The notes: a model not told the origin generated them from the letters alone. Shown: positions 1-39,730, counted from the first letter of the stretch. The stretch is 39,730 bases of DNA from a virus (IMGVR_UViG_3300045241_000132:1-39730), one strand, 5' to 3'. Translations and numbers: made by a program.

Positions 1-61
1 GTGTTTCGCGGCGCCAGTCTCCAGCGTTCCGCCCGCCCCCCGGGCCCTGCTCCCGCCCTCA

Positions 62-379
62 TCAAGCCGCATGGCTGCGTCGGCCTCCATCGGCGCGGTT
101 GCACGACGCATGCTCGGGCCCGGTATAGCCCTGCCGATCGTCGGTGTGGCCGAGATCCCAGCGCTGGCCCACGAGGATCGGCTCACCACATCGAGCGCAC
201 CTGACCCTGCCAGCGTTGACCACGTCGGCCAACGTCGAACGGATGAGGCGATGCCGAGTGCCGTAGCCACGGGCTGCCCTGCTCACACCACGGTGGTTGC
301 GGGGCGAGGTGACGGCACAGACCACGCACCGGTTGCCCCGCTCGATGAGGCGCCCGCAACCCAAGCAGGGGCGCCTCAT
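62..379 (-). CDS. HNH endonuclease beside the terminase
   Basis: A 105-residue HNH nuclease. The N-terminus has paired cysteines (CLGCG, CVVC). The C-terminal part has a CARCG pair, then an LGH segment and a final H-x-SCN-R segment, which are the metal-binding and general-base positions of HNH enzymes. The ATG at 379 overlaps the upstream stop (ATGA) and removes a non-coding-looking extension. If the window is circular, the next gene downstream is the large terminase after an 83-nt gap. HNH genes beside TerL are common in cos phages, where they assist end cleavage. No separate small terminase was found, so this protein may take part in packaging. The family is clear; the packaging role is inference. 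Confidence 0.8.
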   Translation of the reverse strand: MRRPCLGCGRLIERGNRCVVCAVTSPRNHRGVSRAARGYGTRHRLIRSTLADVVNAGRVRCARCGEPILVGQRWDLGHTDDRQGYTGPEHASCNRADGGRRSHAA

Positions 380-537
380 GGTTCCCTCACCGTCACGGCG
401 ATGTCGTCGAGCACCCATGCCCCGACGACGAGGGCGAAGCCCAGCGGCGTGAAGTTGATCGTGGACTGCACCCCTGCCGCTGCCAGCACGAAGGCCACGA
501 TGGCGAGGACGAGCAGGGCGTAGCGCACACCTTCCAT
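376..537 (-). CDS. Small membrane protein, 53 aa
   Basis: A 53-residue protein with a strongly hydrophobic segment at about residues 7-22 and a second, weaker one at about 31-46, ending in a short charged tail. It starts at ATG 537 after the stop of the 45-residue gene, and its own stop overlaps the HNH start. No family is recognised. Position in the late operon, upstream of packaging and near the lysis-type genes, makes a holin accessory or antiholin role possible, but nothing in the sequence proves it. Confidence 0.6.
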   Translation of the reverse strand: MEGVRYALLVLAIVAFVLAAAGVQSTINFTPLGFALVVGAWVLDDIAVTVREP

Positions 538-539
538 GC

Positions 540-677
540 TCACGCGCCCGCCACGCTGGTGATGTCCCACTCGGTGAAGTCGCGTCGCATCCTGCGGCCG
601 GCCACCGTGTCCCACGCGTACCGGGCGAGAACGGCAAGCGAGAGGGCGGCGACCAGCAGCAGGAGGACGATGCGCAT
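540..677 (-). CDS. Small single-pass membrane protein, 45 aa
   Basis: A 45-residue ORF starting at ATG 677, coupled by TAATG to the coiled-coil gene before it. The N-terminus (MRIVLLLLVAALSLAVLARY) forms one membrane segment, followed by a basic stretch (GRRMRRDF) and a short polar tail. By the positive-inside rule the basic part would be cytoplasmic. It is a credible gene because both ends fit the overlap pattern of the operon. Function is unknown; a lysis accessory or spanin-like role is possible. Confidence 0.55.
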   Translation of the reverse strand: MRIVLLLLVAALSLAVLARYAWDTVAGRRMRRDFTEWDITSVAGA

Positions 678-934
678 TACGCCTTCTTGGTGAAGCTCTG
701 GGTCGTGGGCGGCGTCTCGCCCTCGGCCGGGACGTCGGTGCCCGTGTCGCCCTCGGCGTCGGCCTTGATGGCGTCGATCTCGTCGCCCAGCTCGGTAATA
801 CGGGCGGTCAGGTCGTCGATCGTCGATTGCACCGGGCCCTCGCCCGCCTTGATCGCGGTGATGACGTCGCGTAGCTCACCGATCTTGGTGGCGAGGCCGT
901 CGATCGCGGTGCGCAATGCGCCAAGTTCAGCCAT
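677..934 (-). CDS. Coiled-coil protein, 85 aa
   Basis: An 85-residue protein with a heptad-like helix over about residues 3-60 (repeated I/L at a and d positions), followed by an acidic, Thr/Pro-rich tail. The start ATG 934 is preceded by a good Shine-Dalgarno (AAAGGAG) lying inside the end of the upstream gene. No enzyme motif is seen. It lies between the adhesin-type protein and the small membrane genes, so it may be a virion accessory or oligomerisation factor. That is a guess from position. Confidence 0.6.
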   Translation of the reverse strand: MAELGALRTAIDGLATKIGELRDVITAIKAGEGPVQSTIDDLTARITELGDEIDAIKADAEGDTGTDVPAEGETPPTTQSFTKKA

Positions 935-1089
935 TACTCGCTCTCCTTTGTCGTTGTCGTGGTGGTTGTCGTCGTCTCGAGGTTGCGGCTGTCGTCGTAC
1001 TCGTCCTTCACCTCGTCGTTGGGCGGATCGGCCACCTCGTCGGCGTCTTGGATCTCCTCGTCGTCGCCGGGCAGCGGCTGCTGGGTCAT
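934..1089 (-). CDS. Acidic 51-aa protein with a poly-Thr run
   Basis: A 51-residue ORF with many Asp/Glu residues and nine consecutive Thr codons near the C-terminus (residues 39-47). The start ATG 1089 has a strong Shine-Dalgarno (GAGGTGA) five bases upstream, and the stop overlaps the next ATG (TAATG). The Thr run is encoded by mixed ACG/ACA/ACC codons, so it is kept at protein level rather than being a simple DNA slip. The protein looks disordered. Function unknown. Confidence 0.55.
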   Translation of the reverse strand: MTQQPLPGDDEEIQDADEVADPPNDEVKDEYDDSRNLETTTTTTTTTKESE

Positions 1090-1098
1090 GCGGTCACC

Positions 1099-2295
1099 TC
1101 AATCGAGATAAAACTGGAGATCGGTCTTGTCATACGCGTACAGGTCGGCCCAGTTGGCGCCGCCGTCGGTGGTGCGCTGGCCGTCGCCGTCACCGAAGAC
1201 GCGGCTCTGGAGGCCCTTGCTGGTGCCCTGCTGAATCGGGACGGCGGTGTAGGTCGTGGCGGCGTCGGTGGACAGGCGCAGAGCGTAGGTCTGGCCGCTG
1301 GTCAGCACGATCGGGGCGGGGAAGGTGGCGTGCGCCCATGTGTCGCCCTGCAATGAGCCCGGCGGCATGGCGCCGACCGCGATGGAGCTGCTGGGCACGG
1401 TCGCCTGGCCGAGGACGGTGCCGGTGCCCGACTCCAAGCGGACAAGGAGGTTGCCGCTGCCGCTGATGCGCTTGAGGCGGACGTGCGCCTTGCTGACCGT
1501 CCGGTTGCCGCCGCTCACCGTGAAGCGCTCGCGGACCATGTTGGCCGTGCCGTTGATGAGCCCGAAGCGATCGGCGAGGGTGCCGATGTAGGCCGAGCCG
1601 TCGTGCCTGCCGTCCTGGTAGGCGAGGTCGAAGATGGGCACGTAGGCGCTCTCGACGTACCACGAGCCCTTGTCGTTGTACATGAAGGCGAAGTCGTCGG
1701 AGAACGCCGCCGTGCGCGGCGTCGGCGTGCTGCCGAAGTGGAACAGCCCATTGAGGCTGATGTAGTTCGTCACGGGATCGGCGGCCGTGTTCTCGAACAC
1801 GAGGTGGTACAGGCCGTTGGCGGCGAGCATGGCCGGGTTCGTGAACGTGTGGAGCGTCCAGACTTCCCAGCTCCCCGACGGATTGCCCGGCGACCACGAC
1901 AAGCTGGCAAGGGGCGTGCCCGACGGATTGCCCGAAGCGTCGGCCTGGATCGTCGCCTTCACGGTGCCGCCGTTGCCGCCCGAATAGACGGGCCCGCCGC
2001 GCTCCTGCACGCGCAGGCTGACGGCCTGCCCGCCGAGCGAGCGGAAGCGGTAGCTGATCTTCGCCCGGTTCGTCCAGCCGACCTGCTTGTTGGCCCGAGA
2101 ATCGCCCGACAGCCCTGAGCCGTAGGCACCCGTCGTGGCGGGGGGCTGGGTGATCGGCGGTTCCACGACGACGGGCGGTTGCGTGACGGGTGGCGCGATG
2201 CCGAGCTTGGCCTCGACGGCCTTGAGACGCGTGTCGAGAGCGTCGTCGGCGGCTTTGCGGGCGGCCGTCTCGAGGGCCAGCGGGTCGGTTGCCAT
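1099..2295 (-). CDS. Jelly-roll adhesin-like structural protein
   Basis: A 398-residue protein. Residues about 1-32 are a short coiled coil (trimerisation type), 33-57 a Pro-rich linker, and 58-398 a Gly/Ser/Thr-rich, mainly beta region resembling two jelly-roll domains. The beta region is clearly homologous to residues about 145-480 of the neck fusion protein at 21799-23256: both contain SGDSRAN, RGG-VYSGG, GNWEVWTL or GSWEVWTL, PIFDLAY-DG, HVRLKRI, LQGDTW and FGxGDGQRT. Such domains in phages usually bind carbohydrate. Position after the peptidase gene in the late operon suggests a virion surface or receptor-binding protein. ATG 2295 follows directly on the upstream stop. Confidence 0.7.
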   Translation of the reverse strand: MATDPLALETAARKAADDALDTRLKAVEAKLGIAPPVTQPPVVVEPPITQPPATTGAYGSGLSGDSRANKQVGWTNRAKISYRFRSLGGQAVSLRVQERGGPVYSGGNGGTVKATIQADASGNPSGTPLASLSWSPGNPSGSWEVWTLHTFTNPAMLAANGLYHLVFENTAADPVTNYISLNGLFHFGSTPTPRTAAFSDDFAFMYNDKGSWYVESAYVPIFDLAYQDGRHDGSAYIGTLADRFGLINGTANMVRERFTVSGGNRTVSKAHVRLKRISGSGNLLVRLESGTGTVLGQATVPSSSIAVGAMPPGSLQGDTWAHATFPAPIVLTSGQTYALRLSTDAATTYTAVPIQQGTSKGLQSRVFGDGDGQRTTDGGANWADLYAYDKTDLQFYLD

Positions 2296-3105
2296 TCAGC
2301 CCTTCTTGCTTTCGACGAGGCGTATTCCGGAAGCGTTGGGCTCGACGTACTTGCCCGCGAGACTGCCTGTCGAGACACGCACGACGCGCTTGCGCATGCC
2401 TGAGCGCCACGGGATGGTGATGGGCGCCTCGCAGGGTGCCGACGTCTTCTTGCTGAAGCGCCGCGACTCGCGGGTCCACGGTGGCCCGCTGTAGAGCCAG
2501 AACGACTGCGGCGCAAAGGCCACCGAGAACTTCTTCGGTGCCACGGCGGGCGCCCGGGCGACGACGGCGAGCACTCGGCCCTGGCCGTAGGCGCGGTAGG
2601 GTCCGTCGCCGCCGATGTTCAGGCGGCCAGCGGCGTTGCGCAGGAGCGCCTTGGGCCAGCGTTGCGGGCCCCGCGGGATGCCGCGCCGCCGAGCATCGGC
2701 CAGCGGGTCGTAGACAAGGCCGCCAGAGAGCACGAGGTCGTGATTGCCGGTGAAGCCCGGCGAGCCGTCGTATTGCGTCGGGGCGACCGGCGCGTAGCTG
2801 ATCGCCATGATGACCGCCACGTCGGCCGACTGGCCGAGGCTCCACGCCTCGTCGAAGATCATGCTGCGCTGGTCGAGGACGACGCCGTAGGCGCGACGTG
2901 CCGTCTCGACGACCTGGGAGGGGTTGAGGCCGCCTTGCCGATCGGGCGAGCCGTCGGCGTTGCGGACGTTGGCCCGAAAGTCGCTGGCCGTGGGGTGCTT
3001 TAGCCCTGCCGTCTCGAGGGCGACGGCCATCGCCCCGGACGCCGCCGCGCAGTTGAGCGATTGGAGAGGCCCGCCGTCGAACTGCTTCACGAGACGCAGG
3101 CTCAC
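2296..3105 (-). CDS. C39-like cysteine peptidase, probable lysin or tail peptidase
   Basis: A 269-residue protein with a papain-like C39-type layout: Cys19 in LNCAAASGAMAV, His122 in GNHDLVL and Asp133 in VYDPL form a plausible Cys-His-Asp triad. The C-terminal 90 residues are basic and aromatic (FWLYSGPPW, SKKTSAP, IPWRSGMRKR) and may bind the wall. It follows the holin-like and Ig-like genes, so it is the best candidate endolysin here; no other muralytic domain was found in the late operon. A virion-associated wall peptidase is the alternative. I chose GTG 3105, which follows the previous stop by four bases and begins the conserved part. Confidence 0.65.
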   Translation of the reverse strand: MSLRLVKQFDGGPLQSLNCAAASGAMAVALETAGLKHPTASDFRANVRNADGSPDRQGGLNPSQVVETARRAYGVVLDQRSMIFDEAWSLGQSADVAVIMAISYAPVAPTQYDGSPGFTGNHDLVLSGGLVYDPLADARRRGIPRGPQRWPKALLRNAAGRLNIGGDGPYRAYGQGRVLAVVARAPAVAPKKFSVAFAPQSFWLYSGPPWTRESRRFSKKTSAPCEAPITIPWRSGMRKRVVRVSTGSLAGKYVEPNASGIRLVESKKG

Positions 3106-3109
3106 CGGG

Positions 3110-3406
3110 TCAGTCGTTGACCCGGATCGTCGCGACGGAGCCAACCGCATCGCCGTTGAAGGCCGAGTCGGGTGCCCTGAGCCAGCCCTTGAGGGTGCCG
3201 GGCGTGCGGTTGCCGCCGGTCAGGAACGGCACCTGGTTCTGGAAGGTGACGCTGCTGCCCTGGACGTACTGCGCCGACATGCCCGTGTTGCGGCCGGTGC
3301 CACCGCCGTCGGGGTCGTACACGATCGACGCCGCGTACTGGTCACCCTCGGTGAGGCCGGTGCCCGTCAGCTCGTAGCGCGTGCCGCTGATCTTCGCCGT
3401 TGCCAT
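3110..3406 (-). CDS. Ig-like beta-sandwich protein, 98 aa
   Basis: A 98-residue protein, rich in Thr, Gly and Val with alternating beta-type patterning (SGTRYELTGTGLTEGDQYAA resembles an Ig or fibronectin-like strand pair). There is no signal peptide and no catalytic motif. The start ATG 3406 has a GGAGG Shine-Dalgarno six bases upstream and overlaps the preceding stop (TGATG). It sits between the holin-like and peptidase genes. It may be a small head or tail decoration protein. The specific role is unknown. Confidence 0.6.
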   Translation of the reverse strand: MATAKISGTRYELTGTGLTEGDQYAASIVYDPDGGGTGRNTGMSAQYVQGSSVTFQNQVPFLTGGNRTPGTLKGWLRAPDSAFNGDAVGSVATIRVND

Positions 3407-3606
3407 CACTCGCCTCCGTTGCGCTTGCGGCGGCGTCCGAAGTACGCGACGCCCGCCAATACGGCCACGATGGCGGCCATGACGCTGCCCCTGGCCTCGA
3501 GGCTGAACGTGGTCGTGTCGCCGGTGAGCGTCGCGCCGAGGGTCACGAGGGCCACCGCCACGAGCGCGTATTCGGCGGCGTTTGCGGGGTCGATCCGGTC
3601 AGGCAC
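3406..3606 (-). CDS. Holin-like two-TM protein
   Basis: A 66-residue protein with two hydrophobic segments (about residues 11-27 and 42-55) separated by a polar loop (TGDTTTFSLEARG), and a very basic C-terminus (FGRRRKRNGGE). This is the layout of small two-segment phage holins. The start is taken at GTG 3606, seven bases after a GGAGG Shine-Dalgarno; a longer reading from 3651 lacks a ribosome site and adds non-membrane sequence. It is the first gene of the late operon after the attachment region and precedes the C39-like peptidase by one gene, which supports a lysis role. Confidence 0.6.
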   Translation of the reverse strand: MPDRIDPANAAEYALVAVALVTLGATLTGDTTTFSLEARGSVMAAIVAVLAGVAYFGRRRKRNGGE

Positions 3607-3748
3607 GACGAAACCTCCGGACCACTCGCGTCCCCCACAATCGCGAAGCATACGCCGCCGTTACACCAGAATTACACCAGACGCGGGTCGGGAGTGGTGC
3701 ATCCGGTCGGCCTGATCGTGCTCAAATGGGACGCCCGAACAGCCGATT
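3607..3748 (-). promoter_or_regulatory. Leader of the late operon, left attP arm
   Basis: A 142-nt stretch without a gene, upstream of the holin-like gene. It contains the two tandem arm repeats (3661-3681). On the minus strand a TATGCT hexamer at 3652-3647 could be a -10 element, but no good -35 lies at 16-18 bases, so a promoter here is only a suggestion. If the arm repeats bind integrase, transcription of the late operon from this side would be affected by integrase binding. Confidence 0.3.
3659..3681 (+). repeat. Tandem 10-bp arm-type repeats, left side of attP
   Basis: Two direct copies of TTACACCAGA at 3661-3670 and 3672-3681, with an 11-bp period. The third copy is on the other side of the tRNA-derived core at 3847-3856. 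The first and third copies match over 13 bp (CGTTACACCAGAA, 3659-3671 and 3845-3857). Spacing on both sides of the core is what is known for arm sites bound by the N-terminal domain of tyrosine integrases. Binding is inferred. Confidence 0.65.
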
Positions 3749-3799
3749 AGAGGTCTGCAAAACCTCTATTCACCGGTTCGAATCCGGTCGTCGCCTCCA
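3749..3799 (+). other. attP core: 3' part of a tRNA-Cys(GCA) gene
   Basis: The segment folds as the 3' half of tRNA-Cys. The anticodon arm has stem GAGGT/ACCTC (3750-3754, 3762-3766) and loop CTGCAAA with anticodon GCA at 3757-3759. The T arm is ACCGG-TTCGAAT-CCGGT (3772-3788). The acceptor 3' strand CGTCGCC (3789-3795) is followed by T and CCA (3797-3799). No D arm and no matching GGCGACG acceptor strand lie upstream, so it is not a complete tRNA. Phages that integrate into tRNA genes carry exactly such a 3' fragment, which restores the host gene after integration. The integrase gene is less than 500 bp away, and flanking arm repeats are present. Confidence 0.85.
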
Positions 3800-3815
3800 A
3801 ATCTGAGCACGAATC

Positions 3816-3831
3816 GAGCCCTTCGGGGCCG
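3816..3831 (+). terminator. Possible UUCG hairpin
   Basis: GCCC-TTCG-GGGC at 3818-3829 gives a short stem closed by a C(UUCG)G tetraloop, 19 bases after the tRNA CCA. No T-run follows, so if it acts in termination it is not a classical intrinsic terminator. It could be left from the region downstream of a host tRNA. Low certainty. Confidence 0.25.
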
Positions 3832-3844
3832 AGGTCGTCGGACT

Positions 3845-3857
3845 CGTTACACCAGAA
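3845..3857 (+). repeat. Third arm-type repeat, right side of attP
   Basis: A single copy of CGTTACACCAGAA in the same orientation as the left pair, 46 bases after the tRNA-like core. The first three bases of the 10-bp repeat (TTA, read on the minus strand as TAA) are the stop codon of the KOW-like gene, so the coding region ends inside the putative integrase site. Confidence 0.6.
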
Positions 3858-4290
3858 GTGACCCAGACTTTTGTGAGTTGACTGTCCACCAATGGCGCAG
3901 ATCGGGCCATTCGGACTCGTCCCTGACCGTCGCCTCCGACACCGCCTCGGCCTCCAGCAGCAGGTCGGACGGCAGGAAGCCGTGCTGCCGGTGGTCGTAG
4001 CCGTGTTGCCTGCCGTGCCGCTCGCAGGGGTTGTCGTGACAGACCTTCGGGATGGCGCCCCGGTCGTCGTACCGAGTCGGCAGCGTCTCGTCGCGCACCG
4101 GCTGGAAGAAGAGCCGCGCGCGGTCGAAGCGCACGTGAACCCCGAGGTAGCGGTGGCTGTTACCGATCACAACGCCTGTCTCGTTGCCGTGGAAGAACTG
4201 GAAATCCTGAAAGTTCGTGATCACCCGGACGCGCGCGCCGACCGGGAAGTCTCCGTAGGCGCGGTGATGGCTCTGAGGATGCCTCGTCAC
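3847..4290 (-). CDS. KOW/SH3-like protein downstream of integrase
   Basis: A 147-residue protein. Residues about 14-75 resemble an SH3/KOW-type barrel (VGARVRVITNF, FFHGNETGVVIG, LGVHVRFDRAR). The remainder has Cys/His residues (VCHDNPCERHGRQHGYDHRQ) that might bind metal. The GTG at 4290 overlaps the integrase stop (GTGA), so it is translated with integrase as the last gene of the early operon. The stop lies in an arm repeat of attP. It is a hypothetical protein; a role in handling nucleic acid is possible from the fold only. Confidence 0.6.
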   Translation of the reverse strand: MTRHPQSHHRAYGDFPVGARVRVITNFQDFQFFHGNETGVVIGNSHRYLGVHVRFDRARLFFQPVRDETLPTRYDDRGAIPKVCHDNPCERHGRQHGYDHRQHGFLPSDLLLEAEAVSEATVRDESEWPDLRHWWTVNSQKSGSLLV

Positions 4291-5396
4291 TTGACCCGCC
4301 GCAGCGCCTCGTCCAGCCCGTCGGCGACCACCTTGAGCCGCGCTTCGACGGGGTGCGAATACGTGTCCGACGTCACGCGAATCGTCGAATGGCCGAGGAT
4401 CTGCTTGACGTCCTCAAGGCCGTAGCCCAGCGACAGCATCAGGCTGGCCGCGGTGTGGCGCAGCTCGTGGACACGCACCCGCGGCAGCCCCGAGGCCGCC
4501 AGCGTCTCGTACCAGCGCAGCAGGACGGCCGTGCCGTGGTAGGGCTGCCCTGACTCGGTGAGGAAGACGAGGCCGAAGTAGCGCCAGTCGGGCCGGCGGA
4601 CGTCGGCGAGGCGCGCCTTGTGCTCGGCGAGGGCGGCCACGGCAAGCGGGCCCAGCGGCACGGTGCGCGTCCGGCCGGTCTTCGTCGGCCGCCGCTGCCA
4701 CGGCTCTCGCGGATCCCGGGTCCGGTGCAGCGTGGCGCCGATCGTGGCCCTGCCCGCGGCGAGGTCGACGTCGTCCCACGTCAGCCCCAGGGCCTCGGCC
4801 TCGCGGACGCCGGTCGTCAGGAACAGCACCCACAGCGGGTGCAGCCAGTCGCCGCGGGTGCGCTCGATGACGGTCATGGCCTGGTCGAGCGTGAGCGTCA
4901 CCGCCTCGCGGCTTCGCGGCGTCGGCAGCTTCGCCTTGGCGGCCGGGTTGTCGGCGACGAGGCGGTGGCTGATGGCCCAGTCGAGGGCCGCGTGCAGCAC
5001 GGCGCGGTGGTGGCTCTTGGTGCGCGCCGACGTTCCCGAGCGGGTCAGGCCGTCGCTGATGACGCCTTCCGTGAGACGCTCGATGGGGTAGGCGCCGAAC
5101 AGCGGCACGAGGTGGTTCTCGACGATGCCGCGGTAGCCGGCCTTCGTCTTGGGCGCCAGCGCCGAGCCGTCCACGGCGTCAGCGAGCCACCAGCGGAGGC
5201 ACTCCCCGACGGACAGCTTCCTCGTCCGCCGCACGCCCTGCCCTGTCTCGCGCAGCAGCCGCAGAAGCTCGGCCTGCGCTACCCGCTTGTCCATGCTCGT
5301 CGCGGTGCGCCGCGTGCCGTCGGGCAGGCTCACCCGCGCCACCCACAGGCCGTTGTTGCCGCGCCGGCAGAGGCTGCCCTGGCGATGTCCCCTCAT
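4287..5396 (-). CDS. int: Tyrosine-family phage integrase
   Basis: A 369-residue tyrosine recombinase that would catalyse site-specific integration and excision at the neighbouring tRNA-Cys attP. Residues about 5-55 are an arm-binding type domain (GSLCRRGNNGLWVARVSLPD), about 60-155 the core-binding SAM-like domain, and about 165-369 the catalytic domain. Catalytic residues are visible: Arg198 (TTGVREAEAL), Lys239 (TKTGRTRTVPL), His310 and Arg313 (HELRHTAAS), His336 (LGHST) and Tyr346 (SDTYSH). ATG 5396 lies six bases after a GGTGG-type ribosome site; a TTG two codons upstream would be too close to it. It overlaps the excisionase reading frame by 218 nt. Confidence 0.93.
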   Translation of the reverse strand: MRGHRQGSLCRRGNNGLWVARVSLPDGTRRTATSMDKRVAQAELLRLLRETGQGVRRTRKLSVGECLRWWLADAVDGSALAPKTKAGYRGIVENHLVPLFGAYPIERLTEGVISDGLTRSGTSARTKSHHRAVLHAALDWAISHRLVADNPAAKAKLPTPRSREAVTLTLDQAMTVIERTRGDWLHPLWVLFLTTGVREAEALGLTWDDVDLAAGRATIGATLHRTRDPREPWQRRPTKTGRTRTVPLGPLAVAALAEHKARLADVRRPDWRYFGLVFLTESGQPYHGTAVLLRWYETLAASGLPRVRVHELRHTAASLMLSLGYGLEDVKQILGHSTIRVTSDTYSHPVEARLKVVADGLDEALRRVK

Positions 5397-5565
5397 GGTC
5401 AACCACCCTTCGCAGCTCGACGAAGCGCTCGAGGTCGCCCGAGTCTACCCGCACGCTGCGGCCGATCCGGACGCCTGCCAGCTCGCCCCGCTTGACGAGC
5501 AGGTACACCTGGTCCCGGGACAGGGCGAGGTCGTCGGCCACCTCGGCGACCGTGAGCAGCTTCAC
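5179..5565 (-). CDS. xis: Excisionase-family HTH protein
   Basis: Residues about 3-50 match the MerR-like winged helix of the excisionase family: LLTVAEVADDLALSRDQVYL is the HTH and VRIGRSVRVDSGDLERFVE the wing and following helix. These proteins bend attachment-site DNA and set integrase direction. It starts at GTG 5565, coupled by GTGA to the 29-residue gene upstream. The typical domain ends near residue 55, yet the frame stays open to residue 128, overlapping int by 218 nt with composition typical of a shadow frame. The tail may be real overlap coding or may simply lack an early stop. Confidence 0.8.
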   Translation of the reverse strand: MKLLTVAEVADDLALSRDQVYLLVKRGELAGVRIGRSVRVDSGDLERFVELRRVVDHEGTSPGQPLPARQQRPVGGAGEPARRHAAHRDEHGQAGSAGRASAAAARDRAGRAADEEAVRRGVPPLVAR

Positions 5566-5651
5566 GCCAGCAGTCCCGGCAGCAAGGCCACGGCGACGAA
5601 GAACAGCACCCAGAGCAGGCCCACGGCGACGACGTACAGCCACGCGCTCAC
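5562..5651 (-). CDS. 29-aa single-pass membrane peptide
   Basis: A 29-residue ORF (begins MSAWLYVVAVGLLWVLFFV) that is almost entirely one hydrophobic helix. The GTG start at 5651 overlaps the upstream stop, and its TGA overlaps the excisionase GTG, so it forms an exact link of the overlap chain. That makes chance less likely. There is no recognised family. It could be a small regulatory or exclusion membrane peptide, or serve mainly to keep translation coupled across the gap. Confidence 0.5.
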   Translation of the reverse strand: MSAWLYVVAVGLLWVLFFVAVALLPGLLA

Positions 5652-5929
5652 GTCTCCGACTCCGGGCGAATCTCAGCTCGTATCTCTGCGATCCGGTCAG
5701 CGGCAGCGGTGAGAGCGCCGATCAACTCGTCGTTGCGCGCCTCGGTCCATTCCAGCGCCGCCTCCAACTCGGCCACGCGGGCGAGGTGGGGTGCGGCGGC
5801 TTGGGCCTCGATGGCGGGCACCCACTCCCGCAACTGATCGAGTGCGTAGTTGCCGCTGCCATACCACGAACCACCCGGCGCAGCCATGCGCGTCACAGAT
5901 TGTCCCGCCTCCGTTCGCGGGTCGCTCAT
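5648..5929 (-). CDS. Small coiled-coil protein, repeat family member 1
   Basis: A 93-residue protein starting at ATG 5929 (ATGA overlap). The C-terminal half is a coiled coil that begins with ARVAELEAAL, encoded by a 33-bp sequence repeated exactly or almost exactly in the next two genes. The N-terminal part (GGSWYGSGNYALDQLREWVP) is not shared. No function is recognised. The three genes look like products of local duplication followed by exchange of their N-terminal parts. Confidence 0.6.
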   Translation of the reverse strand: MSDPRTEAGQSVTRMAAPGGSWYGSGNYALDQLREWVPAIEAQAAAPHLARVAELEAALEWTEARNDELIGALTAAADRIAEIRAEIRPESET

Positions 5930-6312
5930 GGCTGCGGCTCCGGGCGGGCGAGGAGAGCGACCACCCGCCGGTCGAGGTCCAGCGCCAGCGTGGCAACTGA
6001 ACTCCGCATCGCCTCCAGCGCCGCCTCCAACTCGGCCACGCGGGCGGACTGATAGTCGCACTCCTCGCAGAGATGCTCTGGCGGTGCCTCCGGGTTGTGA
6101 TGCCAGAGCGCCGACTGCTCAGTCGGTGGCCGCTGGCGTGCCTCTGGCGGCTTGTCGCCTTCGGGCGGATCGAGGTAGGTCAATGGACTCACGGCTTCGG
6201 CTCCGGGCGGGCGAGGGCTTGGATGCGCTCGTAGGCGAGCGTCGAGACGTTGCCGTTCACCCATTCGGTGTCGAGTTGACGCAGCGCCGCCTCCAACTCG
6301 GCCACGCGGGCG
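5751..6312. repeat. Three direct copies of a 31-33 bp coding repeat
   Basis: Copies at 5751-5783, 6014-6046 (33 bp identical) and 6282-6312 (31 bp identical), each encoding A-R-V-A-E-L-E-A-A-L on the minus strand. Members 2 and 3 also share a second block of about 19 bp at their C-terminal ends (around 5936 and 6198). Silent sites are also identical, which points to recent duplication or gene conversion rather than selection on protein alone. Confidence 0.8.
5926..6192 (-). CDS. Small coiled-coil protein, repeat family member 2
   Basis: An 88-residue protein from GTG 6192. Residues about 40-47 have a CEEC pair (LCEECDY), then the shared ARVAELEAAL coiled coil and a C-terminus LLARPEPQP that is nearly identical to member 3 (ALARPEPKP). 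The Cys pair could be half of a metal site. It is joined by 4-nt overlaps on both sides. Function unknown. Confidence 0.6.
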   Translation of the reverse strand: MSPLTYLDPPEGDKPPEARQRPPTEQSALWHHNPEAPPEHLCEECDYQSARVAELEAALEAMRSSVATLALDLDRRVVALLARPEPQP

Positions 6313-6422
6313 AGGGCCTGCGCGGCGTCGCAGGGCCACGACTGGCGGTCCAGTTCGCAGAAGCCCGACATGCCCGCTCGCACTTGCCGGTGCCGCTCGC
6401 GGATGGCGTCGAGGTCGGTCAT
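6189..6422 (-). CDS. Small coiled-coil protein, repeat family member 3
   Basis: A 77-residue protein from ATG 6422. The N-terminus (MTDLDAIRERHRQV, then CELDRQSWPCD) resembles small actinophage early proteins of the DLDAIR-E-H type. It then carries the shared ARVAELEAAL helix and ends ARPEPKP. Both ends overlap neighbours by 4 nt. Function unknown. Confidence 0.6.
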   Translation of the reverse strand: MTDLDAIRERHRQVRAGMSGFCELDRQSWPCDAAQALARVAELEAALRQLDTEWVNGNVSTLAYERIQALARPEPKP

Positions 6423-6715
6423 CGCAGGCTCTCGATGACGCTGTCGAGGTCCGCCGGCCGGACGACGCGGTACTCGAAGGCGTGGCTGTTGGCCGGCATC
6501 TCGCGCTGCCAGGCGTACTGCTCGGTGCTGAGCTGGCCGCGCTCCGACTTCAGCTCGAACGCCTTGACCCTGCCGCCGCGGATGGCGATGACGTCCGGGA
6601 AGCCTGCGTGGCCCTGCTGGCGGGCAAGGTCGCTGCGCCGATCGTGGTGCGTCCGCCAGCCGAGCAGCGCCGCCGCTTCGACGATGGCGAGCAGGAGGTC
6701 GTCCTCAGCCGGCAC
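6419..6715 (-). CDS. VRR-NUC (PD-(D/E)XK) nuclease
   Basis: A 98-residue stand-alone VRR-NUC domain. Asp41 (GFPDVIAI), Glu54 and Lys56 (AFELKSERGQ) and the following Gln/Thr-rich helix (LSTEQYAWQ) form the PD-(D/E)XK metal site. These phage enzymes are structure-specific nucleases, often Holliday-junction resolvases. It lies between the replication organiser and the integrase module, consistent with processing of replication or recombination intermediates. The start GTG 6715 overlaps the SH3-like gene by 11 nt. Confidence 0.85.
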   Translation of the reverse strand: MPAEDDLLLAIVEAAALLGWRTHHDRRSDLARQQGHAGFPDVIAIRGGRVKAFELKSERGQLSTEQYAWQREMPANSHAFEYRVVRPADLDSVIESLR

Positions 6716-6938
6716 GCTGGCCCTCCTCGACGCCGTAGAGCGCCAGGCGGCGCACGTTCCACTCGGCCGTCGTCAGGCTCAGGGTTTCGCCCGTCTCGCG
6801 GTCCTCGACGTCCACGACGACCAGCGGCCCGGCGTAGCCGACGACGGTGCCGCGGCTGCCGCCTGCCACCTCGAGGCCCTCCTCGCTGCGCAGGCCGCCC
6901 GTGACGACGTAGACGCGGCAGCCAAGCTCGAGGGTCAC
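6705..6938 (-). CDS. Small SH3-like beta-barrel protein
   Basis: A 77-residue protein with alternating beta pattern (LGCRVYVVTGG, GSRGTVVGYAGPLVVVDVED), as in small SH3/KOW-like barrels. The start GTG 6938 overlaps the end of the replication gene (GTGA). No catalytic motif. Probably a small early protein with nucleic-acid or protein-binding barrel. Function not recognised. Confidence 0.55.
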   Translation of the reverse strand: MTLELGCRVYVVTGGLRSEEGLEVAGGSRGTVVGYAGPLVVVDVEDRETGETLSLTTAEWNVRRLALYGVEEGQRAG

Positions 6939-7453
6939 GGCTTCTGCCCGCGCTCCCGAAGCGCCTTGTCCTGGAGGTCCAGCATCCGCTGGATTTCGGG
7001 GTCTCTTTGAAGCGCTTCGCTTGAAGCGCTCGGAATAGGTAAGGAACGGATAGGTACGGAGTTCAACCGTTCGGCTTCGTTTTCGCTTGAAGCGCCACGG
7101 TTCAACCGCCGCGCTTGACCTGAAGCGGCTCCTCCACGCTTGCCAAGCTCGCGCATGGCCGCTCGGCGCTCCCGAATCGATGACGATGACGGGTTGAAAT
7201 CGAGGAAATCGTGGATGCGGTAGTCCTCGCCGACCCTCTCGAAGAGGCCCGCCGAGACCAGTTTTTCGGCCAACGGAACGGTTCCGCCGAGCTTTTGGAC
7301 CCTCGTCGCGGGGACAAATCCGTCCGTCAGGTACCGATTCGACCAGCTGAGACAGAGGACGTAGAGGCCCACGCAGGGCAGCCGGGACGGCCCGAGAGCG
7401 TCCAGTTTGGGGTGGTCGTAGAGGCTGTCGTCGAGGGTTCCCCAGGGCATCAT
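6935..7453 (-). CDS. Replication organiser/initiator-like protein
   Basis: A 172-residue protein from ATG 7453. Residues about 4-85 look like the N-terminal winged helix of phage replisome organisers (WGTLDDSLYDHPKLDAL, VGLYVLCLSW, FVPATRVQKLGGTVPLAEKL, YRIHDFLDFNPS). After a basic linker (RERRAAMRELGKRGG) the rest is low-complexity, as expected if the DNA there has another function. That part of the gene holds several direct and inverted repeats (7005-7108). In lambda-type phages the initiator gene contains its own origin. A downstream helicase loader was not found. Confidence 0.65.
   Translation of the reverse strand: MMPWGTLDDSLYDHPKLDALGPSRLPCVGLYVLCLSWSNRYLTDGFVPATRVQKLGGTVPLAEKLVSAGLFERVGEDYRIHDFLDFNPSSSSIRERRAAMRELGKRGGAASGQARRLNRGASSENEAERLNSVPIRSLPIPSASSEALQRDPEIQRMLDLQDKALRERGQKP
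7005..7108. repeat. Clustered repeats, candidate replication origin
   Basis: Within the replication gene: TTCGCTTGAAGCGC is repeated exactly at 7016-7029 and 7082-7095. A GCGCTTC/GAAGCGC inverted repeat lies at 7012-7029. ATAGGTA occurs at 7034-7040 and 7050-7056, and GTTCAACCG at 7061-7069 and 7100-7108, the latter part of a CGGTT-C-AACCG near-palindrome. The stretch is richer in A/T than its surroundings. Iterons in the initiator gene are the lambda-type origin arrangement. Origin function is inferred. Confidence 0.45.
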
Positions 7454-7659
7454 CGCGCCAGCCTTTCCATCGCCTCTCGCCACGCCTGGTGCTGCCACGT
7501 CTGCTGATGGCGCACCACGGCGTAATGGACGGAGCCAGAACTCGCCGGGTCGGCCGTCAGGAAGCCGCTGCAGGCGCACGGCAGCGTGAGCGTCGGCACG
7601 TACACAAGGTCCGCCTCCGGCCGGCTTCCATTCGCGTCGGCCGGCTTTACCGGCGTCAC
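7450..7659 (-). CDS. Small Cys-containing early protein, 69 aa
   Basis: A 69-residue ORF from GTG 7659, coupled by GTGA to the RecT stop and by ATGA to the replication gene. It contains LPCACSGFLTAD, then SSGSVHYAVVRHQQTWQHQAW. The CAC pair with the later His residues suggests a possible small zinc site. This pattern occurs in small phage proteins between recombination and replication genes. Function unknown. Confidence 0.55.
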   Translation of the reverse strand: MTPVKPADANGSRPEADLVYVPTLTLPCACSGFLTADPASSGSVHYAVVRHQQTWQHQAWREAMERLAR

Positions 7660-8411
7660 CGGTTCGGCCAGACGCCGCCCGCATTGCGATGCGGCCCTGA
7701 ATGGCCGGCGAGCTGCTCGCACTCGCCCGTGTCGAGCCCTGCGTCACTAGCACCGCACAACGACGGCATGGCGGTGGACGCATCGACGGTCATGGGGTCG
7801 CCCAACAGCGCTTCGTCGAGCTCTGGCTCGCCGTCCTCGATTTGGGCGGGCGTGGGCTGATGGTTGGCCGCGAGCACGTTGCGCTTCTGGGCCACCCGCT
7901 CGGCCAGAGTCTGAGGCGCAACGGGCGGTTCGGGCAGGTCGCGGTCCCAGCGCTCCTCTGCCACCGGAGCCGACACGTCAAAGGCGCGGCGCAGGGCCAT
8001 CACCTCGGCCACCTTGGTCGCCATCTCGGGCCCGAAGTCCTTGTTGCGGCCCTTCTCGGGATACCGCCCGTAGTACGTGAACGGGCGCGTCATGTCACGT
8101 CGATACACCGACGCGGTAGCCCTCCAAAAGCCATCCTGGAGGACGGGCTCTGTCACTTCAATTCCGTCGAGCTGGCCGCTGCGATGCGCGATATGCAGAA
8201 GTCCGTCCCTGGTCAGGTAAGGCCTTCCTTCGACCAAAATGACGTGACGAAGCATCAGGTCGAGGTCGTATCGCTTGGCGATCGCGAGGGTGATTTCGCG
8301 CTGTTCCGGTGAAACTCGATCCAATCCCACCGCCTTGAGAAGCGCGAGTCTGCGCTTCCGATCGATGTCCTCGGCGGTGGTGGCCGGTAGGTTTTCGTTC
8401 TCGGTCGTCAT
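7656..8411 (-). CDS. recT: RecT-family single-strand annealing protein
   Basis: A 251-residue RecT/Red-beta type protein that anneals complementary single strands in phage recombination. The conserved core is at residues about 25-160: SPEQREITLAIAKRYDLDL, HVILVEGRPYLTRDGLLHIA, GFWRATASVYRRDMTRPF and FGPEMATKVAEVMALRRAFD. The C-terminal 70 residues carry a Cys/His segment (LCGASDAG, ECEQLAGHSGPHR) that may bind zinc. The start ATG 8411 overlaps the HNH stop. It works with the lambda-Exo type nuclease gene two genes upstream, forming a Red-like system. Confidence 0.88.
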   Translation of the reverse strand: MTTENENLPATTAEDIDRKRRLALLKAVGLDRVSPEQREITLAIAKRYDLDLMLRHVILVEGRPYLTRDGLLHIAHRSGQLDGIEVTEPVLQDGFWRATASVYRRDMTRPFTYYGRYPEKGRNKDFGPEMATKVAEVMALRRAFDVSAPVAEERWDRDLPEPPVAPQTLAERVAQKRNVLAANHQPTPAQIEDGEPELDEALLGDPMTVDASTAMPSLCGASDAGLDTGECEQLAGHSGPHRNAGGVWPNR

Positions 8412-8944
8412 CGGACTATCGCCGCAATCATCTCGGCGTCGGTACGCCCGCTCTTCCGTTGATTGCAGATCAGGTGCTCGGGCCGTACTGCCATTACGCG
8501 CCAGCCATCCCGTGCTATTGCGACGACCGGCGGTTCGTGACCGAAGGAAGTCGCCATCGGGTGGGGCCACCGCTCCTCCGTCAATGGGTTAAGACACACA
8601 CCACAATCCGGTGACGCGACGTGTATGGTGAACACTCCCACCGTCATGTCCTTCAGCCGCAATCGCCGGCGGTCACTCGCGGCGCGGCGGGTGTCACGGT
8701 CCTTCATTTCGCGTGCTCGGTAGTCCTGGATCCTGTCTGGGTGAGCAGCCAGCCACTCGCGGTTCTTTACGAGCACCTTGTCGCGGTTGCGCTTCTTCCA
8801 AGCCGACGACGCGATCCGCGCCTTCTCCCGGTTCTTGATGCGCCAATCGACCATCTTGAGTCGGTGACATTCCCGGCATCGTGACGCGTGACCCCCTCGC
8901 GGGATCACTCCTCTCGTGTGGCCGCACGCGTTTTCGTTAGTCAC
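8408..8944 (-). CDS. HNH endonuclease between exo and recT
   Basis: A 178-residue protein. The N-terminal half is basic with repeated WK-RNRDK/NREW-type segments, as in Endo VII-like or HNH homing nucleases. The C-terminal half has CGVC (about 113-116), GHEPP and RPEHLICNQRKSG, giving the H..H..CN pattern. It lies between exonuclease and annealing genes that are normally adjacent, overlapping both (8 nt and 4 nt), so it looks like a homing endonuclease that inserted without breaking the operon. An unrelated N-terminal zinc pair (CGHTRG, CRECHR) could bind DNA. Confidence 0.75.
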   Translation of the reverse strand: MTNENACGHTRGVIPRGGHASRCRECHRLKMVDWRIKNREKARIASSAWKKRNRDKVLVKNREWLAAHPDRIQDYRAREMKDRDTRRAASDRRRLRLKDMTVGVFTIHVASPDCGVCLNPLTEERWPHPMATSFGHEPPVVAIARDGWRVMAVRPEHLICNQRKSGRTDAEMIAAIVR

Positions 8945-9869
8945 CCGTGTCTCCTTTCCACGTCAGCCTGAACGGCCTTGCGCCGGGCTTGACGAGGGTG
9001 TGCAGTGAAATGAGCGCTTCGCGCTGCTCTTCCGGCAGCGTCGTGAGCACTCCCTGTGCAATCGATTGCCAGTCGACGAGCGTCGCGTCGCGCGTCTGCT
9101 TCCAAGTGATGAACCAGTTGCTGCCCTCCAGTCGCGCGGCGTCGGCCATGCGCGCCTTCACGGCCACCTCGATGGCATCGATCGTGGCCTCGAGGTCGCC
9201 GCGCGCGTTGCGCAGCCGGTGCAGCTCGCGTACCGCTTCCTCGAGCTCGGCGTCGGCGACCATCTCGGAGCCGTCGTCGGTCGGGTGGTGGCGGCGGATG
9301 GAATCGACCGACTCGGCGAAGGGCCCGCCTGCGGCCAGCCGCTTTCGGAAGTCGGACGCCACCTCGACCATGCCCGCGAAGACGGCCTCGTCGTAGGCGA
9401 CGGGGTAGGTACGGAGCTCCTCGCCCCCGATGAGGACCGCCACGTCGGCCAGCGTCCAGCCGATGCAGCCCAACTGCCACTGCACCTGGGCCTCGATCTC
9501 CTGCGGCAGGCCGTCGGCGAAGCGGCCGCGGCCCGCCGTCCACTTCGTCTCGACGAGCATCCGCCGGCCGGCCACGCGGTAGTCGGGCGACGCCGCGGCC
9601 CACTTGATTTCGGAATGCACGTGGAGACCGTGGAAGCGCCGCAGGCGGTAGCCCGTCTGGCTCTCGTACTCGGACGCCACGAGACCCTCGAGCGCCTGGC
9701 CGATGCGCATCCGCAGCGTGCTCTCGGTCACCCGCTCGCCCATCTTCTCGGCGGCGACGTCGGCTTCCGACTTCCACGGGTTAACGCCGAGCAGGGCACC
9801 CACGTCAGTCGCCGTGACCAGGTCGCGACGCGCGGCGAGCCATTCGTCCGAGCCCTGCTTGACCGCCAT
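8937..9869 (-). CDS. Lambda-Exo/YqaJ family recombination nuclease
   Basis: A 310-residue YqaJ-type exonuclease that would resect double-strand ends to load RecT. Motifs: GSDEWLAARRDLVTATDVGA at residues 6-25 (the family signature), Glu61 in GQALEGLVASEYE, Asp96 in SPDYRVAGRR, and Glu107-x-Lys109 in LVETKWTAG. The C-terminal third is a coiled coil (EEAVRELHRLRNARGDLEAT) plus a small beta part (WFITWKQT). The start ATG 9869 (TGATG overlap) matches the domain start. Confidence 0.9.
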   Translation of the reverse strand: MAVKQGSDEWLAARRDLVTATDVGALLGVNPWKSEADVAAEKMGERVTESTLRMRIGQALEGLVASEYESQTGYRLRRFHGLHVHSEIKWAAASPDYRVAGRRMLVETKWTAGRGRFADGLPQEIEAQVQWQLGCIGWTLADVAVLIGGEELRTYPVAYDEAVFAGMVEVASDFRKRLAAGGPFAESVDSIRRHHPTDDGSEMVADAELEEAVRELHRLRNARGDLEATIDAIEVAVKARMADAARLEGSNWFITWKQTRDATLVDWQSIAQGVLTTLPEEQREALISLHTLVKPGARPFRLTWKGDTGD

Positions 9870-10060
9870 CACTTGCCGAAGGCTTCCCGAAGCTCGCCCT
9901 CGGACCAGGGTTGTGCTGCGCCGGCGATCTCCTCCTCGGCCGGCGCAGCGGGGAATGGCTTGACCAAGGGCAGCGTCTCGCCCTCGCGCAACAGGTAGCG
10001 CGCGATGCGCTCGACCCACGTCGCGGTGTCCGGGCCCCGCCACGGGCCGGCGTCAGTCAC
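9869..10060 (-). CDS. Short early protein, 63 aa
   Basis: A 63-residue ORF from GTG 10060, linked by GTGA to the RlpA-like gene and by TGATG to the exonuclease. It has a helix-type segment (TATWVERIARYLLREGE) and a Pro/Ala/Glu-rich rest ending WSEGELREAFGK. No domain is recognised. Its perfect coupling on both sides supports a real gene. Confidence 0.5.
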   Translation of the reverse strand: MTDAGPWRGPDTATWVERIARYLLREGETLPLVKPFPAAPAEEEIAGAAQPWSEGELREAFGK

Positions 10061-10506
10061 CACGCCACGCTCACCCGGACGATGCCGCGGGAAAGCGGCG
10101 CGAGGTTGCGGAATACGCCGGGATGAAGGTCGATCACGCGCCCGAACGGACAGCGGCAGAAATCGACCAACCGGACGCGCAGGCCGTTCACCCTGACGAC
10201 GCGCCCGCGCCATGCCCCGACACGCAGGGCCGGGCCAGCCGCGGCGACGAACTCGCCCGCCGTATGGCCCCGGGTGCAGCAGTACCACGAGGCCGGGCCC
10301 GTGAGGCGGTGACCGCTCGCCGATGCCACCTGACGAACGGCCACCACGCCCTTGGGCGAGTGAGGACGCCCGCGGAGTTCAGCAACCGCCGACGCCTCTG
10401 CGAAAGACGCCGGCCCCGTGGCTTCAGGCTGCTGGACTCCGCCGGCGCCCGCACCGACGCCGAGAGATGACATGAGGACGCTGGCCGCGACGAGAACGGC
10501 GGTCAC
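10057..10506 (-). CDS. Secreted RlpA-like double-psi beta-barrel protein
   Basis: A 149-residue protein with a signal-peptide-like N-terminus (MTAVLVAASVLMSSLGVGAG) and no lipobox. Residues about 70-149 match a double-psi beta-barrel of the RlpA/expansin type: GPASWYCCTRGHTAGEFVAA, WRGRVVRVNG, VRLVDFCRCPFGRVIDLHP and FRNLAPLSRGIVRVSV. RlpA proteins are wall-associated and some are lytic transglycosylases; the CRC and IDLHP segments are the conserved part. It lies second in the early operon, directly after the Cro-like gene, not in the lysis region, which is odd. It may alter the wall early or act in exclusion. GTG 10506 follows the HTH stop by four bases. Confidence 0.7.
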   Translation of the reverse strand: MTAVLVAASVLMSSLGVGAGAGGVQQPEATGPASFAEASAVAELRGRPHSPKGVVAVRQVASASGHRLTGPASWYCCTRGHTAGEFVAAAGPALRVGAWRGRVVRVNGLRVRLVDFCRCPFGRVIDLHPGVFRNLAPLSRGIVRVSVAW

Positions 10507-10510
10507 GCCG

Positions 10511-10747
10511 TCACCACTGGACGTCGTCCGGCGCCAGCTCCTCGACGGCCAGCCGGATTCGCTCGGCCATGTCGGGCGTCAACGTGCGGAAGCCCCGCAG
10601 CAGCCGGTTGAGGTGCCCGCTGTTGATCCCGACGCGCTGCGCCACCCGGTCCTGGGACACCTCGGCGACCCGCATCGCCCGCCGCAAAGCGGTGCCTGCG
10701 GTCAACGGATCGAAGCTCTCGGGTTCCGTGGCTACTTGTAGTCGCAT
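10511..10747 (-). CDS. Cro-like XRE-family regulator
   Basis: A 78-residue protein with one HTH: LRRAMRVAEVSQDRVAQRVG, NSGHLNRLLRG and TPDMAERIRLAVEELA. It is first in the early (lytic) operon and divergent from the XRE gene at 10840, which is the cro position in temperate phages. I start it at ATG 10747; the longer reading to 10822 has no ribosome site and would cover the palindromic operator. A consensus TTGACA (-35) lies at 10785-10780, placing transcription start close to the ATG, so the mRNA could be leaderless. Confidence 0.75.
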   Translation of the reverse strand: MRLQVATEPESFDPLTAGTALRRAMRVAEVSQDRVAQRVGINSGHLNRLLRGFRTLTPDMAERIRLAVEELAPDDVQW

Positions 10748-10839
10748 TGGCAACGAATACTCTGTGATGGCAGCAGCGCTGTCAAGAGGATTTGTTGTTG
10801 CCGGGAGCAACAGGCGCCGCACGGCTAACGCTTGCCGTG
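10741..10839. promoter_or_regulatory. Divergent switch region with palindromic operators
   Basis: Between two divergent XRE genes. A perfect inverted repeat TGTTGC-N5-GCAACA lies at 10796-10812. A related imperfect pair GTCGC-N4-GCAAC lies at 10741-10754, over the start codon of the Cro-like gene. On the minus strand TTGACA at 10785-10780 is a consensus -35, with a weak -10 (AGTATT) at 10761-10756. The plus-strand promoter for the repressor is not clear. The GTTGC half-site occurs again at 11178-11193. Probable operators of the phage genetic switch. Confidence 0.6.
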
Positions 10840-11160
10840 ATGACTACGGAAGAGGACCAGAGACGTCGACGCGGCTACTGGTTGCGGCTGGCCCGCCAGC
10901 GCTCAGGGCTGACCCTCAAGCAGGTCGCCGTCGCGATGGGCTACGCGCTCCGGTCACAGACCACGATCCGGCTCTGGGAGCTGGGCCAGCGTGACCCGTC
11001 GGACATCCAGCTCACGCGCATCGCGGGCGTCTACCGCGTTCCGGTCAGCGTCTTTTCCGAGCCCCGCAAGACCGACCAGGAATGGCTCGACGAACGCGTT
11101 CGCGAAGCCATCCGGAATGGCGACATGGCGGACCCACCGGCGAGGGCGGCGACGGGCTGA
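10840..11160 (+). CDS. XRE-family repressor-like protein
   Basis: A 106-residue protein with an XRE HTH at residues about 10-65: YWLRLARQRSGLTLKQVAVA, then QTTIRLWELGQRDPS and LTRIAGVYRVPVSVFSEP. It heads the plus-strand module that carries ParB-like and lipoprotein genes, the usual position of an immunity repressor. Operator-like GTTGC/GCAAC repeats lie on both sides of the gene. There is no peptidase or CI-type C-terminal domain, so induction would not be by LexA-type self-cleavage. Start ATG 10840 excludes a short upstream extension over the operator. Confidence 0.7.
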   Translation: MTTEEDQRRRRGYWLRLARQRSGLTLKQVAVAMGYALRSQTTIRLWELGQRDPSDIQLTRIAGVYRVPVSVFSEPRKTDQEWLDERVREAIRNGDMADPPARAATG

Positions 11161-11328
11161 CGCGGGACAACCGTTGTGTTGCCTCCGTGCAACGGCACTT
11201 TTGCCCACGCACGATTCGCGACTCGCGGAATCGCTGGCCGACATATATGCTGCTGAGCACCTGAGGGACGACGGCCGGATCTAGCGACCGCCGCCCCAGG
11301 GCGTAGTCCTGATTGGAGGACAACACCC
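11161..11328 (+). promoter_or_regulatory. Leader upstream of the parB-like gene
   Basis: A 168-nt stretch without a gene. It holds a GTTGC-N6-GCAAC inverted repeat at 11178-11193, nested in CCGTTG/CAACGG (11171-11176, 11190-11195), matching the half-site of the switch operator. TATATG or TATGCT around 11244-11251 could be a -10, without a convincing -35. A strong ribosome site (GGAGGA) sits eight bases before ATG 11329. Together this suggests a separately controlled promoter for the parB-like gene. Confidence 0.45.
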
Positions 11329-12237
11329 ATGCCTGAGGATAGGCGAGACATCCGTGTCGAGCGCGTGCTCGAACGGCTGCAGATCCCCTGGACATTCGAG
11401 CCGGACTTCCCGCTGGCCGATGTCGTCAAAGCAGAATCCGGGACCCAGGTGCGGACGGACGCGGCGCACCGTGCGACGGTCGATGAGTACGCCGTCGCCT
11501 ACCAGAACGGCGCGCAATTTCCACCGCTCGTCCTGCACCACCAGACGAAGAAGCTCATCGACGGCAACACGCGCTACGCGGGCGCGACGAAGGCCCATGT
11601 CGAATCGCATCCCGTCTATCTGGTCGAAGCCAAGACCCCGCGCCTGGCATCGATCGTTCAGGGCGCCCTCAATCAGCTCAACGGCGAACGCCTGAGCAAC
11701 GAGCAGGCCACCGAGACGGCACGCCTGATGCACGAGCAGGGCTACAGCGCCGAGGAGATCGCCTATTCCACGGGCCGGCGTTTCGCGACCATCCAGGACA
11801 CGATTCGAGTCATCGATCTCGAGAAGCGCGCCGATCATCTCGGCCTGCCGGTCGACAAGCTCTCGAAGAACGTCAAGATCCAGCTGGCCGGCATCCAGCT
11901 CGACGAGCCATTGCGGCTCGTCACGGCAGCCGTCGCGGCCAAAGCGATCGGGGGCGATGAGGTTCGCGAGATCAGCAACCGGCTCGCCGCGACGCACTCC
12001 GAGGCGGATGCGATCGGCGTCGTGAAGGACCAGCTTGCAACCTGGGACAAGGAGGCGGTTCCGCCTCGCAACCACGTCCCGAAGGAGAAGGGTGGACCCG
12101 TCCGACGCGCTGCGGAGGCGCTGATGGAGCGGATTCGGCTGCTTCAGTGGGAGCAGCTCGCCGATGCCGACTATCGCGTGACCATCAATACGCTTCAGGC
12201 ACTCAGCACAGCCATCGCCGATCTTCCGAAGCGCTGA
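11329..12237 (+). CDS. ParB/Srx-like domain protein
   Basis: A 302-residue ParB-type protein. The N-terminal nucleotide-binding ParB/Srx fold is at residues about 25-105 (FPPLVLHHQTKKLIDGNTRY has the G-N-T-R variant of the usual GxxR box). It is followed by an HTH region at about 115-165 (LSNEQATETARLMHEQGYSA, EEIAYSTGRRFATIQDTI), then a helical C-terminus. Classical ParB binds parS and CTP and helps segregate DNA; many phage ParB-like proteins act as regulators or nucleases. No ParA partner is encoded nearby, which argues against a full partition system. Its stop overlaps the next gene (TGATG). Confidence 0.75.
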   Translation: MPEDRRDIRVERVLERLQIPWTFEPDFPLADVVKAESGTQVRTDAAHRATVDEYAVAYQNGAQFPPLVLHHQTKKLIDGNTRYAGATKAHVESHPVYLVEAKTPRLASIVQGALNQLNGERLSNEQATETARLMHEQGYSAEEIAYSTGRRFATIQDTIRVIDLEKRADHLGLPVDKLSKNVKIQLAGIQLDEPLRLVTAAVAAKAIGGDEVREISNRLAATHSEADAIGVVKDQLATWDKEAVPPRNHVPKEKGGPVRRAAEALMERIRLLQWEQLADADYRVTINTLQALSTAIADLPKR

Positions 12238-12944
12238 TGTACTGGGCACGAGGTGCCCTGGGTCGGGTCATCGTCGATCTCCTCTACGAGATCGGCGGTG
12301 GCCCCGATGGCCCAGGCGTCACCCTGGACCAACTCGTGAATCGCGCCATGGCTCGGCCGCCGGCCGGCCTCTTCTACGCCGCGACGATCAGCTATGCCAA
12401 GTATACGATCGTCCGTCCGAGGAACCGAGATCGTATACTCACAGTCGCTGATCTGGTTGACGACGACGGGGCCCAGGGCACGACCATCAGGGACGACGGC
12501 GGTAAGCCGTGGTTCACCAGGCGCCAAGCCGTCCGGCGGTTTCTGCTCAAGTACCTGATCGGCAAGGGCATCCAGTCCGATTGGCTCACTCGTGATGGCG
12601 ATCGCTGGCGCCTGGTGTCAGCCGAGAACGGTCCGCAACTTCACGACGGCAGCATTTACAACGCGGCAGCCCGCGCACGGTTCGATGATCTTGACCAGGG
12701 CCACGCCGCATACGTCACGGCCAAGGCCGTGCTGGGGCGAATCGACGACGACGCCCGATTCGCCGAGGCGCTCCTCAGGGGCGTGCTGCCCAGGGACAAC
12801 CGGGCCTCATATCACACGCGGCGCAAGGACTACAACGCCATGCTCCGCGCCTTCCCGAAGCTCGACCCGGACCAGCAGCGCGAGATCCTGATAGCACTCG
12901 TCGCTGAGCGCTCGGTCGAACAACCACCAAAACATCAGGATTGA
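12237..12944 (+). CDS. Protein of unknown function coupled to ParB-like gene
   Basis: A 235-residue protein from ATG 12237, overlapping the ParB-like stop. It is largely alpha-helical with basic patches (FTRRQAVRRFLLKYLIGKGI, HTRRKDYNAMLRAFPKLDPD). No domain is recognised. Tight coupling suggests joint action with the ParB-like protein. The gene contains an 11-bp inverted repeat at 12400-12439 that could be a binding site, as parS or incC sites can lie beside or within par genes. Function unknown. Confidence 0.6.
   Translation: MYWARGALGRVIVDLLYEIGGGPDGPGVTLDQLVNRAMARPPAGLFYAATISYAKYTIVRPRNRDRILTVADLVDDDGAQGTTIRDDGGKPWFTRRQAVRRFLLKYLIGKGIQSDWLTRDGDRWRLVSAENGPQLHDGSIYNAAARARFDDLDQGHAAYVTAKAVLGRIDDDARFAEALLRGVLPRDNRASYHTRRKDYNAMLRAFPKLDPDQQREILIALVAERSVEQPPKHQD
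12400..12439. repeat. 11-bp perfect inverted repeat, possible ParB site
   Basis: AGTATACGATC at 12400-12410 and its reverse complement GATCGTATACT at 12429-12439, separated by 18 bases. Each arm contains the palindrome GTATAC. It lies inside a coding region, where an 11/11 match is unlikely by chance, and within 200 bases of the end of a ParB-like gene. Candidate parS-like or operator site; a hairpin in the mRNA is the alternative. Confidence 0.5.
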
Positions 12945-12946
12945 GA

Positions 12947-13498
12947 ATGGGGACTTTCATCGTGAAGAGGGGATTGGCACTCGTGTGCCTCGTGGCGGCC
13001 GTCGTGGCCGGCTGTTCAACAACCGCCGTCGCACCGACGCCGCAGATCGTCTACGTCACCGCACCTCCACAACCCCCACCCACGCCGCTCATCGTGTACG
13101 TAACGCCGGAGCCTGCGACACCTCAGCCGTCGCCGAGCGCATCCGTGCAGCACACGATCACCGGGACATTCCGCTTGTTGACCGGCTATACGACGGTGAA
13201 AGACTCAGGAAGCAACAGCTGCCACGGCAAGGGCGGGTTTTCCGACATCGCGCCGGGCGCGCCGGTCGCGGTCAGGGATGGCACCGGCGTCGTCATCGCA
13301 ACGGGTTCCATCGCGTTTGACGCAGCCTGGAGTCCCATCGTCTTTGACACGGTCCCCTGTGACTTCACGTTTGCAATTCAAGACGTTCCCGACACCGGGT
13401 TCTACTCGATCGACATCAGTCACCGGAAAGGACAGCCGTATTCCAAGGCCGATCTGTCGAGCGCGGGCTGGCACGTCGACCTGACGTTGGGCGGCTAG
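12947..13498 (+). CDS. Prophage lipoprotein 1
   Basis: A 183-residue predicted lipoprotein. Signal peptide ends in the lipobox VVAGC (Cys23 from ATG 12947), followed by a Pro/Thr linker (IVYVTPEPATPQPSPS) and a globular C-terminal domain of about 115 residues with two conserved Cys (SCHGKGGFSDI and VPCDFTF) and a final GWHVDLTLGG. It is paralogous to the next gene. The start could also be TTG 12941 or GTG 12962. It belongs to the repressor-side module, expected to be expressed in the lysogen. Prophage lipoproteins of this placement often block superinfection; that role is inferred. Confidence 0.75.
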   Translation: MGTFIVKRGLALVCLVAAVVAGCSTTAVAPTPQIVYVTAPPQPPPTPLIVYVTPEPATPQPSPSASVQHTITGTFRLLTGYTTVKDSGSNSCHGKGGFSDIAPGAPVAVRDGTGVVIATGSIAFDAAWSPIVFDTVPCDFTFAIQDVPDTGFYSIDISHRKGQPYSKADLSSAGWHVDLTLGG

Positions 13499-13501
13499 GA
13501 C

Positions 13502-14044
13502 GTGAGATTCATACCGCTGCTGACAGTCGCGGCCGTCGTAGCGGGCTGTTCTGCTGGCGTCGCGCCAATCCCGCAGATCATCTACGTGACGCCAGCGCCG
13601 ACGGCAACCACGCCGGCCCCGACATCAGCCCTTAGCCCGACATCGGCTCCGACGCCGATCCCGACTGCGCCGACGCACCAGCTGAAAGGTACGCTCACAA
13701 TCGGCGACGGCAATTGGACCTGGGACCGGAAGGGCGACAGGGTCGTCTGCCAGGGCAATGGAGGGTACGCGGACGTCCACGAGGGCACGCAACTCCAAGT
13801 TCAGGACGGCACCGGCACTGTGATCGGGATGGCCGAACTCGTGGACGGAGGCACTGTCGAGTTAGTGGTCCCGAGCCGAAAGAGCTTCCCGGTCGTGGCC
13901 GGGCACTGCACCTTCAGCTTTGAGGCCACGGTCCCGGACGCTCCCTTCTATACCTTCAAAGTCGGCAGGCGGGATGCGCCGGTGTTCGCCAACACCGATC
14001 TCAACGCCAAGGACTGGAAGGTCGAGTTGACCCTCGGCGTCTGA
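13502..14044 (+). CDS. Prophage lipoprotein 2
   Basis: A 180-residue paralogue of the preceding gene, three bases downstream of its stop, starting at GTG 13502. Lipobox VVAGC with Cys16, then the same PQIIYVTPAP motif, a Pro/Thr linker, and the shared domain: VVCQGNGGYADV, VQDGTGTVIG, GHCTFSFEATVPDAPFYTF and DWKVELTLGV. The linker and several surface segments differ strongly from copy 1 while the ends match, suggesting divergence after tandem duplication. Likely outer-face membrane-anchored; superinfection exclusion or another lysogenic conversion role is inferred. Confidence 0.75.
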   Translation: MRFIPLLTVAAVVAGCSAGVAPIPQIIYVTPAPTATTPAPTSALSPTSAPTPIPTAPTHQLKGTLTIGDGNWTWDRKGDRVVCQGNGGYADVHEGTQLQVQDGTGTVIGMAELVDGGTVELVVPSRKSFPVVAGHCTFSFEATVPDAPFYTFKVGRRDAPVFANTDLNAKDWKVELTLGV

Positions 14045-14093
14045 CGATTGCTGCGCGTCACGAAGGGCACCGTCAAGGACTGCTGACCGGAGA

Positions 14094-14648
14094 TCAGGAG
14101 CCGGCCGGGTTGCCGATCGCCTCGATGAACAGCTCGGACACCCCGATCGCGTCGCTGCCGCCGCCGCCCTGGATGCCCGTGTCGAAATAGATCACGTCGC
14201 CCGCCGCGAGGACGCCCTCCCAGACCGCCGAGACGCCGCCGTTGATGAGGTTGTGGTTGATCGTGTTGTCCCAGAACATCGGGACGCCGAGGTTGATGCG
14301 CGGGTAGACGCCGATGTCGTTCCAGATCTGGACGCTGGCGTTCGAGTTGGCATAGCCCGAGATCGGGAAGGCGTTCGCGGCGAAGCCGAGGCGGAAGCGC
14401 ATGCCGTCGAGGTCAGCCGGGATGACGAACGTCGTCGCGGCAGCGTTGACGGAGCCGAACCCCGCGCCGTAGGGCACGACGAAGCCCGCGTCATCCCAGT
14501 CGGTGTCGGGGAAGGTGTAGCCGCCGCCCGAGAGCTGGTGCAGTGGGATAAAGCCGTTGGACACCGATGCGCCCACGCCGGCCGTCAGGGACGTGCCCGA
14601 GCCCGGCGTGACAAACATCTTCTGGCCCCGGATCGCCTTGGTGACCAT
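14094..14648 (-). CDS. Last gene of tail operon, beta-rich structural protein
   Basis: A 184-residue protein of mainly beta and Gly/Asn-rich composition (GAGFGSVNAAATTFVIPADL, INHNLINGGVSAVWEG). The start ATG 14648 overlaps the hub stop (TGATG). No family is recognised. It looks like a C1q/TNF-like or jelly-roll head (short strands, conserved Trp and Tyr, final FIEAIGNPAGS) and may form a tail-tip or fibre head together with the short collagen-like protein. It faces the plus-strand module across a 49-nt gap that shows no clear terminator. Confidence 0.55.
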   Translation of the reverse strand: MVTKAIRGQKMFVTPGSGTSLTAGVGASVSNGFIPLHQLSGGGYTFPDTDWDDAGFVVPYGAGFGSVNAAATTFVIPADLDGMRFRLGFAANAFPISGYANSNASVQIWNDIGVYPRINLGVPMFWDNTINHNLINGGVSAVWEGVLAAGDVIYFDTGIQGGGGSDAIGVSELFIEAIGNPAGS

Positions 14649-16348
14649 CAGAGATCCTGGTAGGCGGTGCTGGCCTCGACCTGGTAGGCCACGCCACTCA
14701 GCGTGCCCGCCGTGAACGTCGTGATGGCGATGCCGTCGGCGTCGGTGAAGGTGTCGACCGGGTCGAGCGTTTCGCCGTTGCCCGATCGGTCGTCGTCGGT
14801 GGCGAAGTCTTTGACCGACACGAACTCCCAGTGGACGGGCACGCCCTTGACCTTGATCGGCTCTTCACTGTTGTCGACGGCCTGGCTCTTGAGCGTCTGC
14901 GCCTCGCCGGGCTTCGGGTTGAGCGTCTCCCAGTAGATCGCATGGCGTGGCGCGGGCGGCTTCGGCTCACTGCCGACGACGCTCTTCGTGTGGTCGGCGT
15001 ACTTCTCACTGAAGCGCCCGATCGGCATGTCGCCGAACTCGAGCGTCAGGATCATCACCGTCGCGTCGCCGGTGCGGAGTGAACCCGACAGGCGCTGGAT
15101 CGGCCAGCCCGTACCGTCGAGGTATTCCGGCAGCCGCTCGTCGGTGATGGTCACGACCTGGCCCGCCCGCCAGCCCGATGCAAGCGGCAGCGCGTTGCCC
15201 TCGTCGTCGCGCCCACCGATCGTGACCGAGCCCGTGTAGCGGGCCCGGCTGCCGAAGGCGGTGTACGTGTCGGCGAGCGCATCGCGTTGCGCCCGCGTCA
15301 CCGCCTGCCCGTCGACCATGATCTGGCGTTGCGACCGCGATGACGGGACGCTCGACGCCGTCGAGTGGCCCCAGCCGCTGCCCTGGACGAGGACGCGTCC
15401 CGATGAGCTGGCCGGGTCGGAGGCGTCGAGCATCGCGAAGCCGGTGACACCGTTGACGTACGCCACCTCCGGCGCGTAGGCCATATCGGCGTCGATGTGC
15501 AGTCCCCGTCCGCCGATCTTGGTCGTGCCGTCCCATTCCGCGCGCTGGTCGGTGATGATGGCCGGTGCCACGGGAGCGAGCGCGAGGTAGTCGCCGTCGA
15601 ACGCCTGGTGATGCACCTTGCGGTCGGGATCGATCCAGTCGTAGACCGTGACCGCCGCGAGCCCCGACATCTGGCTGATGGCGCCCTTGAGCGGCCCCTG
15701 CGAGGGGACGAAGTTGGGCTCGCCCGTGCGCCCGTCGATGAGTTGCGTGTTGGGGATCAGCTCGTCCACGAACTCGTCGGTGTCGAAGGCGCCGCCGTCG
15801 GGTGCGAGCACCTTCGCGTGATACCAGCTCTGGATCGTGCCCCGGTCGGTGCCGCCCACCTGCGAGTCGGGGTCAACGGGTTGCGGGCCGCCAGTGTCGC
15901 TCGACGAGAGGTTGTCGTCGCCGCCCGCGGCCACGAGCCAATTCTGGCCGTCGGGCACGTTGATGAGGCGCGTGTCAGGGATCGTGTTCCAGTCGGAGCA
16001 CGACAGCACCCAGCGACGGAACGGGTAGCCCGCCGGGAGGTCGATGGATGCGCGCACGATCTCGCCCTCGAACAGCACCCACGTCCCCATCGTCATCCGC
16101 AGGATGTCGCGGGCCGCGAAGTCGAGCGCCGGGTCGGCGGCGCGGTTCTGGACCGTCACTGTGGCCTGCCCCACGCCGCCCACGACCTCGCTCCACGTCG
16201 CGCTCCACTCTGACGCGCCCGTCACCTCCACGTTGCCGACCCAGAGCCGGTACGCGCCGTCCTCGGGGATGACCGCCGGCGCCGCGCCGAACAGGACGCG
16301 CAGCGAGTCGAAGTCGACCTGGCTGCTGGCGAAGTGGACGACCGGCAT
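14648..16348 (-). CDS. Tail hub/minor tail protein
   Basis: A 566-residue protein downstream of the tape measure. The N-terminal 120 residues are a beta domain (YRLWVGNVEVTGASEWSATW). The middle resembles tail hub/Tal-like proteins that form the tail-tip channel (NTIPDTRLINVPDGQN, RARYTGSVTIGGRDDEGNAL, GWRAGQVVTITDERLP). The C-terminal about 90 residues form a bacterial-Ig-like (Big_1 type) domain (GVPVHWEFVSVK, DADGIAITTFTAG, YQVEAST), a common carbohydrate or surface-binding add-on in tails. Gene order after the tape measure supports hub function, though a distal-tail protein was not separately found. ATG 16348 lies directly after the upstream TAG. Confidence 0.65.
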   Translation of the reverse strand: MPVVHFASSQVDFDSLRVLFGAAPAVIPEDGAYRLWVGNVEVTGASEWSATWSEVVGGVGQATVTVQNRAADPALDFAARDILRMTMGTWVLFEGEIVRASIDLPAGYPFRRWVLSCSDWNTIPDTRLINVPDGQNWLVAAGGDDNLSSSDTGGPQPVDPDSQVGGTDRGTIQSWYHAKVLAPDGGAFDTDEFVDELIPNTQLIDGRTGEPNFVPSQGPLKGAISQMSGLAAVTVYDWIDPDRKVHHQAFDGDYLALAPVAPAIITDQRAEWDGTTKIGGRGLHIDADMAYAPEVAYVNGVTGFAMLDASDPASSSGRVLVQGSGWGHSTASSVPSSRSQRQIMVDGQAVTRAQRDALADTYTAFGSRARYTGSVTIGGRDDEGNALPLASGWRAGQVVTITDERLPEYLDGTGWPIQRLSGSLRTGDATVMILTLEFGDMPIGRFSEKYADHTKSVVGSEPKPPAPRHAIYWETLNPKPGEAQTLKSQAVDNSEEPIKVKGVPVHWEFVSVKDFATDDDRSGNGETLDPVDTFTDADGIAITTFTAGTLSGVAYQVEASTAYQDL

Positions 16349-17107
16349 CTAGCCGCTGATCTTTGTCGCCGAGATGCGGGTGACGAGGTTCGCCGTGCCG
16401 GCTCCGTTTCGGACGATGGATGCCGTGCCGCTGCCGTTGTCCATCTTGGCAACGATCTTCACCCCAGTCGGGCCCGCGACAGCCGGCGCGAAGCCACTGA
16501 CGGCGATGCGCTCGTTGGCGACACCGATGTACGTCTCGGCCTCGTCGAGGACTGCGCCGGCTGCGTCCGTCAATGAGGCGATGATGAGGTGCGTCGCCGA
16601 CGCCGTCGCCAGCGCCCGCCAGTGAATCCCCCACGTCCCGGTCCCGATGCCCGTCGAGAGGATGTCGGTGCCGGTCGTGCCCGTGAGGGCGATCGTGCCT
16701 GTCACCGTCAGGCCGATGTCAACCGTCGTGAGCGCGGCGGCAGGCCCCGTCGCGCCCGTCGGGCCGGTCGGTCCCGTGAGCCCGACGCCCGGCCCGGTGA
16801 CCCCGGCGACGCCCGTCGCGCCGGTGACACCGAGGCTGCCCGCGACGCCGGTCGCACCCGTCAGCCCCGCGCCCGTCGGTCCCGTGACGCCCGTCTGCCC
16901 ACGCTGGCCGGTCGGTCCTGCGACGCCCGTCGCACCGCCCGGGCCCGTTGCCCCGGTCAGCCCGATCGCCTGCTCCGACCAACTCGCGCCGTCCGAGTAA
17001 AACCTTTGATGGGTGTCCGTCGCGTAGTACTCGAGCGCCGTGGAGGCAGCGGGCCGGTTCGCCAGCAGCCCCTGGCTGATGAGGACACCGATCTGGACGT
17101 CGGCCAT
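16349..17107 (-). CDS. Short collagen-like tail fibre
   Basis: A 252-residue protein. The N-terminus ([20 protein letters not shown]) is the short attachment motif found at the start of many phage fibres. Residues about 50-128 are Gly-X-Y collagen repeats rich in Thr, Pro and Ala ([18 protein letters not shown] types). The C-terminal about 120 residues are a beta head ([35 protein letters not shown]) that likely trimerises. It sits between tape measure and hub, so it probably projects from the tail tip. The start ATG 17107 overlaps the tape-measure stop. Confidence 0.75.
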
Positions 17108-19707
17108 CAGTTGTGCCTCGCCGTGTAGCCGGAGGTTGTCGCCGACGCATTCGCGGCGAGGTAGCGCTCGATGAACTCGCCGACCTTGTTGCCATCGAGG
17201 TAGACGTCGCCCTTCACGCCACCGCCGACGGGGATGAGCCCGGCCGTGGCCGCGACCGCGGGGTTGGTCAGGAGCCGATCCGTGCCCGCCGCAGGTGCCT
17301 TGCCGCCGGGCGCGGCCGGTCCCGGCCCGAAGCCGCTGAACACCTTCTTGACGCCCGTGATGTATGAGTTCGCGTTCTCGGCGCCGACCTTCTCGTAGTC
17401 GATGCCCGCCGCGTGCAACACCTTCATCACCGAGTCGGTCGCCTTCTTCCACTCGGCGGGGTGCTTGCCGACGTACTCACGGAGCGATTTCAGGTTCTCG
17501 TCGAAGAGGTTCACCTGGTCGGCGTTGCGCCGGTTCTCGGCGTCCTTCTGGTCGGCGTAGCCCTGGTCCTGCTTCTTCTTCTGCTCGTCGAGGATGGCGT
17601 TCGCGTCCTCGCCCTGCTTGTGCAGGAAGTCGATGCGCGCCTGCGCCTGGAAGTCCGACAGCGCCTGTGTCGCCGCGAGGCGCTCCTCCGGCGTCTTGGC
17701 GGCGGCGAGGTCGGCCTGGAGCTTCGCGAGCTGGCGCTGCTGCTGGACCGCCCGCAAGCGGACCTCGGCGGCCGTGGCCGGTTCGAGGTTGGCCTTCTTC
17801 TGCGCCTCGATCAGTGCATCGGCCGTCTTCTGCGCGTCGTCGATCGACTTCAGGTTGGCCTTGTGGAGGTCGTCGAAGTAGCGGTGCGCGGCGTCGGCCA
17901 TGCGGTCGAACGTCTTGTTGGCGATCTCCACCCGCTGCCGGTTCAGCTCGTCCTCGGCCCGCTTCGCCTCGGCGGCAGCGCGCTTCCGCTCGGCTTCGGC
18001 TTTGGCGGCGGCAGCCTTCGCGTCAGCGACAGCCTTGTCGTGCTGCCGTTTGTTGAAGTCGGCCAACTCCCCTGCGCGCTTGACCGCGTCGAGGAGATCC
18101 TGGTTCTGGACGCCCGGTTGGACGGTCGGGCCACCGCCACCGACAAGGCCGCCCGGAACGATGCCGGGCACTTCGCCCGCCCTGCGAAGGGCGTCGGTCG
18201 AGGCCTGGTTCGCCACCGTTGCGGCAGTGCCCAACGCCGCGAGATTGCGGGCCGCCACATCCGCCGCGAAGGCGACGCGGTTGAGCATCGCCTCCTCTGC
18301 CGACAGCGGCCCGATGGCCGCATTGGCGCCGTCTGCCGCGCTGTTACTGGCAGCGGCGAACGCAGTCAGCCCGGCGCTCGAATCGATCGACGCCGCGCCG
18401 AAGTCGACGAACGAGGCTGCGGCTGTGGCCGCGGCATCCGCAACCACACCATGGGCCGCCGCGAGGGCTGTGAGTTGCGCGCTGTTGTTGGTTTCCGCGT
18501 CGGCGTTGGCATCGAGAACGGCCGTGACGTGCCCGATCGTGTCCCCAGCGGCCGCGAATGCGTCCTTGAGATTGGCGACCTTGCCCGTCGCTCCCGGCAG
18601 ATCCTTGTTGAAGTCCGCCAGGAACTGCGTGACGGCCGGCTTGTTGATGCCCTCGATGGCAACGGCGAGCAGGCCGAAGATCGGGACAGCACCCTTCGCG
18701 GCGGCGCCGGCGGTGTTCATCCCAACGGCCAGCGCATCGGCTTCCACCGCCGCGACCGTGAACGACGCTCCGGCGGCAGTGACGCTGGCGGGGAGAGGTG
18801 CCATCGTCAACGCGAGCCGGGCGGCGGCAAGCGCCGTCTGCGCGAAGCCGATCACGGTCTGGGTCAGTAGCGTGGCGCCGAGAATGGCGGCGATCGTACC
18901 GATCTCCTCCATGTGGTTGCCGACCTCGACAAGCGCCGGTGCGACGACGTCGCGCATGCCGTGCTCCAGCTCGGTCACGACCGGCAGCAGGTGCCTGCCG
19001 ATCGACTCCTGAGCCTCGTCGAACGCGATGCCGGCTTCCTTTGCCGCGTTTGCGCTGGTGTTGCCCCACGCCTCGGCCGACCCCGCCGCGACCTTCTGGA
19101 CGGCCGCCAGCGCCTCCGTCCGATTGTGGATGTCCTTGATGTTGATGCCGAGCGCCGCCAGCCCGCGGTAGCGTCCGGCCTCGACCTGTACTAGGGCGTC
19201 GGTGGCCGTCGCGAGGTCGACGTTCTTGAAGCGGGCGAGATCCATCGCCGTCTGCTGGATCTTGAGCGCCTCGTTGATGTCGTGAGTGACGGGGACCAGC
19301 CGTTGCAGCGACCCGCGGACGTCGTCATCAGTGAAGCCAAGCCGTTGCGCCGCCGCTGTCTGCTTGTCGATCGCGTCCGTCGCACCGTTCCAGAGCGGCA
19401 CGTTCGCCTTCAGCGAGGCGCTCAATTGGGCGACCGACTGCTCGTCCTGTTGCGCCGCCTTCACCGCATCGGTGAGGAACCCGGTCAGCGCACTCACCGC
19501 TTGGCTCGCCGCCTGGAACCCGCCGATGCCGACGCCGATGCCGAGACCCTGCGCCGCGCCCCTCTTCATATCGTCGAGGGCGCCCTGCGTCTTCTTCGCT
19601 TCGGACTGGATGCCCTTCAGCTCGGACTTGACCGAGCCCGCGCCGTCCTTGACGTCCTTGCTGTCCAAGCCGAGCAAAATCCGCAAACTCGCGACGGTCG
19701 TTGCCAC
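17107..19707 (-). CDS. Tape measure protein
   Basis: An 866-residue tape measure, the longest gene of the tail group after the collagen fibre. It sets tail length and is ejected with DNA. The N-terminal about 60 residues resemble the TMP start ([20 protein letters not shown]). The middle contains hydrophobic segments (around residues 270-310, [20 protein letters not shown]). Residues about 540-760 are a long charged coiled coil ([20 protein letters not shown] and similar). At the usual 1.5 angstrom per residue this would suggest a tail of about 130 nm. No muralytic domain is seen. GTG 19707 overlaps the chaperone stop (TAGTG). Confidence 0.88.
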
Positions 19708-20015
19708 TACTGCGGCACCTTCTGATAGCGGGCCTTGGCGTCGTTACGGGCGTTCATCTGCATCGCCCACGCCTTGAGCCGCGCCACCCGGTCCTCGACG
19801 GCGACGGGCCGCCGCTCGGGGTCGGGGAAGAAGTCGTCGGGCGTGAACGCCGCCGGGTGGCTCTTCACGTCGCGGGCGACGTTGGTCACCATCGCGGCGA
19901 CCATGCCGGCGCGCTCGTCCTCGCGGCGGGGACCGAAGGGCTCAAGACGTGCATACACCATCCATTCGGTGAACTCGGCGCTACTCATCCGATGCCCCAA
20001 CTCGGCCACCGTCAT
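19707..20015 (-). CDS. Tail-assembly chaperone, gpT-like part
   Basis: A 102-residue reading frame of the second tail-assembly chaperone (MTVAELGHRMSSAEFTEWM, then YARLEPFGPRREDERAG, matching the DUF4035/gpT pattern of E-x2-W-x3-Y-x3-EPFG). The frame stays open 15 codons upstream of ATG 20015, reading PYERRFAFRLARELG, which fits the family better than an ATG start, and no ribosome site precedes the ATG. It is in the -1 frame relative to the gpG-like gene, so it is probably made mainly as a gpG-T fusion by -1 ribosomal frameshifting, as in lambda. Confidence 0.75.
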   Translation of the reverse strand: MTVAELGHRMSSAEFTEWMVYARLEPFGPRREDERAGMVAAMVTNVARDVKSHPAAFTPDDFFPDPERRPVAVEDRVARLKAWAMQMNARNDAKARYQKVPQ

Positions 20016-20029
20016 GCCGAGTTCGCGGG

Positions 20030-20470
20030 CTAGGCGGAAGGCGAAGCGCCGTTCGTAGGGTCCAGCGAGGCTTTCGCCTCGTCCTCCGCTTCGCCGCCCA
20101 TGCGCGACAGGCGGCGGGCCACGTCGGCGATACGGCTGATGGGTGCCGGGTTCTTGGTGCCCAGCTCCTCGATGTCGGCGAGGGAGAAGAGCGGTTCGTC
20201 GTTCTCGTCCACGATCGAGAGCGCGGCGAAGGCCGCATCGTAGGCCGCGAACGGCTTGGGCTCGAAGTTGACGCCCGACTCGTTGCGGGTCATCACCGTG
20301 CCGTACTCAAGCCACGCCTGGCGGCGGTTGACGTCGAGAGCCCTGACGCGGACGGAGCCGCCCCACTCGGGCACCTCGACGATCTCGGTGGCGAGGTCGG
20401 GCGCGGCGAGGATGTCGCCCTTGGTGAGCAGCCGGAGCCCGGCGAGGGCCCCGGCCTTCGTACTTGCCAT
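20030..20470 (-). CDS. Tail-assembly chaperone, gpG-like part
   Basis: A 146-residue protein between tail tube and tape measure, the gpG position. It contains an N-terminal beta segment (TEIVEVPEWGGSVRVRALDV) and helical middle, with an acidic C-terminus (GGEAEDEAKASLDPTNGASP). ATG 20470 has an AGGAG ribosome site six bases upstream. The 3' end (20110-20040) is where the shift to the gpT frame must happen. The best re-pairing site visible is GGACCCT at 20063-20057, where the Pro codon CCT can move back onto CCC; GCGAAAG (20077-20071) is a second, weaker candidate. Confidence 0.75.
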   Translation of the reverse strand: MASTKAGALAGLRLLTKGDILAAPDLATEIVEVPEWGGSVRVRALDVNRRQAWLEYGTVMTRNESGVNFEPKPFAAYDAAFAALSIVDENDEPLFSLADIEELGTKNPAPISRIADVARRLSRMGGEAEDEAKASLDPTNGASPSA

Positions 20471-20496
20471 TCGTGCTCCTATGGCACCCATCGGGA

Positions 20497-20931
20497 CTAG
20501 GAGGCCGAGCCGCCGGTGACGGGGCCGGTGACCTTGAGGGTGACGGCGAGCCCTGCCACGCCGCCGCGCGGGAAGGAGTAGCCGAGGTTCGTGATGAGGC
20601 CGGTGAAGAACACCGCGAAGCCGGTGTCGGTGATGCGGATGCGGAAGTTCAGCACCTCGCGGTTGTGCTTGTGGGTGAGCATCGCCTCCTGAACGGCGTT
20701 GCCCGGCAGGTAGTGGCTCTGGAACGTGACCTCGCCGCCGTCCTGCAACGTCGCGAAGTACTCCTTGTAGCCGCCGTCGCTGTCCTGGTTGGTGACCTCG
20801 ATGGTGTCGGTCGTCTCGGCGGGGCCGTTGATGTCCTCGACTTCTAGAATATGAGCCCACGTTCCCGGTGTAAGTGGCTCCTCGTAATCAATTAGGAAGC
20901 CCGGGCCCGGGATAGCTACCGAAGTGGACAA
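20497..20931 (-). CDS. Major tail (tube) protein
   Basis: A 144-residue protein of the lambda gpV/TP901-1 type tail-tube fold: IEVTNQDSDGGYKEYFATLQ, GGEVTFQSHYLP and FFTGLITNLGYSFPRGGVAG. The C-terminus VTLKVTGPVTGG is the conserved last strand. It lies between the tail terminator and the chaperones, the expected place. Its start is a TTG (20931), eight bases after a strong GGAGGAAGGAG-like ribosome site made of purines; no ATG or GTG start fits. An own leader precedes it, unlike most genes here. Confidence 0.82.
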   Translation of the reverse strand: MSTSVAIPGPGFLIDYEEPLTPGTWAHILEVEDINGPAETTDTIEVTNQDSDGGYKEYFATLQDGGEVTFQSHYLPGNAVQEAMLTHKHNREVLNFRIRITDTGFAVFFTGLITNLGYSFPRGGVAGLAVTLKVTGPVTGGSAS

Positions 20932-21002
20932 TTAGGTGGCTCCTTCCTCAATAATACATGCCGGATGCAATTCGACCGGCGCGCTCACCTCATGGGCTCC
21001 CC
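20932..21002 (-). promoter_or_regulatory. Short A/T-rich leader of the tail-tube gene
   Basis: A 71-nt gap, one of the few in the late operon and richer in A/T than its surroundings. It carries the strong purine-rich ribosome site (GAGGAAGGAG) and a TG-TATTAT sequence that resembles an extended -10, but no matching -35 at the right distance. A promoter or processing site giving extra tail-tube mRNA is plausible but unproven. Confidence 0.25.
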
Positions 21003-21377
21003 TCACGCCGGCTGGATGGCGAGGACGTCGATGACGTGCTGCCAGCGGTTCGTCTTGAGGTCGTGGTTCTGGTAGGCGTTCTCGACGGTCGATGACCCGA
21101 AGGGCCCGTCGGTGCGGGCGTTGAACAGCACCTTCAGCTCGCGCACGATCGCGTCGAGGTCGATGTAACGGTCGGCCCAGACGCTGAAGCGCCAGCGCGG
21201 GAAAGCGAGGCCGGGCCCGTCCTGAATCGGGTCCTGCGTCTCGGACACGAGGGCGTAGGTGACGGCCGGCAGGACCGGCGTGGCGGGCAGCTTCAGCGGG
21301 TACAGGCGCTCGCCGATGAGCGCACCCATCGTCGGGTCGCCGGTCACCCACGCCACGATGTCCGCCGCCTCGCTCAC
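21003..21377 (-). CDS. Tail terminator-like protein
   Basis: A 124-residue protein of the gpU/DUF3168-like group: MSEAADIVAWVTGDPTMGAL, LPAVTYALVSETQDP, FPRWRFSVWADRYIDLDAIV and HDLKTNRWQHVIDVLAI. These cap the tail tube and join it to the head. It comes just before the tail-tube gene and after the gp10-like protein, as expected. Start GTG 21377 overlaps the preceding stop (GTGA). Confidence 0.75.
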   Translation of the reverse strand: MSEAADIVAWVTGDPTMGALIGERLYPLKLPATPVLPAVTYALVSETQDPIQDGPGLAFPRWRFSVWADRYIDLDAIVRELKVLFNARTDGPFGSSTVENAYQNHDLKTNRWQHVIDVLAIQPA

Positions 21378-21802
21378 CGGCGCACCTTCGTCTTCCGCCG
21401 GCGCGACGTGACCGAGCGGCCCGATTCGGCGGCGACGGTCTGCACGACGTTGCGGCGCATCGTGTCGAAGGCGCGCATAGCGACCGGGTGCGCCGCGATG
21501 GTCGGGCTACCGTACTCAAGGACGGCCGGGTAGAAGATGTCGTCGTCGGGCTCGGTCGATGCCGCCGCCGCGATCTCGATGGTGGCGTGCGTGCTCTTGC
21601 GGAACACCGGCGCGAGCACGATCGAGTCGCGGTAGTGGAAGGGCGGGTCGCCGACGAGGCCCTCGGTGACGATGTTGGCCTTCCAGCGGGCGGCCATCGG
21701 CGACGCGGCGTAGGCCAGGATGTCCAGCATCTCGTCGCCGTCGAGGGCGAGGTTGTCGAGCACCTCGTTGACCTCGCGCAGGTCGAGCGCCTCGCCGGTC
21801 AC
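21374..21802 (-). CDS. HK97 gp10-like neck/tail completion protein
   Basis: A 142-residue protein with the gp10 pattern: NEVLDNLALDGDEMLDILAY, ARWKANIVTEGLVGDPPFHY, FRKSTHATIEIAAAA, then PAVLEYGSP-IAAHP and RAFDTMRRNVVQTVA. The Y-P-x3-E-G-S/T segment and final helix are typical. The start GTG 21802 overlaps the fusion gene's stop; the longer reading from 22057 is a shadow of that gene. The basic end (TSRRRKTKVRR) is unusual but plausible. Confidence 0.78.
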   Translation of the reverse strand: MTGEALDLREVNEVLDNLALDGDEMLDILAYAASPMAARWKANIVTEGLVGDPPFHYRDSIVLAPVFRKSTHATIEIAAAASTEPDDDIFYPAVLEYGSPTIAAHPVAMRAFDTMRRNVVQTVAAESGRSVTSRRRKTKVRR

Positions 21803-23256
21803 GAGCCCAGCACCTCGGACTCCAGATAGAACTGGAGGTCGACGTTGTCGTACAGGTAGAGGTTCGTCCAGGTCGTGCCGCCGTCGAGCGTCCGCTGTCC
21901 GTCGCCATTGCCGAACACCTGCGACAGCAGGCCCTTGCTGCCGCCCTCCTGGAGCGGAACGGCGGTGTACTGCGTCGCCGCGCCCGTCGACAGCCGCAGG
22001 TTGTAGGTCTGGCCGTCGGTCAGGATGTGCGACGCCAGGAACGTCGCCGTCACCCATGTGTCGCCCTGAAGCGACGGCGCTGTGCCGTCGGGCAGCAGGC
22101 CGATCGCGATCTCGGATGCCGCGATGCTCACGGCTTCGATGAGCGTGCCGTCGCCGTCCTCGAGCCTGACCACCAACGCCTCGGTGCCTGCGATCCGCTT
22201 GAGCCTGACATGGGCCGCCGTCACCGTGACGTCGCCGGCCGAGATGGTGAAGCGCTGCCGGACCATATTCGCGGTCCCGGAGATGAGCCCGTACTTGTCC
22301 CAGAGCGTCCCGATGTAGCCCTGCCCATCGTGGCTACCGTCCGAGTACGCGAGGTCGAAGATCGGCAGGTGACCCGGCTGCAGCATCCAGCTCGTGGGCT
22401 CCGCGTAGAGCGTCGCGAAGTCGTCCGAGTACCCAGGCTGCCGCGGCGTCGGCATCGCCCCGAACGTGTAGAGCATGTTGAGGCTGATCCAGTTGTGGAC
22501 CGGGTCGGCCGCCACGTTGTCGAAGACGAGGTGGTAGAGCGTGTCCGCCGTCAGCGGTGCCGGCGGCGCGAACGTCAGAAGGGTCCACACCTCCCAGTTC
22601 CCGCCCGGGTTGCCCGGGTTCCACGTCAGGAAACCGAGCATCGTGCCATCGGGCTCGCCACCGACGTCCGCCTGGATGCTCGCGCGGATGGTCCCGCCGT
22701 CGCCGCCCGAGTAAACCGCCCCGCCGCGCTGCTGGACGCGGAGCGTCTGCGCCTGCGCCGTCGTGGACGCCCTGAAGCGATAGGACAGCCGGCCGTTGAG
22801 CGCCGCCCCGACCTGCTGGTTCGCGCGAGAGTCGCCCGACACGCCGCCGCCATAGACGCCGGGGACTAGGACCGGCGGGATCACCACGACCGGCGGCGCC
22901 TCTGCCCCGATCGTCTCGATGCGCGAGCAGACGAGCTTGGTGTGATGGTGGCGGCCGGCCTCGTCGTCGCGGCTGACCACGAGGTACGTCACCTCGGGCG
23001 ACACGTCGGTCTGGCGCACCCGGTCGAGATGGTCGACGTCGGTGCGGAATGCGGTGTAGATCGCGGCGTTGATGACGACCGGCCCGTCCACGTCGGGCAG
23101 CGCGAGGTTAGACGGCGCCTTGTCCTGGACGCTGGCCTTGACGCCCGCCGTCCAGCCCGACTCGGGATACGTGACCTCTTCCTCGCCCGTCTCGTTGGGC
23201 GTCACGACGCGCCGCTCGATGGTCACCGTGTTGACGAGAAGGCTGGACAGGCTCAC
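21799..23256 (-). CDS. Head-tail joining protein fused to a jelly-roll adhesin module
   Basis: A 485-residue fusion. Residues about 1-120 are a head-tail joining (head-closure) domain: SSLLVNTVTIERRVV, SGWTAGVKASVQDKAP, FRTDVDHLDRVRQTDV and VTYLVVSRDDEAGRHHHTKL. This domain alone is normally a complete protein. After a Pro/Val linker (APPVVVIPPVLVPGVYGG), residues about 145-480 are homologous over their full length to the adhesin-like protein at 1099-2295. The context between TagF-like and gp10-like genes is that of a neck protein. The fusion would place a binding domain around the neck, like whiskers or a collar. GTG 23256 overlaps the upstream stop (GTGA) and gives the normal domain start. 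Confidence 0.8.
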   Translation of the reverse strand: MSLSSLLVNTVTIERRVVTPNETGEEEVTYPESGWTAGVKASVQDKAPSNLALPDVDGPVVINAAIYTAFRTDVDHLDRVRQTDVSPEVTYLVVSRDDEAGRHHHTKLVCSRIETIGAEAPPVVVIPPVLVPGVYGGGVSGDSRANQQVGAALNGRLSYRFRASTTAQAQTLRVQQRGGAVYSGGDGGTIRASIQADVGGEPDGTMLGFLTWNPGNPGGNWEVWTLLTFAPPAPLTADTLYHLVFDNVAADPVHNWISLNMLYTFGAMPTPRQPGYSDDFATLYAEPTSWMLQPGHLPIFDLAYSDGSHDGQGYIGTLWDKYGLISGTANMVRQRFTISAGDVTVTAAHVRLKRIAGTEALVVRLEDGDGTLIEAVSIAASEIAIGLLPDGTAPSLQGDTWVTATFLASHILTDGQTYNLRLSTGAATQYTAVPLQEGGSKGLLSQVFGNGDGQRTLDGGTTWTNLYLYDNVDLQFYLESEVLGS

Positions 23257-24296
23257 GCGGCCACCGCGGCTTCCTGCCCAGCCCACTCCACGAGCGCCGT
23301 GGCGGCCCGTAGCGCCGCGTTCCCGTCGCGGTAGGCATATACGACGTCCAGCGCCGCCTCGCGGTTCTGGCGGATGCCCGGCGGATCGACGAGCGCGATG
23401 CGCACCGCCTCCGGTAGATCCGCCGGATCGTCAATTCTGACACCGACGTCGGCCGCCTCCCAGAAGCGCAGGCCGTGCTCGACGTTGCGGCGGTAGCCGA
23501 TGCCCTTGATGCGGCCTTCCGGCAGGTCGAGCACGACGACGGGCCGCCCCGTGGCCGCGAACTCGTACATCGAGCTGCTGTTGTCGCATACGTAGACGGC
23601 CGCCCTGCGCTGCACCTCGCGCAGGGAGGCCACGAACTCGATGTTGTTGCGGCGGGCCCACTGGGCGACCTCGAAGGCAATCCGCGGGTGGCCGTGGGCG
23701 ATGACGCGGCGGTGCTTCGACAGCTCGACGAAAGCGTCGCGGAAGAGCGGGAAGGCCGAGCGCGTTTCGGGACAGACCCGCGCGTCGAAGTGCGTCGAGA
23801 CGGCGATCACCTCGCCGTCGCGCTCGTAGGCGGGCAGGTTGTCGATGGGCGGTGAGCCGACCGTGACGACGGATGCGGTGGGATACGCCCGTCGCCACCG
23901 GTCGGCGGAATGTTCGTTGGGTGCGAGGAACAGGCCGACGCCATCCTGGCCGCGTCCACCTGCGTAGGACTCGTGGCGTGCCGCCTGGCTCTTCGGGTCG
24001 CCGGCGTAGCTCTGGCCGATGCCGTGCTCGATGCGGGCGATCCGCGTCCGCCCGCTGCGCCGTGCCGTCTGCACGTCGCCCCAGCTCGCCACGAAGGCGG
24101 GGTTGTCGCGTCGACCGCGGGTGTGGGCGGTCATCTCGATACCGAGACCGGGGCCGTCGGGAACGACGCCCGGCGCGGCGATGAACACGCCGCGCGCCTC
24201 GGGCGGCAGGGCGTGCCAGATCGGCGCGAGGTGAAGCGCGAAATGTGGCTCTCCGGCTACAAAATCCAGCCTCACTTCCTCTACACTATGCCTCAT
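23253..24296 (-). CDS. TagF/TagB-like CDP-glycerol-type transferase
   Basis: A 347-residue protein of the CDP-glycerol glycerophosphotransferase fold (GT-B). Family marks are IEHGIGQSY (His91, equivalent of the first HG), VIAHGHPR (His201) and VYVCDNSSSMYEFAATGRP (residues 235-252), the last being the D-x-SS-x-YEF donor site. Known members add polyol-phosphate to teichoic acids or capsules. In a phage neck operon this suggests modification of virion or host surface polymers. Length is near the soluble catalytic part only, with no membrane anchor. The start is uncertain: ATG 24296 shares CATG with the divergent HNH gene, and GTG at about 24275 is an alternative. Confidence 0.75.
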   Translation of the reverse strand: MRHSVEEVRLDFVAGEPHFALHLAPIWHALPPEARGVFIAAPGVVPDGPGLGIEMTAHTRGRRDNPAFVASWGDVQTARRSGRTRIARIEHGIGQSYAGDPKSQAARHESYAGGRGQDGVGLFLAPNEHSADRWRRAYPTASVVTVGSPPIDNLPAYERDGEVIAVSTHFDARVCPETRSAFPLFRDAFVELSKHRRVIAHGHPRIAFEVAQWARRNNIEFVASLREVQRRAAVYVCDNSSSMYEFAATGRPVVVLDLPEGRIKGIGYRRNVEHGLRFWEAADVGVRIDDPADLPEAVRIALVDPPGIRQNREAALDVVYAYRDGNAALRAATALVEWAGQEAAVAA

Positions 24297-24981
24297 GGAT
24301 TGCTCGGTTCCGAGTTGCGATAGGCGTGCGACCGGCCGAGGCTGGTGCGGTCCCCATTACCAGCGGTGGCATCGAACCGGTGACCCGTTGGGCTCGGTCC
24401 CCAATCGGCGAACAATCCCGCCGGGGGTCGTCGACGCGGCGATTACCCGGTTCCTTGCAGGCGAGACCGTGGCGGCCTTGGCGAAGGAATATGGGATCGC
24501 CGAGATCAACATCTACGGTGCGATGAAGAAGGCTGGCATTGCCCTTCCCAAGCGCCCTTTCACCGAGGAGCGACTGGCCAACATGAGCGCCGGCCTCCGT
24601 CGCCGTTACGCCGCCCGGCCAGCCCCGCCCCATCCACCGGACTGCACCCATTGCCTGGCCGTGCGCGGTGTGCCCAAGCCGCCGCGCACTCAGCTCCATC
24701 GGGACCGCATCTCGGCCGCGAGGCGAGCCATGTTCGGCGACCCTTCGGACTACACGACCGCACATTTCCGCATACGCCGTGATCGCGGACGAGCCCGTGA
24801 ACATGCCTGCGTCTCTTGCGGGCGTGCCGCGGTGGACTGGGCGCTGAAGGCCGATGCCCCGACTGAATGGCTCCGCAGCAACGGGCGTCTCTGGTTCTCG
24901 ATTCGCACCAGCGACTACGAGGCCAAGTGTCGAGCGTGTCATTACCGTGATGACAGCGCCCGTCGTCGCCCGCATCAGTAG
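24295..24981 (+). CDS. Plus-strand zinc-finger/HNH-like endonuclease, inserted
   Basis: A 228-residue protein on the plus strand inside the minus-strand late operon. The N-terminus CSVPSC..A-G-W-C-GPHYQRW (residues 3-25) is the zinc motif often seen in actinophage HNH proteins. Residues 40-70 form an HTH-like segment (LAKEYGIAEINIYGAMKKAG). The C-terminus has HACVSCG and KCRACHY, a Cys4/His zinc site as in Endo VII-like nucleases. It starts by sharing CATG with the TagF-like gene and ends 7 nt inside the transferase. It fits an inserted homing endonuclease. TACACT at 24283-24288 could be a -10 giving a leaderless mRNA. Confidence 0.7.
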   Translation: MDCSVPSCDRRATGRGWCGPHYQRWHRTGDPLGSVPNRRTIPPGVVDAAITRFLAGETVAALAKEYGIAEINIYGAMKKAGIALPKRPFTEERLANMSAGLRRRYAARPAPPHPPDCTHCLAVRGVPKPPRTQLHRDRISAARRAMFGDPSDYTTAHFRIRRDRGRAREHACVSCGRAAVDWALKADAPTEWLRSNGRLWFSIRTSDYEAKCRACHYRDDSARRRPHQ

Positions 24982-26678
24982 CCCGCCCCTGCCTTCACTT
25001 CGCCGATGTGACGGACATATGCCTCGCCCTCTCCCCAATGGGCAGCCACGGCTTGCGTATCGCGGAAGAGCGCCTCGGCGAACAGGCGCTCAGATGACTT
25101 GCCGTCGGGCCAGGGCACGCTTGTCAGCGACCGCCGGAACAGTGACGGGTTCGCGGTCCAGTAATTCCGGTGCTCAAACCAGCGGTGCCCGTTCTGTCGC
25201 TGGTGTGCAAACGACTCGACGGGCCAGCCCAAGATACCGCCGCGATCGATCTCGGACTGGTAAGTAGGCTCCCGCAGGAGCGCTACCTGCATGACGTGAG
25301 GCTGCGTCTCCAGCACATCTACGAACTGCCCCAGGTCGACATCGCGACCATAAATGAAATCGTCCTCGGTCAAAAACACATGGGGTCCGAGGGCCCTCGA
25401 TGCAACGTAACGCCAGAGCCGCTGCATCGAGGCCGTGTAGCCGTAGTGGCCGCCGCCGGCGACATAGAAGCCGTGCCGCCCCGCGATCTGCTCAAGGCCG
25501 AACGCGACGCGCGAATCCCAGTCGGAATAGAGCACCTTCTGCACGATCGGCCCGCTGACGTGCGCGGCCAGCGACGCCAGGCTCCGTTCGAGGTAGCCGC
25601 GCCGCGTCGGCCAGTTCTCGGCCGTGCCGCCGCTGTGGACGACGAGCGTGATGCCGCGCTCAGCGATACGTTCGCGCTCGCGCTCCTGGTCGTTGTGCTT
25701 CTTCGCCCCGTCGCGCAGTTCTTCGAGCGGCGGCCACCAGTCCCGCCACGCCACCGACTCGGGCATCCGCAGACGGGCCGCGAGCGCGAGGAAGCGCTTG
25801 TCGTCCTTCTTGAGGTTGCGGACGTGGAGACTTGCGCGGGCGGCCTCCAGGTGCTCCTCGCCCGGCAGGTCGCCCACCGCGTGATCGCGGATCGCGGCAA
25901 CCATGTAGCGCCTGCCGAGCAGGGCGTTGCGGACGTAGTCGGGCTTCGCCGTCAGCGCCGACTCGCCGTTGACGATGCGCTCATCCGAACGCTCGTGGAA
26001 CAGGTGGTACAGGTCGCCATCGATGCGCCTGTAGGGGTACAGGCCGCGGATCAACGCCGCCCATGCGCCGTCCTCGAAGCCCCAGCCCCGGAAGCGCTCG
26101 TCCATGCCCGCCGTGTCGTCCCAGACCATGCGTGGCACGGCGACGCAACACGACCAGGAGATGGGCGTCGTGCGCTGGATCAACTCGGCGATGTCCGGCT
26201 CCCAAGGCCCGACCGGGAACAGCATCCGGGCCATCCAGCCGAGTGCCGCCATGTTGTCGCCGACCGTATCTTCGACGAGCAGATCCATGTCGGTGCTGGC
26301 GGCCGGATCGTCGCCGAACGGATCCGGCCGCATGACGATCCGTTCCGTCTCGCGCTGATGGAGACCGCGCCAGCGCCGGTGTGCCCACGTCACCTTGCCC
26401 GCAGCGGCGCCCTCGATGGCGGCGCGGACCTGGCGCGTCGGGACGAAGACGTCGGCGTCGATGGCTATGGCGACGTCCCAGCGACCTTCGGCGTCGGCCA
26501 GAGCCGCGGCGCGGTTGATGGCCGCGCTCCGGTTGAACGGGCCCTCACTGGCGTCGTGGTGGCCCTCGTAGACGGGCAGATCGGGGAGGAGCGCCTGCCA
26601 GCGCGCCTTACACCACGCCCAGAGGCTGTCGCGGTGACCGCCGTCGGAGCGTCGTGGGACGAGGAGCACGACCCTCAT
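24975..26678 (-). CDS. Two-domain GT-A glycosyltransferase
   Basis: A 567-residue protein. Domain 1 (about 1-235) is a GT-A transferase: RSAAINRAAALADAEGRWDV, the D-x-D of IAIDADVFVP (Asp74, Asp76), and FRGWGFEDGAW (residues 196-206), the GWGxED acceptor motif of polypeptide GalNAc and chondroitin transferases. A charged linker (about 285-340) joins domain 2 (about 341-567): ITLVVHSGGTAENWP, VLYSDWDSR and FLTEDDFIYG, also GT-A-like. Two catalytic domains suggest a two-sugar product or polymer. It is coupled to the connector by ATGA, so it is made with the virion proteins. Donor and acceptor are unknown. Confidence 0.78.
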   Translation of the reverse strand: MRVVLLVPRRSDGGHRDSLWAWCKARWQALLPDLPVYEGHHDASEGPFNRSAAINRAAALADAEGRWDVAIAIDADVFVPTRQVRAAIEGAAAGKVTWAHRRWRGLHQRETERIVMRPDPFGDDPAASTDMDLLVEDTVGDNMAALGWMARMLFPVGPWEPDIAELIQRTTPISWSCCVAVPRMVWDDTAGMDERFRGWGFEDGAWAALIRGLYPYRRIDGDLYHLFHERSDERIVNGESALTAKPDYVRNALLGRRYMVAAIRDHAVGDLPGEEHLEAARASLHVRNLKKDDKRFLALAARLRMPESVAWRDWWPPLEELRDGAKKHNDQERERERIAERGITLVVHSGGTAENWPTRRGYLERSLASLAAHVSGPIVQKVLYSDWDSRVAFGLEQIAGRHGFYVAGGGHYGYTASMQRLWRYVASRALGPHVFLTEDDFIYGRDVDLGQFVDVLETQPHVMQVALLREPTYQSEIDRGGILGWPVESFAHQRQNGHRWFEHRNYWTANPSLFRRSLTSVPWPDGKSSERLFAEALFRDTQAVAAHWGEGEAYVRHIGEVKAGAGY

Positions 26679-27253
26679 CCCACGACCGAGAAGTGCGGGT
26701 AGCCGACGACGGCCATCATCGGCTCGGGGTTGAGGCGGGCGAGGGCGTCGGCCCGCTGTTGGTCGGGCGTCCTGCCGTCGGACGAGCCGAAGGACGCGCT
26801 GTAGTCGCCGATGCTCTCGGACTTGAGGCCGCCGCCACCGCCGCCAGAGCTGGACGCGAGGTCGATCCGCACGAGTTCGATCTGGACCGCCTCCCGGGTA
26901 GCCGTGTCGGCGACGGGCGTGTAGGTGAGGCTGATCTGGCCGTACCACGTCGAGCGTGGGTTCGTGCCGGTGTTGAGGCGCTCGAGGACGTAGCCGTCGG
27001 CACGGATGCGGTAGTCGTCGGCGTCGAGAGTCGTGGTTGTCGTGCCACGACTCTCGGTCACCGTCGTCATAGCGGACGCAGGGCGGGCGAGCGCTAGGCG
27101 TCCGACGCCGCCGTCGACGAGTTGCGTCACCTCGCCGGGCGGGCCAGCGTAGGCAACGATCGCCTCCTCGGCCGAATCGACCAGCCTCTGCAAGGAGGCG
27201 TCGTCGAGGTCGGTATCGACGTAGGCGCGAATCTCGTCGACGGTCAGGATCAT
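26675..27253 (-). CDS. Head-tail connector (HK97 gp6-like)
   Basis: A 192-residue protein of the gp6-like head-tail connector group. The N-terminal helices (TVDEIRAYVDTDLDDASLQR, LVDSAEEAIVAYAGPPGEVT) form the helical bundle, and the middle beta part (LDADDYRIRADGYVLERLNT) is typical of actinophage versions. The C-terminus carries a Gly run (about 143-148) and a SIGDYSASFGSSDG segment. It follows the capsid by 22 bases, the standard place. ATG 27253 is chosen because the upstream extension is a shadow of the capsid gene. Confidence 0.75.
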   Translation of the reverse strand: MILTVDEIRAYVDTDLDDASLQRLVDSAEEAIVAYAGPPGEVTQLVDGGVGRLALARPASAMTTVTESRGTTTTTLDADDYRIRADGYVLERLNTGTNPRSTWYGQISLTYTPVADTATREAVQIELVRIDLASSSGGGGGGLKSESIGDYSASFGSSDGRTPDQQRADALARLNPEPMMAVVGYPHFSVVG

Positions 27254-27275
27254 CGGTTCAGTTCCGGCGTCAGGG

Positions 27276-28535
27276 CTAGGAGCCGATGACGACGGCCTCG
27301 ACCTTGCAGAAGGCGATCGGCCGGTAGACCGCGAGCGCGAGGCGTTCCTCGGCCCGGACGGCCACCTTGTTCTTGGTGAAGTAGTCCTCGTTCTCGGTGC
27401 TGATCGCGACCGAGATGCCGGAGCGGCGGAAGACCTGCGCCTGGTTGAACGCACCGACCAGCAGCGTGTTCTCGAGGGCGTTCGTGGTCACGCGGACCTG
27501 GAGGCCCCACGGCCGCGCCGCGTTCGGGTCGAGCGTCGCCGGCCCGAGCAGGTAGTTGCCGGTCGTGTCCTTGCTCGCGCGGATGTTGAACCAGTCGTTG
27601 GGGTGGACGACCATCGCCGTCGGGTCGACGAAGGCGTTCGCCTGCACGAGCGTGATGGCGTGCAGGATCGAGTCGATCGTCGACTCGCCGTAGCCGGTGA
27701 CCGTCTGGACGCCGGTGCGGTTGTAGAGGCCGAGGATGGTGATGCCGGTGCCGGCGCCGCGGAGCAGTTGCAGCTCCTCGCGCTGCTTGACCATGAACGC
27801 CAGCCGGCCGCGGATGTAGGACTCGAACGCCGGGACGTCCTCCATCATCTCGTCGGTGACGGGAATCCACGTCGCGATCTTGCGGACGTTGTCCTGCCGC
27901 AAGGTGAAGTCGAGCGTTGACTCGGGCTTGAGGGCGCCCTCGTCCGTCTCGGCGGCGGCGTTGGTGTACGTCGTCTCCTGGTAGTAGCTCACGACCTGCG
28001 CGTTCGTCGTGCCCGAGAGCATGAGGTCGGCGACGGTGCGCTCCTCCTGCCCCGACAGGACGACGCTGGGCGCCCGCTGCTCGAGCGGCGTCAGGTCGGC
28101 CGACGTCAGGAGCGTCTTGATGGCGAGTTCGCCGATCTCGCCCCGGAAGCCGCCGAAGTTCTTGATGCCGTAGGTCGAGAGGCCCGTCGTCATCAGCTCG
28201 CGGATGCTCTTGATGCCCTCGGACAGGATGTCCTCCTGTCCCTGCGGCTGGCCCTCGCGGGACGAGCCGAGGTCGGGCTCGACCTGGCGCGGCGCGGAGC
28301 GCATCTGCTTCAGGGCGTCGGCGTTGGCGCGCTCGGATTCGCGCAACCCTTGCAGGTCGGCGACGCGGTCGTTGATCGGCGCCAGCTCATCGTTGAGGCT
28401 CTTGATGGCCGCGCCCATCTCGTCGCGCTTGGCGGGATCGGTGACCTTGTCCAGCTCGCGGAACATATCCGCGAGGCGGGTGCGCTTTGTCGCGAGTTCC
28501 TCGCTCGCTGCGATGAGGTCTGCCTGGATCGACAT
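27276..28535 (-). CDS. Major capsid protein, HK97 fold
   Basis: A 419-residue HK97-type capsid protein. Residues about 1-80 are the coiled-coil scaffolding (delta) domain; a Gln/Gly-rich linker (about 85-102) is the likely cleavage area for the upstream protease. The capsid core follows: YYQETTYTNAAAETDEGALK (E-loop region), RKIATWIPVTDEMMEDVPAF then a long helix (235-259, spine helix), GAGTGITILGLYNRTGV and MVVHPNDWFNIRASKD (A domain), ending PIAFCKVEAVV. ATG 28535 has a GAGGAG ribosome site and abuts the preceding stop (TAGATG). Confidence 0.93.
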   Translation of the reverse strand: MSIQADLIAASEELATKRTRLADMFRELDKVTDPAKRDEMGAAIKSLNDELAPINDRVADLQGLRESERANADALKQMRSAPRQVEPDLGSSREGQPQGQEDILSEGIKSIRELMTTGLSTYGIKNFGGFRGEIGELAIKTLLTSADLTPLEQRAPSVVLSGQEERTVADLMLSGTTNAQVVSYYQETTYTNAAAETDEGALKPESTLDFTLRQDNVRKIATWIPVTDEMMEDVPAFESYIRGRLAFMVKQREELQLLRGAGTGITILGLYNRTGVQTVTGYGESTIDSILHAITLVQANAFVDPTAMVVHPNDWFNIRASKDTTGNYLLGPATLDPNAARPWGLQVRVTTNALENTLLVGAFNQAQVFRRSGISVAISTENEDYFTKNKVAVRAEERLALAVYRPIAFCKVEAVVIGS

Positions 28536-28712
28536 CTAGATCGACTCCTCTCGGGTGGGTTCTTCCTTGCGTTGCCGCCTGAGTTCTTCGCGCTGCCCGA
28601 TCATCTGGGCCAGGCGTGCGCGGACGTAAGCCTCGAAGGCGGGCATGTCGGTCGACTCGTCCACCAACGGGACGAAGTCGTCCACCTCCACCTTCACGGT
28701 GATGACCTTCAC
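28536..28712 (-). CDS. 58-aa protein resembling the capsid spine-helix region
   Basis: A 58-residue ORF between protease and capsid, starting at GTG 28712 (TAGTG overlap) and ending directly before the capsid ATG. Residues 13-48 align with capsid residues 223-259: F-VPLVDEST-DMPAFE against W-IPVTDEMMEDVPAFE, then YVRARLAQM against YIRGRLAFM, then QREEL identical. From the shared PAFE on, 16 of 25 positions are identical. At DNA level similarity is only about 70% by eye, so it is an old duplication kept open. The N-terminus (MKVITVKVEVDDF) is short beta. It could bind the capsid subunit during assembly or be a relic; which is unknown. Confidence 0.7.
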   Translation of the reverse strand: MKVITVKVEVDDFVPLVDESTDMPAFEAYVRARLAQMIGQREELRRQRKEEPTREESI

Positions 28713-29596
28713 TAGACCGGCACGCCGTAGAAGCGGGCCCGGATCAGTTCCAGTTCGATGTCCGTCGTCGCCTTGGCGCCCTCCTTCGGTGCATCGGCGT
28801 TCGAGAAGAGTTCGTCCATGTCGTCGGCGACGCTGCGCAGGGTGGCCGGGTGCGTGCCGAGACGAGTGCGCGTGGCGGCCGACAGGACGCGACCGGCCTT
28901 CAGCATCCACTCGTCGGGCGCCTCGCCGAACGCGTCGCCGGCGGCGTCGAGATGGGCCATCAGAGCGGCCGACTTGACGAAGTGGACGACCGTGACCGGG
29001 TTCGCCGGGATGGGCGTCATGCTGAGTTCGACCCACGGCCAGCGGGTGATCTCGCCGCCCGCGCTCTTGGTGGCGAGGTGGCCCATTGCGCCCGAGCTGT
29101 AGCCGAGCGCGCCCTCCGCGATGAGCTGGTCGACGGCCTTGCGATAGCGGGCGTTGCGGCTCAGTTGGGCCTGCGCCCAGACGCCCTCGTCGCGGACTTC
29201 GTAGTCGACCTGGCGGCCGATCGTCTCGGACTTGAGATCGTCGTCGAGGCCGTGGTCGTAGAGGACGGGCCTCCCTGCCTTGCCGAACCAGTCGAGGCAC
29301 AGGTCGGTCGCCTTGGTGAAGTACTCGCCGTCGAGGTCGCGGTCCTCGGGCGAGCCCCACGGGATCGCGAGGCCCTCGACGGTGTCGGGCCCGACGAACT
29401 TCAGGGCCATGACGGCGGCGCTCTTCGTCGTCGCCGCGCAGTTCTTGGCCGCGGTGTGCGCGATGCGGAAGGCGCGGTCCTCGCTGTTGTGGGCGTCGAA
29501 GTCGTCGTTCCAGACCGTGCGAAAGACCGTCTGGCAACGCTCGCTGTAGGCATCGCGCACGGCGGCCGGCAGGTCCGCGTTGGTGCTATACGGCAT
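28712..29596 (-). CDS. ChaB domain-prohead protease fusion
   Basis: A 294-residue protein. Residues about 1-52 are a ChaB-like domain (MPYSTNADLPAAVRDAYSER, HNSEDRAFRIAHTAAKN). Residues about 65-210 are a prohead serine protease of the HK97 type: VEGLAIPWGSPEDRDLDGEY, His115 in VLYDHGLDDD, Ser167/168 in LGYSSGAMGH and Glu190 in WVELSMTPIPANP. The C-terminus may act as scaffold and be trimmed. It would cleave the delta domain of the neighbouring capsid. ChaB-protease fusions occur in actinobacterial phages. ATG 29596 has an AGGAGG ribosome site. Confidence 0.85.
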   Translation of the reverse strand: MPYSTNADLPAAVRDAYSERCQTVFRTVWNDDFDAHNSEDRAFRIAHTAAKNCAATTKSAAVMALKFVGPDTVEGLAIPWGSPEDRDLDGEYFTKATDLCLDWFGKAGRPVLYDHGLDDDLKSETIGRQVDYEVRDEGVWAQAQLSRNARYRKAVDQLIAEGALGYSSGAMGHLATKSAGGEITRWPWVELSMTPIPANPVTVVHFVKSAALMAHLDAAGDAFGEAPDEWMLKAGRVLSAATRTRLGTHPATLRSVADDMDELFSNADAPKEGAKATTDIELELIRARFYGVPV

Positions 29597-29706
29597 GCAA
29601 AAGGCCTCCTGCCGCGCTCACGGGGCTTATCCGCGCGGTGTAGAGGCCCTTCGGGAAACTCCGACTCGGTCCTGAACGGGACTGCGGAGACTGATTACGC
29701 GGCAGA
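29597..29706 (-). promoter_or_regulatory. Gap before the protease gene
   Basis: A 110-nt stretch without an ORF between the DUF115-like gene and the protease. It contains the AGGAGG ribosome site of the protease. I see no convincing promoter or terminator, but this is one of the few breaks in the coupled operon and separates the glycan genes from the capsid genes, so separate control of the head genes from here is possible. Confidence 0.25.
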
Positions 29707-30438
29707 TTAGGCGATGGCGGGCACCGTGTCTAGATTGATCTGAACGCCGGGCCCGCCGTCGAAGCGATGTCCCTCGAGCGCCCAGTTCAGGAACGGATTG
29801 AGGCTCCAGATGCGGACGCCGTAACGCTCGACGAGTTGCGCCTTCACGCCTCGCGACTGCGCCTCCAGGGCGATCAGCCAATCCTTGTTCTGGGTCGAGT
29901 AGCCCAACGCCGCCTCCGCCCGCCCGTAGCCCTTCATGTAGGGCGAGTCATCGAGTTGACCAGCGTCATGCCCGACCAGAATGACTGTCGCGGCACCTAA
30001 GACGCACGCGAAATGCATCGCCGACGTGATGGTCGACATGCTGACCACGAGGCTGCCGTCGTCCGGCGGCCAGTCGCCGGCGGCATCGAAGTCGCCCGAG
30101 CGATTCGGAAGATGGTCGAACACGTAGAGGTTCGGCAACGCGAGCATCGGCGTCTCGTCGAGCGGCAAGAAGCCACGACCAGGATCGCCATAACTGTGCC
30201 GGGACACGATGAGCGGCGTGTTCGGGTGGTCGGCCGCCGCCATCAGCAGCGACTCGCGATGCTCCTTCAGCACCACCGCCGTCGGCGTGATGCCCCACGT
30301 TGAAGCGACCTCGTTGACCGTCACCACGAGCTTGTCGCGGAACCATTCGCGGTCAAAGTGCCCGAGCGAGGCACCCGCCCCGAGGACGTAGATGTCCGAT
30401 CCAGGCCACCTGTTCCGTAGGATGCGGATCGACTTCAG
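29707..30438 (-). CDS. DUF115/Maf-like glycosyltransferase-related protein, CTG start
   Basis: A 243-residue protein. I extend it to CTG 30438, which forms a 4-nt CTGA overlap with the upstream stop, five bases after an AGGTGA ribosome site. This adds IYVLGAGASLGHFDREW (from about residue 19), the GxGxSL motif that begins the DUF115/Maf (6-HMPPK-like) fold; the next usable start (GTG 30327) would lose it. Later marks are SLVVSMSTITSAMHFACVLG and AATVILVGHDAG. Maf proteins attach nonulosonic sugars to Ser/Thr of flagellin. Adjacent to a cytidylyltransferase, which could make the activated sugar. The residues that decide activity are not certain, so relation to Maf is at family level. Confidence 0.65.
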   Translation of the reverse strand: MKSIRILRNRWPGSDIYVLGAGASLGHFDREWFRDKLVVTVNEVASTWGITPTAVVLKEHRESLLMAAADHPNTPLIVSRHSYGDPGRGFLPLDETPMLALPNLYVFDHLPNRSGDFDAAGDWPPDDGSLVVSMSTITSAMHFACVLGAATVILVGHDAGQLDDSPYMKGYGRAEAALGYSTQNKDWLIALEAQSRGVKAQLVERYGVRIWSLNPFLNWALEGHRFDGGPGVQINLDTVPAIA

Positions 30439-31211
30439 AGATCACCTCTGGCCGTCGACCACGAATGCACCGCGTCCAACGGTTCCCTTGAATAGAAATA
30501 CTGGGGCGCGCCGCGGTTGAGACTCATCCAGTCGGGGAAGGCTTCGAGCACCCGCAGGATGTCGTCGAGGCGGAAGTCGGGGTTCTCGGGCCAGAGCACG
30601 CCGAGGATGCGCCGCACGAGCTCGAGATCCTGCGGGAAGTCGACCGTCAGGCGGTGCGACTCGTAGAGGCTCGGCTCGATGGTGACCGTCGTGCGCGGGT
30701 AGCGCAGCGGCCGGCGGGCGAACCACGGCACGACGTGCTCGCGCTCGTCCGAGTTGAGCGACTCGCGATCGGCCTCCTCCATCGCGTCGGCCGTCCAGGC
30801 CCAGCAGTTCATGCCCAAGGGGAACCCGCAAGATTCGGCGTAGGGGAACTCGTCGGACACGAGGTCGGCCACCGCGTCCACGAGCGGCGCCTGGAGGAAT
30901 GGGTCGTCGGCGCCCGACAGCACGAGGACGTCGGCGTCCGCCTCGCGGGCCACCTTCGCGTGGCGGGCGATGAGGTCGGACGTGGAGCCGCGCACGCACC
31001 GCATCTTCATGTCACGGGCGAGCGCGGCAATGGGATCGTCGCTGGCGTCCTCCGTCGTGGCGATCACGACCTCGGCCCTGCTCTTGCGCAGGCGTTGCAC
31101 CTGGTACCAGAGCATCGGGTGCGTCTCGCCGCCGACCTCGATAGGCGCGAGTACCTTGCCGGGCATGCGTGCCGACTTCATGCGCGCCGGTATCGACAGG
31201 ACGGCCCTCAC
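30435..31211 (-). CDS. SpsF-like sugar-acid cytidylyltransferase
   Basis: A 258-residue protein of the SpsF/CMP-KDO and CMP-nonulosonate synthetase fold, which activates sugars as CMP derivatives. Motifs: IPARMKSARMPGKVL (residues 7-21, the CTP loop, SpsF type), ADVLVLSGADDPFL (93-105, metal-binding Asp pair) and DEREHVVPWF (155-164, the REHV-x-P signature of SpsF). All expected blocks are present, so it is likely active. GTG 31211 overlaps the stop of the 74-aa gene. Such genes are rare in phages and normally serve surface glycans; here the partner seems to be the DUF115-like gene. Confidence 0.82.
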   Translation of the reverse strand: MRAVLSIPARMKSARMPGKVLAPIEVGGETHPMLWYQVQRLRKSRAEVVIATTEDASDDPIAALARDMKMRCVRGSTSDLIARHAKVAREADADVLVLSGADDPFLQAPLVDAVADLVSDEFPYAESCGFPLGMNCWAWTADAMEEADRESLNSDEREHVVPWFARRPLRYPRTTVTIEPSLYESHRLTVDFPQDLELVRRILGVLWPENPDFRLDDILRVLEAFPDWMSLNRGAPQYFYSREPLDAVHSWSTARGDL

Positions 31212-31432
31212 AGGTCAGTCGCCGACGGCGCGCAGCGGAGGTCGAACGGCTCGCCCGTCTCCATCGACCCCTGCCGGTATACCCAGATCGTCCGGTCGTG
31301 GTCGGGATGCGCGTCGGCGTACTCGCGCGGGACTTGGTACATCAGGTTCGCCGGCAGCTCGCCCGTCTCCAGCAGGCGCTCCGTCAGCTTCGCCACTTCC
31401 GGGCTGAACGTCGACACCCACTCGGTCCACAT
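31208..31432 (-). CDS. 74-aa protein of unknown function
   Basis: A 74-residue ORF from ATG 31432 with a strong GGGAGGAG ribosome site five bases upstream, read in a different frame within the 3' end of the GT4-like gene. Sequence is soluble and mixed (TFSPEVAKLTERLLETGELP, MYQVPREYADAHPDHDRTIW), with normal amino-acid composition, unlike the overlapping GT4 tail. It is coupled to the SpsF-like gene (GTGA). No domain is recognised; it may be a small partner of the sugar enzymes. Confidence 0.6.
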   Translation of the reverse strand: MWTEWVSTFSPEVAKLTERLLETGELPANLMYQVPREYADAHPDHDRTIWVYRQGSMETGEPFDLRCAPSATDL

Positions 31433-32558
31433 CGCTCTCCTCCCGCAACGTCGCCCAGCCCTTGCCCTCGAGGAGCATGAGCTGCTGGAAATAGGCGTCA
31501 TATTTCTCGGCCGCCACGTCGGTTGACCAGCGCTTGATCGCGTACTCGCGGATCGCTCTGCGGTCCAGCTTCTCGGCCGCCCGCGCCGCATCGACGAATG
31601 CTTGGAGCGGCGCTCGGCAGCGGTAGCCGTTGACACCGTTCTCCACCAGCTCGACGAACGCCCCGAAGTCCGACGTGATGACCGGCGTCCCGCAGAAGTT
31701 GGGCTCCGCGCATCCGGCGCCGCCCCACGGCTCGGCGTAGAGGGTCGGGCCCCATACGACGGCAGCCTCGCCCATGAGGCGGGCACGATCGACCGGGCCG
31801 ACGGGCCCGAGGTGCGTGATGTGGTCGCCCTCGATGGTGCTGTCGAGGCCGCGGAAGGTGCTGCCGTTCCGCTCGATGAGCCCGGGCCCGATCATCACCA
31901 AGGGCACCTTCAACGCGGCGGTTGCCTGGACGGCGACGGCGATGCCCTTCCTGCCGATGAACCGTCCGGCGAAGAGGTGGAAGCCGCCCTTGCCCTCCCC
32001 GTATGGCAGCTCGTCGGGTGAGTACGAGTTGCCGATCACGACGTCGTACTGGCGATGGTCGAGGTTGTCTCGGCCGGCGAGGTAGTGCTCCCACGCGTGG
32101 CTCTCGAAGACCCTGAACGGCGCGAAGACGCCCGAGTAGCCGATGCCGGTCTCGACGGTGTACAGGCCCATGTCGGCGAGCGCCATCGCGATCGGCTGGT
32201 GCGCCTGGCCCATCGTCAGGCCGAGGATGTCGCCCTTCACGGCCCGCTTGCGGATCTCGGCAGCGGCTCGGCCGTTGAACACCTTCCACGGCTCGAGGCT
32301 CGTGTCGTAGTTATTCCAGACCTCGAGGTGTGGCGAGAAGCCCGGGAACCAGCGCTCGCGCTCCTCGGCCGACACCAGCGGCACGAACTGCGCCACGTCC
32401 GATTCGTTCCTCGACGAACCGTATAGGACGACGCGGTAGCCCTTGCCCGTGAGCATCCCGCCGAGGCGGCGCGTCTTGGCGCTGTAGGCGTCGGGCTCCC
32501 ACGCCCGCGTCGTCTCGGAGTGCGGGCCCGGGCCGACGAGGTGGACCGTCGGCTTCAC
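31215..32558 (-). CDS. GT4-like (GT-B) glycosyltransferase
   Basis: A 447-residue reading frame from GTG 32558 (GTGA overlap). It is a GT-B transferase: N-terminal domain with VHLVGPGPHSE and LGGMLTGKGYRVVLYGSSRN; C-terminal donor domain with AGRFIGRKGIAVAVQATAAL, VPLVMIGPG and the E-x7-E motif in AEPWGGAGCAEPNFCGTPVI followed by DFGAFVELVENGVNGYRC. Normal GT4 sequence runs to about residue 375 (TLREES). The last 70 residues overlap the 74-aa gene by 218 nt and look like shadow-frame sequence, so the original stop may have been lost or a frameshift may be present. Donor and acceptor unknown. Confidence 0.78.
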   Translation of the reverse strand: MKPTVHLVGPGPHSETTRAWEPDAYSAKTRRLGGMLTGKGYRVVLYGSSRNESDVAQFVPLVSAEERERWFPGFSPHLEVWNNYDTSLEPWKVFNGRAAAEIRKRAVKGDILGLTMGQAHQPIAMALADMGLYTVETGIGYSGVFAPFRVFESHAWEHYLAGRDNLDHRQYDVVIGNSYSPDELPYGEGKGGFHLFAGRFIGRKGIAVAVQATAALKVPLVMIGPGLIERNGSTFRGLDSTIEGDHITHLGPVGPVDRARLMGEAAVVWGPTLYAEPWGGAGCAEPNFCGTPVITSDFGAFVELVENGVNGYRCRAPLQAFVDAARAAEKLDRRAIREYAIKRWSTDVAAEKYDAYFQQLMLLEGKGWATLREESDVDRVGVDVQPGSGEADGAPAGDGRAAGEPDVPSPARVRRRASRPRPDDLGIPAGVDGDGRAVRPPLRAVGD

Positions 32559-33694
32559 AGGACGCCCGGGTTCTGGTGGTTGACGAAGCCGTGACGGGGA
32601 ACGTAGGTGACGACGGCCGACGGCGTCCACGCGACGTAGATGCCCATGAAGGCGACCATCGCGATGCGCGTGCTCGACGTGACCTGTGTGACGCGCATCA
32701 CGGGAGCCGTCCCGAGCGTTACGGACGGGCTCGTCGTCAGCGTCCCGAGCGATGCCTTCCAGCCCGTGGGCCATGTGCCGCCTGCCACGCCCGACCAGAA
32801 CGCACCCGCCGTGCCGCCTGCCCCGAGGGCGATATTGGTGATGGCCGGGTTGCTTGCCACGCCGACCGTTCCAGCCTTGGCCGAGGTCACGACCGGCGCG
32901 GCCGTGGAGACGACCGGCTGCACGGCCAGCACGGTGTCGCCCGTCGCGATGCCAGCGGCGGCGTAGGTCGTCATGGTGGCGTCGTAGTTGACGTTGGCGT
33001 TGCTGGTCGCATTACGGATCTGAGCCGTCGTGCCTGTGTCGGCGACAGCCGTCGGCGGCTCGTTGTTGACCGCATCCCATAGGCCCGTCGTGCCACCCGA
33101 GCCGAGCGTCCAGCCGGTTCCCACGGCGCTGTCGGCGGTCGGGACGAGCAGCGCCACCTTGGACGGCGACAGGAAGCCCGCGCCGTCGATGATCACGTCG
33201 TCGTAGTAGGCGTCGAGCGCCGTCGCCTCGGTGCCACCCGCTCCCACGGCCATCAGGTTGCCGATCGGGTTGATGAAGGAACTCAGGTCATTCACGCCGT
33301 TGACCTGGACCCAAGGGCCGGTGAAACCGCCTGCGACGCCGCGGAAGCCGATCCAGTACCACTGCCCTGTCGCGAGAGTTGCCGTGCTGTCAGCTCCGCC
33401 CACGGATGTTCGCAGCTTGCCGCTCGACGTCAGGTACAGGTTCACGGTGCCGCCGGCGATGGCGATCGAGACAGTGGCGGTGGGCAGGGTCGCGAGATAC
33501 AGACCGAAATGGAGCCATCCATCGAGGGTTGAGACTTGCGTTGTGGCCGCAGACCCCGAAACCTTCTGGCAACGCAGCGAGCGGGTGCCGGTACGGGCCT
33601 GGACCGTGCTGTAGGCCATCGGGCCGGTGAAAACGAGGCCGCCATCGAGACTGACTGCGGCGCTCTCGAAGCCGGTCATAAAGGTGACAGCCAT
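32555..33694 (-). CDS. Concanavalin-like/lectin-type virion protein
   Basis: A 379-residue beta protein from ATG 33694. Residues about 1-170 resemble a LamG/ConA-like lectin domain: FMTGFESAAVSLDGG, TGTRSLRCQKVSGS, WLHFGLYLATLPTATVSIAI, QWYWIGFRGVAG and the end strand YYDDVIIDG. The rest (GWTLGSGGTTGLWDAVNNEP and on) is a second beta domain found in phage and metagenome proteins. It comes right after the collagen-like fibre (TGATG overlap) and likely forms the fibre's partner or tip. Carbohydrate binding is inferred from the fold. Confidence 0.65.
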   Translation of the reverse strand: MAVTFMTGFESAAVSLDGGLVFTGPMAYSTVQARTGTRSLRCQKVSGSAATTQVSTLDGWLHFGLYLATLPTATVSIAIAGGTVNLYLTSSGKLRTSVGGADSTATLATGQWYWIGFRGVAGGFTGPWVQVNGVNDLSSFINPIGNLMAVGAGGTEATALDAYYDDVIIDGAGFLSPSKVALLVPTADSAVGTGWTLGSGGTTGLWDAVNNEPPTAVADTGTTAQIRNATSNANVNYDATMTTYAAAGIATGDTVLAVQPVVSTAAPVVTSAKAGTVGVASNPAITNIALGAGGTAGAFWSGVAGGTWPTGWKASLGTLTTSPSVTLGTAPVMRVTQVTSSTRIAMVAFMGIYVAWTPSAVVTYVPRHGFVNHQNPGVL

Positions 33695-36351
33695 CAGACC
33701 CGATTGAAGGCGATCATCACGCCGATGAGGCTGGCATCGACGGCCAGCGTGTCGCCCGAATCGGACGGCAGGCGGTTGACGCGGAACTGGATGTAGTCGC
33801 CCGCCGCCGGTGCGCCGGTGACGGCGATGCCGGTCGTGGCCGGGCTGATCTGGAGCTGGAGTGCCGTCGCGGTGTGGGCGTCGTTGACGCCGGTCGCCGT
33901 CGAGTACGCCTGGTCGAGCGTCTCGCTGTCGCCCCACGCCCGCGCCGCGAGCTGCCACGTCACGCCGTTCGTCGAGGTGCCGCTGGCGGTCCAGTAGAAC
34001 TGCGCCGTGATGACGCCCGCATCCCAGTCGGACGGCATCGCCAGGCCGCCCTCGGCGTTCTCCTGGTTGGTGGCGTCGAAGTCCAGGGCGTAGTAGTTCA
34101 CCTTGTTCGTCGCCGACTCGTACTTCGTGTTGGCCGACGCGCCCGACGTCGTCGAGGGCCACATGCCCGCGGCGGTCAGGAAGATCTGGCCGGCGGGCTT
34201 GGCGCCCGTGCTGCCGGTCACGCCCGTCGGACCCGTCGTGCCCGCGCCCGTGACCCCGACGGCGCCCGTCAGGCCGGTTGCGCCCGTGACACCTGCGACG
34301 CCGGTCAGCCCTGATCCGGTGAGGCCGACGGGGCCCGTGACGCCGTTCGTGCCCGCCGTTCCCGTGACGCCGGTGATGCCCTGGACGCCTTGGATGCCAG
34401 TGGCGCCCGTGATCCCTTGGACGCCTTGAGTGCCGGTGGCGCCAGTCAGACCGGTTACGCCCTGCGTCCCGGTCGCTCCAGTCAGGCCATTCGTCCCGGC
34501 CGTGCCGGTTGCACCGCTGACGCCGATCGAGCCCGTGTTGCCGACGCTGCCCGTGAGCCCCGTCGTCCCGGTGTTGCCCGCGATCCCGGTAGCGCCCGTG
34601 AGGCCGTCGGTGCCGCCGGGCGCGAACGAGATCGTGGTGTTGCCCGCAGTCGTGGTGAGGGCGTTGCCGGAGCTGACGTAGGACACGCCGAGCTTGCGGT
34701 AGCCGGTCACGGTGGTGACGGTCTGCAGGCTGAACACCACCCACGCCGTGAGGTCGCTGGCGTCGAAGAAGCGGACGGTGCCCTTGTTGACCGCGGCCAC
34801 GTCGTCGAGCGCGTCGAGAAGAGTCGTCAGGACGTTGCCGTTGAAGTCGACGAGGTCGATGAAGATCTGCGTGACGTTGGCGTAGGTGGCGTTGTTGAAG
34901 CGCATGTTGCCCGAGCCGGGGTCGGCGTCGGTCGTGGTGGTGCTGAACGTGTAGCGGAACGAGTTGCCACCGGCGGTGCCAATCGGGCCCGTTGCGCCCG
35001 TGACGCCGGTTGCGCCAGTCGTACCGACACCGGTGACACCCGCGACGCCTGTCAGACCCTGGACGCCGGTGACACCGATGGCGCCCTGCGGTCCGGTCGC
35101 TCCTGTCGTACCTACGCTTCCGGCCGGCCCGGTGGCACCCGTCGTCCCGGCGACTCCTGCCGGGCCCGTGGCGCCAGTCACGCCCGTCAGGCCGCTGCCC
35201 GTGAGCCCGACTGGTCCGGTTAGCCCGTTTGTCCCGGCCGTCCCCGTCACGCCAGTCAGGCCGGATCCGGTGAGCCCCGTCGTCCCGGTCAATCCCTGGA
35301 TGCCCGTCAGGCCGACGGAACCCGTGACGCCGGCCACGCCCTGGATGCCCTGTGTGCCTGTCGCCCCGGTCTGTCCCGTCCCTTGCGGGCCCGTGGCACC
35401 CGTCAGGCCGTTCGTTCCGGCGGTGCCAGTGACGCCCTGGACGCCCTGCGTCCCTTGGCTGCCAGTCGCTCCGGTCAGTCCGTTCGTCCCGGCCGTTCCG
35501 GTGAGTCCCTGGACGCCTTGCGTTCCCTGCGTTCCCGTCAGGCCCTGGACGCCTTGCGTCCCTTGGGCGCCGGTCAGTCCCTGAATGCCCTGAGAGCCCG
35601 ACAGGCCGACGGAGCCGGTTGTTCCGGGCGGACCCTGCGTTCCGGTTGCCCCGGTCTGTCCGGCGGTTCCCGCGCTGCCCTGCGGACCCGTCGCACCGGT
35701 CAGCCCTGAGCCGGTGAGGCCGACGGGGCCCGTGAGGCCTGCCGGGCCCTGCGTACCCGTGGCACCCGATGCGCCGCCGCCCGGCCCGGTGACGCCGGAG
35801 GCGCCCGTGACCCCTGCCCCGGTGGCGCCCGTCTGGCCCGCCGGCCCGGTGCTGCCGGCCGTCCCGGTGGCGCCCGTCGGCCCTGGCGCTCCGCTGGCAC
35901 CGCCACCCGGACCCGTGGCGCCGGCCGGACCCGTGGCACCCGTCGCACCCGCGCCCGAGCTGCCGCCGCCGTTACCGCCACCACCACCGCCTGCCGGACC
36001 CATCGGACCCGTGTAGCCGCGCGGACCCTGCGGTCCCGGGCCGCCCCGTCCGTCCTGTCCCTTCAGACCTCGAGGGCCAGTGGCGCCCGTCAGACCAGCG
36101 CCGGTTTCGCCCTTGACGCCGGTCTGGCCCTGGCGGCCGATCGGCCCGATGAAGCCACGCGGACCGGCTGGCCCCGTGTCACCTGTCGGCCCCGGGTCAC
36201 CCGTGGGCCCCGGGTCGCCCTGTTGGCCGCGTGGACCTGTCTCGGCCTGCGGACCCGTCGGCCCCGTCTCGCCGGTCGGGCCCTGGAGGGTGAGCCCAGT
36301 GGCGATCAGGCCGGCGGCGACGCCCTGCGCGATGTCGGTCGCATCGCTCAC
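33694..36351 (-). CDS. Long collagen-like fibre with two globular domains
   Basis: An 885-residue protein. Residues about 20-460 and about 583-717 are uninterrupted Gly-X-Y repeats ([23 protein letters not shown] types) with Thr very often in the Y position. Between them is a beta domain (about 460-582: [37 protein letters not shown]), a module known from phage fibres, and the C-terminus (about 717-885: [37 protein letters not shown]) is a probable trimer head. Fully extended, 575 collagen residues would be about 165 nm. It starts at GTG 36351, coupled to the portal. Thr-rich collagen repeats are known O-glycosylation sites in Bacillus BclA. Confidence 0.82.
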
Positions 36352-37976
36352 GCCGTTTCCTCGACCGACACCCCTTCAGCGGTCTTGAGGATACGGAAGC
36401 CGCCGCGCTTCGCCTCGCCCACGACGGCGACCGGCTCACGCTCGGCCAGGCGCCCAATGGCGCTGCCCTGCTGGCGCATCGCCTCGGCGAGGTCGGCGAG
36501 GACCGACCGCAACTCGTCGGCCGTCGGTTCTTCGACATTGGACGCCTTCGTCTCGGTCGAGCGGGTGACGCCCTTGCAGCGCGGGCAGGTGAGCGAGTAG
36601 GGCGGCGTCGCCACCTCCGCGAGAAGGCGATTGCAGAGGACGCCGTTGCGTTCGTGGGCGCATCGCACGGCGGCCGACTTGATGACGGTGAGTTGCGGCG
36701 GCTGGCCCGGGGGCGTGGGAACAGCCGCCGCCGGGACTTCGGGCGGCGCCTCGGGCTGGACGAGGTTGCCATCCTCGTCGATCTCCTCGGCGGTGTAGTT
36801 GGCGGCAGGCGTCCAGCGGACGTTCACGGGGTACGGGTTGCGGTTCTCGATCTCGCGCCACTCGTTGACGGTGATCGCCTCGTGTTCGAGCTGGACGGCG
36901 AGCGCCTTGCTCCGCGCCTCGGCGTCGCCGCGCAACAGGCCGTCGACCAGGAACTCGACGAAGATGTCGGGTTGGTCGGCAAGGAAGAACGCCTTGATGC
37001 TCTGCTCGATGCGGACGAGCCACGGCCGCAGGGTGTGGACGACGAAGTCAATCGACTGGTGCTCGATGTTGGAGAAGGTCGCGTGGTCGAGGACTCCCAC
37101 CATATGCGGTGGCATGCGGTAAATTGAACAGACGTCTTCACGTTGAAGCCGCCGGGTCTCAATATATTGGGCATCCTCGGGCGGCACGCCGACCTCGTGG
37201 AGCTTCATGCCCTCTTCCATCACGATGGTCTTGCCGGCGTTGCCCGTGCCGCGGAGCTGATCCATCTGCGTCGCCAGCCGCTCGATGGCGCCCGCTGAGA
37301 GGGTGGCGGGGTGCTCGAGGACTGCGGCCGGACGCGCGTTGTTGCGGTAGAACGACGAGCCGAAGTCGCGCGTGGCGAGCATCTCGCCGAGGCTCTCGCG
37401 GTGCGCCTGGATCGGGGAGAGGCCGACGAGCCCGTTCGTCGAGAGGCCCGGGATGTGCCAGACCCGCTTCGCATCGAGGCGCTTCTTCTGGCCGTCGTCG
37501 GTGAGGTAGTCGAAGACCTTGCGCCCGCCTTCCCAGCCGACCTCCATGCGGTGCGGCGGCAGCGGCCAGACCTCGGTCCCGAAGCCCGTCTCGGTGATCT
37601 CGTTGTAGCCGTTGCCCCACGTCGTGAGGTGCGTCATCAGCGTCTCGCGCCAGCCGAACGACGTCATCGCGGGATTGGGCGCGTCGTGGAAGAGGCTGTA
37701 GTAGGGGTTGTCGGTGGCGCGCTCCTTGCCGCCCTCAGGCGTTCGCCGGTACGTGATGAGCGGCAGCGACGCGATCGACTCGGCGATGACGCGGACGCAG
37801 GCGTACACGATCGGCAGCGCGAGCGCCGACTGCTCGTCGATGGTCGTTCCGGCGCGCGTCGGAACCCAGCCGAGGAGCTGGTTCCACCACGGCGCGACGA
37901 GGAACGTGCCGTCGGAGCTGATGCTGCTGACGGTCGCCTTCGTGGCGCGCGGCGCAAGCCTTGCGAGAAGGGTCAT
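36348..37976 (-). CDS. HK97-family portal protein with C-terminal zinc-ribbon-like segment
   Basis: A 542-residue portal. Core: [97 protein letters not shown] and [20 protein letters not shown] are all typical. After the core and a Pro/Ala linker, residues 438-469 carry four Cys (439, 448, 464, 467; C-NRLLAEV...LTCPRCKG), similar to the Mu Com zinc ribbon, then a helical tail. Such a segment is not normal in HK97 portals. ATG 37976 overlaps the 48-aa gene (ATGA); the longer reading to 38150 is a shadow. Confidence 0.9.
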
Positions 37977-38119
37977 GGCGTCCGCCTTCCGAGCCAGATG
38001 AGGGCCGCGCCTGCGACGACGACGGCGAACTGCCACGCGATGAGGCCCAGGCCGAGGGCTACCAAGAGCAGGCCCGCGAGGACCGTCGCGCCCTGGACGT
38101 CGGCGTGGGTGAGGTTCAT
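37973..38119 (-). CDS. 48-aa two-segment membrane protein
   Basis: A 48-residue ORF between terminase and portal, with 4-nt overlaps (ATGA) on both sides. Two adjacent hydrophobic segments (about residues 11-27, then 29-43) end in a basic tail (LGRRTP); it starts MNLTHADVQG. Function unknown. Small membrane proteins are unusual at this point in HK97-type head operons, but it fits the overlap chain exactly, so it is likely expressed. Confidence 0.6.
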   Translation of the reverse strand: MNLTHADVQGATVLAGLLLVALGLGLIAWQFAVVVAGAALIWLGRRTP

Positions 38120-39708
38120 ACCTGCACGAAGCCCCGGGTTTCAAACACACTGACCGGGGCGGGCGGGATGCCGACCGAGGCGAGGGCGTTGACCATCGCG
38201 GCGGCGGTCAGGGCGTCGATGACGCGGCGGTCCTGCATCGAGGTGTTGCGCGTCTCGGCGGGCCGGTCGAAGCGCGGATCACCGAGCGGCAGGATGCGCA
38301 CGATCGCGTTGAGGGCGTGACTCTTGAGCGCCTGGTCGCCAGAGTGCTTCAGGGTGCCGTTGCGGAGCCCTTCCATGAAGCGCTCGTAGTCCTCGGCCGC
38401 CGCGACGTTTGAGTTGCCGCGCTCGATGACGGCGACCTTCAGCTCGTCCTCGATCCACTGCGCGATGTCGCGCGCGTAGGACACGTCCATGACCACGGCG
38501 TGGACCGGGTTTCGCTGGTGGATGACGACGAGCGCCCGCTTCACCTCGTCGACCGTCAGCATCGTGCCGTCGCGCGGCGGGGTGAGGATGGTGGCGGGCC
38601 CGAGGAGGCGATAGTCGGGCCCGTCCCAGAGCGGCACCATCGCCGTCGTGTCCCACTGCCACGCGACGTCGAAGCCGAGCCAGATACGCTCGCCCGGCGG
38701 GATGCGGTCGGGGGCCTCGGCCTCGGCCCATTCCCGTTCCTGGATGGCGGCGTTGTTGCCGCGCGTCGGCACGTTGCAGACGAAGCGCTGCCAGTGCTCG
38801 AGGGTCATCGTCGGGCTGGCGAACTTGCTCGCGAGCGTGTCGGGCGTGATGCCGGAAAAGGGGTTGGCCGACTTCACCACGTCGAGATCCTCGACATCTG
38901 CCCCTTCGGGCACGGCCCACTCGTGGAGGATCACGCGGTCACCGGAGGCGCGCAGGAACGAGCCCTCGCGGACGACCTCGGGCGACTGCTGGCGGATGCG
39001 CTCGCGCGTCTTCTCGAAGTCGGAGCCGGGTTCGCCGGCGGTACTGATGGCGATGAGCTGGCCGGCCCGCTTCTGGAGCTTGCCCGCCCACGTCCGGTAG
39101 AGGGCGAGGTCGCGCTGGCGATGGGGCTCGTCGATGATGCCCATCGTGGGGATGATCCCGTCGCCCGTCCTGTCGTCGGCGGCGAACACCTGGATGCGCC
39201 CGCCCTCGTGGTGGATGATCCGGCGGTAGCCCTCGAGGCAGAGGTAGCGCGGCACGAGCGTCTTGGCCTTGCCCTTGGCGACCTGGACAGGCGACAGCAG
39301 GCGCTCGTGGAGACGCTCCGACCGGAGCACGAAGCCCTCGGCCTGGCTGTACATGATCTGGGCCTGCTCGCGGGATGCGGCGGCGACCGCCACGACGGCG
39401 TGCGGCCTGAACTCGCAGTGGTAGAGGGCGAGCAGGGCGAGCAGCGTCGTCTTGCCGTTGCCCTCGGGGATGACCAGCCACGCCTCGGGCACGCCACTGA
39501 ACACGTCCTCGATGAAGGCGAGCTGGAACGGTTCGAGGATGATCGGCTCGTCGGTGTCGAGGATGAGCCCGTGCGCCCACGCCACGAAATGCTGGACCGT
39601 GAAGGGCGCAGTGGGGACGGTGGCCCGATGTGCCACTCCCGCGCCCTTGGGGCGTCTGCGTGGCTCTACGGCGGCCCTGCGTGATCGTGGCGGAGTGGCG
39701 AGGGTCAC
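38116..39708 (-). CDS. terL: Terminase large subunit
   Basis: A 530-residue DNA-packaging motor and nuclease. ATPase: Walker A PEGNGKTT (residues 81-88), Walker B MGIIDEPH (Asp193, Glu194) and the coupling motif ISTAGEPG (221-228). Nuclease (RNase H fold): Asp347 (GFDVAWQWD), Asp408 (VVMDVSY) and Asp498 (RVIDALTAA). All are present, so it should be active. It starts at GTG 39708 with GGGAG ten bases upstream. It abuts the window end; the expected upstream neighbour, HNH, is at the other end of the window. A small subunit was not recognised. Confidence 0.93.
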   Translation of the reverse strand: MTLATPPRSRRAAVEPRRRPKGAGVAHRATVPTAPFTVQHFVAWAHGLILDTDEPIILEPFQLAFIEDVFSGVPEAWLVIPEGNGKTTLLALLALYHCEFRPHAVVAVAAASREQAQIMYSQAEGFVLRSERLHERLLSPVQVAKGKAKTLVPRYLCLEGYRRIIHHEGGRIQVFAADDRTGDGIIPTMGIIDEPHRQRDLALYRTWAGKLQKRAGQLIAISTAGEPGSDFEKTRERIRQQSPEVVREGSFLRASGDRVILHEWAVPEGADVEDLDVVKSANPFSGITPDTLASKFASPTMTLEHWQRFVCNVPTRGNNAAIQEREWAEAEAPDRIPPGERIWLGFDVAWQWDTTAMVPLWDGPDYRLLGPATILTPPRDGTMLTVDEVKRALVVIHQRNPVHAVVMDVSYARDIAQWIEDELKVAVIERGNSNVAAAEDYERFMEGLRNGTLKHSGDQALKSHALNAIVRILPLGDPRFDRPAETRNTSMQDRRVIDALTAAAMVNALASVGIPPAPVSVFETRGFVQV

Positions 39709-39730
39709 GGCGCTATAACTCCCGAAAACC
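39709..39730. other. Packaging-gene gap at the window end (joins 1-61), possible cos area
   Basis: If the window is circular, the gap between the HNH stop (62) and the terL start (39708) is 83 nt: 39709-39730 plus 1-61. This is a usual cos location in HNH-terL phages. The part at 30-60 is extremely G/C rich. I see no repeated terminal sequence, so ends created by long direct repeats are not supported. The exact cut site cannot be set from sequence alone. Confidence 0.35.

What the first reader, a model, noticed from the sequence alone, without database searches (positions are those of the whole stretch)
23253..32558. Glycan-enzyme cassettes embedded in the head/neck operon
Five sugar enzymes lie between standard HK97-type head genes, in the same strand and translationally coupled to them: GT4-like, SpsF-like cytidylyltransferase and DUF115/Maf-like before the protease-capsid genes, and a two-domain GT-A transferase and TagF/TagB-like transferase between the two connectors. 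Coupling to virion genes implies late expression, when the virion is built, rather than lysogenic conversion. Known precedent: some mycobacteriophages glycosylate capsid or tail proteins. A set that includes donor activation, transfer and a polyol-phosphate-type transferase would be broader than a single transferase. The substrate is inferred to be the virion (or the host surface late in infection).
Basis: partly seen in the sequence, partly recalled or inferred. Interest (0 to 1): 0.78.

Follow-up and report, generated by a model that had tools for sequence, protein, structure and literature searches.

The report
Phage genes that sugar-coat its virion
This uncultured phage carries sugar-adding enzymes inside its capsid gene block, and phages with such enzymes almost always have capsid proteins that end in a serine, a probable attachment point, which suggests that sugar-coated phage particles are far more widespread than the few mycobacteriophage cases known.

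Summary
The five enzymes are real. Between portal and protease lie a GT4 transferase, a CMP-sugar-type cytidylyltransferase and a weakly supported DUF115-like protein. Between the head-tail adaptor and stopper lie a two-domain GT-A transferase and a TagF/TarL-like transferase. Most junctions are 4-nt overlaps; an HNH-like gene on the other strand interrupts the second cassette. The TagF-like gene recurs in over 50 phage loci, in the head-neck operon wherever head genes were recognised, with varying partner enzymes. The first GT-A domain is homologous to Che8 gp109 and Firecracker gp35, from mycobacteriophage groups reported to glycosylate virions. New evidence on the substrate: major capsid proteins of cassette phages end in Ser (18/18; out of sample 29/31), usually -GS or -AS, against 8/61 of portal-related controls. 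In named isolates it is 6/6 with and 0/9 without GT genes. Tail-tube and stopper proteins usually carry the tag too; portal, adaptor, tail terminator and tape measure rarely do. Best explanation: late O-glycosylation of C-terminal serines on capsid, stopper and tail tube. The collagen fibre is an occasional companion (11/93 cassette loci, 0/78 controls), not the general substrate. New variant of a known kind; glycan chemistry untested.

The parts
38116..39708 (-). terminase large subunit
   Evidence: ORF, first gene of the late operon; clusters with TerL genes of other loci
36348..37976 (-). portal protein (PF04860 in close relatives)
   Evidence: 93% identical to the L032 portal, which matches PF04860 at 6e-104
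33694..36351 (-). collagen-like fibre, 885 aa, Thr in the Y position of 66 of 154 G-X-Y triplets
   Evidence: PF01391 1.8e-57; triplet count; start overlaps portal stop by 4 nt
32555..33694 (-). LamG-like virion protein, unassigned
   Evidence: no Pfam or PHROG match; overlaps collagen stop by 1 nt
31215..32558 (-). GT4 glycosyltransferase; catalytic part ends near 31431, the rest of the frame overlaps a small ORF
   Evidence: PF00534 2e-11, phrog_3408 7e-40; 54% identical homologue beside a collagen gene in L012
31208..31432 (-). small ORF, 74 aa, between GT4 and cytidylyltransferase
   Evidence: 90% identical in L032, GC3 in its frame
30435..31211 (-). SpsF/KdsB-type cytidylyltransferase (CMP-sugar synthesis)
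   Evidence: PF02348 1e-18; PDB 6oew 1.8e-18; 4-nt overlap
29707..30438 (-). DUF115/MptE-like candidate transferase, CTG start
   Evidence: PF01973 E 0.13 only; 79% identical in L032, dN/dS 0.16
28712..29596 (-). capsid maturation protease
   Evidence: phrog_80 1e-4
27276..28535 (-). major capsid protein, C-terminus ..AVVIGS: predicted glycan acceptor
   Evidence: PF05065 2.5e-44; C-terminal Ser test
26675..27253 (-). head-tail adaptor (first connector)
   Evidence: phrog_442 2e-11
24975..26678 (-). two-domain GT-A glycosyltransferase: N domain GT7/GalNAcT-like, C domain GT2-like with EDD motif
   Evidence: phrog_1721 and phrog_3047; fold; N domain homologous to Che8 gp109 and Firecracker gp35
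24295..24981 (+). HNH endonuclease-like gene inserted against the operon
   Evidence: phrog_4160 2e-21, phrog_1271 HNH 8e-7
23253..24296 (-). short TagF/TarL-like transferase, marker gene of the cassette
   Evidence: PF04464 4e-7; family alignment with invariant EHG, HP and DN.S motifs
21799..23256 (-). head-tail stopper (Phage_HCP-like) with a C-terminal extension of about 350 aa, ends ..EVLGS: predicted acceptor
   Evidence: PF05521 0.03; L011 orthologue without extension ends ..GVGS
20497..20931 (-). major tail protein, ends ..GGSAS: predicted acceptor
   Evidence: phrog_158 8e-17; C-terminus
14094..14648 (-). tail-end protein of unknown function, ends ..NPAGS: possible further acceptor
   Evidence: C-terminus only

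Best explanation
The two cassettes form a virion O-glycosylation system expressed from the late operon. While capsid and tail proteins are made, the GT-A protein adds sugars to an exposed C-terminal serine (-GS or -AS) on the major capsid protein, the head-tail stopper and the tail-tube protein, and further enzymes extend or cap the glycan. In this phage the extension set includes the TagF/TarL-like transferase (perhaps adding a polyol phosphate or another nucleotide-activated unit), a GT4, and a cytidylyltransferase with a DUF115-like protein that may add a CMP-activated sugar. Shown: gene content, position, conservation, homology of one domain to mycobacteriophage virion-glycosylation loci, and the statistical link between the cassette and the C-terminal Ser tag. 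Inferred: the acceptor residue, the order of steps, the donors, and late timing.
For: MCP ends in Ser in 18/18 cassette loci against 8/61 portal-related controls (p 6e-12), across MCPs falling in three sequence clusters. In loci found only by the GT N domain, 29/31 distinct new MCPs end in Ser (p 2e-14). Named isolates: 6/6 with GT genes (Che8 ..KTGS, Firecracker ..LVGS, GD91-2 ..SSGS, Neville ..PDPS, OwlsT2W ..PDGS, Fryberger ..YAGS) against 0/9 without. Tail tube and stopper usually carry the tag; portal, adaptor, terminator and tape measure rarely. N domain homologous to Che8 gp109 and Firecracker gp35, about 95 bits. Firecracker, like Corndog, has an O-methyltransferase and GT genes between portal and protease (PMC4351075). 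Citing papers report glycans at the C-termini of mycobacteriophage capsid and tail-tube subunits (PMC12619734, PMC12363180). TagF-like gene in the head-neck operon of many unrelated phages, including Rctr41k, whose capsid ends ..AEGS and tail protein ..LPGS. Purifying selection.
Against: No glycan or enzyme activity has been measured. L003 has the tag on all three proteins but no cassette in its 8-kb fragment, so the tag may have another role or the enzymes lie elsewhere. L019 has the MCP tag but its tail protein ends in Thr and its stopper lacks the tag. The MCP sample is not phylogenetically independent. The window C domain is not detectably homologous to Che8 gp110 or Corndog gp38, the enzymes reported as essential (PMC12363180). 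The distance-to-head-gene test alone was not significant (p 0.18), and the operon-interval test only modestly so (0.003).
Confidence: 0.8

Rival explanations
1. The enzymes act on the host surface late in infection or in lysogeny (superinfection exclusion or serotype conversion), for example by altering teichoic acid or other wall glycans.
For: The phage is temperate (integrase PF00589); the TagF-like enzyme resembles teichoic acid polymerases; phage GT genes are known morons.
Against: No flippase or polytopic Gtr-like protein recognised and no predicted membrane helix in the GT-A and TagF-like proteins; genes sit inside and are mostly coupled to head genes, no internal promoter-like site; does not explain the C-terminal Ser signature.
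Confidence: 0.1
2. The glycans decorate the Thr-rich collagen-like fibre encoded next to the first cassette, as on BclA-type bacterial collagens.
For: Thr in 66 of 154 Y positions; collagen in 11/93 cassette loci against 0/78 controls; collagen adjacent to GT4 in L012 and between GT-A and TagF in L007.
Against: About 88% of cassette loci show no collagen in the stretch held; the fibre lacks the C-terminal tag (..AFNRV). Could be an additional substrate rather than the main one.
Confidence: 0.15
3. The GTs glycosylate phage DNA bases.
For: Phage GTs with this role are known in other phages (cited in PMC12619734).
Against: No base hydroxymethylase, TET or thymidylate-synthase-like gene among the ORFs scanned (not exhaustive); position with head genes; the protein C-terminal tag.
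Confidence: 0.03

Closest known systems
Mycobacteriophage virion glycosylation (Che8, Corndog, Myrna; Freeman et al. 2023, known here through citing papers)
   Same: Phage-encoded GTs; N domain homologous to Che8 gp109 and the Corndog-group gp35; GT cassette between portal and protease as in Corndog/Firecracker; capsid and tail tube end in Ser.
   Different: Adds a TagF/TarL-like transferase, a cytidylyltransferase, a DUF115-like protein and a GT4; second cassette between adaptor and stopper; the stopper also tagged; no clear gp110/gp38 homologue.
TagF/TarL teichoic acid polymerases (PF04464)
   Same: PF04464 match over cut-off; His-Pro and Asp-x-Ser-Ser motif region aligns with TarL.
   Different: Short (about 300-350 aa), no CDP-glycerol synthase recognised in the window, found inside phage head operons.
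Serotype-converting gtr cassettes of temperate phages
   Same: Phage-borne glycosyltransferases.
   Different: No flippase or membrane transferase recognised; late structural operon instead of lysogeny region.

Membership tests
Phage virion O-glycosylation system (mycobacteriophage type) | glycosyltransferase homologous to those of Che8/Corndog group | tested here: met
   N domain vs Che8 gp109 2.7e-28 and Firecracker gp35 3.7e-28 at Z = 1000
Phage virion O-glycosylation system (mycobacteriophage type) | homologue of the essential Che8 gp110 / Corndog gp38 | tested here: inconclusive
   C domain E 0.56 and 0.75 only; C domain alternatives differ between phages
Phage virion O-glycosylation system (mycobacteriophage type) | capsid and tail-tube C-termini suited as acceptors | tested here: met
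   MCP ..VVIGS, MTP ..GGSAS; 47/49 vs 8/61 in metagenomic loci, 6/6 vs 0/9 in isolates
Phage virion O-glycosylation system (mycobacteriophage type) | covalent glycans on virion proteins | not testable with these tools
   needs mass spectrometry
PF04464 Glyphos_transf (TagF/TarL-like) | profile match over curated cut-off | tested here: met
   29.8 bits vs 22.1
PF04464 Glyphos_transf (TagF/TarL-like) | polyol-phosphate transfer from CDP-polyol | not testable with these tools
   no CDP-polyol synthase recognised in the window
PF01973 MptE-like / DUF115 | profile match over curated cut-off | tested here: not met
   12.5 bits vs 34.6; fold prediction failed
PF02348 CTP_transf_3 (SpsF/KdsB type) | profile match over curated cut-off | tested here: met
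   68.4 bits vs 22.6
gtr serotype-conversion cassette | membrane flippase and polytopic transferase | tested here: not met
   GT-A and TagF-like proteins have no window above KD19 1.6; single hydrophobic peaks of 1.8-2.0 in GT4 and DUF115 look like buried Rossmann-type segments; no flippase found

The most novel reading that the evidence does not exclude
C-terminal -[GA]S tags on capsid, stopper and tail tube are a general acceptor code for virion glycosylation: reading the last residues of phage capsid proteins predicts which phages in nature make sugar-coated virions, across phages of several bacterial phyla, with glycans that in this lineage are extended by teichoic-acid-type and CMP-sugar chemistry not known on a virus of bacteria.
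Probability: 0.4. Interest if true: 0.85.

Novelty: new variant of a known kind. Interest (0 to 1): 0.7.

Why it matters
Virion glycosylation of phages has been demonstrated in a few mycobacteriophages. This analysis points to a modular, widespread system in uncultured phages, with relatives found in records binned with Chloroflexi, Actinomycetota and Acidobacteria, and gives a simple sequence test (a terminal Ser on capsid and tail-tube proteins) that can be checked in any isolate by mass spectrometry. It also suggests a substrate for GT, methyltransferase and nucleotide-sugar genes usually filed as auxiliary metabolism.

Tried and rejected
DUF115 structure prediction failed with two sequences (pLDDT 40), so no fold claim is made. 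A distance-only enrichment test for TagF near head genes was not significant (p 0.18); an operon-interval test gave 0.003. Foldseek hits of the GT-A protein to collagen glycosyltransferases (LH3, Mimivirus R699) have TM scores of about 0.25 and reflect generic tandem GT-A folds, so they are not used for the collagen hypothesis. Host assignment was not achieved: the family is rare in Chloroflexota (1 of 301 genomes with a full match) and Actinomycetota (2 of 396 with a strong match). SpsF, DUF115 and GT4 scans of viral contigs found only the sister contig; the GT4 has one further relative, in L012. No open paper on CDP-glycerol transferases in viral contigs was found; Freeman et al. 2023 is not held, so whether it already names the terminal serine could not be checked.

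Full report
Observation. The window is a 39.7-kb virus record, 68% GC. The late operon runs on the - strand: terminase, portal, collagen fibre, LamG-like protein, GT4, a small ORF, cytidylyltransferase, DUF115-like, protease, capsid, adaptor, two-domain GT-A, TagF-like, stopper, gp10-like, tail terminator, tail tube, tape measure. Most junctions overlap by 1-4 nt. The chain is broken between DUF115 and protease (110 nt, where the sister contig L032 holds an HNH gene) and between GT-A and TagF (678 nt, a + strand HNH-like gene). An integrase, a RecT and a YqaJ exonuclease mark a temperate phage.

Relatives. L032 (MCP 98% identical) keeps GT4, small ORF, cytidylyltransferase, DUF115 and GT-A in order; L011 keeps TagF next to the stopper. 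L003 (MCP 63%) runs portal-protease-MCP-adaptor-stopper with no cassette in its 8-kb fragment. dN/dS of the enzymes is 0.12-0.34. GT4, cytidylyltransferase and DUF115 are otherwise rare; GT4 recurs beside a collagen gene in L012.

The TagF-like family is common: 21 viral contigs in the first scan, 34 of 65 further loci found by the GT N domain, and 2 of 80 portal-related controls, where it again lies between MCP and adaptor. In every record with a recognised portal or capsid gene it lies within about 7 kb of one. That distance test alone is not significant, because contigs are short; lying between terminase (or portal) and tape measure in all seven testable contigs has a product probability of 0.003. 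Partners vary: GT-A with a GT2-like or a GT32 second domain, separate genes for the two domains in L063, FkbM and other methyltransferases, GDP-mannose dehydratase, a Polysacc_synt_2 dehydratase, GT2. None of 33 longer portal-related control records holds a GT2 domain. The only named carrier found by TagF is Rctr41k, where the gene sits between capsid/protease and head morphogenesis genes.

Link to known biology. The GT-A N domain is homologous to Che8 gp109 and Firecracker gp35, about 95 bits. Firecracker, like Corndog, carries an O-methyltransferase and GT genes between portal and protease (PMC4351075). Papers citing Freeman et al. 2023 state that Che8, Corndog and Myrna have glycosylated proteins, that Che8 gp110 and Corndog gp38 are essential for capsid glycosylation, and that glycans sit at the C-termini of capsid and tail-tube subunits (PMC12363180, PMC12619734). 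That paper itself was not available.

The C-terminal tag. This lead prompted a check of C-termini. In cassette loci all 18 MCPs end in Ser, 17 in -GS or -AS, across MCPs of three sequence clusters, against 8 of 61 MCPs from portal-related and other loci without a cassette (p 6e-12). The test was then repeated on loci fetched by the GT N domain: 29 of 31 distinct new MCPs end in Ser (p 2e-14). Because one MCP cluster had no cassette-free controls, named isolates of that cluster were examined: only OwlsT2W and Fryberger end in Ser, and only those two of the ten have a GT by profile search. With Che8, Firecracker, GD91-2 and Neville the count is 6/6 against 0/9. Six of seven tail-tube proteins and most stopper proteins carry the tag; portal, adaptor, tail terminator and tape measure rarely do. 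In the window the tag is on MCP (..VVIGS), tail tube (..GGSAS), stopper (..EVLGS, after a long extension that L011 lacks; L011 ends ..GVGS) and a tail-end protein (..NPAGS). The tag was noticed in the first data set before it was counted there; the set and the isolates are the independent part.

Interpretation. The simplest reading is late O-glycosylation of C-terminal serines on surface virion proteins. Which enzyme primes, which donors are used and what the TagF-like enzyme adds are inferences. The cytidylyltransferase suggests a CMP-sugar, not CDP-glycerol, so it does not supply the TagF-like enzyme in any obvious way. The collagen fibre is enriched (11/93 against 0/78, p 0.001) but absent from most cassette loci, and lacks the tag.

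Limits. No chemistry was tested. MCP lineages are not independent samples. The controls come from other portal relatives and may differ in host. DUF115 is unproven. Host unknown.

Noticed in passing
window 24295-24981 +: HNH-like gene inserted against the late operon between GT-A and TagF; the sister contig L032 has a different HNH gene (PF01844) between DUF115 and protease.
   Followed up: partly
window 31208-31432 and 31215-32558: A 74-aa ORF overlaps the end of the GT4 frame; dS there is 0.10 against 0.57 in GT4, which fits dual coding or a recombination joint.
   Followed up: partly
window 28536-28715: Short ORF between protease and MCP resembles an internal MCP segment (54% over 36 aa) and has no counterpart at that place in L032.
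   Followed up: no
window 21799-23256: Stopper protein carries an extension of about 350 aa absent from L011, yet still ends in -GS; the ORF at 1099-2295, with a weak DUF4082 match, clusters with it.
   Followed up: partly
window 30435-30445: DUF115-like gene appears to start at CTG, overlapping the previous stop by 4 nt, behind a strong ribosome-binding site (AGAGGTGA).
   Followed up: partly
window 31215-32558 (GT4): GT4 is a mosaic: 5' half nearly identical to L032, 3' half diverged, with an altered spacing in the E-x7-E region.
   Followed up: partly
L003 1-8261: Cassette-free fragment whose MCP, tail tube and stopper all carry the C-terminal tag; predicts GT genes elsewhere in that phage.
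   Followed up: no
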